Virus record (IMG/VR): IMGVR_UViG_3300030518_000006
Coordinates: 32,774-96,773 of that record
Reading direction: 5' to 3' (one strand)
Length of the DNA: 64,000 nt
Origin: a virus
Shown: piece by piece, positions 1 to 64,000 of the stretch
Layout of the letters: each line of letters begins with the position of its first letter
Numbering within the stretch: the stretch's first letter is position 1
The notes under the pieces: generated by a model
What the model was told of the DNA's origin: nothing
Databases searched by the model: none
What the model saw: only the letters and a program-made list of their open reading frames with translations
Made by a program: the position numbers and the translations under genes

Positions 1-1122
1 GATGGTCACCAACGACACCGTGGGCGTATTTGCGGCGGTGCTTGTCTCCAGGCCCCACGCAAAGTCGAGAGCGGTCTGAGCGGGGAGTGAAGCGACGGTG
101 ACACCGGCCAGGGCAGTCGTGATGGTCGACAGGCTGGTGCCGTTGGTCGCTATAGCGGAGAGCGTCGTAGTGGTCCATGCCGAGCCGTTCCGGTACTTCC
201 ACGTCGTACGCCCATCGAATGAGACCAGGCCGACCAGGGTCGTGCCAGATGGTGTGGTACTTGTAAAGGTGACCGAGGTAATGCTGGCCGGGCTGAAAGC
301 CGCCAAGGAGAAGCTCGACCCAGTGGAGGTCGTGGCGTAGTACATTGTCCCGGTCGGGTAGGTATAGGTACCAGGCCCCAGGATCTGCACTTGATTCAGC
401 TCTACGTGATACGCACTCCCTCCTACCGAATTGGTGAAGGCTATCTGGTAGTATCGATAGGGGGTCGAGTTAGAAAACGTGTAGCCGGATGCTGAGGCAT
501 TTGTTGGGTTCTGTCCAGTGCGAGAGTCGAGCGTCGTCCACGGCCCAGTCAGGCCGATGTTCGAGCCGCTCACCGTCCAGGCTGATGGAGCGTTATTAGC
601 TTGCTGGTAAGCGCCCACGAGGTAACCCGTGGCCACTATTGCTGAGCCAATATCTATGGCCGCAGTACCGGTGTTATATGTCGCAAATTCCATTTGTGAG
701 GTGGTATAGAGGTTGGTCGTGCACCAGGTCTGGTATGCATTGAATCCCGACTGGATGAATGTTCCAGCCGCCGCGTAGGGGCTCGGTGCGGAGTTGGACG
801 TCATGGACACTGTGGGGTAATAAGTGCCGGCGCTGAGCGTAGCGAATAGGCTGAGCGCATTCAGATTCGGGGTGACGTTGATCTGCGTCCCCGAAGCAGA
901 ATTCTGCTGCACATAATTGCTGGCGCTGGAGAAGTTATCACTCGTGCTGGTATAGGTCGACGCGGTGACCTGCTTGCTCACTGCCAGGGCGTATTCGTTA
1001 TTTGTGATCGCGGGATGCGTGACTACTACCGAATCGCCAACGGTTCCATAAGCGGACAGTGTGACCGGATTGGTGCTGGTCTGAGTGATCGAGAGTGTTT
1101 GTGCAATGGGATTGAAGCTCAT
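1..1122 (-). CDS. F5/8C-domain adhesin, copy A (3' end off the window)
   Basis: Reading leftward from ATG at 1122, the frame stays open to base 1, so the C-terminus is missing. The product is a Ser/Thr-rich beta protein. Its central part (AWTVSGSN, WTTLDSRTGQNP, YRYYQIAFT, QVQILGPG) reads like an F5/8 type C (discoidin-like) carbohydrate-binding domain. I infer a fibre or adhesin that touches the host surface. It starts 1 base after copy B stops. Its N-terminal 70 residues resemble copy C (2406-3695), while the middle is identical in DNA to copy B, so the gene is a mosaic. Confidence 0.75.
   Translation of the reverse strand, partial: MSFNPIAQTLSITQTSTNPVTLSAYGTVGDSVVVTHPAITNNEYALAVSKQVTASTYTSTSDNFSSASNYVQQNSASGTQINVTPNLNALSLFATLSAGTYYPTVSMTSNSAPSPYAAAGTFIQSGFNAYQTWCTTNLYTTSQMEFATYNTGTAAIDIGSAIVATGYLVGAYQQANNAPSAWTVSGSNIGLTGPWTTLDSRTGQNPTNASASGYTFSNSTPYRYYQIAFTNSVGGSAYHVELNQVQILGPGTYTYPTGTMYYATTSTGSSFSLAAFSPASITSVTFTSTTPSGTTLVGLVSFDGRTTWKYRNGSAWTTTTLSAIATNGTSLSTITTALAGVTVASLPAQTALDFAWGLETSTAANTPTVSLVTI
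42..921. repeat. 880-bp direct repeat, copy 1
   Basis: Bases 42-921 match 1324-2203 without a difference that I can find by eye, at a fixed offset of 1282. The repeat covers the middle and C-terminal coding part of adhesins A and B. Identity stops abruptly at both ends. This suggests recent duplication, gene conversion or an assembly artefact. Confidence 0.85.
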
Positions 1123-1123
1123 A

Positions 1124-2404
1124 TCAAGGCACCTGGAGGGCGGCTTGAATCTGGAGCGCCGCCGGGGTATTGTTGACGAGGACCGTGGTGGTGCTGCTCG
1201 CTCGCAACATGCCGATATCCTGGGTCGCCACTCCCAGTTTGCCCACTGAGGCAGACTGGTACGCGGCAGGAAGTGCGATCACGATGGTGACCAGGAATAC
1301 CGCTGGTGTAGCTGACGCACTGGTTGTCTCCAGGCCCCACGCAAAGTCGAGAGCGGTCTGAGCGGGGAGTGAAGCGACGGTGACACCGGCCAGGGCAGTC
1401 GTGATGGTCGACAGGCTGGTGCCGTTGGTCGCTATAGCGGAGAGCGTCGTAGTGGTCCATGCCGAGCCGTTCCGGTACTTCCACGTCGTACGCCCATCGA
1501 ATGAGACCAGGCCGACCAGGGTCGTGCCAGATGGTGTGGTACTTGTAAAGGTGACCGAGGTAATGCTGGCCGGGCTGAAAGCCGCCAAGGAGAAGCTCGA
1601 CCCAGTGGAGGTCGTGGCGTAGTACATTGTCCCGGTCGGGTAGGTATAGGTACCAGGCCCCAGGATCTGCACTTGATTCAGCTCTACGTGATACGCACTC
1701 CCTCCTACCGAATTGGTGAAGGCTATCTGGTAGTATCGATAGGGGGTCGAGTTAGAAAACGTGTAGCCGGATGCTGAGGCATTTGTTGGGTTCTGTCCAG
1801 TGCGAGAGTCGAGCGTCGTCCACGGCCCAGTCAGGCCGATGTTCGAGCCGCTCACCGTCCAGGCTGATGGAGCGTTATTAGCTTGCTGGTAAGCGCCCAC
1901 GAGGTAACCCGTGGCCACTATTGCTGAGCCAATATCTATGGCCGCAGTACCGGTGTTATATGTCGCAAATTCCATTTGTGAGGTGGTATAGAGGTTGGTC
2001 GTGCACCAGGTCTGGTATGCATTGAATCCCGACTGGATGAATGTTCCAGCCGCCGCGTAGGGGCTCGGTGCGGAGTTGGACGTCATGGACACTGTGGGGT
2101 AATAAGTGCCGGCGCTGAGCGTAGCGAATAGGCTGAGCGCATTCAGATTCGGGGTGACGTTGATCTGCGTCCCCGAAGCAGAATTCTGCTGCACATAATT
2201 GCTCGCGCTCGAGAAATTGATGCCAGTATTGGTATACGACTGCCCTGAGACGTACTTCGATACCGTCAGCGCCAGTTCGTTGTTGGTCACGGCTGGATGA
2301 GTGATCGTGACTGAGCTTCCATTGCCGCCGCCGCCCGCGAGGGTAATCGGATTCGTGCTCGTCTGGGTGACCGACAGTGTTTGCGCAAGGGGGGAGTAGG
2401 ACAT
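1124..2404 (-). CDS. F5/8C-domain adhesin, copy B
   Basis: 426 aa. Residues about 105-255 carry the discoidin-like pattern: conserved Trp, SGSN, LDSRTG, YRYYQIAFTN and LNQVQILGPG. This fold commonly binds sugars. The C-terminal third (TTPSGTTLVGLVSFDGRTTWK, ALDFAWGLET) is another beta-rich module shared by all three copies. No signal peptide or membrane segment is seen, so it is probably a virion appendage rather than an exported protein. It lies in a head-to-tail array with copies A and C, with 1-bp spacers. The family call is by motif; the adhesin role is inferred. Confidence 0.8.
   Translation of the reverse strand: MSYSPLAQTLSVTQTSTNPITLAGGGGNGSSVTITHPAVTNNELALTVSKYVSGQSYTNTGINFSSASNYVQQNSASGTQINVTPNLNALSLFATLSAGTYYPTVSMTSNSAPSPYAAAGTFIQSGFNAYQTWCTTNLYTTSQMEFATYNTGTAAIDIGSAIVATGYLVGAYQQANNAPSAWTVSGSNIGLTGPWTTLDSRTGQNPTNASASGYTFSNSTPYRYYQIAFTNSVGGSAYHVELNQVQILGPGTYTYPTGTMYYATTSTGSSFSLAAFSPASITSVTFTSTTPSGTTLVGLVSFDGRTTWKYRNGSAWTTTTLSAIATNGTSLSTITTALAGVTVASLPAQTALDFAWGLETTSASATPAVFLVTIVIALPAAYQSASVGKLGVATQDIGMLRASSTTTVLVNNTPAALQIQAALQVP
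1324..2203. repeat. 880-bp direct repeat, copy 2
   Basis: Partner of 42-921. It lies wholly inside adhesin gene B (1124-2404). The flanks (1124-1323 and 2204-2404) differ from copy A. Confidence 0.85.
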
Positions 2405-2405
2405 C

Positions 2406-3695
2406 TTAGACCACCTGCAGAGCAGCTTGGATGGTCAGGGCGGCATTCGTATTATTGAAAAGCGCTGTCGTCGTGGCCGTGAGCCGCACCATGCCAATAT
2501 CCTGGGTGCTCCCCAAACCACCGGTGAGCGCCGCTTGATACCCGGAAGGGATGCTGATGACAACAGTCACCAGCGAGACCGACGGGGTGTTCGCGGCTGT
2601 TGTTGTCTCCAAGCCCCACGCAAAGTCTAAGCCCGTCTGCGCCGGCAAGGAGTTGATGGTCGCTCCTGCGAGTGCTGAGCTGATGGTTGCCAGGCTGGTC
2701 CCCTGAGCAGCTATAGCGGAAAGCGTTGTGGTGGTCCATGCCGAGCCATTCCAGTATTTCCAGGTCGTCTGATTATCGAATGAGACCAGACCGACCAAGG
2801 TCGTGCCGGATGGGGTGGCGCTAGTGAACGTAACAGAGGTGATGGTTCCGCCCGCATACCCGGCAAGGCCCACGTTCGACCCGGCTGAGGTCGTCGCATA
2901 ATACATGGTGCCCGTCGGATAGGTCCATGAGCCGGGGCCCAGGATCTGCACCTGATTCAGTGCTGCGACGTATGCTGAGCCGCCCACCGTATTAGTAAAA
3001 GCGAATTGATAGTAACGATAAGCAGTGGTGTTGGAGAAGGTATATGTGGACGCCGATGAACTTGTGGGATTTTGAGCGGTGCGGGTATCGAGAGTTGTCC
3101 AAGGCCCAGAAAGGCTCGTGTTAGAGCCACTAAGCGTCCAGGCAGCCGGGGCATTATTTCCCTGCTGGTAGGCGCCGACGAGATATCCAGTGGACAGGAA
3201 TGCCACTCCCATATCGATGGCAACTGTTCCCGTATTATAAGTAGAAAATTCGCACTGCGATGAGGTATAGAGGTTCGTCGTCTGCCACGCGGAGTAGGGT
3301 AGAAAAGCGTTGTTAAGATTCGTGCCGGCTGCCACATAGGGTACCGGGGCTGTGTTTGTGGTCATCGATACGGTGGGGTAGTATGTGGTCCCTCCCGAGG
3401 TCGCAAACAGGGTTAGCGCGTTTAGACTCGGGAGGGCGTTGATCTGCGTCCCCGAAGCAGAATTCTGCTGTACATAGTTGCTGGCACTTGAAAAATTATC
3501 TCCCGTATTCGTATAGGTTGCTCCGGACACGCTCTCATAGACAGCCAGCAGGTACTCGTTATTCGCAATGCTCGGATGAGTGATGACCACCGAATCCCCA
3601 ATAGTCCCCTGCGCCGCCAACGTGACCGGGTTGGTCGACGTCTGGGTGATCGACAGGGTCTGGGTGGTCGGATTATAGCTCACAGGACACGCCAC
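2406..3695 (-). CDS. F5/8C-domain adhesin, copy C
   Basis: 429 aa, a more diverged paralog of A and B with the same domain order: N-terminal beta module, F5/8C-like middle (AWTLSGSN, WTTLDTRTAQNP, YRYYQFAFTN) and C-terminal beta module. A short DNA stretch near 3441-3476 (encoding NSASGTQIN) is nearly identical in all three copies and could act as a recombination point. Its start overlaps the end of the large fibre gene by 16 bases. I infer a host-binding appendage. Confidence 0.78.
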   Translation of the reverse strand: MACPVSYNPTTQTLSITQTSTNPVTLAAQGTIGDSVVITHPSIANNEYLLAVYESVSGATYTNTGDNFSSASNYVQQNSASGTQINALPSLNALTLFATSGGTTYYPTVSMTTNTAPVPYVAAGTNLNNAFLPYSAWQTTNLYTSSQCEFSTYNTGTVAIDMGVAFLSTGYLVGAYQQGNNAPAAWTLSGSNTSLSGPWTTLDTRTAQNPTSSSASTYTFSNTTAYRYYQFAFTNTVGGSAYVAALNQVQILGPGSWTYPTGTMYYATTSAGSNVGLAGYAGGTITSVTFTSATPSGTTLVGLVSFDNQTTWKYWNGSAWTTTTLSAIAAQGTSLATISSALAGATINSLPAQTGLDFAWGLETTTAANTPSVSLVTVVISIPSGYQAALTGGLGSTQDIGMVRLTATTTALFNNTNAALTIQAALQVV

Positions 3696-6600
3696 TCCGT
3701 GCCATCGTACTGCATGGTGTAGTTCACATTGACGGTCGAGACCACGATCGTGCTGCTGCCGTCGATCGTCCCCGCGCTCGGCGCGATGGTGAGATTATAC
3801 GTCCCGCTGCCGATCATCTTCACATTCACGATCAGGCCGGTCGGCGGGGAGGCCATGAGGGTGATCTGGAAGGCGCTCGAGCTGGTATCTCCCATGATCG
3901 TATAATCAGAGGCCAGCATCGTATAGTTGGAGGTCTTGGTGGAGATCGGGTACGCGACGGCACAGGCAAAAGTCGCATAGAGCGCTTGATTGATCGTGAA
4001 GAGCGTCGTGAGGGCATTCGGCGTCGAGCTGCTCGTGGTCGCCGACGCCACCCGGAAGATGATATTACCGCCGACTCCGGTCCCTGTGCCGATGCCGCCG
4101 GCGATCGTGAAGCTGGCGCCAGCGATGTTGGCTCCTGAGCCGCCTGTGGCGTTATAGATGATTGCCTGCGGGGCAGCATTGGTCTCGCCATTGCCGATGA
4201 AGACATTGCCGATGGCGGCGGAATTGCCGCCTGCGACGAAGCGGTTGCTCGCACCCACGGCGGTCGAGTCCCCAGAGCCATAGCCCAGAAATATGTTGTA
4301 GGTGCCGGTGGTGGTCTGGTTTCCCGAATCATAACCGATAGCGGTATTGCCAATGCCAGTCATATTGTAGCCTGACCCCAATCCGATCAGGGTGTTATCC
4401 CCGCTCGTGGTCAGGGAGAACCCCGCTTGGAACCCAATACACACATTGCCGGCAGATGACGTCGCCGTGGGTGCGACTTGAGAACCAACGAAGACGTTAT
4501 CCGCTCCGGACGATGCATGCCCCGAGTTATATCCGACAATGGTATTGTCACTCGTGCCGACGATACCTGCACCCGCCAGGTTACCCACCAAGGTGTTATG
4601 GTTGCCCGTTACGGAGGCGCTGCCCGCCCCGGAGCCGAAGAATTCATTGGTAGCCACACCGGAGATGTTCGAGTGCAGGCCGGTAGTCGCTGAGAAGGTG
4701 AATAGCGTACTGCCAGTGACGGTTGAGGTCCCGTTCCAATAGGTGACTTCACCTGATGTGCCAGAGCCAGTGACGCCGCCGCCCGCCCCGAAAGGACCAA
4801 CCGTGGCGCCATTCACGCGCGCATACATGCCTGCACTGGTGATCCAGACGTCGCCATTGACGGGCGTAGTCGGGGCCGACCCTTGCCCGATGTTCAAGCC
4901 GGCCAAGGTCGTGGTGGAGGCGGGGGTCAGGACTTCATAGCTGAAGGTGACTGACGGGACGGACGGGGTGGCGGTCATCCAGGTCGTATAGGTACCCGAC
5001 ACCGATGCCCAGAAGTGAAAACTACCATCGTCGGCCCCGCCATTAGCAGGGGTACCGAAACCGAAGGTGTTGCCCGCCGTGTTCGACCACCGCTGGAAAT
5101 TCTGGTTATAGACGTCGGAGGACTGCCATGCCCATGCGTAGCCTGCCAGGGGGGAAATGACGGTGAAGAATGAGTCGAGCGCGCTGCCGTTTCCCCAGCT
5201 CAAGGCGAGGGGGAAGACGATCGTGTTCGCGATCGTGGCTGATGCGACCGCGAGAGGGGCGCCAGACGGGTAGCTGCCTGAGCAGCTGCCGCTGATGTTG
5301 CCGCCACCTCCGGAGAGTGACGCATACGCGCCACCATTCACCGATGCGTAGAAACCCTGGAGCGTATCATCGTAATAAATGGTCCCGCTGTTGCTCGGCG
5401 ACAGGGCAGGTGCGCTCGTTGTCGCGATGCCGGTCCAGGTGGTCCCGCCATCGCCCCCCACCGTCCAACGCGTGGTCAAGGTATTGGGGGTGCTGCTCGA
5501 CGTCCCGACCGGTGCGGTCTTGATGATCACCGCACCGCCCGCTCCCGTGCCCGTGCCAATGCCGCCGGCGATGGTATAGCTGGCGCCGGCAACGTTGGCG
5601 CCCGAGCCACCCGTCGCATTGTAGACCACCGCTTGCGGACTCGCGGCGGTCTCGCCATTGCCGATGAATACGGTTGATATGGGGGCGCTCAACGAACCGG
5701 CCACAAGGCGATTGCTCGCTCCTGCTGCGGTGCTGTCACCTGAGAGCGCGCCGAGGAAGATGTTGTAGGATCCGGTCGTGTTCGACTCGCCGGCATCGTA
5801 CCCCATTCCAACCAGGTATTGGCCCGTGGTTGTGGCCGTCAGTGCGCCGGCGCCGAAAGCGGCATTGTAGGAACCCGAGGAGCCGCCACCGGTCGCTCCC
5901 TCCAGTGCACTCAGGCCTACGGCCACGTTCTGCGACCCGGCGTTGTAGTAGCCCGCCGAAGATCCGATGAAGGTGTTCGGGCCCCCGGCATAGGCACCCC
6001 CCGCATGGTAACCGACGAGCGTGCTGCCGCTCGTACCCGTGATGGCGGCACCCGCGCTCACGCCGATCATCACATTGCTTCCGCCCGAGGTCAGGGCCGC
6101 CCCAGGACCATTGCCCAGCAGCGTGTTGTTCGCCCCGGTCATGGTGGTGTTGCCGGCATTGGCGCCCCATGTCTCCGTGGCCGTGGTGTTGGGTTGGTTG
6201 CAGGTCACCCCTGCACCGGTCGTATACCGGAGCGTGCTGCTGCCGGTAACGGTCTCAGTGCCATTCCAATAGACCAGCTCACCGGAAGTTCCCGATCCGG
6301 TGATGACACTGGATGGGAGATCAGCGGCCACCAGAGCTCGGAAGGTGGGCGCTGCAGCGGCTCCGGTCGTCGGGCCAGCCCATACGTAGTTGGCCGTCTG
6401 GGTCGCCAGGGTACCAGTCAAGGTACCGGACGCAGTGACGGGCGACCCGGTGACGGTGAATATGGCGGGGAGGGCAAGACCAACACTGGTCACCCCGCCC
6501 CCTCCCGTACCAAAAGGCCCGACCGTCCCGCCATTCACTTGGGCATACATGCCTGCGCTGGTGATCCAGATGTCACCGTTGTTGGGTGATGTCGGAGTCG

Positions 6601-6895
6601 ACCCTTGCCCGATGTTCAAGCCGGCCGCGGTGGTCGTCGATGCCGGGGTGCCGACGGGCACTTGGGCCGTGATCACCGACGCCCCGACGCTGAGCACCTC
6701 CGTCCCATTGACCACCACGCCGATCTTGGATGACGTGGTCGCCTGGGTCGCATAGAAGCCGATGCGATTCGATGCGGTGGCAGCGGTGACATCCCCGTTC
6801 CCGTCCGCGATTGGGAAGGCGAAGGCCAGGGCCGCGGCACTGCCGAGGATCTGGAGACGAGCGCCGAGCTTCAGGAGGAGGGATTGGGCGGCCAT
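3680..6895 (-). CDS. Large fibre with YadA-head-like repeats
   Basis: 1071 aa, Gly/Ser/Thr-rich. It contains many short repeats of the type NTxxG...AG, NVxxIGxxAG and TAIGYDSG, typical of trimeric autotransporter/YadA heads and some phage fibres. The module GLNIGQGS...GDIWITSAGMYAxVNG occurs near residues 90-130 and again near 665-705, so the protein is built from two diverged halves. The N-terminus (LLLKLGARLQILGSAAALAFAF) is hydrophobic and may be an attachment end. No enzyme motif is seen. It is probably the main receptor-binding fibre, and is followed at once by the three F5/8C adhesins, which may sit at its tip. Confidence 0.8.
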   Translation of the reverse strand: MAAQSLLLKLGARLQILGSAAALAFAFPIADGNGDVTAATASNRIGFYATQATTSSKIGVVVNGTEVLSVGASVITAQVPVGTPASTTTAAGLNIGQGSTPTSPNNGDIWITSAGMYAQVNGGTVGPFGTGGGGVTSVGLALPAIFTVTGSPVTASGTLTGTLATQTANYVWAGPTTGAAAAPTFRALVAADLPSSVITGSGTSGELVYWNGTETVTGSSTLRYTTGAGVTCNQPNTTATETWGANAGNTTMTGANNTLLGNGPGAALTSGGSNVMIGVSAGAAITGTSGSTLVGYHAGGAYAGGPNTFIGSSAGYYNAGSQNVAVGLSALEGATGGGSSGSYNAAFGAGALTATTTGQYLVGMGYDAGESNTTGSYNIFLGALSGDSTAAGASNRLVAGSLSAPISTVFIGNGETAASPQAVVYNATGGSGANVAGASYTIAGGIGTGTGAGGAVIIKTAPVGTSSSTPNTLTTRWTVGGDGGTTWTGIATTSAPALSPSNSGTIYYDDTLQGFYASVNGGAYASLSGGGGNISGSCSGSYPSGAPLAVASATIANTIVFPLALSWGNGSALDSFFTVISPLAGYAWAWQSSDVYNQNFQRWSNTAGNTFGFGTPANGGADDGSFHFWASVSGTYTTWMTATPSVPSVTFSYEVLTPASTTTLAGLNIGQGSAPTTPVNGDVWITSAGMYARVNGATVGPFGAGGGVTGSGTSGEVTYWNGTSTVTGSTLFTFSATTGLHSNISGVATNEFFGSGAGSASVTGNHNTLVGNLAGAGIVGTSDNTIVGYNSGHASSGADNVFVGSQVAPTATSSAGNVCIGFQAGFSLTTSGDNTLIGLGSGYNMTGIGNTAIGYDSGNQTTTGTYNIFLGYGSGDSTAVGASNRFVAGGNSAAIGNVFIGNGETNAAPQAIIYNATGGSGANIAGASFTIAGGIGTGTGVGGNIIFRVASATTSSSTPNALTTLFTINQALYATFACAVAYPISTKTSNYTMLASDYTIMGDTSSSAFQITLMASPPTGLIVNVKMIGSGTYNLTIAPSAGTIDGSSTIVVSTVNVNYTMQYDGTEWRVL

Positions 6896-6935
6896 GGGAA
6901 GTCCAGGGGTTGGAGGTGCTCAGGTCAGGACGCGG

Positions 6936-7412
6936 CTATTCCGCGTCGTCGTCCTCAGAGCCGAGGTCGAAGCCCTCGATCAGGCTGGAGGTGTGCTCGT
7001 CGTTGTTCGGCAGGAGGCCCCAGGCAATGCGATTCTTGAAGGCGAGCTTGAGTCCCTTCTGAGCCAGGTCGCGCTGCTTGACGGTCAACTCGATGACGAC
7101 TGTCCCGGTCTTCCAGGCGTTCCACGCTTCATCCCACGCGATCTTGCGCTTGGCTTCGTCGATGTCGCCCTGCTTGTACAGTTCCGCCTTCTCGAAATCG
7201 TAGGCGTCTGTGCGCGCCGGATTCTGCTGCTTGAGCAGCTTGCGGAGCTTGCATCCCTTCTGGGAGTCATGAGCGTCCGGGAAGACCTTCTCACTCTGGA
7301 CCACCCCTTCGAGCAGGTAGGCGCCACCACGCGTGAGCATGATGCGGAGCTTGGGCTTGGGGGAGGGATTGTCCGCGCTGGGCGCGGGCATGGCTGCGGC
7401 GGCGGTACTCAT
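6936..7412 (-). CDS. Hypothetical protein, acidic tail
   Basis: 158 aa, family not recognised. The N-terminal 20 residues are Ala/Pro-rich, the middle is a mixed charged alpha/beta region, and the end is acidic (LGSEDDDAE). It lies between two fibre genes on the same strand, so a structural or fibre-assembly role is possible but unproven. Confidence 0.6.
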   Translation of the reverse strand: MSTAAAAMPAPSADNPSPKPKLRIMLTRGGAYLLEGVVQSEKVFPDAHDSQKGCKLRKLLKQQNPARTDAYDFEKAELYKQGDIDEAKRKIAWDEAWNAWKTGTVVIELTVKQRDLAQKGLKLAFKNRIAWGLLPNNDEHTSSLIEGFDLGSEDDDAE

Positions 7413-7462
7413 CGGATTCTATTCCTCGCGATGGGTGGGGATGATCGGGCGGAATGCGTCGA

Positions 7463-8287
7463 TCAGAAGACTCGGCTGCGGATCTTGGCCGACCAGCCGG
7501 TGGTAGCCGGGGTGCAGACCAGGTTGATCGCGCCGCCGGCGATGGTGATAGTCAGAGGGCAGTCGAAGGTGCCGCCGGACGGGGGCCCGAGCACGATCCC
7601 GTATTCGCTCCAGACCGGAGTGGTTCCGTCGTTGACGTTAGCACGTAGGCTCGTGCTATAGCGGGTAGACCCCTTGATGAGCTCGATCTCCCAGAGCACA
7701 TCGGTATAGGTCGCGGTGGCAGCGCTATCGATGACGGTGGCTGCGGCCGGGATCGAGGCGACGGTGAGCGTGCCACTGGTGCGCGGGCCGACGAACGGAT
7801 TGGGGTATGTTCCCGACAGATCGCCGCCGGCAGGCCCTGTGGGAGATCCGCCTCCGCCTCCGCCCGTCTCGCCGATCCAGTTCGCTTCACCATCGGACAA
7901 GACGATGTTGTAGAAGACGAGGAGGACCCACGGCATGTTGCGTCGGGACAGGTCCCCGTACTGCTGCACCATGATCGGGGAAAAGAAATAGCTCGGGTTG
8001 GCTGAGAAGAAGACCTGGGCGTTAGCGATGGCTTCAATGATGGTGCGGCCAGTGAAGGCCTCCGCCTTATATGGGTTGGCCATCGTGGTGGTCGACCCGG
8101 TCGTCAATGTCATGCCAGCGTTGAAGTTCAGGCCGGTGCGCGGGTTGTCATTCGCGCAGAAGACCGGGCCCTGCACGATGTCGCTCAGGTAGGGCGCCAG
8201 CGCCGCATTCAGCTGGGTGATCAGGCCGGATTGGACCGGGGTGTCCTGGATCGTATCCGCTTGCACTGAGAGGGAGATAGTACCCAC
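7463..8287 (-). CDS. Fibre-like protein with GDLSGTYPNP linker
   Basis: 274 aa. The N-terminal 140 residues form a compact domain of unknown family. A Gly-rich hinge (GETGGGGGGSPTGPAGGDLSGTYPNPFVG) follows, a motif widespread in phage fibre and collar proteins. The C-terminal 110 residues are a beta domain (SLRANVND, YGIVLGPPSGG). I infer a trimeric fibre or fibre-tip protein; it lies next to the large YadA-like fibre. Confidence 0.7.
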   Translation of the reverse strand: MGTISLSVQADTIQDTPVQSGLITQLNAALAPYLSDIVQGPVFCANDNPRTGLNFNAGMTLTTGSTTTMANPYKAEAFTGRTIIEAIANAQVFFSANPSYFFSPIMVQQYGDLSRRNMPWVLLVFYNIVLSDGEANWIGETGGGGGGSPTGPAGGDLSGTYPNPFVGPRTSGTLTVASIPAAATVIDSAATATYTDVLWEIELIKGSTRYSTSLRANVNDGTTPVWSEYGIVLGPPSGGTFDCPLTITIAGGAINLVCTPATTGWSAKIRSRVF

Positions 8288-8318
8288 GGGGTGTATCCTG
8301 CAAAGAAAAGAGGGGCAA

Positions 8319-10103
8319 TCAAGGAGCGTTTGCGCTTACGTAGGGTGTTCGTTCGATCGCGTCACGCAGTTGGGCGCTGACCATCTCGTAGGAGAATTGC
8401 CGAAGCGCCGCGCGGCGGGTGCAGTTGAGCGGACTCGCGATCAAGGTGTCGCGGATCTTATCGGCGACACGGTTGATTGGGGCCAGATCGTTCGGTTTGC
8501 GCAGAGAGCCGAAGGGGAAGGCAAGGCTCCGCTCGGGGCAGATGTAGCGCTCGGTGGTATGCAGAGACGAGTTCGCCACCAGGAGGCAGCCGGAGATCGC
8601 CGCTTCTGCCATCACCAGGGAGCACGCCTCGCTCTGGGTGGGAAACACGAAGAGATTCGAGACCGAGAAGAGGTCCCTGATGGTGGCCTGGGTGACCCCG
8701 ACGCCGGCGGACTCCGGGAAGATCTCGCTGGTGATCGCCAGGTGATCGCCAGGCATCCCCGCAGCGATGGCCCGGTCCCGGCAAGCGGTCAAGGCGGCGC
8801 GCTCGGCATCCCCATTGGCATGGGCCGTGGCGAGTACCAGGCGGCAGGATAGGCCGAGCTTGGTCAGATGCCCGAAGACATCGATGATCTTGTCGACGCC
8901 CTTGAATCCGAGACGGGTCGCGGAGACAGGATAGATCTGGACCACGTCGGCGAGATGGAGGCCGTAGGCCCGGATAATGTGCGCGGCGCGCTCGTCGAAG
9001 GTGCCGAAGGTTGTCACGTCGCGAGCGTTGGGGCAGACCAGGACGTTGGAGGGATCGGTGTCGTAGTAGGCCGCCAGATAGGGCCGGTCGGCGTCGTTCA
9101 GGCAGAGCAGGCGATGCCCGTAGGGCAGCGTGGTGCGGTTACGTACCGCGTCTCCACCGGTCGGACGCACGGTCGCCGCGGCACTATGGCAGCAGTGCAG
9201 CCAGCCGAAGCCGGGGAGCTTGGAGAGCTGCCAGATGGCAGCGGTAAGCGTGGCATAGGAGGCCTGGAACAACAGGTCGTGGGTGATCACCGTGGCATTG
9301 CCGAGCTTGATCAGATTCTGCCGGATCACGCTGACCAGTTGATCGACTACCACAGGATCGATGCGATCATCGCGCCAGATGACAGCGGGGATGATGGGAA
9401 GGATCTCGACATTCGGCGGAAATGCAGGGGCCTTGGCGATATTCGTGCCCAGGTGCACCCAGATCTGCACGAGCACAGCCGGATTGCTCGCGAGCATCCG
9501 CGCCTGGTCGGTGATGGCGGTGGAGAGGCTGTAGGAGGGATCGAAGTTGGCCAGGCTGGTCATCAAGACGATGCGCCGACGGTAGCTGAGCGTGGCGCCT
9601 TGCTTGATGAGGAGATTGGCTTTCTTCTCTTCGCATGTCGTGCAGGGTACATCCTCGGGCGTCCCGGCTGCCCCGGCCGTGGGAGCGGGAGTACTGGAGT
9701 CGACAGTGGTCGGTATAACAGGCTTGAAATCGCTCGCTTTGCGCAGCGCTACCGGAGCAGGCGCCGGAGCAGCCACGGGAGGGACACTGAGCAGCTTGGA
9801 CAGTGCCGGGGCTCCATACATGTAGAGCCACAATACCGCCCGAACCGGAACATAAGCCGCGGCAGTGGTGAGGAACGCCGCGACGACGGGACCACCGACA
9901 AACAGATCGAGGCAGATGAGGAGGAGGCAGATCCACCAGATATTGCAGGTGTGGCAGAGCACCGGGTTGAGGAAGATCCGGCTCGTCGTCGTTTTTTGGA
10001 GGCGCGGCAGCAGCCAGGTGCGCAGCGGCGTGAAGATCGCCTCGAAATTCCAGATCCGGTGGACACCGGCACAGGCAAGGAAGAGGACGATGAGGTCATG
10101 CAT
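8319..10103 (-). CDS. Membrane protein fused to a GT4 glycosyltransferase
   Basis: 594 aa. Residues 1-110 contain three or four hydrophobic segments and the motif CHTCNIWW, which recalls the DUF1360 membrane family (Cys-pair next to Trp). After a Pro/Ala linker with a second Cys pair (PCTTCEEKK), residues about 190-590 form a GT-B glycosyltransferase. It has YPVSATRLGFKGVDKIID and the EACSLVMAEAAISG loop (E-x7-E region typical of GT4). The substrate is unknown. It may modify the host envelope sugar against superinfection or decorate virion proteins at the membrane. Finding both domains in one chain is unusual. Confidence 0.75.
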   Translation of the reverse strand: MHDLIVLFLACAGVHRIWNFEAIFTPLRTWLLPRLQKTTTSRIFLNPVLCHTCNIWWICLLLICLDLFVGGPVVAAFLTTAAAYVPVRAVLWLYMYGAPALSKLLSVPPVAAPAPAPVALRKASDFKPVIPTTVDSSTPAPTAGAAGTPEDVPCTTCEEKKANLLIKQGATLSYRRRIVLMTSLANFDPSYSLSTAITDQARMLASNPAVLVQIWVHLGTNIAKAPAFPPNVEILPIIPAVIWRDDRIDPVVVDQLVSVIRQNLIKLGNATVITHDLLFQASYATLTAAIWQLSKLPGFGWLHCCHSAAATVRPTGGDAVRNRTTLPYGHRLLCLNDADRPYLAAYYDTDPSNVLVCPNARDVTTFGTFDERAAHIIRAYGLHLADVVQIYPVSATRLGFKGVDKIIDVFGHLTKLGLSCRLVLATAHANGDAERAALTACRDRAIAAGMPGDHLAITSEIFPESAGVGVTQATIRDLFSVSNLFVFPTQSEACSLVMAEAAISGCLLVANSSLHTTERYICPERSLAFPFGSLRKPNDLAPINRVADKIRDTLIASPLNCTRRAALRQFSYEMVSAQLRDAIERTPYVSANAP

Positions 10104-10106
10104 GGG

Positions 10107-10892
10107 TTAGCCGAAGGTGAGTATGAGGGTTTCAGCGCCACAAGGGGCTTCGCCGGGAACACTGACGGTGCCGGTGATCACGCCAGCGACGCATGACAGG
10201 GCGCCGGTGAGAACCGGGCCATAGGTCGGTGATCCGGTGTTGCCCCCGGCGATCACTTGGTAGTCAAGCCCATTGAAGGTGACCTGGACATAGGAGTTAC
10301 CTGCGAGGTTGCCCCAGGTCCAGGTGCAGGTATCTCCGCCGTCGCTCTGATAGGCTCCACCGAGCCACGCAGTGCTTGGGATCAGACACCCACCGCCGGG
10401 ACCTGCACCCGAGCCGCTGAGTGCTACTGCAGGCTGGGCCACGCCGCAGGTGGTGCACGGGCCTGCTGCGGTCGTGGTGCTCGAGGTGCTCGAGGTGGTG
10501 AAGGTGATCGTGCTGGTCGTGGTCGTCGTAGTCGTGGTCGTGGTCGTGGTCGTGGTACTCGTCGTAGTCGTGGTGGTCGTGGTCGTCGTGGTCGCGCCGC
10601 AGGTGGCCGGACAGCAGGGAGTCGGCAGCGTGGGGAGCGTGAAGCAGACACACCCATTCTGCTGCTGCAGTGAATACTCGGTCGACGTGCAGGTCTCAAG
10701 GAAGGGGGCGCAGAGGGTGTTGTCGACGCAGGCCGTGTTGGTCGCGTCGAGCACCCAGGTCGAGACGCCTCCCACCAGGCCGCAGGTATAGCGCACCTGC
10801 AGGCAGCAGTTGGAGCCGCCGGGCGGTGTGGGCTCCGGGCAGGGCGCGGTGGTCGAGGTGTTGGGGCAGTTAGGGCAGGGCATCGGTACCAT
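10107..10892 (-). CDS. Cys-rich protein with long poly-Thr linker
   Basis: 261 aa. The N-terminal 95 residues hold about 15 cysteines (PCPNCPN, NCCLQVRYTC, NGCVCF, PCCPATC). Then comes a run of more than 30 Thr/Ser residues, and a beta-rich C-terminal domain (SYVQVTFNGLDYQVI) with further Cys pairs (PCTTC). Poly-Thr linkers are extended and often glycosylated, and the GT4 gene is the neighbour. It could be a spike or decoration protein. The start is ATG 10892 or ATG 10883. Confidence 0.6.
   Translation of the reverse strand: MVPMPCPNCPNTSTTAPCPEPTPPGGSNCCLQVRYTCGLVGGVSTWVLDATNTACVDNTLCAPFLETCTSTEYSLQQQNGCVCFTLPTLPTPCCPATCGATTTTTTTTTTTSTTTTTTTTTTTTTTSTITFTTSSTSSTTTAAGPCTTCGVAQPAVALSGSGAGPGGGCLIPSTAWLGGAYQSDGGDTCTWTWGNLAGNSYVQVTFNGLDYQVIAGGNTGSPTYGPVLTGALSCVAGVITGTVSVPGEAPCGAETLILTFG
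10497..10596. repeat. Trinucleotide (Thr-codon) microsatellite
   Basis: About 100 bases of GTN-type triplets on the plus strand, read as ACN threonine codons on the minus strand, with GTCGTGGTC-type blocks repeated. This is prone to slippage in steps of three and so could vary the linker length without changing frame. Confidence 0.8.
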
Positions 10893-11835
10893 CCCCCAGG
10901 GCCCAGTCGTTCAGGGCGCCCATGTCAGTGGGGCGTGCGCCACCATCGCGGGTATCCATCAGCAGGGCCAGGTACCCTTTCAGACAGGCCTTTCCGCAGC
11001 CTCCGAGCGTGTCCGTCGGCCCCTTGGAGAAGGGGAAGATGCCGAGCACCTTCACATGCAGCGAGAAGACCTCATCGTGGTCGAAGCGCAGATAGGTCGG
11101 GGTCGGCCGGTAGTGGCCGCCGAAGACATACTGCTCGGCCGGATCGATCGAGGTGGTCGGGGCGCGCATGTCGGTCCAGCTCGCGTTGATCATCGGCGAG
11201 CCGTTCTTGTAGATCGTCACCTGGAACTGGTCGAAGGGTACCAGGTCGGAGAATTCATAGCTGACCCCCTGGATGATCAGGCAGCGGTCGGCGGGCACCT
11301 TGTAGGAGATGAGCACATAGTCGGTGGCGTAGTGCGGGAGGCAGAGCTCCCCGCAACGGTTGAAGGTCTTGGACCAGAAGTTCGGGGCCACGAACAACGG
11401 GATATGCATCTCCACGGCGATCTGGCGATCAGGATCACCCCCGAGCGGCTCCTGTTGATTCGCCCCGACCGCGGTGCCGCCGCTCGGGGTCCAGAGCTTC
11501 TTCGGGGTAAACCCGACATCCGGAGCCCCAGCCCACATCAGCTCATCAATCGGCTTGTCCTGCTCGGGGGTTGCCGAGGGCATCGTCTCGACGTGTGCGA
11601 GCTGATGCTTCCAGATCACCGGCAGGACATAGGGAACAGTGCTGCCCGGCAGCCGCAGTTGGACGCCGGGCGGGAACCCACGTGGTGCGGTGACCGTGCT
11701 GCTGGTGACGATGACTGCCGGGCGATTGTCCGGCAGGCGAGCGAGCGTGAGCGACTTGATCCCGGGCATCGCGCCGAAATCCCGGCGGAGCATCTGCAGC
11801 GCAGCCAGTAGGATTTTTGGCGAGGGTTCAGACAT
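10870..11835 (-). CDS. Beta-rich probable structural protein
   Basis: 321 aa from ATG 11835, chosen because it overlaps the preceding stop by 8 bases; an in-frame ATG also exists at 11871. The C-terminal 200 residues contain beta-strand patterns (RCLIIQGVSYEF, FQVTIYKNGSPMINASW, YLRFDHDEVFSLHVKV) of the kind seen in jelly-roll virion proteins. No enzyme motif is present. It is part of a four-gene minus-strand run with 11828-12355, 12364-13041 and 13077-13622. Confidence 0.6.
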   Translation of the reverse strand: MSEPSPKILLAALQMLRRDFGAMPGIKSLTLARLPDNRPAVIVTSSTVTAPRGFPPGVQLRLPGSTVPYVLPVIWKHQLAHVETMPSATPEQDKPIDELMWAGAPDVGFTPKKLWTPSGGTAVGANQQEPLGGDPDRQIAVEMHIPLFVAPNFWSKTFNRCGELCLPHYATDYVLISYKVPADRCLIIQGVSYEFSDLVPFDQFQVTIYKNGSPMINASWTDMRAPTTSIDPAEQYVFGGHYRPTPTYLRFDHDEVFSLHVKVLGIFPFSKGPTDTLGGCGKACLKGYLALLMDTRDGGARPTDMGALNDWALGDGTDALP

Positions 11836-12355
11836 CGGTGATGAACTCGTACTTGTCCTTCTCGGCGACATTCGGGTTGAGATACTGCCAGCCGAAGAGC
11901 CCGGCCACCACCATCTGCTGGATGATGTTGGTGCTCTTCGCCTGGATGATCAGGTTGTCCTTCTGCTCGATCAAGAAGAAGGTTTCGGCCGGCACCACAG
12001 GCCAGATGTTCGGGCCGATCTTGTTGACGTCCACGCCGGTCGGGATGGTCATGTAGGGTGCGATGGTGCCGTTGAGAATGAAACGCCATTGGATGCCGGC
12101 GAGCGTCGCATCACCGACCACCGTGGTCACATACTTCTCGATGCGCCAGGTCCATCCAGGGATGCCTTGGAGATTGAGGACATTGGTCCAGCCCTGGCTC
12201 GAGGACAGCGGTGCGATTGCCGTCTTGGTCAGGGTGTTGGACCACCATGTCGGATCCGTGTTCGACGGACGGCGGAATGGCAGCGACGACCGGATCAGGG
12301 CGTTCTTGAAGGTGGCGAGCGCGAGCTGTTCGTAGGGGAGCAGCGTCAAAGGCAT
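11828..12355 (-). CDS. Beta-rich probable structural protein
   Basis: 175 aa, mostly beta. The pattern IQWRFILNGTIAPYMTIPTG...ETFFLIEQKDNLIIQAKS resembles the middle of the next gene (ILWRFMFNGAIPFDLGPFG...DMFLIIPVGQTVNFQV), so the two are probably paralogs. I infer a small virion sandwich protein. Confidence 0.6.
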   Translation of the reverse strand: MPLTLLPYEQLALATFKNALIRSSLPFRRPSNTDPTWWSNTLTKTAIAPLSSSQGWTNVLNLQGIPGWTWRIEKYVTTVVGDATLAGIQWRFILNGTIAPYMTIPTGVDVNKIGPNIWPVVPAETFFLIEQKDNLIIQAKSTNIIQQMVVAGLFGWQYLNPNVAEKDKYEFITDV

Positions 12356-12363
12356 GACTGCTC

Positions 12364-13041
12364 CTAGTTCGCGGTGACGGAGGCCTTCGAGCCCTCATCA
12401 CCGTACCGGAGCTTCCAATCCCATCCACGGAACTTCATGGCGATCGTGCTGGCAGCGCCGGCAGTCGTCGCGCGCTGGACCTGGAAATTGACCGTCTGGC
12501 CAACCGGGATGATCAGGAACATATCGGACGGTTGGGTCATGCTGCCGCGGTGCTCGCCGAACGGCCCGAGATCGAATGGGATTGCACCGTTGAACATGAA
12601 ACGCCAGAGAATCGACCCATCGTAGGCGAAGGCGGCATTGGTGACGTCGAAACCGTACTGGGCGAGGCGCCCATACCGTCCTTCTGGGGCGGTATAGGTC
12701 AGGACGGTATTCCACGCCCCGGCAGCAGCGGGCAGTGAGAACGTCGCCGACAGATCGATGTTGTTCGACCACGGCATCGGGGTGCTGTGGGCCGGCAGCG
12801 AGGCCGTGATCTGCATGTTGCGCGCGATGCGCGCGAGGGCGGTCACCAGGTGATTGGCCCGCGCCTGGTCCTCGGGAGACGGAGGCGGCGCGCCGACCAT
12901 GCCGGGGCTGTTGTGCTCGATCTTGTCACGGAAGTTCTGGACCCCTCCCGAATCCGGGAGGGCCAGGGGCGTGGTCAAATCGCTCTGCTGGCCGAACAGC
13001 CGGCCATTGTAGCCGAGACCGTGGTCGTCATTGCGCGGCAT
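12364..13041 (-). CDS. Beta-rich probable structural protein
   Basis: 225 aa. The N-terminal 70 residues are polar; the rest is beta-rich and shares the WRF(I/M)xNG and FLI motifs with the 11828-12355 protein. No catalytic motif. Probably a virion component, placed between two similar genes. Confidence 0.6.
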   Translation of the reverse strand: MPRNDDHGLGYNGRLFGQQSDLTTPLALPDSGGVQNFRDKIEHNSPGMVGAPPPSPEDQARANHLVTALARIARNMQITASLPAHSTPMPWSNNIDLSATFSLPAAAGAWNTVLTYTAPEGRYGRLAQYGFDVTNAAFAYDGSILWRFMFNGAIPFDLGPFGEHRGSMTQPSDMFLIIPVGQTVNFQVQRATTAGAASTIAMKFRGWDWKLRYGDEGSKASVTAN

Positions 13042-13076
13042 GGGGCCTCCTAGGGGTTACGACCGAAGCCGGGACC

Positions 13077-13622
13077 TTATCCCAGCTTGCGGTTGTACAC
13101 CTTGAAGCCGCCCATGGTGACCCACACGTTGTTGTTCGACCCGGAGAGATCCGCCAGGGTGAACGACAGGGTGGTGTTGGCGGGCAGGAGCAACGGCTTG
13201 TGCAGCGGGCCCGGCCGCTCCGCGGTGCCGACCACGGTGTCGGCATTGACCGCGATGTTCTGCAGCTGACGGTCGCTCGCGTCCTGCTGCATGAAGATGG
13301 TGTAGGGACCATCGCTCACGCCCCGCATCGAGCAGGCGATGAACGCGCTGTCGGCTGAGATGCGGATCTGGTTGAGCGCGGTGCCATTCGCACCGAGTAT
13401 CCCGTTCGGCGTTCCAGCGGCGCCATTGCTGGCGGTATTCTGGAAGGCGTAGAAGTACGGGATGACGTTGTCCTGTGGGAAGGCACCGAACACGTCAAAG
13501 ATGCTTTGACGGACGTTCAGGAGGGCCTTGACCATCTCCACGATGCCGGGAGGGGCCTTACCAATCTGCTCGAGATGCTCGAGCTTCTTGATATCCTTGG
13601 TGTCGATATCGAGCAAACCCAT
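13077..13622 (-). CDS. Small structural-like protein, first gene of the left minus operon
   Basis: 181 aa. It starts with a charged helix (DIDTKDIKKLEHLEQ), followed by a beta-rich body (PYTIFMQQDASDRQLQ, NTTLSFTLADLSGSNNNVWV). ATG 13622 has AAAGGAT upstream as a good ribosome site. It is the first gene after the divergent promoter region at 13.7 kb. Confidence 0.65.
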   Translation of the reverse strand: MGLLDIDTKDIKKLEHLEQIGKAPPGIVEMVKALLNVRQSIFDVFGAFPQDNVIPYFYAFQNTASNGAAGTPNGILGANGTALNQIRISADSAFIACSMRGVSDGPYTIFMQQDASDRQLQNIAVNADTVVGTAERPGPLHKPLLLPANTTLSFTLADLSGSNNNVWVTMGGFKVYNRKLG

Positions 13623-13670
13623 GAGGGTATCCTTTGCTGAGGAGGTGGCGCAGAAGCGCGAACACCGTGC

Positions 13671-13722
13671 ACGCTATCAGGTATTCGCCTGAGTTGCAAG
13701 TTTTACTTGCGCTGTTTGTATC
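13671..13722. promoter_or_regulatory. Divergent promoters sharing one -35, with Phd-type operator
   Basis: TTGCAA (13694-13699) is its own reverse complement. To the right, 17 bases lead to TGTATC (13717-13722). To the left, 17 bases lead to TAGCGT (minus strand, 13671-13676). A perfect inverted repeat, GCAAGT-TTT-ACTTGC (13696-13710), covers the -35 and spacer of the rightward promoter. It is a natural operator for the Phd-like protein encoded next door. Both -10 boxes are weak, so the promoter call is inference; the inverted repeat is seen directly. Confidence 0.5.
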
Positions 13723-13742
13723 AGTCGTATCCTTCGCCCACC

Positions 13743-13997
13743 GTGCTCACCTACTCCATATCCGATCTGTTGCGTGGAGATATCGGGGAGATCTTCGGCA
13801 TAGTCCAGCACCGGGGCGAAGAGATCACGATCACCCGCTTCGGTAAGCCGATCGTGCGCATCGTGCCGATTACGTCGGTTACTCACGCCGATAAATCTCT
13901 GACGGACCCCAGTGCCAATCGCAGTTCCATGTCGCTCGACAAGCTGACCTCGATGCCCGTCCCGCCGGATGCGATCCCACCACGAAAGAGGAAATGA
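13743..13997 (+). CDS. Phd/YefM-like antitoxin-fold regulator
   Basis: 84 aa from GTG 13743; an upstream TTG at 13707 lies before the predicted transcript start. The first 45 residues (TYSISDLLRGDIGEIFGIV...EEITITRFGKPIVRIVP) match the Phd/YefM DNA-binding fold that pairs with toxins. The tail is basic (IPPRKRK). No Phe-Doc, RelE or PIN toxin follows, so it may act alone as a phage repressor binding the inverted repeat at 13696-13710. The next gene overlaps by ATGA. Confidence 0.65.
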   Translation: MLTYSISDLLRGDIGEIFGIVQHRGEEITITRFGKPIVRIVPITSVTHADKSLTDPSANRSSMSLDKLTSMPVPPDAIPPRKRK

Positions 13998-14461
13998 CCA
14001 TGCCCAAGACGTCTGACAGAACTTATGCGCGCAAATTACTCAATGCTCTTATAACGGCCCACGAGGGGCTTGAAAACGTGACGCATGCCCGCGAAGCGCT
14101 TCTGCTGAAGCGCGCGAAGAAAACGAGGGAGATCCCTGTTCTGTCCGCAAACGAGGAACTCGACCACGAGCTACGTAGAACCGAAGCTGAGATCGCCGTT
14201 GAGGAGGCAGGGCGTGCGCCACGTGTGAGGATCGAACCGAATCCGATGATTGAGCAGAAACGCCTTCACGTTGAACTAGCGTTCCAGCCTAAACCGGATC
14301 GCATGGAGACCCTCAACGTTATCCTCCTGATCGTCGGCGTCCTGGCCCTGGTAGCACTCCTGGCCCGTGCGCATGGCTCCGAAAACCCTGCCGGAAATTC
14401 TGTGGAAATCCCGGTAAAATCCACTGTTCCCATGTCCAGCCCTGCTCCGACAACCCCCTAA
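13994..14461 (+). CDS. Hypothetical protein with C-terminal membrane segment
   Basis: 155 aa (or from ATG 14000, with better ribosome-site spacing). Residues 1-110 are charged and helical; about 113-131 (LNVILLIVGVLALVALLA) form one membrane span; the tail is short and Ser/Pro-rich. Its stop-start overlap with the Phd-like gene implies co-translation. Function unknown. Confidence 0.65.
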   Translation: MTMPKTSDRTYARKLLNALITAHEGLENVTHAREALLLKRAKKTREIPVLSANEELDHELRRTEAEIAVEEAGRAPRVRIEPNPMIEQKRLHVELAFQPKPDRMETLNVILLIVGVLALVALLARAHGSENPAGNSVEIPVKSTVPMSSPAPTTP

Positions 14462-14479
14462 AAACCACTTAGGTCCCTG

Positions 14480-14491
14480 CTACCATGGTAG
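14480..14491. repeat. 12-bp palindrome CTACCATGGTAG
   Basis: A perfect palindrome just before the structured leader, between the membrane-protein gene and the next gene. It could be a protein-binding site; no further evidence. Confidence 0.5.
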
Positions 14492-14500
14492 TTATGCCTA

Positions 14501-14608
14501 AATATGGTCATACAGGCCGTAACGCAAGGCTGGTCTTGCGTTACAAGATAGCCTTGGAAACGCTGGGGGATTACTCCAAAATATCTCAGGAGATTGTATG
14601 ACCATATT
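14501..14608 (+). promoter_or_regulatory. Structured mRNA leader folding over a start codon
   Basis: Outer stem: AATATGGTCATAC (14501-14513) pairs perfectly with GTATGACCATATT (14596-14608), plus one extra A-T pair inside. The right arm contains the ATG (14598) of the next gene. Inside are a perfect 10-bp hairpin, GTAACGCAAG / CTTGCGTTAC (14519-14528 / 14535-14544), and a short stem, TTGGA / TCCAA (14554-14558 / 14575-14579). The Shine-Dalgarno CAGGAGA (14588-14594) sits at the junction. The fold is a three-way junction that would hide the start. I infer translational control; ligand or protein unknown. Confidence 0.6.
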
Positions 14609-15053
14609 CCGCCTGACTTCCAAGGGGGTCGTTCCCGGCCGCCTGATTTCTATCCTCTTCGAGGCCAAGTATACGGGGAACACGATTACGTTTCCCTATG
14701 ATTGGACGGGTAAGAATGCAACATTGGCAATGAGCCTCCTTCGTCCCGGTGACCAGAATGTACGCCTGCGGTGGCCAATTCGAATGAGTATCTTCAGTCT
14801 CAAGAAGGTGAGCGTGCAGGTTGGGGAGATTCGTTACAAGCCAGGCGTCTACTCTCCGAATCATAAGGATGGCAGCCTCTACATCCCGTCTCATCAGACC
14901 GTCTGGATCACGGATATCGACAAGGGGGCGCTCATCAAAGGTGAGATGCTCTTGGAACCCCTCGTCGTCGAGCTGGATCGACGCAAAGGCGTCCTCGTCA
15001 CGGAGGTACCGAATCAGATCAAACCGGCACCGTTGAAGTTCGTGGCCCGATGA
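14598..15053 (+). CDS. Hypothetical protein under the structured leader
   Basis: 151 aa, family not recognised. Mixed beta composition (ISILFEAKYTGNTITFPYDW, VRLRWPIRMSIFSL) with a basic surface. Start ATG 14598 follows CAGGAGA at good spacing and lies within the outer stem of the leader, so its translation is probably regulated; it may bind its own leader. The stop overlaps the next small gene (ATGA at 15050). Confidence 0.65.
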   Translation: MTIFRLTSKGVVPGRLISILFEAKYTGNTITFPYDWTGKNATLAMSLLRPGDQNVRLRWPIRMSIFSLKKVSVQVGEIRYKPGVYSPNHKDGSLYIPSHQTVWITDIDKGALIKGEMLLEPLVVELDRRKGVLVTEVPNQIKPAPLKFVAR

Positions 15054-15139
15054 TCACCCTCTTCGACTACCTGCTCGCTTTCCCCGACAATACCGAAGCG
15101 CGCGAGATGATCGCCCGCATGCCCAAGGACGATTCATGA
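15050..15139 (+). CDS. 29-aa small protein
   Basis: Reads MITLFDYLLAFPDNTEAREM... and ends KDDS. It starts in an ATGA overlap with the gene before and ends in an ATGA overlap with the gene after. This chain of couplings makes it a likely real small gene or a coupling peptide. Amphipathic; function unknown. Confidence 0.55.
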   Translation: MITLFDYLLAFPDNTEAREMIARMPKDDS

Positions 15140-15681
15140 GCCTCATCCCTGACTGGGTCCGCGGCATCGACCGCATCCTCGGACGCACCCGCGCGGCCAA
15201 CACGCTCAAGGTCGAGCCGGTGGCCCTGGCGACCATTGACGAGGTGCAGTGGGTCCTGTTGTTCGCGCCGAAGCAGCAGATGTTCTGCCTGATCCCCCAG
15301 GACGAAGCGCTGCGCGACGGCAACACGCTCGAGATCCCGTACGATCACATGGTTGAGCTGGCCGAAGCCGAGGGCACCTGCGTGAACCGCAAGAAAGCCC
15401 GAGCGCTCGCCAAAGGACTGATTGTCGACGGCTGGGAGCCACGAACCTACGTGATGGTGGGCCCCAACACGGAAGGCTACCTGCACGGCCTCAAGATGAC
15501 GGAGCTGGTCGCCTGGGGTAAGAAGCAGATAGAGCAACTCACGAAGCTAATGAAGGAGCAAGCCGATGCTCAGCAAGCCCAAGCCGCTGCCGAAGCGCCT
15601 GGTGCAGGGGGCGCGGTGGATGCTGGACGAATTGCAGCACCAGCGTCTGACGGTGGTGCTGACCCCAGCCCGGGAGGGTGA
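15136..15681 (+). CDS. Hypothetical protein, Ala-rich tail
   Basis: 181 aa. The ordered part (1-140) contains VQWVLLFAPKQQMFCLIPQDEAL and YLHGLKMTELVAWGKKQIEQL; the last 40 residues are Ala/Gly-rich and disordered. Its end overlaps the next gene by 116 bases in another frame. Family unknown. Confidence 0.65.
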   Translation: MSLIPDWVRGIDRILGRTRAANTLKVEPVALATIDEVQWVLLFAPKQQMFCLIPQDEALRDGNTLEIPYDHMVELAEAEGTCVNRKKARALAKGLIVDGWEPRTYVMVGPNTEGYLHGLKMTELVAWGKKQIEQLTKLMKEQADAQQAQAAAEAPGAGGAVDAGRIAAPASDGGADPSPGG

Positions 15682-15979
15682 GGGCAGCGTTCGGACGGTC
15701 ATGACCCCAAACCCCGACTGGTACCAGCGTTTCTGCGCGCGGTATAAATCTGGGCGCCATCGGAAGAACCGGGCCTTCGAGACGAGCGTCCGGCGCCAGA
15801 AGACAGAGCGGGCCTTGAAGCGGATCATCAGCGGAGAGGTGCATACGATGGCGTACGCGAACCACGGCAAAAGCCCCTACGTCAGCCGGCTGATCCCTGA
15901 GATTCGGGACTATCTGCGGCGGGGAGATCAAGAGCGGAAAGAGCAGCGAGCACAAAGACTCGCGAGCGTGCCGTTTTGA
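15566..15979 (+). CDS. Basic hypothetical protein, deep overlap with its neighbour
   Basis: 137 aa, strongly basic (KPKPLPKRLVQGARW, YKSGRHRKNRAFETSVRRQKTERALKR). AAGGAG lies 8 bases before ATG 15566, supporting this start even though 116 bases overlap the previous gene. Possibly binds nucleic acid; family unknown. The next gene starts with TTG inside its stop. Confidence 0.6.
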   Translation: MLSKPKPLPKRLVQGARWMLDELQHQRLTVVLTPAREGEGSVRTVMTPNPDWYQRFCARYKSGRHRKNRAFETSVRRQKTERALKRIISGEVHTMAYANHGKSPYVSRLIPEIRDYLRRGDQERKEQRAQRLASVPF

Positions 15980-16617
15980 GCGCCAAGCTCACCATCGCCG
16001 CTCCACGCCAACCCGTCGCCCAGCTCCCCATCTGGGACTGGGTTGGCGACGTGCAGTTCTATTCGATGGCCCAGACCCGCAACGCCACAGGAGAATTCTG
16101 TGAAGAAGCAACCCGGCATCTCCTCGGCGGCGAGCGGCTCTCCACCCAAGGAACGGTGGACATCTGCCCGGACATCCGATTGGACGAGCATCGTTATCTT
16201 GAGGTTAAATCGGTGGGGGATCGGCGATGCGCCCTCCTCTACGAGCATATCCTCGACCGAACAATCCGGTTCGTCCGCCGTAACCGGGTCAAGGTCTTCT
16301 ATGTCTTCTGGATCCACACCGTTCCCGCCGCCAAGTGTCCCAGTCTATTCGATTTGCGACGGGCGATGGCCGCATCTATTGATCGTGTCATCATCGTCCC
16401 CTTCACCCAGGTGCACGAGGCGATCAAGGGCATCACGCCCCGGAAGATGAACTACCGGGTCCGGGAGCACAGCGGGGAGCAGATCGCTATGCTCGGCTGG
16501 TCGATTCCGGTCAAGCAGCTGAAGGCCTGGAGCGTCGGACAGCCGCGAATGGCGTTTGACACCGAGGTCTTCGGGTATTCGATGGGTGGGTATCCGGTCT
16601 ATGGAGACGTGCGATGA
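15976..16617 (+). CDS. PD-(D/E)XK-like nuclease candidate
   Basis: 213 aa, TTG start inside the preceding stop (TTGA). Residues around 60-80 (GTVDICPDIRL...RYLEVKSVGD) match the D...ExK catalytic core of PD-(D/E)XK nucleases. No full family is recognised. The end, GGYPVYGDVR, is repeated almost exactly at the end of the methyltransferase (GGYPVYGEIR), a trace of the cassette duplication. A restriction-like or DNA-processing role is possible. Confidence 0.5.
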   Translation: MSAKLTIAAPRQPVAQLPIWDWVGDVQFYSMAQTRNATGEFCEEATRHLLGGERLSTQGTVDICPDIRLDEHRYLEVKSVGDRRCALLYEHILDRTIRFVRRNRVKVFYVFWIHTVPAAKCPSLFDLRRAMAASIDRVIIVPFTQVHEAIKGITPRKMNYRVREHSGEQIAMLGWSIPVKQLKAWSVGQPRMAFDTEVFGYSMGGYPVYGDVR

Positions 16618-16754
16618 CCCTTCCCCCGCCCGTCATCTCGCTTGAGTCGCTGCTCTTCTGGAACCTGGCCGCCGCGGTCGGCATCACACTGCTCGTCCGG
16701 TTCTTGGTGCTCTGGCTCGCCCGTACCCTATTTGGAGAGGGCCATGACCACTGA
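16614..16754 (+). CDS. Small membrane protein TMa, copy 1 (46 aa)
   Basis: Starts in an ATGA overlap and ends by overlapping the next gene. One strong membrane span (SLLFWNLAAAVGITLLVRFLVLWLA) and a short charged tail (FGEGHDH). Nearly identical to the gene at 20005-20145. Possible virion-membrane protein or lysis protein. Confidence 0.65.
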   Translation: MTLPPPVISLESLLFWNLAAAVGITLLVRFLVLWLARTLFGEGHDH

Positions 16755-16890
16755 GCAGCTATACTACGCGACCGGCATCGCTTCCAATGTTCTGACCATC
16801 CTGACCTGCGCCTACACCATCTGGACGCTCCGCAGCTGGGTGAGCAGCACGGTGAAGAAGGCGCTCGACGACGTGAAGAAAGTGATCTGA
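16744..16890 (+). CDS. Small membrane protein TMb, copy 1 (48 aa)
   Basis: ATG 16744 overlaps the end of TMa by 11 bases. One membrane span (GIASNVLTILTCAYTIWTL) followed by a basic amphipathic tail (KKALDDVKKVI). Nearly identical to 20135-20281. The TMa-TMb pair always occurs together, suggesting a two-part membrane unit. Confidence 0.65.
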   Translation: MTTEQLYYATGIASNVLTILTCAYTIWTLRSWVSSTVKKALDDVKKVI

Positions 16891-16891
16891 C

Positions 16892-17653
16892 ATGCCGAAA
16901 TACCGCCAGGCGTCCGCGTATTCTCCGCCCGAGGACCCATTCCCAGTATTGAGGCCCACCATGCCCACCCCCATCCACCCGTGCGATGCACTTACCACAC
17001 TCGAACCGAAGCAGCAGGGGGCCTTTCCTGATCCAGTGCGCTTCCCACCGCCGAAGGGCTCGGAGGGTTCCTGCGGCTGCCTCCTGACCGAGTGGCCGAA
17101 CCCGCTCGATGGAAACCCGCCCTACCAGAAACTTGAAACGATCTGGCAGCCGCTCTGGGATACCGTCTCGGCCCCAGAAGGCATGAAGGTCATGAACTTC
17201 TTCTCCGGCGATCGAGAGGACGACATCCTCTACGGAGAACGCGACCGCATGGGGTACCAAAAGAAGATGCGCGCCGATAACGGGCGCAGCTTCCCACGTT
17301 CCATCGGCGCGATGTTCTGGCCGAAGAAGTTCACCATGTGGGAGCTCGAGCTGCAGTTCAGTGATCCCAACGGATACGGGGACAGCATCCCCTCGAAGCT
17401 CGGCCTGCTCGATACCATCGAAGGCGACTTCGCTCGGATCCGGATGCAGATCGGGGAAAAGTGGCATCTCGACCTCCCCTTCGCGTCTTTTTTCAAGGCT
17501 AGAGAGGACAACTACCGCGCGGCACTCTGCACCCCGCTCTTCCTCCCCTCGATACAGAACTTCGGCATCAGCCTGACCTGGCCGCGAGAATCCCGGGCCC
17601 GGTGCACTATCCGCTGCGTTCTCAACGGCTATCTCCACCGCGAAATTCCCTGA
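16892..17653 (+). CDS. Distant coat-like family member
   Basis: 253 aa. The C-terminal half follows the pattern of the three coat-like paralogs at 34-37.5 kb: WPKKFTMWELELQF, then RMQIGEKWHLDLPF, then LFLPSIQNFGISL, and a final VLNGYLHREIP. The N-terminal 110 residues are Pro-rich and unique. I infer a beta-barrel virion component. It sits within the duplicated cassette region but has no second copy beside the 20-kb cassette. Confidence 0.6.
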   Translation: MPKYRQASAYSPPEDPFPVLRPTMPTPIHPCDALTTLEPKQQGAFPDPVRFPPPKGSEGSCGCLLTEWPNPLDGNPPYQKLETIWQPLWDTVSAPEGMKVMNFFSGDREDDILYGERDRMGYQKKMRADNGRSFPRSIGAMFWPKKFTMWELELQFSDPNGYGDSIPSKLGLLDTIEGDFARIRMQIGEKWHLDLPFASFFKAREDNYRAALCTPLFLPSIQNFGISLTWPRESRARCTIRCVLNGYLHREIP

Positions 17654-17661
17654 GCCTGACC

Positions 17662-18012
17662 ATGCCCCTCTACCACCTCCTCGCTCAGCCCCTGCCCAAG
17701 CTCACTCCCGACGGGAAGCGCGTCTGGGTCTGCATCTGCGGCCAGAAGGTCGCCCTGCCGAACGTCCAGCCGGCGAGCCAGGTGATCCAGACCTCGAACA
17801 ACCGGGTGGAGGTCATGGAGTGCCCGGCCTGCTATGCTGGTACCGAGGAAAAGGGCGAAGAAGCCCCTCCGATGACCGAGCAGGGGGATATCAAACCGAC
17901 CTTCGACCAAGATCTGGGAGATGCCACGGACGACCAATCTGCGCCGGATGAGACGGGTGAAGATGGGGAGGTTCTGGAGGAGGAGAAGGTCGACTTCCCT
18001 GACGCGCGATGA
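17662..18012 (+). CDS. Zinc-ribbon-like small protein, copy 1
   Basis: 116 aa from ATG 17662 (shared MPLYHLL start with its paralog). The motif VCICGQK...ECPACY gives a CxC...CxxC metal site. The C-terminal 60 residues are acidic (DQDLGDATDD, DGEVLEEEKVDFPD). Paralog at 20283-20633. Its ATGA overlap leads straight into the methyltransferase. Confidence 0.65.
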   Translation: MPLYHLLAQPLPKLTPDGKRVWVCICGQKVALPNVQPASQVIQTSNNRVEVMECPACYAGTEEKGEEAPPMTEQGDIKPTFDQDLGDATDDQSAPDETGEDGEVLEEEKVDFPDAR

Positions 18013-19844
18013 CCCGATATGGAAGCCTTTGTAGCGGTATTGAAGCAGCCACCGTTGCTTGGGATGGGATGGGATGGGAACCTGCATGGTTTAGCCAGTT
18101 CGATCCACAGCGTCCTGAAGGAGATTTCCCCTCTAGAATACTGGCCCACCACTACCCTGAAGTGCCTAACCTTGGGGATATTACATCTGAGAACTGGCTG
18201 ACTCGGGCTTCAAGCTATGGCGATATCGACGTATTGGTTGGTGGAACCCCCTGCCAAGCGTTTTCCATTGCCGGGTTGCGCAAAGGCCTTGAAGATCGCC
18301 GGGGCCAATTATCCCTTCGTTTTGTGGAGATAGCCGATGCCGCAGACCCACCCGTCATCCTCTGGGAAAACGTCCCTGGAGTCCTTAGTGATCGAACCAA
18401 TGGATTCGGTTGCCTCCTCGCTGGGCTTGCCGGTGAAGATGTGCCGCTCCAGCCAGCAGGGCGAACATGGTCGAACGCTGGTTGTGTGTTTGGCCCCAAA
18501 AGAACAGTCGCATGGCGGGTCCTCGACGCCCAATATTTCGGACTGGCCCAACGACGCCGGCGTGTGTTTGTTGTCGCAAGTCCTGGAGCCAGCGGCATCG
18601 ATCCATGCGAGATTCTATTTGAGTTCGAAGGCGTGCGCCGGGATTCTCCGCCGAGCCGCGAAGCGGGGGAAAGTACTTCCCATCCAATTGCACCGTGCCC
18701 TGATCGGAGTGGTACAGGGTTCAGTCGAACCGGAGATATCCGGGGACAGGATCCCGTTGTAGTCTGCATTACAGGTGATCGGACTCACGCGCTGAGCGCG
18801 GAAGGTGCAGATGCAGGTGAAGATGGAACGGGACGGGGAACCCCAATTATCGCTGTCGGAGGAAATAATACTAGCGGCCCTATTACTGTTGCTGCTGCTT
18901 TGAATGCGAATAGGGGATGCCCTAACCCAGGAGACTTTGAGGCTGGAACCTTGCTTGTCGCCTTCGATACGACCCAGATCACTAGTAAGACGAATCGCTG
19001 CCAGCCGAAGCACGGAGATCCCTGTCACCCTCTTGCTGCTGCTGCTCATCCTCCGGCGATAGCGATCCAGGAGCGAGCGATCTGTGAGAACCCCGATGCT
19101 GGACCTGATGGGATCGGGGTTCGCACTGATGACTGTGCTTATATCCTGGAAGCTCGAGGCGTTTCGCAGGCAGTATGCTTCCACCCGACACAAGACCCGA
19201 TCCCGAATAGCGATAATATCTGCCATGCTCTTGGTTGCGGGAACGGTCAGGGGCACGCAGCAGCAGCAGCAGTGAATATCGGGGTTCGGGTCCGCCGTCT
19301 TACTCCTCGCGAGTGTGAACGCCTGCAGGGATTCCCAGATGACTATACTGATATCCCAAAGAAAGTCTTTCGAGGTACCCCGAAAGACTCAGGCCCATGT
19401 AAGAAACAAATTGTTGTCGCCACTGTTGTTTCATTGAACGGCACCCATTATGTTGGCACAAATCATACGATGAACCCTCAAACGACTTGCCCCCGGGCTG
19501 GAATGCCAACTGGCGTCGGATATGAATTATGTCGCTCAATATGCCAGCAAACGGCACATGCAGAAGTAAACGCTCTTCAGCTTGCGGGCCGTAAAGCTCG
19601 CGGAGCAATACTTTATATAGAGGGGCACACATACGCTTGTGAGCCTTGCCTTAAAGTAGCTAAAGCCGCCGAGATTAGTTCTATTGTTTTTGGGAAGCCT
19701 CCTGGCACCAGCGCCGATGGCCCCCGCTATAAAGCTCTTGGAAACAGCATGGCTGTCCCGGTAATGCGCTGGTTGGGATGGCGGATCGACAGTGCCTTGC
19801 GTACACGTTTGGGTGGGTATCCGGTTTATGGGGAGATTCGGTGA
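18009..19844 (+). CDS. Cytosine-5 DNA methyltransferase with inserted cytidine-deaminase-like domain
   Basis: 611 aa. Methyltransferase motifs in order: YGSLCSGIEAATVAW (I), GGTPCQAFS (IV, catalytic Cys), WENVPG (VI), LAQRRRRVFVVA (VIII), RECERLQGFPDDYTDIP (IX) and RYKALGNSMAVPVMRWLG (X). Between IX and X lies an insert, about residues 464-562. It has TAHAEVNA (H517, E519) and ACEPC (C544, C547), which is the zinc/proton-shuttle signature of cytidine/dCMP deaminases, plus a central VGTNHTMNP and ILYIEGH strand. Codons are more AT-rich than in neighbours, suggesting transfer. It starts by ATGA overlap. Likely role: protection or modification of viral DNA. The deaminase activity is inferred. 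Confidence 0.85.
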   Translation: MTRYGSLCSGIEAATVAWDGMGWEPAWFSQFDPQRPEGDFPSRILAHHYPEVPNLGDITSENWLTRASSYGDIDVLVGGTPCQAFSIAGLRKGLEDRRGQLSLRFVEIADAADPPVILWENVPGVLSDRTNGFGCLLAGLAGEDVPLQPAGRTWSNAGCVFGPKRTVAWRVLDAQYFGLAQRRRRVFVVASPGASGIDPCEILFEFEGVRRDSPPSREAGESTSHPIAPCPDRSGTGFSRTGDIRGQDPVVVCITGDRTHALSAEGADAGEDGTGRGTPIIAVGGNNTSGPITVAAALNANRGCPNPGDFEAGTLLVAFDTTQITSKTNRCQPKHGDPCHPLAAAAHPPAIAIQERAICENPDAGPDGIGVRTDDCAYILEARGVSQAVCFHPTQDPIPNSDNICHALGCGNGQGHAAAAAVNIGVRVRRLTPRECERLQGFPDDYTDIPKKVFRGTPKDSGPCKKQIVVATVVSLNGTHYVGTNHTMNPQTTCPRAGMPTGVGYELCRSICQQTAHAEVNALQLAGRKARGAILYIEGHTYACEPCLKVAKAAEISSIVFGKPPGTSADGPRYKALGNSMAVPVMRWLGWRIDSALRTRLGGYPVYGEIR

Positions 19845-20008
19845 TCCATATCGTTCTGTGTTCAGCCGTAGTTCTCCTTATCGTAGGGTTAATGCTTTAT
19901 GTCACGGAGAGGCGGTTGCGAAGCTGGCCGGTATTTGTCCGCGTGTTATGGTATACAATGCTCGTTGTGGCAGCCTTCAATACTATGCACGGAGCATTTT
20001 TCGAATGA
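19841..20008 (+). CDS. Small two-span membrane protein (55 aa)
   Basis: GTG 19841 overlaps the methyltransferase stop (GTGA). Spans: VLCSAVVLLIVGLMLYV and VLWYTMLVVAAFNTM, with a basic loop (ERRLRSW) between. AT-richer than most neighbours, like the methyltransferase. It ends in an ATGA overlap with TMa copy 2. Function unknown. Confidence 0.55.
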   Translation: MIHIVLCSAVVLLIVGLMLYVTERRLRSWPVFVRVLWYTMLVVAAFNTMHGAFFE

Positions 20009-20145
20009 CTCTTCCCCCGCCCGTCATCTCGCTTGAGTCGCTGCTCTTCTGGAACCTGGCCGCCGCGGTCGGCATCACGCTGCTCGTCCGGTTCTTGGTG
20101 CTCTGGCTCGCCCGTACCCTATTCGGAGAGGGTCATGACCACTGA
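20005..20145 (+). CDS. Small membrane protein TMa, copy 2 (46 aa)
   Basis: Same protein as 16614-16754 (MTLPPPVISLESLLFW...). One membrane span. Starts by ATGA overlap with the 55-aa gene. Confidence 0.65.
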   Translation: MTLPPPVISLESLLFWNLAAAVGITLLVRFLVLWLARTLFGEGHDH

Positions 20146-20281
20146 GCAGCTCTACTACGCGACTGGCATCGCCTCCAATGTTCTGACCATCCTGACCTGC
20201 GCCTACACCATCTGGACGCTCCGCAGCTGGGTGGGCAGCACGGTGAAGAAGGCGCTCGACGACGTGAAGAAAGCGATCTGA
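20135..20281 (+). CDS. Small membrane protein TMb, copy 2 (48 aa)
   Basis: Near-identical to 16744-16890. One membrane span and a basic amphipathic tail (KKALDDVKKAI). Overlaps TMa copy 2 by 11 bases. Confidence 0.65.
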   Translation: MTTEQLYYATGIASNVLTILTCAYTIWTLRSWVGSTVKKALDDVKKAI

Positions 20282-20282
20282 C

Positions 20283-20633
20283 ATGCCCCTCTACCACCTC
20301 CTCGGCCAGCCTCTCAACATCGACCCCAACACTGGCAAGCGCATCTGGGTCTGCCTGTGCGGGCAGAAGGTGAGCCTGCCGAATGTCCAGCCGGCGAACC
20401 AGGCGATCTCGATCTCCAACAACCGGGTGGAGGTCATGGAGTGCCCGGCGTGCTACAACGCCACGGATGAGAAGGAGGAAGAGGCCGCGCCGGTCAGCGA
20501 GACCGACGGGGAGCTCAAGCCGACCTTCGATCAGGACATCGGCGAGGCCACTGATGACCAGGAGGCACCTGACGAGACCACCGGCGACGGTGAGGTGCTC
20601 AAGGAAGAAAAGGTCGATTTCCCGGATACCTGA
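20283..20633 (+). CDS. Zinc-ribbon-like small protein, copy 2
   Basis: 116 aa, paralog of 17662-18012. It keeps VCLCGQK...ECPACY and the acidic C-terminus (DQDIGEATDD, EVLKEEKVDFPDT). Follows TMb copy 2 by one base, as part of the repeated gene order. Confidence 0.65.
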   Translation: MPLYHLLGQPLNIDPNTGKRIWVCLCGQKVSLPNVQPANQAISISNNRVEVMECPACYNATDEKEEEAAPVSETDGELKPTFDQDIGEATDDQEAPDETTGDGEVLKEEKVDFPDT

Positions 20634-20651
20634 GATAGAGTCGCCCGCATC

Positions 20652-21014
20652 ATGGCGACTCTCCTCTATGAGAAACACTACGTCGGTACCGATGAGAACG
20701 TACCCACGGGTGAAGAGACCCTCTATTTCTGGTGCCCTGGCTGTAGAGGCGGTCATATGTACCGCATCAAGCGCAAGGACGGGGATACTCAGCAGCCCTT
20801 GTGGACCTGGAATGGCAGCAAGGAGAAGCCGACCTTCACCCCGTCGCTGCTGTATTACGAGACCGATCCGGTAACGGAGAAGCGCAAGTCGATCTGCCAT
20901 ATCTACGTCACGGGCGGAATGATCCAGTTCCTCGCGGATTGTCAGCATCACCTCGCTGGGAAAACGGTGCCCATGGTCGATCTGGATCTCCCTCTCAGTG
21001 AGCGGGAACGATAG
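20652..21014 (+). CDS. DUF6527-like small phage protein
   Basis: 120 aa. The pattern WCPGC...H, LWTWNGSKEKPTFTPSLL, CHIYVTGGMIQFLADCQHHLAGKTVPM matches a widespread phage family (DUF6527). Conserved Cys/His suggest metal binding. Biochemical role unknown. Confidence 0.7.
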   Translation: MATLLYEKHYVGTDENVPTGEETLYFWCPGCRGGHMYRIKRKDGDTQQPLWTWNGSKEKPTFTPSLLYYETDPVTEKRKSICHIYVTGGMIQFLADCQHHLAGKTVPMVDLDLPLSERER

Positions 21015-21065
21015 GCAGTACCGCTACGGCTTGACTTTCATTCCGCGCCATCCATACTGCGGCTC

Positions 21066-21551
21066 ATGGGTTACACCCGCACCCCGGCGCACTACACCGC
21101 TAGCGCTGCCTATCACGGCGGCGATCCGGTGTGGATCCGCCCTGCCAATCTCGACCTGCGCCGTATCAACCCCCAAGGCGGGGCCGCGCTCGGCGACGAC
21201 GGCATTGACCTGATCGCGATGATCCCCCAGCTGACCCAGACCCTGGCAACCGTGGGCACCACGGCAGTCCAGTTGCGGGAACAGCAGATCCAGAACCAAC
21301 GCCAGGACGCGAACCAGGCCCAAGCCGTCGCCGCGACGAATGCGCAGACCGCCGCCCTGGAGCAAGCAACGGCGGCGAACCAAGCCGTCGCCGACCCAAC
21401 CGCATCGCCTGCGGCGGTACCGACTCCAGGCGTGTCACTTCCCACCCCGCACGGCAAGAAGGGGGGCGGCATGACTGTCCCCCTGATCATCGGGGGTACC
21501 GTCATCGGGATTGCCGTGGTTCTGGCATTGCTCAAGCTCCGCCGGGGCTGA
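21066..21551 (+). CDS. Probable virion membrane protein, C-terminal anchor
   Basis: 161 aa. A Gln/Ala-rich coiled stretch (residues 55-115) leads to a Gly-rich hinge and one C-terminal membrane span (VPLIIGGTVIGIAVVLALLKL) ending RRG. It is the first of a series of proteins ending in a span plus basic residues. Overlaps nothing; the next ATG is two bases after the stop. Confidence 0.6.
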   Translation: MGYTRTPAHYTASAAYHGGDPVWIRPANLDLRRINPQGGAALGDDGIDLIAMIPQLTQTLATVGTTAVQLREQQIQNQRQDANQAQAVAATNAQTAALEQATAANQAVADPTASPAAVPTPGVSLPTPHGKKGGGMTVPLIIGGTVIGIAVVLALLKLRRG

Positions 21552-21552
21552 T

Positions 21553-22767
21553 ATGGCCCGGTCCTACCAGCCCAACCTCGGGGCGCTCGAGCAGGCCCGG
21601 TACCAACACATGCACCGGAGAGCACGCAACCAGCTGGCCGGGTTGGGAGACGCATCCGTTCCGTACGTCCCGTCGGTCGCGGTCCAGGCAGCGATGACCC
21701 CGAACCTGACGGGCAGTGGCCCGACCATGACCCAGACCGCAGCGGTCACCGCCACCATGAAGTCGGCAATCATCGCCGCGGCGGTTGAGGTGTCCCTGGC
21801 CCAGACCATCGTCTCCACTGTCGGGGATGCCGTTATCAGCGCGGCCACAGTCGCCGCTGCCACGGCAATCACCGGTACTGCGGTCGCCGCAGGAGCCGCC
21901 GCCACGTCTGCATGCTTGTCCGCCGGGTGCTGCTGGCCGATTGTCGGGTGGGCCTTCGACGCCTTGGTGATCATCGGGGAATTCATCTCCAGCCAATCCG
22001 CCAAGCGCCAGACGGCGTTCGTGATCCAAGAGACCAAGGATCATATCAGCGCCTATGGCCAGGCGGCCCAGGCCGAGATCGACGCCATGCAACTCCAGAT
22101 CGGGCAGTCCGTCTACCCGACCGCACAGGCCCTGGCTGCGTCGACCCAGGCCCTCAACGGCTTCAACGGACTCGGGGGTCTGCCGCCGTGGGCTCGGGAA
22201 GTGATCTCCAAGGTCCAGGTCGATCTGATCAAGCAGGTCGGCAATCTGATCCTGAGTACCGGTGAACTCGGGGCCAAGATCGTGGGGGACAAGCATGGGG
22301 AAGAACTGGCTGCTAAGAAAAAGAAGCAGTTCGACGACAACTCGGACCGGGTCCAGCAGATGTTCTCCGGCAAGCTCAAGAACCCCTACCGGATGTTCGC
22401 CGACGGGCTCGACGATATCGGGCGCACCCTCGGGGGTGAGCAGGGCGTGCACGTGATCAACCAGAAGTGCTCTGAACTCCAGACGGCGGCCGAGGCAGAC
22501 ATCGATACCTGGAAGACCCAGACCGAGGCGGTGCTCCAGACCCCCGACTACACCCAAGCGGTCACCGTCAACATCGCCAAGGCCCTACGCGCGGACCCGA
22601 GTTTTACCGCCAATGTCACCACGATCGCGGCCAACAACCAGATGCTGGTGGCCTACTTCAACGGACTCAACGGGCTCTCCACCGACTCGTCCCGAGCGAA
22701 CAGCGCCGGTGGCTTGGTGGCGACCCTCGGAGGCATCGCTGCCGCCCTCTATTTCTTTAAGCATTGA
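21553..22767 (+). CDS. Large Ala-rich probable virion membrane protein
   Basis: 404 aa from ATG 21553, just after the previous stop. LAGLG near residue 30; two long hydrophobic stretches at about 65-135 (AVEVSLAQTIVSTVGDAVISAATVA; CCWPIVGWAFDALVIIGEFI); a central helical region; and a C-terminal hydrophobic segment (GGLVATLGGIAAALYFF). No enzyme motif. I infer a multi-span membrane component of the particle. Confidence 0.6.
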   Translation: MARSYQPNLGALEQARYQHMHRRARNQLAGLGDASVPYVPSVAVQAAMTPNLTGSGPTMTQTAAVTATMKSAIIAAAVEVSLAQTIVSTVGDAVISAATVAAATAITGTAVAAGAAATSACLSAGCCWPIVGWAFDALVIIGEFISSQSAKRQTAFVIQETKDHISAYGQAAQAEIDAMQLQIGQSVYPTAQALAASTQALNGFNGLGGLPPWAREVISKVQVDLIKQVGNLILSTGELGAKIVGDKHGEELAAKKKKQFDDNSDRVQQMFSGKLKNPYRMFADGLDDIGRTLGGEQGVHVINQKCSELQTAAEADIDTWKTQTEAVLQTPDYTQAVTVNIAKALRADPSFTANVTTIAANNQMLVAYFNGLNGLSTDSSRANSAGGLVATLGGIAAALYFFKH

Positions 22768-22848
22768 AATACCAACCATACCCCCTATCCTGGCATCATC
22801 CGCTCTCATGAGCCCCGCGCCAACTTCTCCTTTCTAGGAACCCTACCC

Positions 22849-23520
22849 ATGGCTGGCTACCCCTCGATCAATGCTCCCGGCGCCCGTTCGCTCGCGGTGC
22901 CCCCGCCCAAGAGCCTGAAGATCCCGCTCGGGCGCCGACTGGACGCCAAGATGGCGAAGAACCTCATGTCCGCCCGCCCCAAGCGCGTGCCGCGCGACAA
23001 TGGCGGCGGCGGGTTCTTCCCCGGCATGGGTGAAGAGATGGACGAGACCGAGGTCAAGGTCGGGTACTCCGATCTCGGCCGGTGGTACGGCCCGAACCAG
23101 CGCCGCCCGGCGACCAGCGGCATGGCGCGCACCAATCGCCTTGCCGGCCTGGGCGACACCCCGACCGCCGGCTCCGGCACCCCCGGTGCGGCCACCGCGG
23201 CTCCCGCCCCGATCATCAAGCGCGTGCCCAATACCCCGCGTCACCTGGTGACCCAAGGCACCCCGACATCGATCTCCTCGGTCTCCGGCCTCGGCGCGCT
23301 GCACGCGGCAGCCCACGCCGCCCACGCCAAGACCAAGCATGCGGCGATCGTCAAGCACGCGGCGATCAAGGTGCACAAGCTCGCCCCGGCACACGACGGG
23401 TTCATGCCCGGCTTCGGCGCCTTCGACATGGCGAGCCTGACCAGCCCCAAGATGCTCATCGGCGGGGCGCTCGCCTTCGGCGCCTGGTATTTCCTGCTCC
23501 GCAAGAAGCGCCGCGCCTGA
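22849..23520 (+). CDS. Probable virion protein: LAGLG/MPGFG motifs and C-terminal anchor
   Basis: 223 aa. Contains FFPGMG (about 57), LAGLG (about 98), VSGLG (about 145) and GFMPGFG (about 183), then one membrane span (KMLIGGALAFGAWYFLL) and the tail RKKRRA. The His/Ala/Lys-rich middle is basic. The GFMPGFG block recurs in the 1108-aa protein and, as GFMPGM, in two others. I infer an inner particle protein anchored at its C-terminus. Confidence 0.6.
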   Translation: MAGYPSINAPGARSLAVPPPKSLKIPLGRRLDAKMAKNLMSARPKRVPRDNGGGGFFPGMGEEMDETEVKVGYSDLGRWYGPNQRRPATSGMARTNRLAGLGDTPTAGSGTPGAATAAPAPIIKRVPNTPRHLVTQGTPTSISSVSGLGALHAAAHAAHAKTKHAAIVKHAAIKVHKLAPAHDGFMPGFGAFDMASLTSPKMLIGGALAFGAWYFLLRKKRRA

Positions 23521-23523
23521 GCC

Positions 23524-23973
23524 ATGGGCTGGCTGACCCCCGAGATCACCGCCCCCGTCACCCTGAAGCTCACCGCTGATGACGTGCGGCGCGAGGCCCT
23601 GGGGCGGATCCTGTCGCTCTCCGGGGCAAGTGTCGGCATCATCGGGGGCATCCTGATCCTGTCCGCGAATCCGGCGCTCAAGGGCGCGGTCACCGCCGGA
23701 CAGGGCCAGACCATCACCCTGAGCGTCGCGGACGCCAAGAAGAGCGCCCTGGGCAAGTCCTTGGCCCTCATCGGTACTGGCATCGGTGTGGCAGGCTCCC
23801 TGCTGGTGATGAGCTCGAACCCGAAGTCCAAGGCCAAATTCGCGTCCGCCTATGACGCCCTGCCCGCCGGACTCAAGACCCACAAGAACGTGCTGATGGC
23901 CCTCGGTGGTGCCGCCGTGGTCGGCGGGATCGCCTACATGCTCAAACTCCAGAACTCGCAGTACGCCACATGA
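23524..23973 (+). CDS. Membrane protein with three hydrophobic segments
   Basis: 149 aa. Hydrophobic segments at about 32-50 (ASVGIIGGILIL), 82-100 (LALIGTGIGVAGSLLVM) and 122-140 (VLMALGGAAVVGGIAYML). The first two halves look like an internal repeat, each following a (D/V)ADA/DDVRR...ALG(R/K) helix. Ends by ATGA overlap with the next gene. Confidence 0.6.
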   Translation: MGWLTPEITAPVTLKLTADDVRREALGRILSLSGASVGIIGGILILSANPALKGAVTAGQGQTITLSVADAKKSALGKSLALIGTGIGVAGSLLVMSSNPKSKAKFASAYDALPAGLKTHKNVLMALGGAAVVGGIAYMLKLQNSQYAT

Positions 23974-25763
23974 GCGACAACATCTTCACCCCGGTCGGCA
24001 ACACGGACGAGGCGTCGGCCCTGATGGGAACCAGCGGCCGGGTCTGGTCCCCCTTCTCCCCGTTCTTCAACCAGCGCGCCGCGGTGAAGCGAGACTTCGC
24101 CGAAGAGCGCGGCCGGTTCAAGCGCATCATGCGCCGCAATCCCCTCTCCGAGCAGGAGAAGCTCGCCCTGGTCAGCGGCACCGATCCCAAGGCTATCGTC
24201 CCGGTCACTGCCTCGCTCGCCGTCGGCGGCTTGATCGTGAACCGTGCTTGGGAGGATGCCGCTGACTACTGCGAGTATCTGGTCCGCCACTACCATTCCC
24301 GGATAGGTGGTGCGCGAGCGAAGGCGGACGCTGCGCGAGCGAAGAAGGGGCAGGGCCCGAAGATCATATCCAGTTCAGCCATTACCTGGGCGGTGGCGTT
24401 CAGCGCCATCGGCCAATACTGCAGGGCCCTGGCCGAGGGCCGGGAGCCGACGCGCCCTGCGCGCACCATCGCCGACCGGAAGGTGGGGGCGGTGATCTCG
24501 ATGTGGGATGACGTCCGCAAGTCCTGCCTGGCCGCGGAGGGCAACGTCAAGCTGCCGTTTGCCGCCTATTCCGAGATGCCGGTGGTGACCTGCCCCGGTG
24601 CCGGTGGGGTGACCAAGTTCTCCGGCCTGACGGGCAAGACCCTCGGCGTGGCAGTGCCAACCGGTCCCGATGTCCGCGGTTGCGCGTCCTTCTGCTACTC
24701 CCTGAAGGCCTTCGGCAAGCCCACCTGCGTCGCCCGCCAGCTGATCCTGACCCTCGGCGCGGCTGTGGATCCGGTGCGCCACGCCCAGGTAGTCACCGAG
24801 CAGATGACCAAGCTCGCCAAGAAGGGGACCAAGATCCTGCGCCTGTTTGTCGATGGGGACTTCCGCAGCGAAGCCTCGATCATTGCCTGGATGGACCACT
24901 GCGTCCGCCCGCTGCATGCGCTCGGCGTCACCGTCTATGGGTACAGCAAGTCGTGGGAGCATCTCCATGCCGTGCACCGGCAGAAGGGCGCATCCTGGTG
25001 GCCGACCAACTATGTGATGAACATCTCGAGCGGCAGCCGCTTCGCATCGGATCCGACCTGGCAGGCGCGCATCCGTGAACTGCCGGTTGCCCGCGGCGGT
25101 TTCCTGGCGGTGGATCCAATCCAGCGTCTGCTGTGGAAGGCGATGACCAAGGTTCACGGTGAAGCGGTCTGGCAGAAGTACTGCAACGCGGCCAGCCGAC
25201 ACGTCGGTCACCCCGGTGCGGCCGAGAAGCTCCTGCATGCTGTGAAGTCCATGATTGGCAAGGCGAACCCGGCCCTCGTCACCGATTACAACAACTACGT
25301 CAACACCATCCACATCATCGAGAATAAGCCGAGTGTGCTCAAGCGCATCGCCTCGATCGCCGGCGAGAAGGCACTCAAGCCGGGCCCAGTTGTCCAGGCC
25401 AGCACCTGGGCCTTCTTGTCCGAGCTGGTCAAGGGGCAGGAGATGCCGTGCCCGATCGCATGCGGGTCGTGCCCAAAGACCGCGATCATCACCCACGACA
25501 AGGTTGTGCGCGCCGCCTTGCAGCCGGAGCTCGATGCCCTCGGGGCCGAAATGCAGAAGAAGCACGGGATCTCGGAGAAGGAGCGCCGAGACTGGGAGGA
25601 ACACGTCCGGGGCACCGACGCGACGACCGTGTCTGCTGGCGAGGCTGAGGCCCGCAAGAACTACCGCGCCCAGGTCGCCGCCCAGATCGAGAAGGGCTCA
25701 CCGCTCATGCACTGGTGCGGGAACAAGAAGATGAAGCAAGACATCATCATCGGGTTGCATTGA
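23970..25763 (+). CDS. GP88-like Cys-rich protein inside the virion gene block
   Basis: 597 aa. Residues about 200-480 resemble the phage gene-88 family. Cysteines C208, C238, C242 and C253 (GCASFCYSLKAFGKPTC) are followed by a barrel-like alpha/beta region (ILRLFVDGDFRS, VTVYGYSKSW, NISSGSRF). A later CPIACGSCPKT and final HWCGNKK add metal-type cysteines. The family's role is unknown; the cysteines suggest an iron-sulfur or zinc site. The N-terminal 190 residues are an added helical region with RRNP at 55-58. Confidence 0.6.
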   Translation: MSDNIFTPVGNTDEASALMGTSGRVWSPFSPFFNQRAAVKRDFAEERGRFKRIMRRNPLSEQEKLALVSGTDPKAIVPVTASLAVGGLIVNRAWEDAADYCEYLVRHYHSRIGGARAKADAARAKKGQGPKIISSSAITWAVAFSAIGQYCRALAEGREPTRPARTIADRKVGAVISMWDDVRKSCLAAEGNVKLPFAAYSEMPVVTCPGAGGVTKFSGLTGKTLGVAVPTGPDVRGCASFCYSLKAFGKPTCVARQLILTLGAAVDPVRHAQVVTEQMTKLAKKGTKILRLFVDGDFRSEASIIAWMDHCVRPLHALGVTVYGYSKSWEHLHAVHRQKGASWWPTNYVMNISSGSRFASDPTWQARIRELPVARGGFLAVDPIQRLLWKAMTKVHGEAVWQKYCNAASRHVGHPGAAEKLLHAVKSMIGKANPALVTDYNNYVNTIHIIENKPSVLKRIASIAGEKALKPGPVVQASTWAFLSELVKGQEMPCPIACGSCPKTAIITHDKVVRAALQPELDALGAEMQKKHGISEKERRDWEEHVRGTDATTVSAGEAEARKNYRAQVAAQIEKGSPLMHWCGNKKMKQDIIIGLH

Positions 25764-25832
25764 CGTGCTAACTGGCCCCCGTTCACGAATTCCAGTAGAA
25801 TCCGCCACAACCCTGGATACAGTAGGCCACCT

Positions 25833-26267
25833 ATGATCCGCCGACGCCGCAGCCATCGCCGCTTCCGCCGCAACGCGCGCCCTGGTGAGAACCAGATCCC
25901 GACCGTGCGCATCGTCCGCCGGCCGAGCAAGAACCCCCGCCGCTTCATCCGCCGCAATGTGCCGATCACCCCGGCGCAGGCTGCCGCGATGAAGGCTGTC
26001 CTCCGAGCTCACGGCTACCTCAAGACCAACCCACTCCGCCGTCGCCACAAGCGGCGCAATCCCCGAAAGCACCGCATGGCACGCCATCACCGCAAGGTCC
26101 GCCGGAACCCCGCACCCCCGAAGGGCAAGCGCGCTGGCAGCGTGTTCAAGCGCAAGGGCAAGTGGTTCCGCATCTCACTCAAGAAGGTCCGCAAGGGTCG
26201 CCGCGTCGTCCGCCGCCGCGTCACCGTCAAGACCACCGCCCGCGCCGCGAAGCGCAGCCGCCGCTAA
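25833..26267 (+). CDS. Protamine-like very basic protein with RRNP motifs
   Basis: 144 aa, about half Arg/Lys/His. Repeated patches: RRRRSHRRFRRN, NPRRFIRRN, NPLRRRHKRRNPRKH, RRNPAPP. The C-terminal 40 residues (GSVFKRKGKWFRISLKKVRKGRR) look like a small beta fold. Probably condenses or binds the viral genome inside the particle. Confidence 0.65.
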   Translation: MIRRRRSHRRFRRNARPGENQIPTVRIVRRPSKNPRRFIRRNVPITPAQAAAMKAVLRAHGYLKTNPLRRRHKRRNPRKHRMARHHRKVRRNPAPPKGKRAGSVFKRKGKWFRISLKKVRKGRRVVRRRVTVKTTARAAKRSRR

Positions 26268-26301
26268 GCCTGCTCACCCTCACCTGATTCTGGAGACTCC
26301 C

Positions 26302-26532
26302 ATGCCCCGTCGCCGCCACAGCCGCTACCGCCGGAACCCCGGCAAGCTCCCCGTCAAGGTCACCTTCCGCAAGGGTGGCAAGCACGTGGTGATCTTCCGT
26401 CACCACAAGGCCACCGCCGCGACCAAGGCCAAGCGCCGGGCCGCGGGCAAGCGCCTTGCCAAGATGTGGACCGCCAAGGAGCGGATGGCGAACCTGCGCA
26501 AGGCGTGGGCTGCGAACCGCCGCCGTCGCTGA
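26302..26532 (+). CDS. Small basic protein with RRNP motif
   Basis: 76 aa, preceded by CTGGAGAC as ribosome site. Begins PRRRHSRYRRNPGK, then a short beta unit (KVTFRKGGKHVVIFRHHK) and a basic helix ending RRRR. Likely DNA-binding virion protein related in style to 25833-26267. Confidence 0.65.
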   Translation: MPRRRHSRYRRNPGKLPVKVTFRKGGKHVVIFRHHKATAATKAKRRAAGKRLAKMWTAKERMANLRKAWAANRRRR

Positions 26533-26605
26533 GTCGACCGTCAGCTGACCCGCAGCCCGGTCCTCCGCATCCTTGCGCGACCGGGCGGCACACCAGGACG
26601 AGCAC

Positions 26606-27697
26606 ATGCTCCCGCTCATCATCGGCATCGGCGCCGCAGCCCTCCTCCTCGGCCGTAAGGTCGTACGACGGACACGTCGGAATCCGCGGACGTATCGGCG
26701 GGTGAGTCGGAGGAATCCGCTAGAGGCCTATCACTTCTACTTCAGCACCCACCCGTCACTGATCCACGGGAAGCGTATCGGGTGGACCCGTTACGGCATG
26801 AGCGCCGAGCAAGTGAAACGGCTTGGCATCGCAGCAGCGAAACATGACTACCCGAAGGCCTGTGACTTCGCAGTGGCGAAGATCAAGAAAGGTTTACGGG
26901 CCAACCCCCTCCGCCGCGGCTCCTCCCGTGCCACCATCAGCGGCAACATCCGTAAGCTGATCCATGAAGGGCGCCCGCAGAAGCAGGCCATCGCCATCGC
27001 GCTGCGCACCGCTGGTGTCGCACGACGCAACCCGACCAACTGGGAGCAGCTGTTCGCCCAGGAGATGGCCCGCCAGCGCGCCGCTGGCACTGCAGCGCCC
27101 AAGCCGACCGGGTATGCAAGCGTCGCGACGATGCCGAACCCCGGGAAAATAGGGAATCGAATCGTCGCGCGTCACATGATCATGACGCAGGGGCGTGATA
27201 AATCTCTGCGCGAAGCGATTGATAAGCAACTCATGTATTCCCCTGGATCCAGGGAGCGTAAGAACTGGGCAGAGATTGCCCGTATCCTCGCGGGCAAGAC
27301 CAATCCACCCCGCCGCAAGGGCAAGCGCAAGGTCCGCCGCTCAAAGATCTCGGTGAGTCAGGCTGCGGCGCGGCTGATGCAGTGGCGGTGGCATCACAAC
27401 CCGGGAGGCAGCGATCTGGTGCCCTGGATTGTCGAGACCACCGAGATGCGCGGCTTCTCCCACGGCAAGCCCAACATCCGCACCGAGAAGAGCGCCTTCC
27501 GCGGTAAGAGCCACACCGCCAAGGCTCTCGCTGCTTGGGTGCTGCGCTACAACCAGTCCTTCACCTCGGGCGGGGTCAACAGTCACGCTTCCAAGGCCTT
27601 CGGCTACGAGCCCTACGCCTTCAAGGCCAAGCTGATCAACCAGCGCAATGGGCGAGTCGCCGCGACCTACAGCGCTCCGAAGTTCCAGGTGCTCTGA
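26606..27697 (+). CDS. Membrane-anchored basic protein with repeated RRNP linkers
   Basis: 363 aa from ATG 26606. A short N-terminal membrane segment (LPLIIGIGAAALLLG) precedes RRTRRNPRTYRRVSRRNP. Then come several small basic modules separated by xNP linkers (ANPLRRG, ARRNPTN, MPNPGK, TNPPRRKGKRK). Modules contain DUF-like helices (SRATISGNIRKLIHEGRPQKQAIAIAL resembles a small phage helix family). The architecture suggests a string of DNA-binding beads anchored in a membrane. Confidence 0.6.
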   Translation: MLPLIIGIGAAALLLGRKVVRRTRRNPRTYRRVSRRNPLEAYHFYFSTHPSLIHGKRIGWTRYGMSAEQVKRLGIAAAKHDYPKACDFAVAKIKKGLRANPLRRGSSRATISGNIRKLIHEGRPQKQAIAIALRTAGVARRNPTNWEQLFAQEMARQRAAGTAAPKPTGYASVATMPNPGKIGNRIVARHMIMTQGRDKSLREAIDKQLMYSPGSRERKNWAEIARILAGKTNPPRRKGKRKVRRSKISVSQAAARLMQWRWHHNPGGSDLVPWIVETTEMRGFSHGKPNIRTEKSAFRGKSHTAKALAAWVLRYNQSFTSGGVNSHASKAFGYEPYAFKAKLINQRNGRVAATYSAPKFQVL

Positions 27698-27700
27698 CCC

Positions 27701-30700
27701 ATGCGCTCCGCCACCCCCTCCCTCGCCGACGGCGACATCAACGCCGACTACAGCGTCCTGCCGGAGAACGGCAACGACGCGGTCGACGCGACCGTCCAGA
27801 AGATGGTCGAGATGGCGGCCGGCAAGTGGGGCCGCGAGAGTCCCAAGATCCGCGCTGCGGCGATCAACATCGTGCGGGGTCTGGATCCGATCACTGGCGA
27901 ACGATTCGCGCCTCAGGTCGCCAGCAAGGACTACTACGGGATGCTCGAGCAGATCCACAACTGGGTCCGCGACAACATCATGTATGTCAAGGACGTAGTG
28001 GGTCAGGAAACCCTGAGTTATCCCGAAGAAACGCTCTTCAACTCCCGTGCAGAGGACTGTGATGGGCAAGTGATTCTGGAGATGGCCCTCCTCGGCTCGA
28101 TCGGCTTGCAGAGCTATCCCGTCATCGTCGGGATGTTCCCGGGCCACTACTCACACGTCTACATGTATGCCGAGGTGCCCCCGGGGCGCCATCGCAACGC
28201 CGACACCACCTGGGCCGCCGATCCCATCATGAAGGACTGGCCGCTTGGCAGGGAGGCCCCGGCTGATAGGGTCAAGGCTAAGAAGGTCTACTCGAACCTC
28301 GCAGGATTTAACATGCCACTCAACGGATATGCTTCTTCCGACGCGGCGTTCTCTCCCCAGGACGAGCTCGAGGCCACGCAAGTCGGCACCGTGCTCGCCA
28401 CCCGCCTGACCGACTCCGGGGGTGCTGGGCAGATCGTCAATGCGAACCGCCTGACCCAGTGGGGCGATGAGCTGGACGACATGTTCAATGCCGAAGCGAC
28501 CGTCAATCCGATGCAGGCCGCGCCTGCCAGCCTGCTCTACGCCCGCGGCCCGGTGGTCGCCCGTGCAGCACGCGAGCAGACCTCCTACCTCAGCGAAGCC
28601 CCGCTCGGCGGGGGACGCAACCGGCCCGGGATGCGCCGTGGCCCCCTGATCATCACGGTCAAGGACAAGGCAGTCGGCGATTCGGTCACCAAGCCCAAGG
28701 CTCCGACCGTCAACGGCCTGATGGGCCTGGCAGACTACCTCGGTGAGCTCGCCCCGATCGCCAAGGTGGTCGGCAAGCGCATGAGCGTGAACGGCAAGCG
28801 CGACGCGCTCCATGCCACAGCGGCGGCAGCCCACCTCGCCAAGAACCAGGCCAAGAAGGCGACCAACCGGGTGGTCAAGCTGCAGCGCGACGGGTTCATG
28901 CCCGGCTTCGGCGCCGACATGCAGCCGGACAAGACGCTCGATGTCGCCATGCAGATCGAGAAGCTGGCCCACCAGGTCTCGGCCCAGGCCGATCAGATCG
29001 CCCAGCTCGCCGCCGGCAGCAGCCCACTCCGCCAGCAGGCCCTGAGTGTCGATCTCGGGGCGATGGACTACATGAACGAGCATGCCGCGGTGTCGGACCT
29101 GCTCGACAACATGCAGCTCCCCAACGTGCCGACCAAGGACATGGCCAAGCTCAAGTCCGTCGCCCTGGTCAACTGCATCCAGGATCCGGACGTCAAGCAG
29201 CTCGCCGTCGATCTCGCCCAGACCGATCTGCCGACCGCACCTGGTGCACGCGTCAAGACCCGGCTGCCCGAGGGCGCCATCGTGCGTGACCAGATGGGCA
29301 AGGTCATCCAGAATGGCGGGGGTGATGATAGCCTGGCCGGCCTGGGCGAACTCACCCGCAAGCGCCGCATCAAGCGCGCCCTGGCCGAGTTCAACGAGAG
29401 CACCGACACCAGCGCCATCGCCAACGCCCTGCGCGCCTCGGCGAATGGCCTGGCGGGCTACGCGAATGAACCGGGCCTCGGGCGTTCCCTGAGCCAGGCC
29501 ATCAGCGGCGTGGCCAAGTCCGTGGTCGCCAGCATCACGGTCCCCGTCAAAGCTGCGGTCGCGACCGTGGTCGACCCGATCAAGCTCGCCCAGACCGTCG
29601 CCACCGGCGGCTCGGTGAAGGCGGCGCTCACGAGTGACGTCCAGAACGTCACCAACCCGATGAACCAGGCGCTCAAGCAGATCGTCACCAGCACCCAGAA
29701 GGCTCCCTCGACCCCGGCGACCCCGGCGACCCAGTATGAAGACGCCAACGGCAATATCATCAGCGCTGGGTTGTACAACAGCCTGATGTTGAACCCGTCG
29801 ACCCCTGAGAGTTGCTTCGACGCGAACGGCAGCGCCCTGAACACGACCGGCTGCGTCTACGCGCCGGGCACCCCGGGCGCGACCGTGACCCAGACCACCG
29901 GCGCGTCGACCCTGTCCCAGTTCCCCGGCGGGACCTGCTTCAGCGCATCCGGTGCCTCGACCGGTGCGACCGGATGCTTCAGCCCGTCGACCGGTGCGGC
30001 CTGCTGGACCTTCACCAGCGCCACGACCGCCCCGACCGCGACCAACGCGGCCCCGGACTGCCCGATGGCTCCGGTGTCTGGATACAACCCCCAGGTCATG
30101 GGCCCCTATGCCAGCGGCCCGGGCGCTCAATGCTTCAACGTGACCACGGGTCAGCCGACCGGTGTGCCGGGATGCACGAGCCCCTCGACCGGTGTGGCGT
30201 GCTACGCCTGGCAGGGCCCGTCCGCCCCGCCGGTCGCGACCAATGCCGCGCCTGACTGCGCCGGGGCGACGTACAATCCGTACGCTGCCCAGCAGCCGTA
30301 CTATCCGCCCGGCGGCGGTGCGTCACCGTACGACCAGTCCACGCCCGATGGCACCAACTACGACCCGAATACGGGTGAGAGCCTGACCTCGACCCCGGAC
30401 TACTCCAACCAGGGTCCCCCGGACGACAGCGGCTTCGGGCCCGACCAGATGGGCCCGGCGTCCTATGCGGACAACAGTCAGCAGGACGAGAACACCGTGG
30501 CGGTCTCGGCCAGCGGTGGCGGCGGGTTCGACCCCTCGGGCAACTCGGGCATCACCGCCGGCGGCCAGTCTGACAGCGGTGATGATGGCTCGGATGATGG
30601 CGGCTCGGATGATGGCGGCTCGGATGATGGCGGCACTGATGATGGCTCGGGCGATGCGACCGATGTGTCCCAGTACAACGCCCCGTCCCAGGCCCCGAAG

Positions 30701-31027
30701 CACAAGAAGCACAAGTATTACAACATGGACACCGACTCGGGCGGTGACAACTCGGACACCAGCGACAGCGGCGAGGCCTCCGACGATGACAGTGACCTCG
30801 ACACCGGGATCAACGGCGACGTGGCCACGGGGGACATGTACCCCGAGGACGATCTCAACGAGGATGGGGGCGCCGGCTACGGCCGGGGCACCGCCCTGAC
30901 CCCGTCGATCGAAGGCCTCGGGGCCTTCTCCGCCTCCAGCCTGGTCAAGCCGGCACTCGCGATCGGCCTGGGCATCATCCTGTGGAAGACCGTCGGTAAG
31001 AAGCTCTTCAAGCGGAAGCGTGCCTGA
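27701..31027 (+). CDS. 1108-aa virion-type protein: transglutaminase-like N-terminus, Cys repeats, C-terminal anchor
   Basis: Residues 85-180 have a transglutaminase/papain-like triad: C120 (RAEDCDG), H152 (YSHVYMYAEV) and D174 (WAADPIM). Further on are GFMPGFG, LAGLG (about 550) and helical regions. Residues about 700-860 hold three Cys-containing repeats (CFxxxG...TGCxxPSTGxACxxx). About 960-990 is an Asp/Gly tract (SDDGG repeats); IEGLG is near 1070. One membrane span and the tail KRKRA close the chain. It may crosslink or cleave virion proteins at the membrane; activity inferred. Confidence 0.65.
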   Translation: MRSATPSLADGDINADYSVLPENGNDAVDATVQKMVEMAAGKWGRESPKIRAAAINIVRGLDPITGERFAPQVASKDYYGMLEQIHNWVRDNIMYVKDVVGQETLSYPEETLFNSRAEDCDGQVILEMALLGSIGLQSYPVIVGMFPGHYSHVYMYAEVPPGRHRNADTTWAADPIMKDWPLGREAPADRVKAKKVYSNLAGFNMPLNGYASSDAAFSPQDELEATQVGTVLATRLTDSGGAGQIVNANRLTQWGDELDDMFNAEATVNPMQAAPASLLYARGPVVARAAREQTSYLSEAPLGGGRNRPGMRRGPLIITVKDKAVGDSVTKPKAPTVNGLMGLADYLGELAPIAKVVGKRMSVNGKRDALHATAAAAHLAKNQAKKATNRVVKLQRDGFMPGFGADMQPDKTLDVAMQIEKLAHQVSAQADQIAQLAAGSSPLRQQALSVDLGAMDYMNEHAAVSDLLDNMQLPNVPTKDMAKLKSVALVNCIQDPDVKQLAVDLAQTDLPTAPGARVKTRLPEGAIVRDQMGKVIQNGGGDDSLAGLGELTRKRRIKRALAEFNESTDTSAIANALRASANGLAGYANEPGLGRSLSQAISGVAKSVVASITVPVKAAVATVVDPIKLAQTVATGGSVKAALTSDVQNVTNPMNQALKQIVTSTQKAPSTPATPATQYEDANGNIISAGLYNSLMLNPSTPESCFDANGSALNTTGCVYAPGTPGATVTQTTGASTLSQFPGGTCFSASGASTGATGCFSPSTGAACWTFTSATTAPTATNAAPDCPMAPVSGYNPQVMGPYASGPGAQCFNVTTGQPTGVPGCTSPSTGVACYAWQGPSAPPVATNAAPDCAGATYNPYAAQQPYYPPGGGASPYDQSTPDGTNYDPNTGESLTSTPDYSNQGPPDDSGFGPDQMGPASYADNSQQDENTVAVSASGGGGFDPSGNSGITAGGQSDSGDDGSDDGGSDDGGSDDGGTDDGSGDATDVSQYNAPSQAPKHKKHKYYNMDTDSGGDNSDTSDSGEASDDDSDLDTGINGDVATGDMYPEDDLNEDGGAGYGRGTALTPSIEGLGAFSASSLVKPALAIGLGIILWKTVGKKLFKRKRA
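30587..30646. repeat. 15-bp tandem repeat (four units)
   Basis: GGCTCGGATGATGGC repeated three times exactly and once with changes, encoding the GSDDG tract of the 1108-aa protein. Copy number can change without breaking the frame. Confidence 0.85.
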
Positions 31028-31029
31028 TC

Positions 31030-31905
31030 ATGCCCCTCCCCCGCCCCTTCGTCGACAATTCCTATCGGACTGAGAGCGTCGATCTCCAGCCGTTCGGGAA
31101 CACCGTGTCGATCGAGACGGGCTCGGACAACCCGTTCGAAGACGACCAGGGCATCGAGGTCGTAACCCAGCAGAGCGGGGGGATGGCGGGGCCTGATCCA
31201 CGGATGCGCTCGCGCAAGACCCTGGTCCGGGGAACACGCGTCACCGCGCATCCCGCCGGTGTGTCCCGTACGTACCACACCCGCAGCCAGGCCAATCGCC
31301 AGGGCTTCATGCCCGGGATGGCGGGGTTCGCCGGTCTGGGTATCGACATGCCGACTGATGACAGCGGTAGCGGCGGCGATGCCACCCCGGCCGATGCCAC
31401 CGACTTCAACGCCCTGACCACCGACCAGGATGCCTCCCTGTTCGCCCAGCCGGCACCCCAGAACCAGAACCTCTTCGCGATGCCTGCGCCGGGCCAGCCG
31501 GGCAGCGGCCTGCCCGCACCGAGCGCCGCAGCCACGCCTGCAGCTGCCCCTGCCGCCGCGCCTGCCGCTCCTGCAGCAGGTGGCGGGGGTGCAAAGGCTG
31601 CCAGTGGTGCGGCCACCGCCCTCACAGCGTTGACCGCCCTGACCCAGGCTGCCGGCCAGACCGGGACCGCGGTGCTCGCTGCCCAGACCAAGGCGGCCCA
31701 GGCGAAAGCAGCCCAGAGCAAGCTCCCAGCCGCAGCCAGCGCGCTCGGCAAGCAGGTCGAAACCTACTGGCCCTACATCGCTGGCGGTGTGGGCCTGGTG
31801 CTGGTGCTCGGCCTCGTCTTCGGTGGTGGCTCCCGCTCGACCACCGTCATCGCCGCGCCTGCAGCTGCTCCCGCCAAGACCAATCCCCGCAAACGCCGTC
31901 GCTGA
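31030..31905 (+). CDS. Anchored virion-type protein, tandem paralog 1
   Basis: 291 aa. Residues 1-105 are about 75 percent identical to the next gene (VDLQPFGNTVSIETGSDNPF; SGGMAGPDPRMRS; NRQGFMPGMAGFAGLG). An Ala/Pro-rich linker follows, then one membrane span (YIAGGVGLVLVLGLVF) and a basic NPRKRRR end. I infer a particle protein with a conserved head, a flexible arm and a membrane anchor. Confidence 0.6.
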   Translation: MPLPRPFVDNSYRTESVDLQPFGNTVSIETGSDNPFEDDQGIEVVTQQSGGMAGPDPRMRSRKTLVRGTRVTAHPAGVSRTYHTRSQANRQGFMPGMAGFAGLGIDMPTDDSGSGGDATPADATDFNALTTDQDASLFAQPAPQNQNLFAMPAPGQPGSGLPAPSAAATPAAAPAAAPAAPAAGGGGAKAASGAATALTALTALTQAAGQTGTAVLAAQTKAAQAKAAQSKLPAAASALGKQVETYWPYIAGGVGLVLVLGLVFGGGSRSTTVIAAPAAAPAKTNPRKRRR

Positions 31906-31914
31906 GAGATACCC

Positions 31915-32607
31915 ATGCCACTCCCCAAAGCATTCGTCGATAGCTCCTACCGCACCGAGCCCGTCGATCTGCAGCCCTTCGGCAACACGGTCTCGATCGA
32001 GACCGGCTCGGACAACCCGTTCGAGGATGACCAGGACGTGGAGATCTTCTCCCAGCAGAGCGGCGGGATGGCCGGGCCCGATCCGCGCATGCGTTCCAAG
32101 AAGACCCTGATCAAGGGCACCAAGGTCACGACCCACCAGGCTGGTGTGGCGCGCACCTACAAGACCCGCAGCCAGGCCAATCGCCAGGGCTTCATGCCCG
32201 GGATGGCGGGGTTCGCCGGTCTGGGTGCTGATCCGGCGCCAGGCCTGGACCAGGACGAGGGCAATCCGCCCGGCTACGTGCCGCCGGCTGGCCAAGCGGC
32301 CCCTGCATCCCCTGCTGCCCCTGCTGCCCCGCCCACCGGCGCCTGGGCCGCCCTGACGAGCCTGTTCTCCGCGGTTCCCGCCGGCGTCACCGCCTATGAG
32401 ACCGCCAAGAGCAACGCTCCCAAGCCCCCAGGCATGCCGCCTGCGGGCATGCCCCCGGCCCCCGGCAAGAGCACCAGCATCACCAAGATGCTGCCCTGGA
32501 TCCTGGGCGGTGTTGGCGTGCTGGTCGTCGGCGGCCTCCTGGCCGGCCGCAGCAAGCCGGCAACCGTGGTCGCCACCAATCCCCGCCGCCGGCGCCATCG
32601 CCGCTAA
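31915..32607 (+). CDS. Anchored virion-type protein, tandem paralog 2
   Basis: 230 aa. Same head as 31030-31905 with GFMPGMAGFAGLG near residue 100, a shorter Pro/Ala arm, one span (MLPWILGGVGVLVVGGLLA) and the tail NPRRRRHRR. Tandem duplication with divergence of the arm. Confidence 0.6.
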   Translation: MPLPKAFVDSSYRTEPVDLQPFGNTVSIETGSDNPFEDDQDVEIFSQQSGGMAGPDPRMRSKKTLIKGTKVTTHQAGVARTYKTRSQANRQGFMPGMAGFAGLGADPAPGLDQDEGNPPGYVPPAGQAAPASPAAPAAPPTGAWAALTSLFSAVPAGVTAYETAKSNAPKPPGMPPAGMPPAPGKSTSITKMLPWILGGVGVLVVGGLLAGRSKPATVVATNPRRRRHRR

Positions 32608-32647
32608 CCCCACCAGACCTCTGCCCCTCTCCTGAAGGAACCGACCC

Positions 32648-33109
32648 ATGCAACGTGACATGTCCTACGAGCTCGACTCGGTGTTCTCTGGCCGAGGCGC
32701 TGGTGAGCTGGTGCAGGTCCAGCAGCCCCGCACCCGCATGAGCCGGACTCCCGGCCTGCAGCAGACCACCCGGTCCTCGGTGACCAAGATCAGCGCGCCG
32801 CTGGATCACAAGCTGTCCACGAGCCATCCCCACAACATCACGGCCCACAACACCAAGAGCCTGGCTCATGGTCTCGGCAAGCCGTTGAACGCCCGGTTCT
32901 ATACCGAGCCGAGCGACCTGGCAGGCATCGAGGATCTCGCCTGCGATGATGGGGACATGGGGATGGGGATGGGGGCCTATGATGACGATGACATGCCCTT
33001 CGGCGACCTGACCCTCCCGTTCATTGGCCCGGTCAGCAAGACCGGCGTCGCCATCGCCCTGATCTCCGGCTTCATCGCGTGGAAGCTGTTCAAGCCCAAG
33101 CGCGCATGA
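32648..33109 (+). CDS. Small anchored virion-type protein
   Basis: 153 aa. Preceded by GAAGGAAC as ribosome site. Polar N-terminus, an acidic Asp/Met-rich stretch (DDGDMGMGMGAYDDDDM), one C-terminal span (TGVAIALISGFIAWKLF) and the tail KPKRA. Same span-plus-basic-tail layout as its neighbours. Ends in ATGA overlap with the next gene. Confidence 0.6.
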   Translation: MQRDMSYELDSVFSGRGAGELVQVQQPRTRMSRTPGLQQTTRSSVTKISAPLDHKLSTSHPHNITAHNTKSLAHGLGKPLNARFYTEPSDLAGIEDLACDDGDMGMGMGAYDDDDMPFGDLTLPFIGPVSKTGVAIALISGFIAWKLFKPKRA

Positions 33110-33594
33110 AAGCGATCCTGGGCATCGGCCGGCTGCTCGCACTGCACCTGGTCGATCCCACCACCGGTCGAACCACCACACGAAAGACCCCTGGCACATG
33201 GCTCGGATGGGACACCACGACGCGGCAATTCCTGCTCTGCAAGCCCAAGGGGCGCAGCCGGGCACCGTTACCGTCACGCGTCGTGCGGGCACATCGGCGA
33301 TTCCACGCCCACGATCCGGCCTCTGGTGGGCGCCTGGTGGAGGTGCCGACACCGATCGGACGGCGCCAGCAGATCGCGCTGATCAAGGCCCTGGACTACT
33401 TCGTGCCCAAGCAAGTGATCAGCCCCGACAAGAATCCGTTCGGGTGGACACACGCCTTTGGGGACACCGGCCACAAGGGCGGAACCTATACCGCGAAGGT
33501 GATGCCGGCGCTGGTCAGGGACTCGCGCGGTAACCTCTTCATCAAGCGGCGGAAGGGTAACATCTTCACCGTCGACACCTGGCTCCGAGGATAG
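33106..33594 (+). CDS. Hypothetical basic protein
   Basis: 162 aa from ATG 33106 (ATGA overlap). Beta-rich and basic (TTRQFLLCKPKGRSRAPLPSRVVRAHRRFHAHD; FIKRRKGNIFTVDTWLRG). Family unknown; perhaps a small nucleic-acid-binding fold. Confidence 0.6.
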   Translation: MKAILGIGRLLALHLVDPTTGRTTTRKTPGTWLGWDTTTRQFLLCKPKGRSRAPLPSRVVRAHRRFHAHDPASGGRLVEVPTPIGRRQQIALIKALDYFVPKQVISPDKNPFGWTHAFGDTGHKGGTYTAKVMPALVRDSRGNLFIKRRKGNIFTVDTWLRG

Positions 33595-33600
33595 AACACC

Positions 33601-34161
33601 ATGGCCGCCCTCCCCTTCAAACTCAAGATGAACGCCAAGACGCTCGGCATCGGCGCCGGTGCCCTGGTCGGCCTGTTCCTGGTCTACAAGCTCGCCTTCC
33701 ACAAGAGCAAGAAGGCGGCCGAGGATACCAGCACCTCCGGTGATGCCGCGGCCCTCGCCCAGATCCAAGCCCAGCTGAACCAGCAGGGCCAGACGCTCGC
33801 TGCGGCCACGGCGGCACCTGCAGCCCCAGCCTACGGCACCCCCGGATATGGGTTGCCCTACACCCCGGCGTATGCCGCTCCCACCTACGGCACCCCGGGC
33901 TATGTGGCCCCCTATGCGGCCCCGGGCACCACCCAGGCCTCAGGACCTCCTGCTACCCCGCCGGTCGGGGGGTACCAGTGGATCTGGAACGGCGCCGCCT
34001 GGACCCAGACCCCGGCCGCCACCCCGGTCGGGATGCACTGGCAGCAGCTGGGATCGACCTTCCAACTCGCCCCGAACGCTTCGAGCGTGGCCTACATCGA
34101 TCGCCGGCCGGCGAGCCCGGCCTCGATCATCCCGACCACGGTGCTCACGCCGCCGAACTAG
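33601..34161 (+). CDS. N-terminally anchored Pro/Tyr-rich protein
   Basis: 186 aa. One membrane span near the start (TLGIGAGALVGLFLVYKLAF) followed by a basic stop (HKSKK). Then a Gln/Ala helix, a Pro/Tyr/Gly-rich arm (YGTPGYGLPYTPAYAAPTYG) and a small Trp-rich beta end (YQWIWNGAAWTQTP, MHWQQLG). Ends 4 bases inside the convergent coat-like gene. Confidence 0.6.
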   Translation: MAALPFKLKMNAKTLGIGAGALVGLFLVYKLAFHKSKKAAEDTSTSGDAAALAQIQAQLNQQGQTLAAATAAPAAPAYGTPGYGLPYTPAYAAPTYGTPGYVAPYAAPGTTQASGPPATPPVGGYQWIWNGAAWTQTPAATPVGMHWQQLGSTFQLAPNASSVAYIDRRPASPASIIPTTVLTPPN

Positions 34162-34712
34162 CAGATCTCCCGGTAGAGCATGCCGTCGAGCTGGACGCGC
34201 ACGTCCACGTGGCGGTCCCTCCAGTCGATGTCGCCGGTGTTGAGGACCAAGCTGAAGTGTTGAACGGGCGGGATATACAGGCTGGGAGTGATACCCAGGT
34301 GCTTGAGCCGAATCGGCGGCAACCCTGGCGCAGCAGCGGCGTCCTTCTCCACGTCGTCATCCCGCTCCATGTTCATGAGCGGCAGGTTGAAATAGAGCTT
34401 CTCACCGATCTGAAAGTAGAAAGACGCCTTCGAGATATCGACGACCTTGGAGAGCGAGATCCGGATCCCGTCGAGGAGAAATCGTTTCGGCCAGGTGAAT
34501 TGCCCGGCCGTGCGCATGTTGGTGTAGGCTTCAGACCGGCCGTTCGGATTATGGAAGAAGCAGATGGTGCTGTGGGCCGCCCACGGCTGGGTGTCATAGA
34601 TCGAGCGTCGCCCTTTCTCGAGGCGGACCCCTCCCTTGCGGTGGTCCTTGACATGGACGTACTCAACCGGGACTTCGACGAGCCAGGGGGCCCCCGTCCT
34701 TCTCTCCTTCAT
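34158..34712 (-). CDS. Coat-like paralog 1 (frame of N-terminus uncertain)
   Basis: 184 aa from ATG 34712. Shared family pattern: VKDHRKGGVRLE...IYDT, YTNMRTAGQFTWPKRFLLDGIRISL, FQIGEKLYFNLPL, LYIPPVQHFSLVL and final LDGMLYREIC. This ATG has a poor ribosome site. A strong one (AAGGAG) precedes ATG 34764 in a different frame (33 codons, starting MAEKIFED), and a GGGGGCCCCC run lies between. A one-base change there would fuse the two. I infer a beta-barrel virion protein. Confidence 0.6.
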   Translation of the reverse strand: MKERRTGAPWLVEVPVEYVHVKDHRKGGVRLEKGRRSIYDTQPWAAHSTICFFHNPNGRSEAYTNMRTAGQFTWPKRFLLDGIRISLSKVVDISKASFYFQIGEKLYFNLPLMNMERDDDVEKDAAAAPGLPPIRLKHLGITPSLYIPPVQHFSLVLNTGDIDWRDRHVDVRVQLDGMLYREIC

Positions 34713-34764
34713 ATACCTGGACGATCGAGCCTCTGCCCGGGTCTTCGAAGATCTTTTCAGCCAT
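34663..34764 (-). other. 33-codon upstream frame with a strong ribosome site
   Basis: ATG 34764 follows AAGGAG at 8 bases and encodes MAEKIFEDPGRGSIVQVYEG... before stopping at 34663, inside the coat-like gene. It is either the displaced true N-terminus (frameshift at the G5C5 run, 34686-34695) or a translated coupling peptide. Confidence 0.45.
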
Positions 34765-34789
34765 GATGAATCTCCTTGTGGTGGTAGAG

Positions 34790-35692
34790 TTACTGGATTT
34801 CCCGGTGGATCGTGCCATCGAGTTGCACCCGGATCTCGGCCGACTCGAAATGCTTGCCGCCGGTATTGATGGTCAGGCCGAACCATTGGACCGGCGGGAT
34901 GTAGATCGTCGGGGTGATGCCCACGTGCTTCAGACGCATGCGCGGGAGCAGGGGGCCGTACTCGCCATCCTTGATCGGGTCGTCGTCCCGCTCCATGTTC
35001 TTGAGCGGCATGGTGAGGTACCTCTTCTCGCCGATCTGGAGTTCGAAGTGCGCCTCGGAGATGTCGACGAGGTGGGAGAATGAGATGCGCACGCCATCGA
35101 GATCGAAACGCTTGGGCCAGGTGAGCTGACCTGAGGTAGCTAGATTGGTGATTGCCGGCCCCCGATTCGGCCCGCCGCCGGTCTGGAAGAAGACGATCGG
35201 GGGTGGATTAGCGATGTACTCATCGCGGCGTCCCATCGGCACGTTGAACATGGTCCCATGGACCTGGGTGTCGTAGAGCGGCTGGCGACACGATTCCAGG
35301 CGGATCGTTCCGTTCTGAGCATCCTTGTGCTCGGTGAAGCGCGCACCGGGGGATGGTTTCAGGTCATCCAGGCCACGCGAGCCCTGCAAGGCATCATCCA
35401 GCTGCTTGGCAAGATCTGCGTCTGATACGTCCTCGAAGCCGGTCAGGGATTGCCAGTACTCCTCGGTCGAGCGAAAGACCTGGCCTTTCTCCGGCTTGGG
35501 GTCCTTGGTCTTCTTCGGTGGTTTGGTCGCGGCAGGCATGGAGAGATCTCCTGGCATGGGGTTGGTGGTGCGCGTCATGTGACGTTGGAGCACCTCTTGG
35601 ATGGTGAGCTGGTAGGACTCCGAATGTGCTTTGTACCAAGCCAGCACATCGGGATCGATGCGCATGGTGATCGAGGTTTTCTTCTTGGGCAT
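34790..35692 (-). CDS. Ribbon-helix-helix DNA-binding domain fused to a coat-like paralog
   Basis: 300 aa from ATG 35692. Residues 3-38 (KKTSITMRIDPDVLAWYKAH...TIQEVLQRHM) match the ribbon-helix-helix fold of BrnA-type antitoxins. A Lys/Pro linker follows. Residues about 120-300 carry the coat-like pattern (GTIRLESCRQPLYDT, TNLATSGQLTWPKRFDLDGVRIS, LQIGEKRYLTMPL, IYIPPVQWFGLTI, LDGTIHREIQ). A second start, ATG 35539 (MPAATK), has AGGAG 8 bases upstream and would give the coat part alone (249 aa). The promoter in front fits a leaderless long form. Two products are likely. Confidence 0.65.
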   Translation of the reverse strand: MPKKKTSITMRIDPDVLAWYKAHSESYQLTIQEVLQRHMTRTTNPMPGDLSMPAATKPPKKTKDPKPEKGQVFRSTEEYWQSLTGFEDVSDADLAKQLDDALQGSRGLDDLKPSPGARFTEHKDAQNGTIRLESCRQPLYDTQVHGTMFNVPMGRRDEYIANPPPIVFFQTGGGPNRGPAITNLATSGQLTWPKRFDLDGVRISFSHLVDISEAHFELQIGEKRYLTMPLKNMERDDDPIKDGEYGPLLPRMRLKHVGITPTIYIPPVQWFGLTINTGGKHFESAEIRVQLDGTIHREIQ

Positions 35693-35696
35693 ACCT

Positions 35697-35744
35697 GTAT
35701 GTACGTAGATACGTACAGACTTGCAAGACCCGAGACGTACATAC
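35697..35744 (-). promoter_or_regulatory. Leaderless-type promoter with palindromic operators
   Basis: On the minus strand: TTGCAA (35721-35726), a 17-base spacer, TACATA (35698-35703), then CAGGT and ATG 35692. A transcript would begin at about the start codon. A perfect inverted repeat, TGTACGTA-GA-TACGTACA (35700-35717), overlaps the -10. GTATGTACGT (35697-35706) recurs inverted as ACGTACATAC (35735-35744). These fit an operator for the ribbon-helix-helix protein. Confidence 0.6.
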
Positions 35745-35867
35745 GAGCTGGGTCTTGGTGCATCGGGCGAAGGGCATAGGCTGGGCCGTGTCGCATGTGG
35801 TTGCGCCGCCTCCTCTGCTGGGGCCGCCCGATCAACAGCATATGTGCAATCGCTTCTGCCGCTCCTG

Positions 35868-36056
35868 ATGAGCGTGACGAGAACCCCGATGCCCATGATG
35901 CTGATGTCCAATCCAGGTCTGCACCTCGCCCTGCTCGGGAACCCGTATCGCGGTCGTTCCCGCAAGCGCCGTCATTCCTGTTCCAACCCTCGTCGTTCAC
36001 ACCGCCGTGCGTCCGCACGTCGGCACCGTCGTTCCCACACCCAAAGGAGAAACCCC
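35868..36056 (+). other. In-frame basic extension upstream of the 36057 gene
   Basis: From ATG 35868 the frame runs unbroken into the gene at 36057. It encodes a highly basic stretch (YRGRSRKRRHSCSNPRRSHRR...HTQRRNP) in the style of the protamine-like genes. No good ribosome site is seen before ATG 35868 or the ATGs at 35889-35906. It may give a longer, DNA-binding form of the downstream membrane protein, or be the relic of a separate basic gene. Together with 35697-35744 it fills the 364-base gap between confident starts. Confidence 0.4.
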
Positions 36057-36728
36057 ATGGGATTCGCCAAGCAGTACGTGAGCTCCGTCAAGGCAGCTCC
36101 CCGTGAGATCCTCGGGATCTTCAAGGGCAAGAACAAGATCAAGAACATCGCCTTCGCGCTCGGTGGCGCCGTCGCCACCTACGCCCTGGGCGGAATCGTC
36201 AACACCTCACTCGTGACCCCCGGTCTCAACGCCATCCCTGGCGCGGGTCCGGCGCTCAGCGGCCCGATGGCCAAGCGCGTGATCGGTGCGGCAGTGCCCT
36301 TCACCCTCGGCTTCGTCGCCAACAAGTTCATCAAGGGTGACCTCGGCAAGGCCCTGGTGGTTGGTGGGGCTATCGCCTCGCTCGCCGAGGCGATCAGCCC
36401 CGGGCTCATCGCCCGCCTGGTCTACCACACCCCGGCTGTCGGCCCCGTGGCCGTTGCTGCAGCGCCTGCTGCCGCTGTCCAGGGCCCGGTGAACGGTCTG
36501 AATGGTCTCGGGGGCTACGTTGACGCGCGTGCGTACAACGGCACCGGGGACATGGCCCCGCTCGACGGCTATGTCGACGCCCGCGCCTACAACGGCACCG
36601 GCGAAGAGCTGGCCGGCTATGTCGACGCCCGCGCCTACAACGGCACCGGGGACATGGACGATGACCTGGCTGGCATCGGCAGCGACTACCTGACCGAGAG
36701 CACCAAGTACATGGAATCCTATCTCTGA
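36057..36728 (+). CDS. Membrane protein with LNGLG/LAGIG motifs and YVDARAYNGTG repeats
   Basis: 223 aa. ATG 36057 is preceded by AAAGGAG at ideal spacing. Hydrophobic segments at about 28-45 (IAFALGGAVATYALGGIV) and 75-120. The C-terminal 75 residues contain LNGLG, three copies of GYVDARAYNGTG and then LAGIG. A possible terminator hairpin (GGGGCC/GGCCCC, from 36755) follows. I infer a particle membrane protein with an exposed repeat tail. Confidence 0.65.
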   Translation: MGFAKQYVSSVKAAPREILGIFKGKNKIKNIAFALGGAVATYALGGIVNTSLVTPGLNAIPGAGPALSGPMAKRVIGAAVPFTLGFVANKFIKGDLGKALVVGGAIASLAEAISPGLIARLVYHTPAVGPVAVAAAPAAAVQGPVNGLNGLGGYVDARAYNGTGDMAPLDGYVDARAYNGTGEELAGYVDARAYNGTGDMDDDLAGIGSDYLTESTKYMESYL

Positions 36729-36926
36729 TTGAGGTAGACCATACGTAGGGGCCGCCCGTGGGCCCCTGCCGCTCTTTCCCAATCTCTTCACCGCCTTCAT
36801 TCGGTTCGCTGCCCACCGGCGCTTTGCATGTGGGACTGACAACGACCCGTATACCCATTCCTGGAACAACGAGGAAGCCCCTCACGTTCCGGGTCCCCTG
36901 AATCCCCTCTTGGGGAGGAGAACACA

Positions 36927-37502
36927 ATGCCCGTCTTCCGCACCGTCAAGGATGCCCGCTCCGGCTCGATCCGGCTCGAAGCCATCCACCAGCCGCTGTA
37001 TGACAGCGTGCTGCTCGCCACCACCCTGCAGACGTCCGCAACGCTGTTCTCCCTCGGGAACAACGGTCGCTCGGCGCTCTACACCAACCTCCAGACCGCT
37101 GGCCAGCTCAGCTGGCCGAAGCGCTTCTCGATCCGCGCCCTGCGTCAGGTGCTCGGCTTCAACAGCGCGACCTACGCCAACGTGGCCGCCTTCTGGGCTG
37201 CGGCGTTCTACCAGCTGCAGGTGGGTGAAAAGGTTTATCTCACCATCCCGGCGTTCATCCTCACCGCCGGCGGCGGCCTGAGCCAGCAGACCCTGGTCCC
37301 GGCTACCGCCACCACGGCGGGAACCATCAACTGTGAAACCGGCTGGCCGGACCAGCGGAATATCTACTCGCTGCTGCACTCGATTTATTTGCCGCCCGTG
37401 CAGAACTTCTTCCTGGCACTGACGACCGCTGGCGGGACCCTGACCGCTTCGACGTACTGCCACATCTTCCTGGAAGGTGAGCTGCTCCGCGAAATCCAGT
37501 AA
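36927..37502 (+). CDS. Coat-like paralog 3
   Basis: 191 aa, the shortest and cleanest member: MPVFRTVKDARSGSIRLE, QPLYDS, YTNLQTAGQLSWPKRFSIRALR, LQVGEKVYLTIPAF, IYLPPVQNFFLAL, LEGELLREIQ. GGAGGAG lies before ATG 36927. It stands alone with its own spacer and a strong terminator, typical of a highly expressed structural gene. I infer a candidate major coat protein with a beta-barrel fold; its size fits a single barrel better than a double one. Confidence 0.65.
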   Translation: MPVFRTVKDARSGSIRLEAIHQPLYDSVLLATTLQTSATLFSLGNNGRSALYTNLQTAGQLSWPKRFSIRALRQVLGFNSATYANVAAFWAAAFYQLQVGEKVYLTIPAFILTAGGGLSQQTLVPATATTAGTINCETGWPDQRNIYSLLHSIYLPPVQNFFLALTTAGGTLTASTYCHIFLEGELLREIQ

Positions 37503-37526
37503 GCCAAACGGTTTACAAGGATTCAC

Positions 37527-37558
37527 GAAAAACCCCGGGCTTCGGCTCGGGGTTTTTC
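37527..37558. terminator. Bidirectional intrinsic terminator
   Basis: AAAAACCCCGGGC-TTCG-GCTCGGGGTTTTT: a GC stem closed by a TTCG tetraloop with an A-run before and a T-run after. It serves the coat-like gene on the plus strand and the 37567-37851 gene on the minus strand. Confidence 0.9.
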
Positions 37559-37566
37559 CTTTTCTC

Positions 37567-37851
37567 CTAGGCCTCCGGAGGCCGCACTACCACCTCCAAC
37601 AACCCATCCAGCGCACTGACGAACTGCTGCTGCACCGCTTTGGCCAGCTCCTCGCTCGGGTATTCGCAGCTGTACATCTGTCCGCTGGACATCTCCAGCT
37701 GGATGACCCAGCCCAGGTCCGGCTTCTCCTGATCCGGCCGCAGCGGTTTGCTCGATCTGCGCAGCGCCGCCGGGCGCATACATACGATCTGACCCGCCTC
37801 GATCCACTGCTGGTGTTCGGGGGGTGATCCAGGATTGAACAGCACAAGCAT
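37567..37851 (-). CDS. Small hypothetical protein
   Basis: 94 aa, start supported by TAGGAGG before ATG 37851. Alpha/beta pattern (DLGWVIQLEMSSGQMYSCEYPSEELAKAVQQQF) resembling small host-takeover proteins of phages. No family recognised. Transcribed toward the shared terminator. Confidence 0.6.
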   Translation of the reverse strand: MLVLFNPGSPPEHQQWIEAGQIVCMRPAALRRSSKPLRPDQEKPDLGWVIQLEMSSGQMYSCEYPSEELAKAVQQQFVSALDGLLEVVVRPPEA

Positions 37852-37883
37852 ATTGCCTCCTACGGAACGGGTTTCATAGTGGG

Positions 37884-38111
37884 ATGATGGACCTGCACGA
37901 TGCGATTGCCTCGCTCCCTGAGATGGAGCGCCTGATCATCCGGCTGCGGTGGCTCGAGCAGTTCTCAGTGGATGACATCGCGCATTGCCTCCGCATCGCC
38001 CCCGACCAGGTACTCGCCTACGACACCCAGGCCCGCGACCGCCTACGCCGGCGGCTTGACCCAGCTGACCTGCATTCCTTCGATCTGGGCCCACTTGAGC
38101 ACGTCGGCTAG
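37884..38111 (+). CDS. Sigma-70 region-4-like small protein
   Basis: 75 aa. Residues 8-58 (LPEMERLIIRLRWLEQFSVDDIAHCLRIAPDQVLAYDTQARDRLRRRL) follow the helix-turn-helix of sigma region 4. No region 2 is present, so it is not a complete sigma factor; it could be an adaptor that redirects host RNA polymerase. Its last 69 bases overlap the end of the opposite-strand gene. Confidence 0.5.
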   Translation: MMDLHDAIASLPEMERLIIRLRWLEQFSVDDIAHCLRIAPDQVLAYDTQARDRLRRRLDPADLHSFDLGPLEHVG

Positions 38112-38573
38112 CTGGTGCCACTCGTCCGCCCACCGGTCGTTCCCTGCAGGCCCGGCAGTGCTGCGCAAGGGGTCAATGGCCCCGGTGAAATCGGTGTTCC
38201 CCTCCTTGTCATCCCCGAAGTAGTCCACCTCGGTCGCTGCCAGGGTGTGCGCCAGGCCCAGGGCCATGAGCGATGAGAACCGCTGGTGGATGGGCAGCTC
38301 CTCCCAGGGAATCCGTCGCAGGTTCCCCAGCGGGATCTTGAGCTGGATATGGGCATCCCAGGCCAGGCGCAGTGCGTCCGCGATCGAGCAGAGTCCGACC
38401 CTGGGGGTCTGGCGATACCAGGTGAGGGCCTCCCAGTCGCCGATGCACCACCAGTCACAGGGCCAGAATTCGACCGCAGCATTGACCCCGATGATCACAT
38501 CATAGACGCCCTTCCGCCAGGCCCAGGACGCCTTCAGGGAGGGCCCTGGGCAGAGGATCGCGGCTCGGGTCAT
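38043..38573 (-). CDS. Rossmann-like protein of the DUF115/MptE-like type
   Basis: 176 aa. Starts AAILCPGPSLKASW with a nucleotide-binding-like loop, then VYDVIIGVNAAVEFWPCDWWCIGDW. Similar phage proteins are weakly related to DUF115/6-hydroxymethylpterin-kinase-like or sugar-transfer folds. Function uncertain. ATGA overlap with the gene before it. Confidence 0.55.
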   Translation of the reverse strand: MTRAAILCPGPSLKASWAWRKGVYDVIIGVNAAVEFWPCDWWCIGDWEALTWYRQTPRVGLCSIADALRLAWDAHIQLKIPLGNLRRIPWEELPIHQRFSSLMALGLAHTLAATEVDYFGDDKEGNTDFTGAIDPLRSTAGPAGNDRWADEWHQLADVLKWAQIEGMQVSWVKPPA

Positions 38574-38860
38574 GGTGGGATCAGGGTTGAGGTGCCGGCT
38601 AGGTGCTGGGGCTCGGTTCCCGGGGCGTAATCCTCCCAGGGCGGCCCGAGCTCTGCCGGCGGGGGTTCGGTGACCCCGTTGAGCCGCAGGGTCTGCTGGA
38701 TGAGCTGGCGCATCGCGCTGGCCACAGCGAGCGCCTGGGGTCCCGGCATCGCTTCGATCTGCACCAGCACCTGCTGCCCGAGCATGGCACGTACCACAGC
38801 ATCCCCGGACTGGTCATCCTGGGGCAGCACGACCGAGATCTCCGGGACGATCGGGGTCAT
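38570..38860 (-). CDS. Small hypothetical protein
   Basis: 96 aa, no family. Central helix (PQALAVASAMRQLIQQTL), Pro-rich tail. Part of the recombinase operon. Confidence 0.55.
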   Translation of the reverse strand: MTPIVPEISVVLPQDDQSGDAVVRAMLGQQVLVQIEAMPGPQALAVASAMRQLIQQTLRLNGVTEPPPAELGPPWEDYAPGTEPQHLAGTSTLIPP

Positions 38861-38861
38861 C

Positions 38862-39173
38862 CTAGGCCTTCTCTGCGTCCTTGACGGGCGCTATACCGAT
38901 GATGGTACGAATCCGGGCCTTGGCCACCTCGCTGAGTCCCTGGAAGGCCAAGTCGATCATCTCCGGGTGGTCATTCACCAGCTCGCCGAAGACCTTGGAT
39001 GCGATATACTTGCCCGCCCCGTCCTTCTTCGCCAGGTTCTTACCCGCGGTGATCGCCGGGATGATCCCCATCATGTCGAGCTTGAACCCGTTGCCGGCGA
39101 AGAGCCCGTCGAGCGTCGAGCGGATGGTACCGAGCACCTTCTGGACGTCGGGGTCGGTGGAGTGGTCGGTCAT
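38862..39173 (-). CDS. Small hypothetical protein
   Basis: 103 aa, helical (TIRSTLDGLFAGNGFKLDMMGIIPAI; KVFGELVNDHPEMIDLAFQGL). Its start overlaps the recombinase stop by 4 bases, so the two are translated together. Family unknown. Confidence 0.55.
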   Translation of the reverse strand: MTDHSTDPDVQKVLGTIRSTLDGLFAGNGFKLDMMGIIPAITAGKNLAKKDGAGKYIASKVFGELVNDHPEMIDLAFQGLSEVAKARIRTIIGIAPVKDAEKA

Positions 39174-40144
39174 GGGAGCTCCAGCTCGGGTTCGGGCAGA
39201 GCGTCGACCTCCGCCTGGTCGGCGGGAGCGGCATCGTCAGGGGCGATCGTGGCGACCGGGTCCTCCAGGATCCGGAGGTCGGGGCGATCGTGGGCGACTC
39301 CCGTCGGGTCGGTGAGAATACCGCGGTAGATCGCGCGGTTCTTGATCACCCGGTGGACCTTCCCCTTGTACCAGATCTTGGCGCCGTGCCCATTCTCCCG
39401 CAGGTAGCGCGCAACCTCGTTCAAGGTCATCTTGGCGCCGTCGACCAGGGAGAAGATCAGGCGAACGATCGGAGCCTTCTGAGGGTCGATCGTCAGGTCG
39501 TGGTTGACCACCATGTACCCATAGGGCTTGTTCCCCCCGATCCACCCACCACGGGCGTACTTGTTCTGGGTCCCCAGCTTCATGCGCATCTGGATCAGGT
39601 GGCGCTCGTACTGGGCGAAGGACCCGAGCACCTGACGCATCAGCACGCGCACCGGATCCGCGCTGGCGGCAGAGTCGGCCAGGAAGCTCTCGCTCGCGTA
39701 GGCGACCCCCAGGGTGATGGCGTGGCGCTCGAAGAAGGAGAACAGCATATCCTGCTCGGCGGCGACACGCGACAGGCGGTCGAGCTTCCAGATCAGCAGC
39801 TTGGACCGATCCTGCTCGCACAGCTTGGACTGGTCGCGCTCGCACAGCTTGGCGATCAGGGAGGACAGCAGCGGTCGGGGCGATGCCGCGGGCACCTCCT
39901 CGGGTTTCATGCCCGGGAGGCGGACGGTGAACAAGGGCTTGGCGGCCGACGCCTTCTCGTAGACGATCCGCGGCTCGGGGATGCCCGAGCGCTGGCAGTA
40001 GCCGAGGATCGCCGTCCGCTGGACATCCGGCGACTCGTTGTCCTCGTGCGTGTCATCACTGACACGGACGTAGGCCCATATCGTTGGCAGCGGCTTCTCG
40101 CCGAAGGCATCCGCGATGCCGGTAAGGGTGGTGATGAAGCTCAT
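39170..40144 (-). CDS. Serine recombinase (resolvase/integrase type)
   Basis: 324 aa. The N-terminal catalytic domain has WAYVRVSDD (active-site Ser in RVS), LLIWKLDRLSR and AQYERHLIQMRMKLG (helix E region). The C-terminal recombinase domain (NKPYGYMVVNHDLTIDPQKAPIVRLIFSLVDGAKMTLNEVARYL) is short compared with large serine integrases and ends in a disordered acidic tail. It may integrate, resolve or invert DNA. No matching att or crossover site was recognised nearby. Confidence 0.8.
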   Translation of the reverse strand: MSFITTLTGIADAFGEKPLPTIWAYVRVSDDTHEDNESPDVQRTAILGYCQRSGIPEPRIVYEKASAAKPLFTVRLPGMKPEEVPAASPRPLLSSLIAKLCERDQSKLCEQDRSKLLIWKLDRLSRVAAEQDMLFSFFERHAITLGVAYASESFLADSAASADPVRVLMRQVLGSFAQYERHLIQMRMKLGTQNKYARGGWIGGNKPYGYMVVNHDLTIDPQKAPIVRLIFSLVDGAKMTLNEVARYLRENGHGAKIWYKGKVHRVIKNRAIYRGILTDPTGVAHDRPDLRILEDPVATIAPDDAAPADQAEVDALPEPELELP

Positions 40145-40146
40145 GA

Positions 40147-40728
40147 TCAGAGCGCCACTGTCCAGGGATTCGGGAAGGCGATGGCATCGGCGTGCTTGTG
40201 GAAATTATGCTCGTTGATCCCCTGCTTGAGCAGCATCTGCTTGGTGTACTCGATGGGATTCGCGTTCTGGGTGGACTGGGCGTTGACGAACTTCAGGAAC
40301 TGGATCAGCACGAGCGCCTTGACCCGGTCGACCACCAAGCCGCCCTCCGTCGCGTCCTTGTCCCCTTGCCAGAACCGGAGATAACCACCTTTGGTCTGCT
40401 CCGTGTAATGGATGTCCTCGGCCAGGTTCCAGCTGGCGGCCCGGACATCGACGCAGACATTCTTCCACGCCAGGCGCTTGGCCTTGTACATATCGAGGCT
40501 GAATCCCATGAAGGCCTTGATCTGCTCCTGGGTGGCGAGCAGCTGGCGGTCGGCCGCACCCGCGAGACCCTTCGACGAGCCCTTCAGGGCCTTGATGTTC
40601 TCCTCGATGCACGTCCGCAGCTCGGTGTTGTTCTTCGCCTCGGCGGTGCTCTCCAGGAACATGCTGTAGGCGTCCATCCATTGGAGGAGCGAGAGGGGTT
40701 GCGCGCCGGGGGTGAGGATCTTGGACAT
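40147..40728 (-). CDS. Hypothetical protein
   Basis: 193 aa, helical with one Trp-rich stretch (ASWNLAEDIHYTEQTKGGYLRFW). No recognised motif. It lies between the recombinase and an alpha/beta protein, in the operon with two nucleases. Confidence 0.6.
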   Translation of the reverse strand: MSKILTPGAQPLSLLQWMDAYSMFLESTAEAKNNTELRTCIEENIKALKGSSKGLAGAADRQLLATQEQIKAFMGFSLDMYKAKRLAWKNVCVDVRAASWNLAEDIHYTEQTKGGYLRFWQGDKDATEGGLVVDRVKALVLIQFLKFVNAQSTQNANPIEYTKQMLLKQGINEHNFHKHADAIAFPNPWTVAL

Positions 40729-40729
40729 G

Positions 40730-41131
40730 TCAGTCGTCGCTTTCGTCTTCGATCGTGCCGATGGCGATCAGGAACAGGGCGTAGCCACGGGGCCAGCCCT
40801 CCCCGTGAGTCTCCTGGATGTGGACCATCCTGGTCTCGACCGGGACATACATCTGGGTGTCGCTGTTGATCTTCTGCAGGTCGGCCAGCACCCGCCCCAG
40901 GATCGGCTCCAAGCCGCGCACCTGGGTCGCGTGGATAGGCACCACATAGGGCTGGATCAGCAGTGGTGACCCGATGCCATCCTCGGCCAGGGCGAGGGAG
41001 AGCACCAGGGCGCCATCGAGCTGGCCCTGGGAGACCCCGGTGACGTTGTTGGAGAAGGCGAAGTCCTGGAGGCGCTTGTTGAACCCGTCGATGGATTCGG
41101 CACCTTCCGGGTGGTAGGTGAAGATCTTCAT
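40730..41131 (-). CDS. Hypothetical alpha/beta protein
   Basis: 133 aa (FTYHPEGAESIDGFNKRLQDFAFS; GALVLSLALAEDGIG; MVHIQETHGEGWPRGYALFLIAIGTIEDE). Compact; family unknown. Its start is coupled to the preceding gene by ATGA. Confidence 0.6.
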   Translation of the reverse strand: MKIFTYHPEGAESIDGFNKRLQDFAFSNNVTGVSQGQLDGALVLSLALAEDGIGSPLLIQPYVVPIHATQVRGLEPILGRVLADLQKINSDTQMYVPVETRMVHIQETHGEGWPRGYALFLIAIGTIEDESDD

Positions 41132-41925
41132 GGTTTAGAATCCTTCTCCGCCTGACCGGCGAGGTCCGCCTCGCCGGCGGGGGCGGGTGGGAGAGTGGGA
41201 AGAAGCGCGGTCTCATCCGTCGCGCGAACACCCCCTGCGGCGGCCTCTGCTCGCTGCCGGGCATGCTCCTGCGCCAGCACCTGCTCGAATGGAATCTGCA
41301 CCCCGCCCAGCATCTTCTCCACCGCCGAATCCACCGGCACCACCCCCGCAGGCCGCGACGCCGCCTTCACCACCAGACCCCCGGCACCATCCGGGGGAAG
41401 CTCAAACGCCACGTCCATCCCATACTTCTCCCGCAGCGCTTGCTGCTGGGAGATACGGCTGAACTGGTAGAAGCTCAGGGGGTCACCCACGATCAGATCG
41501 TCCCCGTGCTCGGTATTGGGCGACGCCGCGAGCCATGCCGGGCATTGCGCCTGGCGGCCATCATGCATCTCGACGACCCCGGGGCACTTGATGACCTCGT
41601 TCTCCTGCCCGTCGATGAACACCCGGACAATCTTGCTGAAGTCCGCCCGCGGGGCGACCTCAGCCTGGCACTTCGGGCACTTCAGGCCGCATTCGGCGAT
41701 CTCTTGACGCGGGACGCAGTAGACCTCGTGACTGTTGCCCCCGGCCCCCTCCCCGTGGACGCGCATGTGCCGGTCGTGTGGCGGGGCCCAGGGCACCTCC
41801 CCGGCGATCCGCTGCAGCCAGGCGAACTGATCAGTCCCCCGTGTCCACCACCGGATGGCCCAGAGGGCCCCCAAGAAGGCGGCAATGCCACCAACGAACG
41901 ACAGCACCATCCATAGCCACATCAT
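41128..41925 (-). CDS. Membrane-anchored Zn-type protein
   Basis: 265 aa from ATG 41925 (ATGA overlap). One N-terminal span (MMWLWMVLSFVGGIAAFLGALWAI); a Cys site at about 75-85 (CGLKCPKCQAEV) and further cysteines at KCPG and QCPAW; Ala/Pro-rich C-terminus. Might anchor DNA-processing proteins to the membrane; function unknown. Confidence 0.6.
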   Translation of the reverse strand: MMWLWMVLSFVGGIAAFLGALWAIRWWTRGTDQFAWLQRIAGEVPWAPPHDRHMRVHGEGAGGNSHEVYCVPRQEIAECGLKCPKCQAEVAPRADFSKIVRVFIDGQENEVIKCPGVVEMHDGRQAQCPAWLAASPNTEHGDDLIVGDPLSFYQFSRISQQQALREKYGMDVAFELPPDGAGGLVVKAASRPAGVVPVDSAVEKMLGGVQIPFEQVLAQEHARQRAEAAAGGVRATDETALLPTLPPAPAGEADLAGQAEKDSKP

Positions 41926-42311
41926 GTGAGCAACCCTTCCCAGAAGCCTGGTGTCGCCATCAGTTCGCCCTGGCAGATCCGATTGCCGCGGCGGGACTCG
42001 AGGTAGTCGATATGGAGGGACCAGCGCTTCCACGGCACCCGCACCCCGCCCTCAGCCATGTGCACGTCGACCACCCGCACCCGCATCCCGGCCATCTGCA
42101 TCCGGTCGATCTGGAACTCCTGGACTCGGGAGAGCGGTTTGCCGTGAGCCTTGGCCTCGACCCATGCAGCACCGTAGGTGAGATGACTGAATACCAGGTC
42201 TGGGGTGCCGCCCTTGATCGGCTTGAGATACGACCACCACCCGTCGCGGGAAAAGACCTGGGTGAAGCACTTGGTCAGGCGCCGCTTGAACAGGGACTCT
42301 GGCTGTGGCAT
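41922..42311 (-). CDS. VRR-NUC nuclease
   Basis: 129 aa, full-length for this small phage family. Catalytic pattern: GGTPDLVF, then AAWVEAKAHGKPLSRVQEFQIDRMQMAGMRVRVVD (PD...ExK...Q). Cuts branched or flap DNA in characterised relatives. Together with the RecB/Cas4-like gene it forms a recombination or replication module. Confidence 0.8.
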   Translation of the reverse strand: MPQPESLFKRRLTKCFTQVFSRDGWWSYLKPIKGGTPDLVFSHLTYGAAWVEAKAHGKPLSRVQEFQIDRMQMAGMRVRVVDVHMAEGGVRVPWKRWSLHIDYLESRRGNRICQGELMATPGFWEGLLT

Positions 42312-42331
42312 CTATGTAGGGTTACGTGTCC

Positions 42332-42592
42332 CTAGGCAGAGTCAAGGCCCCTCGCCGGAGTGGATGGGACGGGCGTCCTGATCACCTGGGTGGCGCTCAG
42401 CTGAATGGCCTTGGTATCGAGCGCCTCGACCAGGGCCCAGACGATCGATGAGAAGCTCCGGTCAGGATGGCGCTTGCGGAGCCGGGTGACCATCGCGCGC
42501 TGCCTCGGGGTGGACCACAGGGTCAACGTCCGATTGGGCCGGGAACTGGACCGCGACGCAGACGGTACGGGTGGTGCGGGCTTGGCAGGCAT
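42332..42592 (-). CDS. Small basic hypothetical protein
   Basis: 86 aa. Ser/Pro-rich N-terminus, then a helix-turn-helix-like middle (TPRQRAMVTRLRKRHPDRSFSSIVWALVEALD). Possibly a DNA-binding regulator; weak call. Confidence 0.5.
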   Translation of the reverse strand: MPAKPAPPVPSASRSSSRPNRTLTLWSTPRQRAMVTRLRKRHPDRSFSSIVWALVEALDTKAIQLSATQVIRTPVPSTPARGLDSA

Positions 42593-42601
42593 GGATGGTC
42601 C

Positions 42602-43600
42602 TCAGGCGAGGGGTGCAACGGGCAGGCGGACGGGCCCGGCAGCCTTGACAGCGCGGGCGCGGGCGACGTTGTAGACGCGCCCTGGGGGCGGCATGAAGAG
42701 CTTGAAGCAGTCGACAGTATGGCGACACCAGGTGCGCGTGCAATGGTCGCCGACCACAGGGTACGTATGCTGTAGCACGGCATCACTCATCAGGAACCGG
42801 CAGAACCCGGCGACCTGCTCGGCGTAGAATATCATCTCCGGCTTGGTGAAGTCGATCCAGACCAGGCTCGCCCACTTGGCCTTGAGCGAGTCGACATAGA
42901 GCACCCAGACCCGCTGGCATCCGGTCAGCAGGTGATAGGCTGCCATCTGGGGCAGATGATCCGGGTTGATCCACCCACCCTTGGTCGGCTTGGCCGTGGT
43001 CTTCAGGTCCCCGACCACAAGCCCATCCTGGGTGCGGAAATCGGTGTGCCCGGTGACAAAGTCGTTGGCCCATTCCTCCTCGGCCAGGTACGGTTCCCCG
43101 TCCGCCGGCACCGGCATCTTGCCCGCGGCCAGGGTCGCCGTCGCGCGCACCGCGCTCTGGGTGATCGCCCGGTCGTTGTTGAAGAGCTTGGCCGCCATCG
43201 TCCAGTCTGCCGCCCGCGGCTGGTAGCACCGGGAGTCGCCGGCCAGGAACGCACTATAGGCCGCCCCCACGTCCCCGCCGAAAAACTCACAGGCGATGTC
43301 CACGAGGTGCTGCTCATCGCCGGTCAGGTCGTAGTCCTGGCCCGTGGCATCGCGCCGGTCGAGGTCCATCAGGAACGCATCGATGTCACGCACCATCTGC
43401 TTCTTGGGGAACAGGCAGCGCATGCCATCCTGCAGGGTGAAGTGCCCGCAGGTGCCCAGGTCGCTGTTCCCCGGGCTGACACGCTCGATCGGCGCCGGGA
43501 GTTCGCCCTCGTACACCTTGCGATCTTGCACCGCGCGCCAGGTGCAGCGCATGTAGCCACCGAGAGCGGAGGCGCGGGGTTTCCAGGGTTTCTTAGTCAT
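42602..43600 (-). CDS. PD-(D/E)XK nuclease, RecB/Cas4-like
   Basis: 332 aa. Core GHTDFRTQDGLVVGDLKTTAKP...HLPQMAAYHLL is the H-D-(D)xK-QxxxY pattern of RecB-type exonucleases. A late Cys group (HCTRTWCRHTVDC) with CTW near the start could hold an iron-sulfur cluster as in Cas4/AddB. Phage relatives process DNA ends in recombination. Start ATG 43600 overlaps the previous stop (TGATG). Confidence 0.75.
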   Translation of the reverse strand: MTKKPWKPRASALGGYMRCTWRAVQDRKVYEGELPAPIERVSPGNSDLGTCGHFTLQDGMRCLFPKKQMVRDIDAFLMDLDRRDATGQDYDLTGDEQHLVDIACEFFGGDVGAAYSAFLAGDSRCYQPRAADWTMAAKLFNNDRAITQSAVRATATLAAGKMPVPADGEPYLAEEEWANDFVTGHTDFRTQDGLVVGDLKTTAKPTKGGWINPDHLPQMAAYHLLTGCQRVWVLYVDSLKAKWASLVWIDFTKPEMIFYAEQVAGFCRFLMSDAVLQHTYPVVGDHCTRTWCRHTVDCFKLFMPPPGRVYNVARARAVKAAGPVRLPVAPLA

Positions 43601-43740
43601 CACCAGCCCTTGGGATAGTCCCCGCGCTTCTTGCGCTTCTTCTGCTGCGGTTTGCCAAACACCCGCTCCCAGCCGCGCTCGAACCGCTGCCGTTCCTCGC
43701 GCGATGCACCGCGCCGCTGGGAGCCTTTGCCGTTGGACAT
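43600..43740 (-). CDS. 46-aa SNGKGSxR family small protein
   Basis: Begins MSNGKGSQRRG and ends KKRGDYPKGW; contains FERGWERVFGKP. Similar tiny basic proteins starting SNGKGS are frequent in phage recombination/replication clusters. Both ends overlap neighbours as TGATG. Confidence 0.65.
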   Translation of the reverse strand: MSNGKGSQRRGASREERQRFERGWERVFGKPQQKKRKKRGDYPKGW

Positions 43741-44219
43741 CAGGAGTCGACGATGCTGCTGGTCTCGGTGGTCTGCTTCGATGCCATCGCGGAGCCGGTC
43801 TGGTAGCCGGGGTTGTTCGGATTGGTCAGGGGGACCGATTCATTGACATTGACCGTACGCTGGAAGGTCGGCGAACGGAAGACGGTGCGTGTGATCTCCT
43901 TGAGATCGTTGGCCCGCTGATCGGCGATCGTCACCCTGAGCGCGGCCATCTCCTCTTTGTGCCGGATCTCGCGCTCACGCTCGATGATCGCGGCCTCCTT
44001 CGCGGCGAGCTTGGCCTCCTCACCCTTGATCTCTGCCCGCTGGCTATCGAGGGTCTCCTCCTGCCGGAGTCGCGCCTTCGCATCTGCCAGGTCAGCCTTG
44101 GTGGTGACGAGGTCCCGCGCATCCTTCTCCGCCTGCTCGAGCCGCTTGCGCAGCACCTCTCCGACCTCGGCCGAGAGGTTCTTCTTGATCGCGTCCTGGA
44201 GATCGTGTTCGAGTGCCAT
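43740..44219 (-). CDS. Coiled-coil protein
   Basis: 159 aa from ATG 44219, preceded by AAGGAAC. Residues 10-110 form a long charged coiled coil (KRLEQAEKDARDLVTTKADLADAKARLRQEE...KEEMAAL). The tail is polar. Could be a scaffold or accessory to the 386-aa protein upstream. Family unknown. Confidence 0.6.
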   Translation of the reverse strand: MALEHDLQDAIKKNLSAEVGEVLRKRLEQAEKDARDLVTTKADLADAKARLRQEETLDSQRAEIKGEEAKLAAKEAAIIEREREIRHKEEMAALRVTIADQRANDLKEITRTVFRSPTFQRTVNVNESVPLTNPNNPGYQTGSAMASKQTTETSSIVDS

Positions 44220-44254
44220 GGATGGGTTCCTTGGATAGGGTAGGTACCACAAAC

Positions 44255-44280
44255 GCCACCGGCCCCTCAGGACCGGTGGC
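44255..44280. promoter_or_regulatory. Hairpin between operon genes
   Basis: GCCACCGG and CCGGTGGC form an 8-bp stem with a 10-base loop between the 386-aa and coiled-coil genes. No strong T-run follows on either strand, so this is more likely an mRNA processing or attenuation site than a full terminator. Confidence 0.5.
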
Positions 44281-44310
44281 TGCAGAGCCGCATCGTGGAT
44301 GGCGCAGGGT

Positions 44311-45471
44311 CTAGCGTCGCCCTGCAATCTGGGCCAATGCGTCCATGGCCTCGGCGGACATGCTGAACGTGCCCCACTCCTTGATCGACGCGAGGAGGTC
44401 AGGATTCTCCCCGTGCTCGGCGAGGAACTGGTTGAACGCGGCCTTCACCCCGTCGATCTCGCCACCGACCACGCTCTGGCGGACCTGGATGTAGTGCTCG
44501 TCCCAGGTCTGGGTCTTGGACTGCATCTGATGCTTGGCCGGGTTGAACAGCACCGGGGTCGCCTGGGGCGTGCCGTTCGGAAAGGCAGCGAGCAGCTCTT
44601 TGCCGGTCATCAGGGCGCAGTCATAGGTGCCCGTGGTCTGGACAGCGAAGATTCCGGCGTGCGGGTCGTACATCAGCAGTTCGAGCGTCATGCTCGGGTG
44701 GCCGAGCGGGTCGAATTCATCCTGGGTGCTGCGGTTGCGGAAGGTGTACACCTGGACGGCGTCCTGGGCGATGCCGACCGCTTCGAGCTCGTCGTAGGGG
44801 ATGACACTGCGGGAGCGGGGGGACTGCTTGGGTGCGTTCTTGTTGAAGGCCTTGGGCCAGATCAGCACATTGTAGCGATAGCCCAGCAGGATCGCCGGGA
44901 AGGGATCCGTGCCATTGGCACCCTGACCCTTGCCGCGGGGGAGATCTGCGTTGGTGCCCTCGGGATTCATGTCGTGGAATTCAAAGTTCCCGCCGCTATC
45001 GCCCCCGGTCAGGTAGATCGTGGGGAAGATGTTCGGCTCGCCGGCCGGGCGGACGCCTTCCTCGACCACGTTGAGCGCGGTCTTGGTCGGGGCGGATGGG
45101 TTGAGCAGGGCCAGGAAGCCGATGGGGCGGGAGAGGGTTTGGGGCTGGGGAGCGGCAGGGACCTGGGCAGCAGGGGCGGGAGAAGGCGCCTGCGCGGCGG
45201 GCGCCGCCTGGGCAGCAGGGGCGGGTTGGGATGCTGCGGCGGCAGCTGCGGCTGCTGCGGCGGCACCACGGCGACCGCGGCCGGGGGTTGCGGCGCCCGT
45301 GGTTGCGGCGGGCTGCTGCGGGGGCGCACTGGTGACGGCCGGCAAGCCGGTGGCTGCGGCAGCAGGTTGGAGAGTGCCACCGGTCGGGGGCGGCGGGGCG
45401 GCAGAGGTAGCAGGGGCTGCGGCAGCAGCGGCCTTGGCGGCGCCGGCCTTGCGGGGGTCATTCCAGACCAT
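44311..45471 (-). CDS. 386-aa protein with Ala/Pro-rich N-terminus
   Basis: Residues 1-112 are Ala/Pro-rich and disordered. Residues 115-386 form a folded domain (IGFLALLNPSAPTKTALN; LGYRYNVLIWPKAF; VQVYTFRNRSTQDEFDP; LELLMYDPHAGIFAVQTTG). It follows its own promoter with GGAG before ATG 45471 and precedes the nuclease genes. A single-strand-binding or recombination partner role is possible, but no family is recognised. Confidence 0.6.
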   Translation of the reverse strand: MVWNDPRKAGAAKAAAAAAPATSAAPPPPTGGTLQPAAAATGLPAVTSAPPQQPAATTGAATPGRGRRGAAAAAAAAAAASQPAPAAQAAPAAQAPSPAPAAQVPAAPQPQTLSRPIGFLALLNPSAPTKTALNVVEEGVRPAGEPNIFPTIYLTGGDSGGNFEFHDMNPEGTNADLPRGKGQGANGTDPFPAILLGYRYNVLIWPKAFNKNAPKQSPRSRSVIPYDELEAVGIAQDAVQVYTFRNRSTQDEFDPLGHPSMTLELLMYDPHAGIFAVQTTGTYDCALMTGKELLAAFPNGTPQATPVLFNPAKHQMQSKTQTWDEHYIQVRQSVVGGEIDGVKAAFNQFLAEHGENPDLLASIKEWGTFSMSAEAMDALAQIAGRR

Positions 45472-45503
45472 ACGTAGACTCCATAGTGGTGGGTGAGGCG
45501 CGC

Positions 45504-45532
45504 ACTATGGAGAGGCTATGGAGGGGTGTCAA
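45504..45532 (-). promoter_or_regulatory. Sigma70-type promoter of the nuclease/recombinase operon
   Basis: Minus strand: TTGACA (45527-45532), 17-base spacer, CATAGT (45504-45509). TCCATAG occurs twice, in the spacer and at the -10. A related arrangement is found at 63073-63099. It drives the 386-aa gene and probably everything to 38 kb. Confidence 0.7.
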
Positions 45533-45545
45533 GGGGGAAGTTGGA

Positions 45546-46163
45546 TTACCGGCCCTCTGCGTATTTCGCCATCGCTGCGCTGATATCTTTCTTGACTGTG
45601 GGCCACGTATAAACGTATTTGTAGTGACCGTGGTCCTTGTCGGCTTCGGCGAAATGCTTGAGCGAACGGGTGATCTGGTCGACCGACAGCTTCGGTATCA
45701 TGTCCCTTGCGGCCTCGATCTGCTTCTTCAGCGGCCATCCATTCTTCATAAGGACGTGGACGTCGTAGAAATCTTTTCGGGTCCCCCGATTCGCGATGGC
45801 CAGGATCTTCATAGCTGCCAACGTCTTGAGGGAAGCAAAGGGCGCTCCCGAGGTACCCCTCTCGACGTCTGCCTTGTAATCGAACCTGAGGAAGCTCAAA
45901 CGCACACCACGCACCGTGATATGCAAAGAGTTCGAACTCTCACTGATCAATTTCGGTTCGAGATCGGCTTCTCGAAGCAGAGTCATCAAAGCCCTGGTAT
46001 CGAAGTTCCGAAGCGTAAACCAATCGAGATCTTCCGAGTCCCGATGATTGAACCGGAGGGACATATTGGATCCGCCGACGAGAAAGAACTTGTTCTTCTC
46101 GCAGAACCCGGCGAGGTCCTTCAGTACTTCACGTTTGTGCTTGGACAGTTTCAACCGCGCCAT
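45546..46163 (-). CDS. AbiEii-type nucleotidyltransferase toxin
   Basis: 205 aa from ATG 46163. FFLVGGSNMSLRFNHRDSEDLDWFT gives the GGS...D-x-D nucleotidyltransferase core. LKTLAAMKILAIANRGTRKDFYDVHVLM is the family's second conserved region. AbiEii proteins block growth by adding nucleotides to RNA in some members. It overlaps the antitoxin-like gene by 13 bases. More AT-rich than neighbours. Probably shuts out competing phages. Confidence 0.7.
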   Translation of the reverse strand: MARLKLSKHKREVLKDLAGFCEKNKFFLVGGSNMSLRFNHRDSEDLDWFTLRNFDTRALMTLLREADLEPKLISESSNSLHITVRGVRLSFLRFDYKADVERGTSGAPFASLKTLAAMKILAIANRGTRKDFYDVHVLMKNGWPLKKQIEAARDMIPKLSVDQITRSLKHFAEADKDHGHYKYVYTWPTVKKDISAAMAKYAEGR

Positions 46164-46420
46164 GGGATCCAGCCTTTCATCCAGCGTTCGCAGGTGGCCA
46201 AAGGGATACCGAGAATAGCCCCCCACAAAATCAGCACGTGCTCATCGAGAATGCGGCCTTTCGACTCCACAACATACCGGCGGAGCTCCGCCCGATCATG
46301 GGTCTTCAGCAAACGGCGCCAATCGGCCAGCTTACCAAACATCATAATCCGGGCTGCTCGGAGCTCCCGGGAGATCCCCTTCTTGGGGTCGACATCCCAC
46401 AAATATGCGACTTTCTGCAT
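46151..46420 (-). CDS. Antitoxin-like partner of the AbiEii protein
   Basis: 89 aa from ATG 46420. Begins MQKVAYLWDVDPKKG, a pattern seen in small genes beside AbiEii/DUF1814 toxins, followed by a helical body (ARIMMFGKLADWRRLLKTHD). The gene order (small gene first, overlapping) is that of a toxin-antitoxin pair. The antitoxin role is inferred from position. Confidence 0.55.
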   Translation of the reverse strand: MQKVAYLWDVDPKKGISRELRAARIMMFGKLADWRRLLKTHDRAELRRYVVESKGRILDEHVLILWGAILGIPLATCERWMKGWIPWRG

Positions 46421-46449
46421 GGTTTCATTGTACCCGGCGGCAGCGGGGA

Positions 46450-46641
46450 TCAAGCGCTGAACGCGATCGGTCCCCGCGTGGTGTGGGCGATGGGGCGTGG
46501 TTTCCCCTTGTCTTTTTCTTTTGCTGGCGCAGGCGGCAGCGCATGGTGCGGGCTATAGGCGCTTTCCCAGAGCGGTGGAATCCGCAACCAGTGCTTCGGG
46601 TGAAAGTCGTCGTAGATGAGACGGCGGTGAGCGCGGCTCAT
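46450..46641 (-). CDS. 63-aa hypothetical protein
   Basis: Starts ATG 46641 in an ATGA overlap with the glycosyltransferase stop. Begins MSRAHRRLIYDDFHPKHWLR, with a Lys/Pro-rich second half. No family recognised; coupling supports it as real. Confidence 0.5.
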   Translation of the reverse strand: MSRAHRRLIYDDFHPKHWLRIPPLWESAYSPHHALPPAPAKEKDKGKPRPIAHTTRGPIAFSA

Positions 46642-47291
46642 TGGTTGATGAACCGCAGGAAGGTCAGGTAGTTTTCGGCTTGGCTGATGAAGTGCCCGGC
46701 GCCCTTGCAGAGAACGTAGTTGCGGTGGCGGTGGCAGGTGACGACGGGGAGATCGTATTCGAGAATATAGGTCGGGACGCTGACACTGTGCGCCACGTGC
46801 GACATGCCAGAACAGATTCCGACGAACAAGACAGATGTTCGCATCGCCCAGATCGATTTCTCCAGGCCGAGATCCTTGCCCGCGATCACGACGGCGAACC
46901 CGTGCCGCTGCGCCCACAGATTGATCGTGACGATATCACCAGGCGGCGGGTTCTTCAGCTCGGGGGTCGATGCCCCGTCGAATTGCACTGTAATCTTGTT
47001 ATCGCGAGGGCCGAGGCTCCACTGGTGCTTCGCCGGTATCATAGGCGCGGCCCAGACCGCGTATCCATCGAGCTCCGTGTTCGGCTCGTCGTCGACCAGG
47101 ATAATCTCGTTGTCGAAATACTGCTGGTCCATCGCACGCAGGACCGCCTCTTGCATCGCGCGCAGGCTCTGTCCATGCTGGACGGTCGACAGCAGGATCG
47201 GGCCAGGACGCTGGATGCGGGCAAGCAGCTGGATCGTAGCCCAAACATCGCCGAGGCCATAATTCCAATTCCTATAGATGGTATTTGGCAT
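46638..47291 (-). CDS. GT9-like (heptosyltransferase-type) glycosyltransferase
   Basis: 217 aa; AAGGAAG precedes ATG 47291. N-terminal NYGLGDVWATIQLLARI and C-terminal SVLFVGICSGMSHVAHSVSVPTYILEYD resemble the acceptor loop and nucleotide-sugar site of GT9 enzymes (D/C-SGxxHxA). Short for the family (usually above 300 aa). Could change host surface sugars. Confidence 0.55.
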   Translation of the reverse strand: MPNTIYRNWNYGLGDVWATIQLLARIQRPGPILLSTVQHGQSLRAMQEAVLRAMDQQYFDNEIILVDDEPNTELDGYAVWAAPMIPAKHQWSLGPRDNKITVQFDGASTPELKNPPPGDIVTINLWAQRHGFAVVIAGKDLGLEKSIWAMRTSVLFVGICSGMSHVAHSVSVPTYILEYDLPVVTCHRHRNYVLCKGAGHFISQAENYLTFLRFINQ

Positions 47292-47382
47292 TGAACTTCC
47301 TTTCGAAGTCATCCACGCCTTCGCAGACGGTGGCCCACATATCCCCGAAGCCGCCGCCGAGGATGTCCCAGACGATGCTCAT
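47272..47382 (-). CDS. 36-aa small protein
   Basis: ATG 47382 overlaps the GH130-like stop (ATGA); it ends 20 bases inside the glycosyltransferase. Reads MSIVWDILGGGFGDMWATVC... and may be a coupling peptide. Its GDMWAT resembles GDVWAT of the next protein. Confidence 0.4.
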   Translation of the reverse strand: MSIVWDILGGGFGDMWATVCEGVDDFERKFNAKYHL

Positions 47383-48182
47383 AGCGCGCCCCTGTTGAGT
47401 AGCCGAAGGTGGAGCGCCTTAGCGCGTTTATCGTCTTCACCATAGGTGACGAGGAACGAATCCTCGAGGCAGAGCAGGCCACACGGGAAATGGACGCTGG
47501 TACCGCTGTGCCCGAGAAAGGGTTTATTTGAGATGCCGATCACCTGGAAGGGTGGTTCGGCAGAAAAGCTGTACATGCCCATATAATAGTTCGATGTGTG
47601 GAAAGCTGAGTAATAGCGCCCATTATAGAGCGCTGGCGGGGTTCCGCCGCGAAGCTGCTTACCGTCTACCTCCCAGTCGTTGGGGAACGGGGTGGAGTGG
47701 ATAAGGGCGAACGCGCCGTCCCAATCACACTCATAGATGCGGTGCGGGTTGATGGAGTAGATGCATAGCAACCGCCCGTGGTAGTCAAAGAACTGCCAGT
47801 TCTTTTCATAGCGCTCCGGCGTGAACTTGAATTCCACTTCCCGCTCTATGGATAAGTCCGCATTGAACCGGCATATCCGCATCCGGATAGGGCCGTCCGT
47901 ATGTGTGTACGAGCCGCAGAGCGCCCCGCGATGTGTGAATAGGCGGAGATCTTCGAGCCGGATGTCCTTGGTGCCGACAATACGTGACGACTCGATCTGA
48001 AGGCGCGAGTCGAGCAGGCAGATGCCCGTCCTGCTCTGCATCTGATGCCCGAACCGGTACGACAGATAGCAGCTATCACCCTGCCGAGCGATTCCGCAGT
48101 TGTACTTGGTCTCCTCTGACGGAGCAAGTTGATCTCCCGGGAATTCGATGAGTGCTGACGGAGAAAAGGACAGACGATCCAT
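47379..48182 (-). CDS. GH130-like beta-propeller protein
   Basis: 267 aa. Blade motifs of the GH130/GH43 five-bladed propeller: KDIRLEDLRLF, EKNWQFFDYHGRLLCIYSI, GGTPPALYNGRYYSAFH, HFPCGLLCLEDSFLVTYGEDD. GH130 enzymes split or make beta-mannosides. Key acidic residues seem present (the Asp of EDLR). It may trim or sense host surface glycans and lies next to a glycosyltransferase. Confidence 0.6.
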   Translation of the reverse strand: MDRLSFSPSALIEFPGDQLAPSEETKYNCGIARQGDSCYLSYRFGHQMQSRTGICLLDSRLQIESSRIVGTKDIRLEDLRLFTHRGALCGSYTHTDGPIRMRICRFNADLSIEREVEFKFTPERYEKNWQFFDYHGRLLCIYSINPHRIYECDWDGAFALIHSTPFPNDWEVDGKQLRGGTPPALYNGRYYSAFHTSNYYMGMYSFSAEPPFQVIGISNKPFLGHSGTSVHFPCGLLCLEDSFLVTYGEDDKRAKALHLRLLNRGAL

Positions 48183-48186
48183 TGGC

Positions 48187-48696
48187 CTATCGCTTCACGA
48201 ACATGTTGCCGCCGTCCTCGATGAGTGTCGACTCGTCTTTCACGGTCAAATAGAATTCGGGCGTCCCTTGAAGAGTCAGCCGGTTGCCTCTGAGGGTATA
48301 CTTACCTGCTCGGCTGAGGTAGGAGTTGGTGTAGGTCATGTCGGGCTTGAGCACGATCGTCACGGTGCCATCCGCCTTGATGTAGGTTCCCGCCAGCTGC
48401 TGTTCAATCGTCGGTGCAGGCGCCGCCTTGGCCGGCAAATCCTTCTCGATCTCGGCGATGCGGGCCTTCACCGCCAGGGCCCCATCTAGATCCCCCTTCT
48501 TGGTCGCCTCCGCCTGGCTCTTGGTCAGCGCCGCGATCAGGGCCTTGCGGATCACCACGATATCGGCCTCGGCTTTGGCCAGGAGCTTGGTGGCGTCGGC
48601 GGGGAGTTTCGACGGCGGCGGGGACTCGTCGGCGACGAGGCAGTAGGGGTCGCAAGCGGCGGTGAGGCCGATGATCATCAGGATGAGGCGCAGCAT
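48187..48696 (-). CDS. Probable lipoprotein
   Basis: 169 aa. Signal peptide MLRLILMIIGLTAAC with a lipobox (TAAC, C15). Then a helical coiled part (ADIVVIRKALIAALTKSQAEA...) and a C-terminal beta unit (GTYIKADGTVTIVLKPDMTY...GKYTLRGNRLTLQG). Phage lipoproteins commonly block superinfection; here that is inference from its position in an accessory island. Confidence 0.65.
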   Translation of the reverse strand: MLRLILMIIGLTAACDPYCLVADESPPPSKLPADATKLLAKAEADIVVIRKALIAALTKSQAEATKKGDLDGALAVKARIAEIEKDLPAKAAPAPTIEQQLAGTYIKADGTVTIVLKPDMTYTNSYLSRAGKYTLRGNRLTLQGTPEFYLTVKDESTLIEDGGNMFVKR

Positions 48697-48732
48697 GGGT
48701 GACTCCGGGACAAGGGTTGGTAGGTGAGAGGA

Positions 48733-49245
48733 TCAGGCTTCGGCCGGGGTGAGATCGCCCTCGAAGACCACAGCGCCACGCTTGCGCTGCGCCGTCTTCC
48801 GCGCCAGGCGCTTGTAGGCCTTGGCGACGGCCTCTTTGAATTCGACTTCCTCGACCGGCTCCTCGAGCTCGACCTCAGGCACCTTCTTGCCCGCGGCCTT
48901 GGCCTCGGCGGCCTTCTGCTTGCGGTGGCGCTCCTCATTGCGCTTGGCCAGGATCTCCGCGGCCTCGGCGACCAGGACGTCGATCGTGATGGAGTTGAGC
49001 TTCTGCATCGCGAGCTTGAGCAGCAGGAGCGGCTGCAATCTATTCACTTGGAGTGTTTCAGAATCTGAATCCACGGAAATCTCGCCGCGCAGGTGGAGAA
49101 CGACCTCAACAGGGTAGTCGCCTTCCTCGACTTGATCACGCGCATTGTCGATGATCGTGTCGGTCAACATTTTGGACAAAGCTAAAACGGCGACCGGGGA
49201 AAGGTCGGCGAGGGTGTTGGTGGATGAGGTAGGGGTCTTGGTCAT
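48733..49245 (-). CDS. Hypothetical protein with the shared leader
   Basis: 170 aa. Helical N-terminus, a beta hairpin (PVEVVLHLRGEISVDSDSE) and a long charged helix (AEILAKRNEERHRKQKAAEAKAAGKK). It has the same ribosome leader (GCCTAGAAAGGGC) as three other operon-first genes. Family unknown. Confidence 0.6.
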   Translation of the reverse strand: MTKTPTSSTNTLADLSPVAVLALSKMLTDTIIDNARDQVEEGDYPVEVVLHLRGEISVDSDSETLQVNRLQPLLLLKLAMQKLNSITIDVLVAEAAEILAKRNEERHRKQKAAEAKAAGKKVPEVELEEPVEEVEFKEAVAKAYKRLARKTAQRKRGAVVFEGDLTPAEA

Positions 49246-49268
49246 GGGGCGCCCTTTCTAGGCTGGTT
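49246..49268 (-). promoter_or_regulatory. Conserved ribosome-binding leader, copy 1
   Basis: Minus strand CAGCCTAGAAAGGGC directly before ATG 49245. Same block as at 51525, 55270 and 58208. Separated from its usual upstream promoter by the homing endonuclease gene. Confidence 0.6.
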
Positions 49269-49947
49269 GGATGAAAGATTTGTAAACACGGGAAGGGTAG
49301 AACTTATGCGGATGCGGATCAAAGGGAGGGGCCAGAAATCCTAGGGCCTGTTCTACGGACCAGCCGCACTTGTCTAACCGTGCTCGAATGGTCCCTGACC
49401 GTATGCCTCTAATGGCAGCCCATTGACAGACGTTCTTTGTTATTCCTTGTGCGGTGATTTTCCTGTTGGTTCGTTTATTGTTGCACTGGGTATCCCAGTC
49501 TTTCCAGAAACAGTTATCGGGCTCGTAATTCCCGTTGTTATCTCTTCGCTCTATAGTTGCCTCTTTCCCTACTCCAGGACGATCTCCCATATCTGCGTAG
49601 AAGTTCTCGAATTTATCCCAGCGTTTGCAGATCTCTATTCCTCTTCCTCCGTAATTCTTGAATCCAGCTTCTCTTGGATTCAGGCACCTTCTTCGCATGC
49701 CCTGCCAGACATTATAAATGCTCGTATGCTTCATCCCATGCGTCCGAGTAGCATTGCCCATATTGATATACCGCTCGCACCCACAAGTGGTAGTTTTTCC
49801 ACAAACAAGGCTGTTCCCCGTTGTAACCCACTCTTTGTCACAGAAGCACCGACAAAGCCACCAGGACCTGCCATTCTTCATAGAATGGAGCCTGAGTACC
49901 TTGGTTCGCCCAAAGGTCATCCCAGTCAGGTCCCGGAAGGCGGGCAT
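49258..49947 (-). CDS. HNH/AP2-type homing endonuclease
   Basis: 229 aa. Zinc-like start (LCRCFCDKEW...CGC), then SIYNVWQGMRRRCLNP...NYGGRGIEICKRWDKFENFYADMG and ERRDNNGNYEPDNCFW, the usual HNH-like core of phage mobile endonucleases. A DNA-binding repeat (QGITKNVCQWAAIRGIRSGTIRARL) closes it. AT-rich against its neighbours. Inserted between the helicase and the 170-aa gene. Confidence 0.75.
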   Translation of the reverse strand: MPAFRDLTGMTFGRTKVLRLHSMKNGRSWWLCRCFCDKEWVTTGNSLVCGKTTTCGCERYINMGNATRTHGMKHTSIYNVWQGMRRRCLNPREAGFKNYGGRGIEICKRWDKFENFYADMGDRPGVGKEATIERRDNNGNYEPDNCFWKDWDTQCNNKRTNRKITAQGITKNVCQWAAIRGIRSGTIRARLDKCGWSVEQALGFLAPPFDPHPHKFYPSRVYKSFIQPA

Positions 49948-49949
49948 GA

Positions 49950-51524
49950 CTATTCTCCCTCCCCTTCCTTCTCACGCTCCGGCATCGGCTGGATGATAAG
50001 AGTCTCGATCGCCCGACTGGCCACGATATATTTGATATTGACCTCCTGCGCCATCGCGGCCTCATTGCGAGCCCGGTACATCATCGCGTCGTTCTTCTCT
50101 GGGGCGAGCCAGACCACCGTGCGGCTCTCCAGGCCCTTGCTTTTGTGGATGCTCGAGAACACCACGCCGACCGAATCATCGCTGAAGAGCTGCTCGATGC
50201 GGCTGTGCAGTTCGCGGATCGAAACCACGTCCTTGAGCAGGGCCATCAGGGTCTCACACTGATCTTCAATCTGTTGAACCTGGCTGTCCTTGTGGGCCTT
50301 CTTGAGCTTGCCGGTCTCGACCGAGCAGTAGGTGTCGATGCGCTCGACCAGCTCCTCGACCTGCCCGTCGCCCAGACGCTTGGCCAGCTTGGTCGCGAGC
50401 TTGGCCACGGTCTTGCCGATGTCCCGGCCGCGGACGACAGCCTTCTTGCCGGCGGCGATCAGCTTGAGCGCGCAACCGATCAGCGGGGCGTTCACGCGGC
50501 AGCACACCATGTCGCCGGCCATCAGCGCCAGCAGGGTCGCGCCGAGCTGCTTGGGCTCTTTCTCGATCACCAGTCCCTCGGGGGCATTGTCCGCGGCCTG
50601 GATGTGGGGCACCCAGCTCTGGGCCAACGCAACCACGGCCTTGGGGCAGCGGTAGGTGATCGAGAGCGGCAGGCAGTTCCCGTCGCTGACGTTGAACTCC
50701 TCCTTGATCCGCTCCATGGCCTTGGCGTCGGCACCGCGGAACAGGTAGATGGCCTGACGGCTGTCGCCCACCGCGACCAGGCGACCACCGGGCGACAGGG
50801 CGCGCTTGAGCAGTTCGATCTGCAGCCGGTTGAGATCCTGGCTCTCATCGACGCAGATCAGGTCGTACTTGGGCAGGCTGATCGCGTGGTCGATGGGAAA
50901 ACTAAGCATCTCGTCAAAGGTCATCTGGTCGACCTGGGACTTCATCACCTGATCCAGCTCGCCGAACAGCGCGATCGAGCTCTCCGGCTGGTCGAGAGTG
51001 ATCCCATAGTTGGAGATCGTCTCGGTCACCGCATCGACGTCCGCCAGGTTGGTCATCGTGCCGCGGAGCAGACCGTAAGCCTTGATCAGATCGCCGGCGA
51101 TGGCGTTGACCACCTCGAGCTGGGGCTTCGACTCATCGGTGGTCAGGGCCTTGGTCACCACCAGCTCGGCGGTCACGTGCAGCTTGCGCGCCTCGATCTT
51201 GATGCCGCGGAACTTGCGGGAGACCGCGCCCATTGCCAGGCCATGCAAGGTCTTCGCGTCCACGCCGCGGGGCACCCGGCGGCTCAACTCCTCGGCGATG
51301 GACTTGTTGAAGGCGGCGAACAGCGCACGCTTGCTCTGGTTCCCGGGCACCTGCTGCCAGCGGCGCAGGGCCTCGACCAGGGTGGTGGTCTTGCCGCTGC
51401 CAGCGACCGCTTCGACGACCACGTTGCCCTGGCCAGCGGTGAAGGCCCGGAAGATCGATTCCTGGTAGGGGGAGTAGACGCGCGCGGCGATGGTGGCGTC
51501 GATGATGGGTTGGAGGAGGCTCAT
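49950..51524 (-). CDS. UvrD/PcrA-like SF1 DNA helicase
   Basis: 524 aa, shorter than UvrD (about 720). Walker A AGSGKT (41-46); motif II VDESQD (225-230); motif III GDSRQAIYLFRGAD (about 257); motif IV-VI region ITYRCPKAV and SSIHKSKGLESRTVVWL. Probably acts in phage replication or recombination. First gene after the promoter at 51601 and the leader at 51525. Confidence 0.85.
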   Translation of the reverse strand: MSLLQPIIDATIAARVYSPYQESIFRAFTAGQGNVVVEAVAGSGKTTTLVEALRRWQQVPGNQSKRALFAAFNKSIAEELSRRVPRGVDAKTLHGLAMGAVSRKFRGIKIEARKLHVTAELVVTKALTTDESKPQLEVVNAIAGDLIKAYGLLRGTMTNLADVDAVTETISNYGITLDQPESSIALFGELDQVMKSQVDQMTFDEMLSFPIDHAISLPKYDLICVDESQDLNRLQIELLKRALSPGGRLVAVGDSRQAIYLFRGADAKAMERIKEEFNVSDGNCLPLSITYRCPKAVVALAQSWVPHIQAADNAPEGLVIEKEPKQLGATLLALMAGDMVCCRVNAPLIGCALKLIAAGKKAVVRGRDIGKTVAKLATKLAKRLGDGQVEELVERIDTYCSVETGKLKKAHKDSQVQQIEDQCETLMALLKDVVSIRELHSRIEQLFSDDSVGVVFSSIHKSKGLESRTVVWLAPEKNDAMMYRARNEAAMAQEVNIKYIVASRAIETLIIQPMPEREKEGEGE

Positions 51525-51545
51525 GTGGTGCCCTTTCCAGGCAGG
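51525..51545 (-). promoter_or_regulatory. Conserved ribosome-binding leader, copy 2
   Basis: Minus strand CTGCCTGGAAAGGGCACC before ATG 51524 of the helicase; AAAGGG is the ribosome site. Confidence 0.7.
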
Positions 51546-51600
51546 TGGTTGTGAGTACTATGTCGCCGAAATGCTCTATTTCCCATTAGTCTCACTAGGC

Positions 51601-51621
51601 TCGCGTAACGGTGTATCACAC
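51601..51621 (-). promoter_or_regulatory. Early-operon promoter/operator block, copy 1
   Basis: Plus-strand text TCGCGT-AAC-GGTGTA-TCACAC, 77 bases before the helicase start. The same block occurs at 52350, 55344 and 58283, always 66-77 bases before an operon's first ATG. It is preceded by CTAGGC. Contains GTGT-TCACAC symmetry. Confidence 0.65.
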
Positions 51622-51623
51622 AA

Positions 51624-51848
51624 CTATAGGGCCATAAGAACCTGTGTCTCATCATCGCGCATCGCCTGTTCCTGCCGCTCTCTACGCATAACCTCGGCGA
51701 GCCAGGACACCTGATCCTGCACGGATCTGATGCGCATCAGGTACTCTCGTACCCAGCGGCGCACTGCGGGCTGATGGCGCTGGGGCCACAGCACCCCGAT
51801 ATGCCGATAGGCGGCGACTGCGCCGGCCAGATCGTCGTCCAGGCTCAT
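51624..51848 (-). CDS. Small hypothetical protein
   Basis: 74 aa, helical, Arg-rich (AVRRWVREYLMRIRSVQDQVSWLAEVMRRERQEQ). Last of a three-gene operon; overlaps the gene before by 4 bases. Function unknown. Confidence 0.55.
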   Translation of the reverse strand: MSLDDDLAGAVAAYRHIGVLWPQRHQPAVRRWVREYLMRIRSVQDQVSWLAEVMRRERQEQAMRDDETQVLMAL

Positions 51849-52090
51849 GGGTCAGCCGGCTGCAGGATGGCCCGTATCGCCAGGCCGACCAGGAGCCACT
51901 GCACGGTGCGGGCCGGCACTCCCAGGCCGCGGAACGCATTCCTGTAGGCGGAATAGAGCCCCTCGGCCTCCTTGGCCAGGGCAGAGACCGGGCGGCGCAT
52001 GCGCAGCTGCCGCTCCAGATGCGCGCGGCAGGTCGTCTGCTCCAGCATCGCTCGCGCCACCTGGCGCGCGACGTAGGCTGCGGGCTTCAC
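51845..52090 (-). CDS. Small hypothetical protein
   Basis: 81 aa, basic helical body (AYVARQVARAMLEQTTCRAHLERQLRMRRP) and a hydrophobic C-terminal stretch (VQWLLVGLAIRAIL). Overlaps both neighbours by 4 bases. Confidence 0.55.
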   Translation of the reverse strand: MKPAAYVARQVARAMLEQTTCRAHLERQLRMRRPVSALAKEAEGLYSAYRNAFRGLGVPARTVQWLLVGLAIRAILQPADP

Positions 52091-52284
52091 GGCCGGCCCG
52101 CATGCTGCAGCGCGCTGCTGAATCGCCCCCGGACGACGAAGGCCTCGACCAGGCGGCGGTACTCCAGCTGGGTCAGCAGCACGGCTCCCTGGTTCGGGCG
52201 CTTGCGTTGGAAGCCCAGCAGGACTCCGCGGGTGAGGGTGGAGGATGTGGTGCCGACGAAATATTCATCGAAGAAGGTGTTCAT
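52087..52284 (-). CDS. Small hypothetical protein
   Basis: 65 aa, first gene after the promoter block at 52350. Begins MNTFFDEYFVGTT; central RKRPNQGAVLLTQLEYRRLVEAF. Not recognised. Confidence 0.55.
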   Translation of the reverse strand: MNTFFDEYFVGTTSSTLTRGVLLGFQRKRPNQGAVLLTQLEYRRLVEAFVVRGRFSSALQHAGRP

Positions 52285-52349
52285 GGCCAGAGGCTCCTAT
52301 GTCGACAAAGTACTCCAAAACTCCGTCTTCCCATCATCTCTACGTAGAC

Positions 52350-52370
52350 TCGCGTAACGGTGTGTCACAC
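52350..52370 (-). promoter_or_regulatory. Early-operon promoter/operator block, copy 2
   Basis: Same block as 51601. Here the inner part GGTGTG-T-CACACC is a perfect 13-base palindrome. It lies 66 bases before ATG 52284. Confidence 0.65.
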
Positions 52371-52372
52371 CA

Positions 52373-52867
52373 CTATGCCGGCATCGTCCACGGCACCAGC
52401 GGCTCATCAGCCCGCACCATCAGGGGATGCCGCGGCTCCCCGCTCTTGGTGGTGCCCAGGCAGAGCGCGCCCAGGCCCGACATCTGCGTGCGGAGCTCGG
52501 AGCGCAGGGCGAACGGCTGCGCGCCCCAGGCGACCACGATCCTGCCCACCAGGGCGTGCGCGGTCCATTGCTCGGTAACGTGCCGGATGTTATCAGGGCC
52601 CACTGGGTCGGGCGCGGCGCGCAGATCCTCCGGGTAGGCCGACCGGAAGGCGAACAGGTTGACGATGGTCAGGATGGTGCATCCCTCGCGCGTGGCATAG
52701 CCGATGCAACGGGTCACGGTCGGATCGGGCACGGAGGCTGTAGCCGTTGATGGGTTGAGCATGACGAACAGCATCGGCCGCACCCAGCGCAGCACCGAGG
52801 GGATGCGCCGGGTGAGGACGTAGCGGTAGAGGCCGTCGTCGCTGATGATCGCGGTGCCGCCAATCAC
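52373..52867 (-). CDS. DUF1643 family protein
   Basis: 164 aa. Typical pattern: YRYVLTRRIP..., LFVMLNPSTATA..DPTVTRCIGYATREGCTILTIVNLFAFRSAYPEDLR, and a C-terminal HPLMVRADEPLVPW. Frequent in phages and bacteria; activity unknown. Confidence 0.8.
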   Translation of the reverse strand: MIGGTAIISDDGLYRYVLTRRIPSVLRWVRPMLFVMLNPSTATASVPDPTVTRCIGYATREGCTILTIVNLFAFRSAYPEDLRAAPDPVGPDNIRHVTEQWTAHALVGRIVVAWGAQPFALRSELRTQMSGLGALCLGTTKSGEPRHPLMVRADEPLVPWTMPA

Positions 52868-53232
52868 GGCGCCCCCAACCGCAGAACCGCGGTCTTCGCC
52901 GGGTCCTCCCGGTCATAGTAATCCCGAAACCACTGCGCCCGCCCATTCAAAATGCTCTGCCCGCGCCCGGTGATGAACCAGATCGTATCGCCGATCGGCG
53001 GTGACGTCTGGGGGATCACCAGGAAGCCTTCCCACATCTTGCGCAGGACGGTGAGCGGTTCAGTATCGACAATCCGATCGGGGTCTGCTCTTTGCCAGTG
53101 CGCCCGGATTTGATCCGCTGCTTGGGGCCAGCGCATCAGTTCGAGGCAGACCTTGAGCATGTGATGGTCAAGGGTCACTTCGTTACGGCAGGCATCGACA
53201 TAGTGGATCTCTGGCTCGGTTAGAACGGACAT
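52864..53232 (-). CDS. Hypothetical protein
   Basis: 122 aa. Central helix-rich region (MLKVCLELMRWPQAADQIRAHW) and GDTIWFITGRGQSILNGRAQWF. ATGA overlap with DUF1643. Family unknown. Confidence 0.55.
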   Translation of the reverse strand: MSVLTEPEIHYVDACRNEVTLDHHMLKVCLELMRWPQAADQIRAHWQRADPDRIVDTEPLTVLRKMWEGFLVIPQTSPPIGDTIWFITGRGQSILNGRAQWFRDYYDREDPAKTAVLRLGAP

Positions 53233-53402
53233 TCTGGCTCCTGTGGCTTGAGGTTCTTCTGGTACGCTTCCGGCGAGATCTCCGGCACCACGTGCTTCCG
53301 TGGGTGGACGATCCGGCGCTTGAGGATCGCGGTGACCGGCAGGCCCAGGTCGAACAGAGTCTGCTGGTGCGGGGGCCGCTCGGATTGGGCGTGGTTGTTC
53401 AT
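53220..53402 (-). CDS. Small hypothetical protein
   Basis: 60 aa from ATG 53402, with GGGAGAGC upstream and ATGA overlap with the RMF-like gene. Begins MNNHAQSERPPHQQTLFDLG, a motif reminiscent of sliding-clamp-binding peptides (QxxLFDL), then a basic middle. The clamp link is speculative. Confidence 0.5.
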   Translation of the reverse strand: MNNHAQSERPPHQQTLFDLGLPVTAILKRRIVHPRKHVVPEISPEAYQKNLKPQEPECPF

Positions 53403-53539
53403 GCTCTCCCTCGCTGCACGGAAAAATTTCCGTCCTTCCACGCTTCTCCCTGCCAGCTCGTGAAAGGGCAGCTGGTGAGCCAGTAATTACCTGCCCGAGC
53501 GGCCTGGCAGCCGAGATCGAAGTAGTACTGGTAGTTCAT
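53399..53539 (-). CDS. 46-aa RMF-like small protein
   Basis: Reads MNYQYYFDLGCQAARAGNYW..., then CPF...W. The G..AA.AG...CPF...W pattern is that of ribosome-modulation-factor-like small proteins. Overlaps both neighbours as ATGA. If real, it may affect host ribosomes. Confidence 0.55.
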   Translation of the reverse strand: MNYQYYFDLGCQAARAGNYWLTSCPFTSWQGEAWKDGNFSVQRGRA

Positions 53540-53868
53540 CCCTGCACCGACGCACATGCTGCACTGTTCTCCGCCGCGACCTCGTGCCGGGTATCCATCA
53601 GCGTGATCATCCGGGCGTAGGCGCCCTCCCCGTAGTCCTTGTCATAGGCCTGGCGGTTGATCTCGGTCACCCGGGCCGCCACGAGGCGCCCAGCGTCATG
53701 GATGGTGCCCATCAGCTCCCCCGACCGCCAGACGATCTTCCCGGCCCACTTGACCACGCAGCGGCGGTCGACGAAGGCTTCGGCGACGCGCACCGCGTCA
53801 TCGGCGCGCTGGCAGGCCGCGATCAGGGTGCCCGCGGGCGCGAGGACGACTTTGTAGGAGAGACTCAC
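53536..53868 (-). CDS. Hypothetical protein
   Basis: 110 aa. Begins SLSYKVVLAPAGTLIAACQRADDAVRVAEAF; a small alpha/beta fold with CVVKWAGKIVWRSG. Co-translated with neighbours. Family unknown. Confidence 0.55.
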   Translation of the reverse strand: MSLSYKVVLAPAGTLIAACQRADDAVRVAEAFVDRRCVVKWAGKIVWRSGELMGTIHDAGRLVAARVTEINRQAYDKDYGEGAYARMITLMDTRHEVAAENSAACASVQG

Positions 53869-54140
53869 GACAGCACCTCATCCAGGAGAGCGATGACCTC
53901 GGCGGGCATGCGGCTGCGATCGATGCCGCGGGCCGTCATCTTGGTGAAGTTCTGCATCGCGACGCTGGGGCTCGAGCCGTGCGGCCCGTAGGTCGCCCAG
54001 TTCCAGGCCAAGCCTGAGATCGCGAACCCCAGGCGCTTGGCCCCGGTGCCGCGGATGCCCAGCTGGTGCGCCAGGACCAACCCGGTGAGGGTCTTGTGTT
54101 TGTCGAGGAACGCCAGGGCGGGGGAGTTGGGAATGAGCAT
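53865..54140 (-). CDS. Hypothetical protein
   Basis: 91 aa, helical (FLDKHKTLTGLVLAHQLGI; FTKMTARGIDRSRMPAEVIALLDEVL). Family unknown. Confidence 0.55.
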   Translation of the reverse strand: MLIPNSPALAFLDKHKTLTGLVLAHQLGIRGTGAKRLGFAISGLAWNWATYGPHGSSPSVAMQNFTKMTARGIDRSRMPAEVIALLDEVLS

Positions 54141-54141
54141 C

Positions 54142-54621
54142 TCAGTACCCCCTCCCCTCTGTCACAACCTGCCCCTCGAGTCCCGCCATCACGTCGCGCT
54201 TGCGCTTGTGGTCGCACGCGACTTCCAGGTAGGAGTCGAGCGGTCCGTTGAAGCTGCTGCCGATATCCTCCACCATGAACTTGCGCCAGGAGCCCACGCT
54301 CCGGCTGTCGAGCTCGGCCCACAGCTCCTCGTGAATGGGCCCTGCCGGGCTGGGCTTGCCTTCCAGGCTTGCTGCCGCCCGTGCCTGGGCCTGCGCCTCG
54401 ACCTTGGTGAGCACCGCGGCATAGAGCTCCGGACCCTGGCCGAGAGGGAACGCGGTGGCGCCATTGCGGGCGAGCATGTAGGCCACCACCATCTCGATGA
54501 CCGAGAGCTGGTTCACCAGGCCCACACCGCGGGCCTCGGACAGCAGGGTCATGCTCCCGGAGCCGGCGGGGCCAGGGTTGTGGGTGGAGACGGTTTCGTC
54601 CTTGTTGATCGTGATGGTCAT
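54142..54621 (-). CDS. Hypothetical protein
   Basis: 159 aa. Helical middle (VNQLSVIEMVVAYMLARNG; LYAAVLTKVEAQAQARAAAS). No motif. Co-operonic with 54625-55269. Confidence 0.55.
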   Translation of the reverse strand: MTITINKDETVSTHNPGPAGSGSMTLLSEARGVGLVNQLSVIEMVVAYMLARNGATAFPLGQGPELYAAVLTKVEAQAQARAAASLEGKPSPAGPIHEELWAELDSRSVGSWRKFMVEDIGSSFNGPLDSYLEVACDHKRKRDVMAGLEGQVVTEGRGY

Positions 54622-54624
54622 GGC

Positions 54625-55269
54625 TCAGACTCCTACCGTCGTGGGGTGGCAGTTGGCGATGACAACCGTGCGCCAGGAGAGGTTCATGGTCAGGAGATTC
54701 GCACCGCGCTCGACGAGGTGCTGGCTATGCGTCCGCGCGGTCTTCTCCGCCTGGCTCGCCTTCATGCTGTACTGGTTGTACGGGAGCCAGTCGGCGGTGA
54801 TCTGGGTCTCGGTCACCGTCGCGTGCAGCACCAGCACTGCGGCGGTGTACGGGGTTCCCGCGGCCGAGGTCCGGGCCTCCTCACCATCGAAGTAGTACTG
54901 CCATTTCGTGCCCTTGGCCTTCACCGTCGCGATCGGGATGCGGTGCTTGTGATGGGCCAGCTCGCAGTGCACCGCGGCCATCAGGCGGAGCTCGTGGTGC
55001 CGGCGCAGGCCGCGGAGCGGCTCGCTGGCTGCCTGGAGATCGTGGTAGGTCTTCAGCAGTTCGACCATGGCCGGATCGCGGTCGACCGCGTTGCCGCGGA
55101 CGCCCCGGGACCAGCAGTCGTGCAGCACCTTGGTGTGCTCGGCGTCGATGCGCTTAAATTCGGCGCTGGCGGCATCGCAGGCGTCGGCGTAGCGCTGGTG
55201 TGCCTGGCTGTACTCGGCACGGGCAGCGAGGACTTCGGGGGTGACAGGGATGGTGAGCGTCTTGGTCAT
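54625..55269 (-). CDS. Hypothetical protein, first of the 55-kb operon
   Basis: 214 aa from ATG 55269, directly after the shared leader. The N-terminal half is helical (VLAARAEYSQAHQRYADACDAASAEFKRIDAEH); the second half is beta (TKWQYYFDGEEARTSAAGTPYTAAVLVLHATVTETQI). Family unknown; an early role is suggested by the promoter. Confidence 0.6.
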   Translation of the reverse strand: MTKTLTIPVTPEVLAARAEYSQAHQRYADACDAASAEFKRIDAEHTKVLHDCWSRGVRGNAVDRDPAMVELLKTYHDLQAASEPLRGLRRHHELRLMAAVHCELAHHKHRIPIATVKAKGTKWQYYFDGEEARTSAAGTPYTAAVLVLHATVTETQITADWLPYNQYSMKASQAEKTARTHSQHLVERGANLLTMNLSWRTVVIANCHPTTVGV

Positions 55270-55291
55270 TCGGTGCCCTTTCCAGGCTGGT
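55270..55291 (-). promoter_or_regulatory. Conserved ribosome-binding leader, copy 3
   Basis: Minus strand CAGCCTGGAAAGGGCACC before ATG 55269. Confidence 0.7.
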
Positions 55292-55343
55292 GTTGCCCTA
55301 GTATTGGGCCGAAATCCCCTGTTTTCCACCTCATAGCCTAGGC

Positions 55344-55364
55344 TCGCGTGACACTGTATCACAC
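55344..55364 (-). promoter_or_regulatory. Early-operon promoter/operator block, copy 3
   Basis: TCGCGT-GAC-ACTGTA-TCACAC (plus-strand text), 75 bases before ATG 55269, preceded by CCTAGGC as in copy 1. Confidence 0.65.
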
Positions 55365-55445
55365 ACGCTCGTCTCTCCCACTTTCGCCTGGTTCTACCGC
55401 GTTTTATGCGTTTCACCACCTTGGCTATAGCCCTGTCAACGATGC

Positions 55446-55784
55446 TCAGGTCGCGGAGGTACCGCCGGATGATCTGGTCGAGGGTTGGGGTGCGCATGCC
55501 CTCTTAGACGATCGACGGCGCCGCTTCGTTACAGGTGCGGGGTGCACCTCGATCACCCGCATGCCCCGGTCCTCCTGCCGCCGGCTGCTAGTGCTCGACC
55601 AGACCTGCCCGGCGTGCAGCCCATGCTCTGCAGGGCACCGCCGCCTGATGATCCACCGCTGCTGCGCCGCCGAGTACCCCACCAGCACATGGCTCGGCCG
55701 CGGGCAGTTGCGCGTACCCCGGACCCGACCGGCGGTGCCGTCGGGGTAGGTGAATACGAAGGCGGGGCGGCGGGGGTGGGTCAT
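55446..55784 (-). CDS. Small basic hypothetical protein
   Basis: 112 aa from ATG 55784 (ATGA overlap). N-terminal beta region (AFVFTYPDGTAGRVRGTRNC) and a basic tail (VTKRRRRSSKRA). Cys at NCPR and RRRCPAEHG suggest a possible metal site. Family unknown. Confidence 0.5.
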   Translation of the reverse strand: MTHPRRPAFVFTYPDGTAGRVRGTRNCPRPSHVLVGYSAAQQRWIIRRRCPAEHGLHAGQVWSSTSSRRQEDRGMRVIEVHPAPVTKRRRRSSKRACAPQPSTRSSGGTSAT

Positions 55785-56278
55785 CCCATGCTCCACTGCG
55801 GATGATCGCCCTGCTGGACCCGCCAGGCCCGCGCCTGGGCATCCTTGTCCTCGAGCGCCGCGCTGAGATTCATCGGCGACTTGCCGACGTTCTGGAGCAG
55901 CAGGATCAGCGAGGCGATGGCGCCCGCGGCATTCGGCTGCATGTTGGTGTGGCCGTCCATCAACCCGACCGCGATCGAGCTGAAGTCCCCGGGCCAGGCG
56001 GCGCAGGCGCGGCTGACGAGGTCGGCGACCTCGGGGAACTGGGGGCGGAGGTCGACGAGGTCAGGGATCTTCGGCTTGGTGATCACCGTGGTCGCCGTCG
56101 CCGCCGTCCTGGTGCTGATCTTCTCGAGCATGTCGGCGGCCTGCCGCATCCCCGCGACGCAGCCGCCCAGGCGCTGGGCCCGGAAGCCGTCGTCATGGGC
56201 GGCGGACTGCTCCGCTTCGACCGCGGTGGCGCGCAGCGCGGCGATGAGCTCGGTGGGGGTGTGGTAGATGATGGTCAT
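55781..56278 (-). CDS. Hypothetical protein
   Basis: 165 aa from ATG 56278, GGAGAAG upstream and ATGA overlap. Helical N-terminus (HTPTELIAALRATAVEAEQSA) and a long Ala-rich C-terminal domain. Family unknown. Confidence 0.55.
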   Translation of the reverse strand: MTIIYHTPTELIAALRATAVEAEQSAAHDDGFRAQRLGGCVAGMRQAADMLEKISTRTAATATTVITKPKIPDLVDLRPQFPEVADLVSRACAAWPGDFSSIAVGLMDGHTNMQPNAAGAIASLILLLQNVGKSPMNLSAALEDKDAQARAWRVQQGDHPQWSMG

Positions 56279-56541
56279 CGCTTCTCCTTCGGTACTGGGT
56301 GTGCTGCCAGCCACGCGACCCCTTCGGGTGTGACAGTGAACCGCTCACCGGTGAAATGGCACAGGCTGATGGTCACGAGGAACTCCGCGAGAAAACGCCC
56401 ATAACCGGCCTGCCCGAGCGGGCCATACTCTGACTCCTCATCGGCGGAGCTCGCGGCCCCACACTCGAACGCGGTGAGTCCTTCGACCGATCGACCGATG
56501 GCACGGAGTACCAGAAGCTGCCGGGGCATGATGAGGATCAT
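56275..56541 (-). CDS. Winged-helix-like small protein
   Basis: 88 aa from ATG 56541 (ATGA overlap). PRQLLVLRAIGRSVEGLTAFE...FLVTISLCHFTGERFTVTPEGVAWLAAHP resembles a winged-helix reader head with the usual wing-strand ending. May be a regulator; weak call. Confidence 0.45.
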   Translation of the reverse strand: MILIMPRQLLVLRAIGRSVEGLTAFECGAASSADEESEYGPLGQAGYGRFLAEFLVTISLCHFTGERFTVTPEGVAWLAAHPVPKEKR

Positions 56542-56876
56542 GGCGCTATCTCTTTCGGCCAGCGCTTGAAACCCCAAGGCGGAGGAGCGCGTTTTCCTTC
56601 TCCCGCCCACAGAATACGTGACTGCCCGTTATTGGGCGGTCGCACAATCCATTCCGTAAACGGCATCCGAGCCATCATCTTCATCGGCCACAGACCACCC
56701 ATCGTGACGAAGAAGGCATCGGGGCCCCCCATTCGGCATGAGACAATCCAAAGAGGATGCCATGCAGAGCGCATGAGGTGCCCTGCATAGGTACGAACCG
56801 GAATAGTATCTGGGCTATCCGGATGGAGGTCCAATGAGAGAAGCCGGCGCATGATAGTTGCAGCTTCAGGGGTCAC
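56538..56876 (-). CDS. Hypothetical protein
   Basis: 112 aa. Trp/Met/Pro-rich (LWIVSCRMGGPDAFFVTMGGLWPMKMMARMPFTEWIV). Family unknown. Overlaps both neighbours. Confidence 0.55.
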   Translation of the reverse strand: MTPEAATIMRRLLSLDLHPDSPDTIPVRTYAGHLMRSAWHPLWIVSCRMGGPDAFFVTMGGLWPMKMMARMPFTEWIVRPPNNGQSRILWAGEGKRAPPPWGFKRWPKEIAP

Positions 56877-57055
56877 CCCTCACTCCTCTTGTGCCTAGGT
56901 ACCGTCGCCATCCCATCCTTCCCCGGCCGCACCCCGAGCGTCCGGTTGCACCACCGGCAGTGGTACTCCCGTCGCTCGATCTGGTCGGGCGACAGGCGCA
57001 CCCGGGTGCTCGAGGTGAAGCAGGCGGGGATGCGGAGGAAGGCGATGCGGGTCAT
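56873..57055 (-). CDS. Small zinc-finger-like protein
   Basis: 60 aa from ATG 57055 with GAGGAG upstream. CRWCNRTLGVRPG gives one CxxC plus nearby His/Cys (YHCRWC; PRHKR). Possible small DNA- or protein-binding ribbon. Confidence 0.5.
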   Translation of the reverse strand: MTRIAFLRIPACFTSSTRVRLSPDQIERREYHCRWCNRTLGVRPGKDGMATVPRHKRSEG

Positions 57056-57059
57056 ACTG

Positions 57060-57242
57060 CTACTCCTCCATCGCCTGTCGAATCGCGTCCTGGTCAACCC
57101 CTGCTGGCGCCTCCACGACCATCTCGTCGTCGATCCAGGTGACCTTACAGCCGAGCGCTTCGAGACGCCCGGTGACGCGCAGCAGGTGCCCACGCTGGTG
57201 CTCGGTCGCCTGCTGAATCATGTTCTCGTGGAGGCGCCCCAT
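57060..57242 (-). CDS. Small hypothetical protein
   Basis: 60 aa (LRVTGRLEALGCKVTWIDDEMVVEAPAGVDQDAIRQAMEE), a compact beta-alpha fold. Unknown. Confidence 0.5.
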   Translation of the reverse strand: MGRLHENMIQQATEHQRGHLLRVTGRLEALGCKVTWIDDEMVVEAPAGVDQDAIRQAMEE

Positions 57243-57245
57243 CGC

Positions 57246-57578
57246 TCAGCTCCCCAGCATCCACTCAGCGATCGGCCCGGTGCCATGGATGGCCTTTTTG
57301 TTGGCGAACTTGGCCAGCACAATCGCGCGGGCCGCATCGAGCGGCTCTTTCACGCTCTTGGGGAAGGTCATACACTGGTACTGATTCGCGGCGGCGAATG
57401 CCTTCGCCCGGGTGATCTCCTTGGCGTTCACTTCCGGTCCGTGGAGCCACGTACAAGCCTTGGCTTTTGGGGCGAGCCTGGTCTCGCGCACCTGTTGGAG
57501 CCGGTCCAGGTACCGGCCGGTCAGCTCGACGCCGTCCATGCTGACCCAGGCGAGCACGATCCAGTAGGGAGCGCTCAT
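57246..57578 (-). CDS. Hypothetical protein
   Basis: 110 aa. Begins APYWIVLAWVSMDGVELTGRYLDRL; a helix AKEITRAKAFAAANQYQC. Co-translated with the operon-first gene. Unknown. Confidence 0.55.
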   Translation of the reverse strand: MSAPYWIVLAWVSMDGVELTGRYLDRLQQVRETRLAPKAKACTWLHGPEVNAKEITRAKAFAAANQYQCMTFPKSVKEPLDAARAIVLAKFANKKAIHGTGPIAEWMLGS

Positions 57579-58207
57579 GGCTTAGGTCCGGTGAACATCG
57601 CGCGCCCCGGGGCATCCGGGCGGCTCAGGATGGCCTTGTGCAGCATATCCTGGCCGGTGCGAATGGTGCAGCTCTTGTGCGCCTTGTTGTAGATGGCCAG
57701 CGCATGCGAATAGGAAGGGGCGGCGCCGATGGCGGTGCAGGCTTCCTGGGCGCTGAAGATGGTGTTGATGGCAGTGGGCGCTGCGGGAGTTTCAGCGATC
57801 TCCTTCAGCCCATCCAGGTGCCGCTGGATCTCGGCGCGCTGCTCCAGGATCTCCTTGATCTTGAGCCGCTGCTTCCAGCCGCTGCGCATGTTCTCGGCCT
57901 CGTCCTCGCGCTCGAAGTTACGCTCGAGCTCGGCCTCCAGGATCGCCTTGGCGTGGCGCTGGCGCTCGGCCTTGCTGGCGTTCCAGAACTGGCGGTCGTA
58001 GCGGCCCGGCTTGCGATCGTGCGGGATGCGCGTCAGGGTGCCGCGGCCGGCGGGCATGGTGTAGACCGCCAGGACGTACTCGGCGAGCACCTCGACCACG
58101 ATGCAGTCGCGCCGGTTTTGGTTGATCACCAGGCGGATGCAGTCGCCGATCGCAGGGAGGCGCATGGGTGGGGTAGCAACAGGGACGAAGGGAACAGTGT
58201 CGACCAT
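57575..58207 (-). CDS. Hypothetical protein, first of the 58-kb operon
   Basis: 210 aa from ATG 58207 behind the shared leader. N-terminal small beta barrel (IGDCIRLVINQNRRDCIVVEVLAEYVLAVYTMPAG), then a long charged coiled coil (AERQRHAKAILEAELERNFEREDEAEN...). May bind nucleic acid or protein; family unknown. Confidence 0.6.
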   Translation of the reverse strand: MVDTVPFVPVATPPMRLPAIGDCIRLVINQNRRDCIVVEVLAEYVLAVYTMPAGRGTLTRIPHDRKPGRYDRQFWNASKAERQRHAKAILEAELERNFEREDEAENMRSGWKQRLKIKEILEQRAEIQRHLDGLKEIAETPAAPTAINTIFSAQEACTAIGAAPSYSHALAIYNKAHKSCTIRTGQDMLHKAILSRPDAPGRAMFTGPKP

Positions 58208-58230
58208 GGTATGCCCTTTCCAGGCTGGTG
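58208..58230 (-). promoter_or_regulatory. Conserved ribosome-binding leader, copy 4
   Basis: Minus strand CAGCCTGGAAAGGGCATACC before ATG 58207. Confidence 0.7.
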
Positions 58231-58282
58231 ATGCCCGAAGCATGCACCGAATCCGTCCCTGAACAGACTCCGGCTAGCCGAC

Positions 58283-58303
58283 TCGCGTTACACTGTGTCA
58301 CAC
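58283..58303 (-). promoter_or_regulatory. Early-operon promoter/operator block, copy 4
   Basis: TCGCGT-TAC-ACTGTG-TCACAC (plus-strand text), 76 bases before ATG 58207. Contains the palindrome TGTGTCACACA. Confidence 0.65.
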
Positions 58304-58310
58304 AATAGAT

Positions 58311-58340
58311 GGGCGTAAGTCCTATCAACGACTTACGCCC
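58311..58340. terminator. 11-bp perfect hairpin upstream of promoter copy 4
   Basis: GGGCGTAAGTC pairs with GACTTACGCCC across an 8-base loop. It sits between the end of the upstream operon and the next promoter, where a terminator is expected, but lacks a clear T-run, so it may instead be an operator. Confidence 0.5.
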
Positions 58341-58453
58341 AGTACCGACTAACCTACTCGATGTATCCGACGTCCGAGTGCCCGGCCGGGGACCACGTAT
58401 TACCTTTGCTTCGTCGCGAGCGAGGATCGCTTTGCTGCGACCTTGTCGGCCAG

Positions 58454-58526
58454 GGTCAGGAGTTGATGCAGCTGATCATACTGCTGATCTTGGTCAGGAG
58501 TTGATGCAGCTGATCATACTGCTGAT
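58454..58526. repeat. 38-bp tandem duplication in a gene end
   Basis: A 35-base stretch starting GGTCAGGAGTTGATGCAGCT is repeated at a 38-base step (58454-58488 and 58492-58526). Because 38 is not a multiple of 3, it shifts the frame of the minus-strand gene ending at 58456. Confidence 0.85.
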
Positions 58527-59163
58527 TCAGATGGTCACGCTCCTGCGCCACCAGCGAGGCCGCGGCATTGGCATCGTGCAGGTCCGCCTTGATCTTCCTG
58601 ATCGCCTCATTGGGCTGACCCGGCGTCGGCCGCAGCTCCGCCATCCGATCGATCCGCTCGGAAAGGGTCATGACTCGCCCGTCGCCGTTCTGCTCCTCGA
58701 CACCGTGGCGGGTCAAAGCGACGTGGGCTTTTCGCAGGTACACCTGGAGAGTATCACGCTCCCTCTGCAAGGTCTCTACCGCCTTGTTGTGATCCGCCCA
58801 CGACGGGCGTTGATTCCGCTCCGCTACCGCCTCATCGATCCGCCCTTGCATGCCGGTGACCTCGGCGCGGTGGAGGAGTTTCTCGGAGGCCAGCTCGGCC
58901 TTGAGCTCGTCCTTCTCCTTGACGACTGCCTCCCATAGTGCCCGCATGGTGCGCGCGCTGTGCTCGATGGAGTCAATGATGGACGGGGTCTGGGGCGGCG
59001 GGGGAATGGGCATGGCGGGTTCCTTGGGCGACGGTTCAGGGCGTTCGATGAGGCCGAGGAGTATGCCATGCCCGGGATGACGGAAGCAATGGATGGCGTC
59101 GTCATCGGGCAGGATACAATGGCAGTAGGCGCAGCGACGACAGAGACGGAGGCTCACGTTCAC
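58456..59163 (-). CDS. Coiled-coil protein with Zn-like N-terminus and frameshifted end
   Basis: 235 aa from GTG 59163 (GTGA overlap); ATG 59014 (MPIPPPP) is an alternative with AAGGAAC upstream. CRRCAYCHCILPDDDAIHC at the start looks like a metal site; residues 60-230 are a coiled coil. The last 11 residues (KISSMISCINS) come from a 38-bp tandem duplication. Without it the frame would read on as HQLLTLADKVAAKRSS and stop near 58401. Confidence 0.6.
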   Translation of the reverse strand: MNVSLRLCRRCAYCHCILPDDDAIHCFRHPGHGILLGLIERPEPSPKEPAMPIPPPPQTPSIIDSIEHSARTMRALWEAVVKEKDELKAELASEKLLHRAEVTGMQGRIDEAVAERNQRPSWADHNKAVETLQRERDTLQVYLRKAHVALTRHGVEEQNGDGRVMTLSERIDRMAELRPTPGQPNEAIRKIKADLHDANAAASLVAQERDHLNQQYDQLHQLLTKISSMISCINS

Positions 59164-59633
59164 GTCTTCTGCTCCACGGCGCTATCAGGGTATGTGCCAT
59201 TCCTGGGCAGCACGACCGTGTCGATGCGACCGTTCATCGCATGGACCCGGTCGGCCAAGGCCTTGAGGTCGCTCGGCAGGCCTAAGCATCCACACGGCGC
59301 CTTGGGATTGTTGCTCCCGTCGATCGAGAACCGGCAGTGGGACTTGCCGCAGCCCTGCTGGACCTGCTCGACGACTCGATAGATCTCCGACGCAAGCTTC
59401 TGGCGCTCTTCCCAGTAGGCTTCGGACGCAATCTCGTCGGCGGTCAGCTCCGGCTTGATCCGGAAATGGTCGTACGACTGCATACCGGCGATCTCACGCG
59501 CACCCACATCCCGCCACCGTTTGGTGTCGACGTATTGCCGCTGCACCGTCTGCCCGTGGGCATGGGCGGTGAGATACGTGATCATCAGCAGGGTGTGGGC
59601 CTTGGAGCCGGGTAGGTCGGGGAAGTCGGTCAT
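59160..59633 (-). CDS. Hypothetical protein
   Basis: 157 aa from ATG 59633 (ATGA overlap with the kinase). Mixed helices (YWEERQKLASEIYRVVEQVQQGCGKSHC) and Cys residues (CGCLGL). Family unknown. Confidence 0.55.
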   Translation of the reverse strand: MTDFPDLPGSKAHTLLMITYLTAHAHGQTVQRQYVDTKRWRDVGAREIAGMQSYDHFRIKPELTADEIASEAYWEERQKLASEIYRVVEQVQQGCGKSHCRFSIDGSNNPKAPCGCLGLPSDLKALADRVHAMNGRIDTVVLPRNGTYPDSAVEQKT

Positions 59634-60238
59634 GATTTCTGCTCTCTGGCGCGCTGCGCCGTGACGATGATGTGCTCCGCCATCCATTCCCAGTCGATCT
59701 CGGCTCGGGGCTTGAGCCAGATCGTCTCGGTGATGCAGGCGGCCGGGAGACGTTGATTGGTGACGTGGTCGTCGGCGTACTCGACCCCTTCGCGACGGAG
59801 TTCGATCACTGCGTCGGCAAGGAAGGCCTCGTTCACAAAGCGCACATCGGTGATCAGGGTCACCCCGTGCGTCCGCTGGGCAAGCCGAGCCTTCATCAGC
59901 TCGACCCAGTGGTTGACCCCCAGCTGCTCGCGCACCACTTCGGTGCCGATGAACTGCATGAGCTTACGCGGGGACCAGCCGATGAGGGATTGCGTTGGGG
60001 CGGTCGTAGGTTCCCATACCACCTCCTTGGTGGTCTCGTCCATGAGTTGCTCCGGCGCCCATCCGGTAAGCGCAGCGACGCAGCGATAGAGGGGCGCCGC
60101 GAACTTGTCGCGATAGCACAGGTGCTTCTGCTGAAACCAGACTTTCCCGGCCAGGGAGTTGGCGACAGTGTCCTTGCCGGTGCCGCGCGGGGCAGAGAAG
60201 CCGATCGTGAGATGTTGGAGGAGGGAGAGATCGATCAT
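59630..60238 (-). CDS. Deoxynucleoside monophosphate kinase (T4 gp1-like)
   Basis: 202 aa from ATG 60238. P-loop GFSAPRGTGKDT (about 13-24), lid-region helix (SLIGWSPRKLMQFIGTEVVREQLG), and TLITDVRFVNEAFL typical of phage dNMP kinases. Converts dNMPs to dNDPs for viral DNA synthesis. The only clear nucleotide-metabolism gene here besides the deaminase domain. Confidence 0.8.
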   Translation of the reverse strand: MIDLSLLQHLTIGFSAPRGTGKDTVANSLAGKVWFQQKHLCYRDKFAAPLYRCVAALTGWAPEQLMDETTKEVVWEPTTAPTQSLIGWSPRKLMQFIGTEVVREQLGVNHWVELMKARLAQRTHGVTLITDVRFVNEAFLADAVIELRREGVEYADDHVTNQRLPAACITETIWLKPRAEIDWEWMAEHIIVTAQRAREQKS

Positions 60239-60618
60239 GGCGCAGCCTTTCCGCACGGCTGCCAGACCACGCCGTCATGGTCCACCCGCAGCTTGGTATA
60301 CTCGTAGGCCTCGAGCAGCTTCGCAAAGGTGATCCACCCGCGCAGCGATGAGAGGACCCCTTCCGGGTTCACCTCCATGATGATCCCGCGCCGGTCAGGG
60401 TCTCCCTTCTTGGACCGGATGATGGCGCCCATGGGGACGTCACGAGAGGCCCAGGGAACGAGCTTGGGCGCGGGCTTGACCCGGTAATTCCATTTCCCGC
60501 CGAAACCCATCTGCTCATTCGGAACCCATACACCATCGAGTCGCTGATATTCGATCTCCTGGCCTTTGGAATAGGCCTCGATGATGGGGAGCAGTTCGGC
60601 GGCGCGTTCAGGTCTCAT
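60235..60618 (-). CDS. Common phage small protein (RAxELLPIIEAYSxGxxI family)
   Basis: 127 aa from ATG 60618. MRPERAAELLPIIEAYSKGQEIEYQ...VWVPNEQ...KWNYRVKP is a pattern often found in phage early regions. Beta-rich middle. Function unknown. Confidence 0.6.
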   Translation of the reverse strand: MRPERAAELLPIIEAYSKGQEIEYQRLDGVWVPNEQMGFGGKWNYRVKPAPKLVPWASRDVPMGAIIRSKKGDPDRRGIIMEVNPEGVLSSLRGWITFAKLLEAYEYTKLRVDHDGVVWQPCGKAAP

Positions 60619-60833
60619 GACTTCAGGTCCTTCTCGAGATCCTTGATTCCCTGTGTGCATGTCTGGATCGTCTTCGCATAGGCGTTGAGCATGTGGGCAG
60701 CGATCTGCAGGTTGTAGAATACCGGCTGCCACCCCTTACTGATCTCATCGGCGACCTCCTTAGCGGCTCTCTCGGCCTGCTTGATCTGGTCCCGAAGGCG
60801 TTGGATGTGCTCGAGTTCTCGACCCTTGGTCAT
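60615..60833 (-). CDS. Small coiled-coil protein
   Basis: 72 aa from ATG 60833 with GGAG upstream; two helices (ELEHIQRLRDQIKQAERAAKEVADEI; MLNAYAKTIQTCTQGIKDLEKDL). Unknown. Confidence 0.55.
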   Translation of the reverse strand: MTKGRELEHIQRLRDQIKQAERAAKEVADEISKGWQPVFYNLQIAAHMLNAYAKTIQTCTQGIKDLEKDLKS

Positions 60834-60976
60834 GGCTGCACTCCTATGGTCACACTCGGGTGCATCCGCTCCCACACCGCCCACCCTGCCAGGGCTACCG
60901 CCAGCACGATGAGTGTGGCGCAGCCGAGGAATGCGGCCCAGGTGCCTTCGCGAGGGTCGTCGGGAGGGAGGGTCAC
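60830..60976 (-). CDS. 48-aa single-span membrane protein
   Basis: GTG 60976 overlaps the preceding stop (GTGA); its stop overlaps the next start. Acidic N-terminus, one span (FLGCATLIVLAVALAGWAVW), short tail. Resembles small phage membrane proteins. Confidence 0.6.
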   Translation of the reverse strand: MTLPPDDPREGTWAAFLGCATLIVLAVALAGWAVWERMHPSVTIGVQP

Positions 60977-61323
60977 GGGTGCTCGCCCAGGTGTTCGCCC
61001 AGGCAGCCGAAGACATGGAACACCAGGCCGCCAGTGTCGGCGCGACCAAGGTAGTTGAGGCCGCCGATGTGATCGGGTGAACCGGTCGCCATCACCAAGA
61101 AGGTGAAGAGATCAGCGTAGCCGCCGCTGGACGGGTTCTTGGTGAACTTGGCCGCGATGTCAGGGCCGACTACGGCCCAGACCCGGAGCTTGGGCGCGGG
61201 GTCGCCCACACCGGAATGCTCCTGCTGAAACGCCACGCTGATGGGCTTGGCGCCACGCGGCAGCCGGACGATCTGGCGACCGGGCTCGAGGGAGAGGTCG
61301 TACTTGTAGATGATGTCGTTCAT
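60973..61323 (-). CDS. DUF7352-like small phage protein
   Basis: 116 aa from ATG 61323, GGGAGGGAC upstream. IIYKYDLSLEPGRQIVRLPRGAKPISVAFQQ...LRVWAVV...LNYLGRADTGGLVFHVF matches a common phage beta-fold family. Function unknown. Confidence 0.65.
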   Translation of the reverse strand: MNDIIYKYDLSLEPGRQIVRLPRGAKPISVAFQQEHSGVGDPAPKLRVWAVVGPDIAAKFTKNPSSGGYADLFTFLVMATGSPDHIGGLNYLGRADTGGLVFHVFGCLGEHLGEHP

Positions 61324-61577
61324 TCGTCCCTCCCTGCTGGATCCAACGATGGGTTGGCCAGATTGTCCACGCTGGCCAGCACCCAGATGCGCAGGCACTC
61401 CGCGGTGCAGAAGTGCTGGGCGACGGTGCATTGCATCGTGCAGCCACCACCATGCGCCGACAGCCAGAGACCGGCGGGGATGGTCGACCAGCCGCCCATG
61501 GAGTCCCGGGCCCAGGATGGGGTGGGCTCGTTCTGCTTGCCGCATTGGTCGCAGCGGAGGGAGGTGAGGGTGGTCAT
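61320..61577 (-). CDS. Small zinc-ribbon protein
   Basis: 85 aa from ATG 61577. Two Cys pairs (CDQCGK; CTMQCTVAQHFCTAEC) with a Trp-rich loop: a treble-clef-type metal site. ATGA overlap. Confidence 0.6.
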   Translation of the reverse strand: MTTLTSLRCDQCGKQNEPTPSWARDSMGGWSTIPAGLWLSAHGGGCTMQCTVAQHFCTAECLRIWVLASVDNLANPSLDPAGRDE

Positions 61578-61581
61578 GCTG

Positions 61582-61845
61582 CTATCCTCCAAACTGTGGA
61601 CCGCGACGTGGTTCACGCTGCGGTTCTATGGCCAATATGCGAGCTTCCAATTCACTCGCCCGGCTCCGCAGCATGGCAACCGCATCGCAAAGGCGGGCGA
61701 CGGTAGCGTGCATAGATTGGGTGTTGTTCTCGTTGAAAGGATAATTCCCGGCCTTTACATGAAATTGCTGAAGACCGTGCATGGAGCAAACCGGAGAACC
61801 GGCAGCAGCGGGCTGGTTGCAGTCAGGCACAGTGCACGCGGTCAT
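61582..61845 (-). CDS. Small Cys/His protein with coiled tail
   Basis: 87 aa. CTVPDCNQPAAAGSPVCSMHG is a small zinc-knuckle-like site seen in phage HNH-associated and early proteins; then a helix (ATVARLCDAVAMLRSRASELEARI). Unknown. Confidence 0.55.
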   Translation of the reverse strand: MTACTVPDCNQPAAAGSPVCSMHGLQQFHVKAGNYPFNENNTQSMHATVARLCDAVAMLRSRASELEARILAIEPQREPRRGPQFGG

Positions 61846-62042
61846 GCGCTCCCCTTCTTCCCTGGAACGCTCGGAAACAACGTCAGCTCACCTGGATTGG
61901 TCTCGATCCCCGGCACCGGCAGCGACCCCAAGGATATCTTGATCCGGCCGCCGTCGTTGGTGAAGGCGTGCCCGATGGTGGTCCACCCGGTCTTGTGACC
62001 GCGGGTCCAGTGGTAGGCGACGTCGTAGGTGGGTTTGGTCAC
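61842..62042 (-). CDS. Small hypothetical protein
   Basis: 66 aa, GTG 62042 overlapping the preceding stop. Beta-rich (YDVAYHWTRGHKTGWTTIGHAF...GRIKISLGSLPV). Similar small proteins occur in phage early regions. Unknown. Confidence 0.5.
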   Translation of the reverse strand: MTKPTYDVAYHWTRGHKTGWTTIGHAFTNDGGRIKISLGSLPVPGIETNPGELTLFPSVPGKKGSA

Positions 62043-62338
62043 GTGCTCAGGTCCGCACACCCGCCCAGGTTCTCGGCCTCCCGCTTCTTGTTCGCGTTCT
62101 CCCCGCGCTTCCGCCCGCCCATGCTGCCGATTGTGGCCATGTGGTACCGGTCCGCGCTCACCTTCTCCCCGCCCTTGCGCCCCGCGCGGGACGCCTCGTC
62201 TCGGGTGAACTCGTGTGCAGCGCCCTTGGCGTGCGCGGACGTCCCGCCTTTGCTGGAGATGGCGGCCCGCTTCTCCGGCGACATCGCGGCAAAGCCGCGG
62301 GGGCCGTGCGGTTTAGGCTTGGGGACGTAGGGGGTCAT
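62039..62338 (-). CDS. KGG-motif small protein
   Basis: 99 aa. Three KGG/RKGG units (AAISSKGGTSAHAKG; EFTRDEASRAGRKGGEKVS; SMGGRKRG) as in Con-10/GsiB-like stress proteins and phage homologs. Basic, probably disordered until bound. Role unknown. Confidence 0.7.
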   Translation of the reverse strand: MTPYVPKPKPHGPRGFAAMSPEKRAAISSKGGTSAHAKGAAHEFTRDEASRAGRKGGEKVSADRYHMATIGSMGGRKRGENANKKREAENLGGCADLST

Positions 62339-62583
62339 GGGGTCTCCATACGGGTCAGCTCGACCAGGGCGCGCTTCGCCTGGGCCAGCTGTTGGGTGAG
62401 GGAATTGATCAGGTGCTGCTGCGTCGCGATCTGCCCAGCCTGGGCGGCGCGCACCTCTTCGACGGCGGACATGACCGGGTGCAGCTGGTCCAAGGCGTTG
62501 TACGCGTCTTGCCGGGCCTTGAGGTTGCGGATGCCAGGAATGGTGGCGCGAAGCGTGGTGAGGGCGTGGGTGACGTCGATCAT
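62335..62583 (-). CDS. Small helical protein
   Basis: 82 aa from ATG 62583. Two long helices (VMSAVEEVRAAQAGQIATQQHLINSLTQQLAQAKRALVEL). Unknown. Confidence 0.5.
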   Translation of the reverse strand: MIDVTHALTTLRATIPGIRNLKARQDAYNALDQLHPVMSAVEEVRAAQAGQIATQQHLINSLTQQLAQAKRALVELTRMETP

Positions 62584-62834
62584 ACGTTGCTCTCCGGTGC
62601 GATCATCTCGAACAGCTCTGCCGCTCTGTTGAGCAGCGCCGCGCGCTCCTCGGGCGTCATGATGCGGCACTCCTTCAGGGCATCGAGGAGCGTTCGGACG
62701 CAGTGCAGGGTGCTGCCGGCCGCGCGCCACTGCTGCTCGTCAATCTGCTTCTTGGCTCGGGCGAGCCACACGACGATGACGGTCTGGAAGGTCGCATCGA
62801 GCGCGCTGGCGAGGAAGAGGCGGAAGAGGGACAT
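62580..62834 (-). CDS. Small hypothetical protein, hydrophobic N-terminus
   Basis: 84 aa. N-terminal hydrophobic stretch (LFRLFLASALDATFQTVIVVWLA), then helices. Possibly membrane-associated. Unknown. Confidence 0.5.
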   Translation of the reverse strand: MSLFRLFLASALDATFQTVIVVWLARAKKQIDEQQWRAAGSTLHCVRTLLDALKECRIMTPEERAALLNRAAELFEMIAPESNV

Positions 62835-62836
62835 GG

Positions 62837-63046
62837 CTATCCGTCCCGCGCCGTGGTGTTCGCCAGTTTATAGTCGATCGATGCGATTGTGCGCGCCTGT
62901 AGATCGATCTCACGGGCAGCGTCGGACAGATCGTCTCGCGTCGCGTCCGGTGTGTTGAGCAGCTTACGCGCGGCAGCTCTCGCACGGTTCACCGCGGCAA
63001 CCCGGTCACAGCGGCACTCCTCCCATACCCGTCCGTAGTCGCTCAT
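62837..63046 (-). CDS. Small hypothetical protein
   Basis: 69 aa from ATG 63046 with GGGAGG upstream; first gene after the promoter at 63073. Helical (AAVNRARAAARKLLNTPDATRDDLSDAAREI). Confidence 0.55.
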   Translation of the reverse strand: MSDYGRVWEECRCDRVAAVNRARAAARKLLNTPDATRDDLSDAAREIDLQARTIASIDYKLANTTARDG

Positions 63047-63072
63047 CCAAACCTCCCTCGCCAATGCGCGCC

Positions 63073-63099
63073 ACTATGGAGGCGCTATGGAGGAGTCAA
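63073..63099 (-). promoter_or_regulatory. Promoter related to that at 45.5 kb
   Basis: Minus strand TTGACT (63094-63099), then 15 bases, then CATAGT (63073-63078), with the same doubled TCCATAG as at 45504-45532. The 15-base spacing is short, so activity is less sure. Drives the 62837 operon. Confidence 0.5.
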
Positions 63100-63120
63100 C
63101 AGTGAAATCCTAGTGCCCGG

Positions 63121-63405
63121 TCATCGCTTCCTCCGCGCCATCGTCTTCTCTCGCGCGTCTTCCATGAGCCCTGCCATCTCATAGGCCATCGTCGCCACCT
63201 TCGCGTCGACCGTGTTCGTGCTGAGGATGGTCTGCATCGCCGCGGTCGCGAACGCATCGAGACGGTCCTGCACCACGTCAACGGCGTGCTCGTAGGTGAC
63301 CGACCCCGCGCCTTTGCAGATGTGGCAGGTCTCATAGCGACTCGGGCCATAGGAGCACTTGCCGATACCGCGGCATTCATGGCACTGACGAGAGGCGAGG
63401 GTCAT
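63121..63405 (-). CDS. DnaJ-type zinc-finger small protein
   Basis: 94 aa. CHECRGIGKC and CHICKGAG are two CxxCxGxG-type half-sites like DnaJ zinc modules, followed by a helical tail ending MARRKR. Could act as a small chaperone or adaptor. Confidence 0.6.
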   Translation of the reverse strand: MTLASRQCHECRGIGKCSYGPSRYETCHICKGAGSVTYEHAVDVVQDRLDAFATAAMQTILSTNTVDAKVATMAYEMAGLMEDAREKTMARRKR

Positions 63406-63474
63406 GACGCTTCTTTCTTACGAGGGTGCGCTCGAGTCCATTCATTCCTGCAACTGGTACTACACAAGCGGCTA

Positions 63475-63783
63475 TCACTGCGCGGCCTCCCGCAACCGCT
63501 CCCTGATATACTCGCCGTCCTCCTTGGTCAGCAGGTGGTCCTTGTCCCTGGTCAAGCGGGCGATGGTGGCATGCAGCTCCTCTATCTCCTTCTCAGCATC
63601 GTCGTGCAGCCTGGACATAGCCTTGGCGGTCTGCGCATTGGCATCCCGTTCCGCCAGGGCGGCATGCAACGCAGATTCCCCCGCCGTCGCCGCTGGCCCA
63701 GGTGGGGCGGGGGCGCGGGACTCGGCCTCCATCGGATCTTCCCTGCCGCAACGCTCACACTTACCTCGGTATGCAGCGAACAT
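63475..63783 (-). CDS. Coiled-coil protein with N-terminal Cys pair
   Basis: 102 aa; GGGAG before ATG 63783. CERCGRED at the start, then Ala/Pro linker and a long coiled coil (AKAMSRLHDDAEKEIEELHATIARLTRDKD). Its ATG overlaps the Lar-like stop (TAATG). Confidence 0.55.
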   Translation of the reverse strand: MFAAYRGKCERCGREDPMEAESRAPAPPGPAATAGESALHAALAERDANAQTAKAMSRLHDDAEKEIEELHATIARLTRDKDHLLTKEDGEYIRERLREAAQ

Positions 63784-64000
63784 TACTTACTCTCCCTATT
63801 CACGGCGTTCCACGGATCGATAGCGTCCCTGGCCGAGTTCGGCCCGGCCTTCCTGGTATAGAATGGACCCTGAGCATCGCAGTCGCCGCAGAGGACGTAA
63901 TGCGACTCATGGCTACCAGAGGCGATGCGCATCAGGTGGACATTCGATGAGCAGCAAAACGGGCAGGGTTTCAGCGCCCCCTTCCCGGCATCGGGTTGGG
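63783..64000 (-). CDS. Lar-like restriction-alleviation Zn ribbon (5' end off the window)
   Basis: The frame is open at base 64000. It reads ALKPCPFCCSSNVHLMRI... then YVLCGDCDAQGPFYTRKAGP..DAIDPWNAVNRE. LKPCPFC...CxxC.A.GP...A...WN is the signature of the Lar family, which eases host restriction. Most of the protein is present. Confidence 0.75.
   Translation of the reverse strand, partial: QPDAGKGALKPCPFCCSSNVHLMRIASGSHESHYVLCGDCDAQGPFYTRKAGPNSARDAIDPWNAVNRESK

What the first reader, a model, noticed from the sequence alone, without database searches (positions are those of the whole stretch)
14480..14608. Three-way-junction leader RNA hiding a start codon
A 13-bp perfect inverted repeat encloses a 10-bp perfect hairpin and a short stem, with the ribosome site at the junction and the ATG in the outer stem. 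Such nesting is unlikely by chance in 110 bases. It could be a riboswitch-like or protein-controlled leader for the 151-aa gene. A 12-bp palindrome lies just upstream.
Basis: partly seen in the sequence, partly recalled or inferred. Interest (0 to 1): 0.7.

Follow-up and report, generated by a model that had tools for sequence, protein, structure and literature searches.

The report
Conserved control segment before swapped viral gene

Summary
The repeats are real: a 14-bp perfect inverted repeat (14501-14514/14595-14608), a 10-bp hairpin (14519-14544) and a 12-bp palindrome (14480-14491). They rank among the most over-stable stretches of the window, and such nesting appeared in about 0.5% of simulated windows. 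In the sister virus (L007) the leader is 80-90% identical. The 10-bp dyad, with one symmetric double change, is kept there and in a more distant virus (G004), always 51-55 nt before the start codon. The outer 14-bp stem shrinks to 6 bp in L007 and is absent in G004. Start-codon occlusion is average for this GC-rich virus (25th of 55 genes). The gene behind the leader differs in each virus. The best reading is a conserved, cargo-independent control segment in an operon, with an overlapping relay ORF giving ordinary translational coupling. Whether the dyad acts as RNA hairpin or DNA operator is unresolved. No evidence for a riboswitch was found. Interest is modest.

The parts
14303..14461 (+). 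52-codon small membrane-peptide coding stretch (3' part of the 155-aa ORF 13994-14461) that precedes the segment and is conserved together with it
   Evidence: 60% aa identity to L007:5013-5168; substitutions concentrated at codon positions 1 and 3 (17/6/18), so it is under protein-level selection
14379..14420 (.). Helically phased A-tract repeats (GAAAAC/GGAAAT/GGAAAT/TAAAAT, spacing about 10-12 nt) just upstream
   Evidence: In all four viruses the densest 250-nt stretch for GGAAA lies here (win 14376, L007 5101, G004 7076, G009 3426); TRF period 12 in G004 and G009
14469..14501 (+). Palindrome CTACCATGGTAG (14480-14491) flanked by TTAGG (14469-14473) and CCTAA (14497-14501); kept in L007 with one U-G change
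14485..14601 (+). Small relay ORF (35 aa from ATG 14494, 38 from ATG 14485) spanning the whole structure; TGA overlaps the next ATG (ATGA)
   Evidence: frame kept in L007 (43 open codons) but amino acids not conserved (3 synonymous vs 14 non-synonymous codon changes)
14501..14514 (+). Left arm of the 14-bp outer inverted repeat (13 of 14 bases shared with L007)
14519..14544 (.). 26-bp dyad / 10-bp hairpin GTAACGCAAG-GCTGGT-CTTGCGTTAC; conserved in L007 and G004 at 51-55 nt before the start codon
14588..14592 (+). Shine-Dalgarno AGGAG of the 151-aa gene, at the junction and partly in the short stem
14595..14608 (+). Right arm of the outer repeat, containing the ATG (14598) of the 151-aa gene; not shared with relatives except ATGACC
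14598..15053 (+). 151-aa orphan gene, a cargo gene replaced by unrelated genes in relatives
   Evidence: no match in Pfam, PHROGs, PDB sequences, phages or related records
15050..15064 (+). Conserved 3' junction ATGATCACCCTCTTC, also directly behind the different cargo gene of L007 (5601-5615)

Best explanation
This is an intra-operon control segment of about 130 nt. It carries two dyads and a ribosome site, and this group of viruses keeps it in front of an exchangeable first cargo gene. Translation of a small overlapping ORF (p36, 14494-14601) carries ribosomes through the segment to the ATGA overlap, where they re-initiate on the 151-aa gene. In this virus the 14-bp outer stem, a lineage-specific extension of a 6-bp pairing, would keep the 151-aa start closed whenever p36 is not being translated. 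Shown: the repeats, the ORF and its ATGA, the conservation of the segment and of the central dyad, and the different downstream genes. Inferred: that p36 is translated, that coupling occurs, and that the outer stem acts as a lock. Unresolved: whether the central dyad works as an RNA hairpin or as a DNA operator.
For: ORF with ATGA at the gene start. ATGA overlaps are the habit in this operon (13994, 15050, 15136, 16614, 18009, 23970). The frame into the ATGA is open in all four viruses (42, 43, 38, 81 codons), individually weak (p 0.11, 0.17, 0.26, 0.02). p36 evolves without amino-acid constraint (3 synonymous, 14 non-synonymous; codon positions 9/8/5) while nucleotide identity peaks at 88% over 14460-14519, so the constraint is on nucleic acid. 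Dyad kept in L007 and G004 at 51-55 nt from the start with one symmetric double change. Cargo differs while both junctions persist. Outer stem pair probability 0.999. Translation of an upstream ORF opening start-site structure, and re-initiation at ATGA, are established mechanisms (PMC12548453; PMC6728339).
Against: The start site is no harder to open than the average gene of this virus (10.7 kcal/mol, rank 25 of 55; relatives 6.7, 4.0, 4.6). The outer stem is not conserved. G004 has no ATG in the relay frame, only a TTG. Neither ATG of p36 has a good SD at normal spacing. Four viruses are too few for a covariation test (51 of 500 shuffles reach the covariation score). No expression data exist.
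Confidence: 0.42

Rival explanations
1. DNA control region: the dyads are binding sites for a dimeric regulator (operator) next to phased A-tracts and an unrecognised promoter. Transcription starts inside the segment, so the left arm of the outer repeat is not in the RNA and the three-way junction never forms.
For: Folding excess is as strong on the other strand (z -5.15 minus, -4.56 plus), and all pairs of the central dyad are Watson-Crick. L007 RNA does not favour the hairpin (<=0.08) although the dyad is kept. Half-sites GTWACGCNAG with constant 26-bp total length in three viruses. Phased A-tract repeats upstream in four viruses, read in different frames. L007 has an HTH-like gene directly behind (weak match to MbcA, E 0.004).
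Against: No sigma-70-like promoter found. The segment sits between tightly packed co-directed genes. The dyad has a fixed distance to the start codon, and the region between dyad and start (GAATTAC..CAGGA) is also conserved.
Confidence: 0.3
2. Recombination junction: the segment is kept because it is the 5' flank of a cargo slot used for homologous exchange. The palindromes are by-products (the right arm copied from the left by template switching) and have no regulatory role.
For: Cargo differs with conserved ATGACC on one side and ATGATCACCCTCTTC on the other. Left arm is ancestral (13 of 14 bases shared) and right arm new. Flanking blocks are unrelated.
Against: Conservation peaks in the dyad and palindrome rather than at the junctions. 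The dyad recurs in distant G004, which has no cargo gene at this place.
Confidence: 0.15
3. Replication origin: phased A-tracts and hairpins at the divergence of the two gene arms.
For: Cumulative GC skew has its global maximum within a few kb of the segment in this virus and in G004. Single copy in the window.
Against: The extreme is a maximum, not the minimum expected of an origin by the usual leading-strand G excess, and it coincides with the gene-orientation switch, which explains it. No replication initiator was recognised nearby.
Confidence: 0.06
4. True riboswitch-like or protein-controlled leader dedicated to the 151-aa gene, with the three-way junction as the conserved sensor.
For: Fold z -3.9; two competing inner structures at about equal probability.
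Against: Junction and outer stem not conserved; downstream gene unrelated in each relative; no Rfam family; start occlusion average.
Confidence: 0.07

Closest known systems
Translational coupling at overlapping stop/start codons (ATGA), termination-reinitiation (PMC6728339)
   Same: ATGA overlap, co-directed genes, SD inside the upstream frame
   Different: Upstream partner is a 35-codon frame without amino-acid conservation that spans a conserved nucleic-acid element
RNA-unfolding coupling, e.g. phage MS2 coat-lysis (PMC12548453)
   Same: Start site held in secondary structure that lies inside an upstream reading frame
   Different: Here the locking stem is lineage-specific and coupling is only inferred; DNA virus
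Phage operator dyads at the head of an operon (own knowledge)
   Same: 26-bp symmetric site with conserved half-sites GTWACGCNAG, HTH-like gene next to it in L007
   Different: No promoter recognised, cognate regulator unknown, site lies inside an operon 51-55 bp before a start codon

Membership tests
ATGA translationally coupled gene pair | Stop codon of an upstream ORF overlaps the start codon of the next gene in the same direction | tested here: met
   TGA 14599-14601 over ATG 14598-14600; also in L007 and G009, and as an ATG-less open frame in G004
ATGA translationally coupled gene pair | Upstream ORF is a translated gene | tested here: inconclusive
   Frame open in four viruses (p 0.02-0.26 each) but no amino-acid conservation and no good SD
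ATGA translationally coupled gene pair | Downstream expression depends on upstream translation | not testable with these tools
   needs reporter fusions
RNA-unfolding (sequestered start) coupling | Downstream start is unusually occluded without upstream translation | tested here: not met
   Opening energy 10.7 kcal/mol, rank 25 of 55 genes; lower in relatives
Riboswitch or structured cis-regulatory RNA leader | Secondary structure conserved through compensating changes | tested here: inconclusive
   One symmetric double change within the 10-bp dyad, a second in its flank; 51 of 500 shuffles reach the score with 3 sequences; outer stem 14 to 6 to 0 bp
Riboswitch or structured cis-regulatory RNA leader | Match to a described RNA family | tested here: not met
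   none at gathering score; best lax hit E 2.5
Operator dyad | Two-fold symmetric site with conserved half-sites and spacing | tested here: met
   GTWACGCNAG half-sites, 26 bp total in three viruses
Operator dyad | Adjacent promoter | tested here: not met
   no sigma-70-like site found; other promoter types not covered
Operator dyad | Binding by a regulator | not testable with these tools
   needs binding assay

The most novel reading that the evidence does not exclude
A cargo-independent control cassette of an undescribed virus group: a fixed ~130-nt segment (phased A-tracts, palindrome, 26-bp dyad, ribosome site, relay ORF ending in ATGA) into which unrelated accessory genes are swapped between conserved junctions, so that any incoming first gene is at once under the same control.
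Probability: 0.25. Interest if true: 0.5.

Novelty: new member of a known kind. Interest (0 to 1): 0.3.

Why it matters
If right, it shows how a group of uncultivated viruses plugs new accessory genes into a ready-made control segment, and it gives a compact testable case of a small overlapping frame carrying ribosomes through a conserved nucleic-acid element. It also warns that a striking fold in one genome can be mostly lineage-specific: the conserved part here is the inner dyad, not the stem that hides the ATG.

Tried and rejected
Rfam at gathering and lax thresholds: nothing beyond chance. tRNA/tmRNA: none. p36 as a truncated HTH protein: no Pfam/PHROG match and no amino-acid conservation against L007. 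TTACGCAAG inverted repeat as a wide phage motif: 13 contigs in IMG/VR, about what I estimate for chance, one of them G004. A second copy of the leader in this window: none. More relatives through three protein queries in viral contigs, genome contigs, phage records and 392 Planctomycetota genomes: only the same few viruses, one near-identical copy in a Planctomycetota MAG, and one distant hit that was fetched but not analysed. G005 and G006 showed no recognisable leader at the homologous place. My first equation of the G009 CTTAGG-hairpin-TATGCCTAG with the window palindrome is ambiguous, because a four-way alignment pairs it differently, so it is not used as evidence. Structure prediction of the 151-aa protein and of the L007 97-aa protein without alignments: low confidence (pLDDT 41 and 55), not searched further. 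Origin of replication: GC-skew extreme is a maximum and follows gene orientation.

Full report
What is there. The window is bases 32774-96773 of a 96,773-base uncultivated virus record. Near-identical copies occur in another IMG/VR contig (L001) and in a contig binned to a Planctomycetota MAG from a bog (L052, 99.99% identical). The finding is confirmed and slightly understated. The outer repeat is 14 bp (14501-14514/14595-14608), the hairpin 14519-14544 has 10 perfect pairs, and a 12-bp palindrome lies at 14480-14491. The stretch folds far better than shuffles (z -3.9) and is among the four most over-stable of 984 segments on either strand. Nesting of this quality appeared twice in 400 simulated windows.

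From ATG 14494 (or 14485, in frame) runs an open frame of 35 (38) codons whose TGA overlaps the ATG of the 151-aa gene. The left arm, hairpin, short stem, ribosome site and right-arm start codon therefore all lie within one small reading frame. ATGA overlaps are common in this operon (13994, 15050, 15136, 16614, 18009, 23970).

Related viruses. The sister contig IMGVR_UViG_3300021083_000537 (L007) has the segment at 5175-5313. Identity to the window is 88% over 14460-14519 and about 75% over the preceding membrane-peptide stretch. It falls to background on both sides: unrelated sequence at 14000-14290, and an unrelated gene after the start codon. In p36 the codon differences are 3 synonymous to 14 non-synonymous with no third-position excess, against 17/6/18 in the neighbouring membrane peptide. 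The conservation is therefore of nucleic acid, not of the peptide.

The central dyad. It is GTAACGCAAG-6-CTTGCGTTAC in the window, GTTACGCGAG-6-CTGGCGTAAC in L007, and GTTACGCAAG-6-CTTGCGTAAC in the distant virus G004 (52756 in its record). It lies 53, 55 and 51 nt before the next start codon. One pair changed on both sides (A-U to U-A) and one pair is broken in L007. With three sequences this does not pass as a covariation proof (51 of 500 shuffles), and a symmetric DNA site would show the same change.

The outer stem. The left arm is shared with L007 (13 of 14 bases) but the right arm is not. Only GGTCAT/ATGACC remains there, and its pairing depends on the stretch folded (0.93 or 0.00). Opening the start site costs 10.7 kcal/mol, rank 25 of 55 genes in the window, and less in the relatives (6.7, 4.0, 4.6). 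The hiding of the ATG is thus neither exceptional nor conserved.

A swapped gene behind a fixed segment. The 151-aa gene has no relative anywhere searched. L007 has a 97-aa HTH-like gene in its place, G004 goes straight to the homolog of the next gene, and G009 has another small gene. Directly behind the cargo both the window and L007 carry ATGATCACCCTCTTC (15050-15064; L007 5601-5615). Upstream of the segment all four viruses have their densest GGAAA repeats, spaced about one helical turn, in coding or non-coding sequence and in different frames. That points to a DNA-level feature such as bent DNA.

Verdict. This is a conserved, cargo-independent control segment inside an operon, read through by a small relay ORF with ATGA coupling. 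RNA-unfolding and re-initiation coupling are established mechanisms (PMC12548453; PMC6728339). Whether the dyad works as RNA or as a DNA operator cannot be settled here. Strand-symmetric stability, purely Watson-Crick dyad pairs, and the low hairpin probability in L007 RNA favour DNA; the position inside an operon at a fixed distance from the start codon favours RNA. The riboswitch-like reading is not supported.

Noticed in passing
18009-19844: C-5 cytosine DNA methylase whose ORF also carries a cytidine/deoxycytidylate deaminase domain near its C-terminus (Pfam PF00145 and PF00383).
   Followed up: no
16614-16896 and 20005-20287; 17656-17936 and 20278-20560: Large direct repeats: 283 bp at 96.8% and about 285 bp at 77.7% identity, flanking the methylase gene, as if a module had been duplicated.
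   Followed up: no
16892-17653, 34158-34886, 34790-35965, 36927-37502: Four paralogs of an unassigned (perhaps virion) protein family with motifs WPK[RK]F and LQ[IV]GEK, also found in viruses of 44-110 kb in IMG/VR; no PHROG or Pfam family reached significance for those scanned.
   Followed up: partly
37527-37558: Near-perfect bidirectional terminator-like hairpin GAAAAACCCCGGGCTTCGGCTCGGGGTTTTTC between convergent gene arms.
   Followed up: no
58310-58341: 12-bp perfect hairpin TGGGCGTAAGTC-8-GACTTACGCCCA at a gene start.
   Followed up: no
13746-13997: Phd/YefM-antitoxin-like small protein (Pfam E 4e-4, below cut-off) conserved at the same place in L007, G004 and G009, without a recognised toxin.
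   Followed up: partly
45546-46226: AbiEii-like nucleotidyltransferase (type IV toxin-antitoxin family) encoded by the virus.
   Followed up: no
L043 (G005) 5587-6027 and 8001-10289 on the reverse complement: Family of dispersed hairpins ACCCCACGGCG..TGGTG..CGCCGTGGGGT (11-12 bp stems, similar loops) in a related virus.
   Followed up: no
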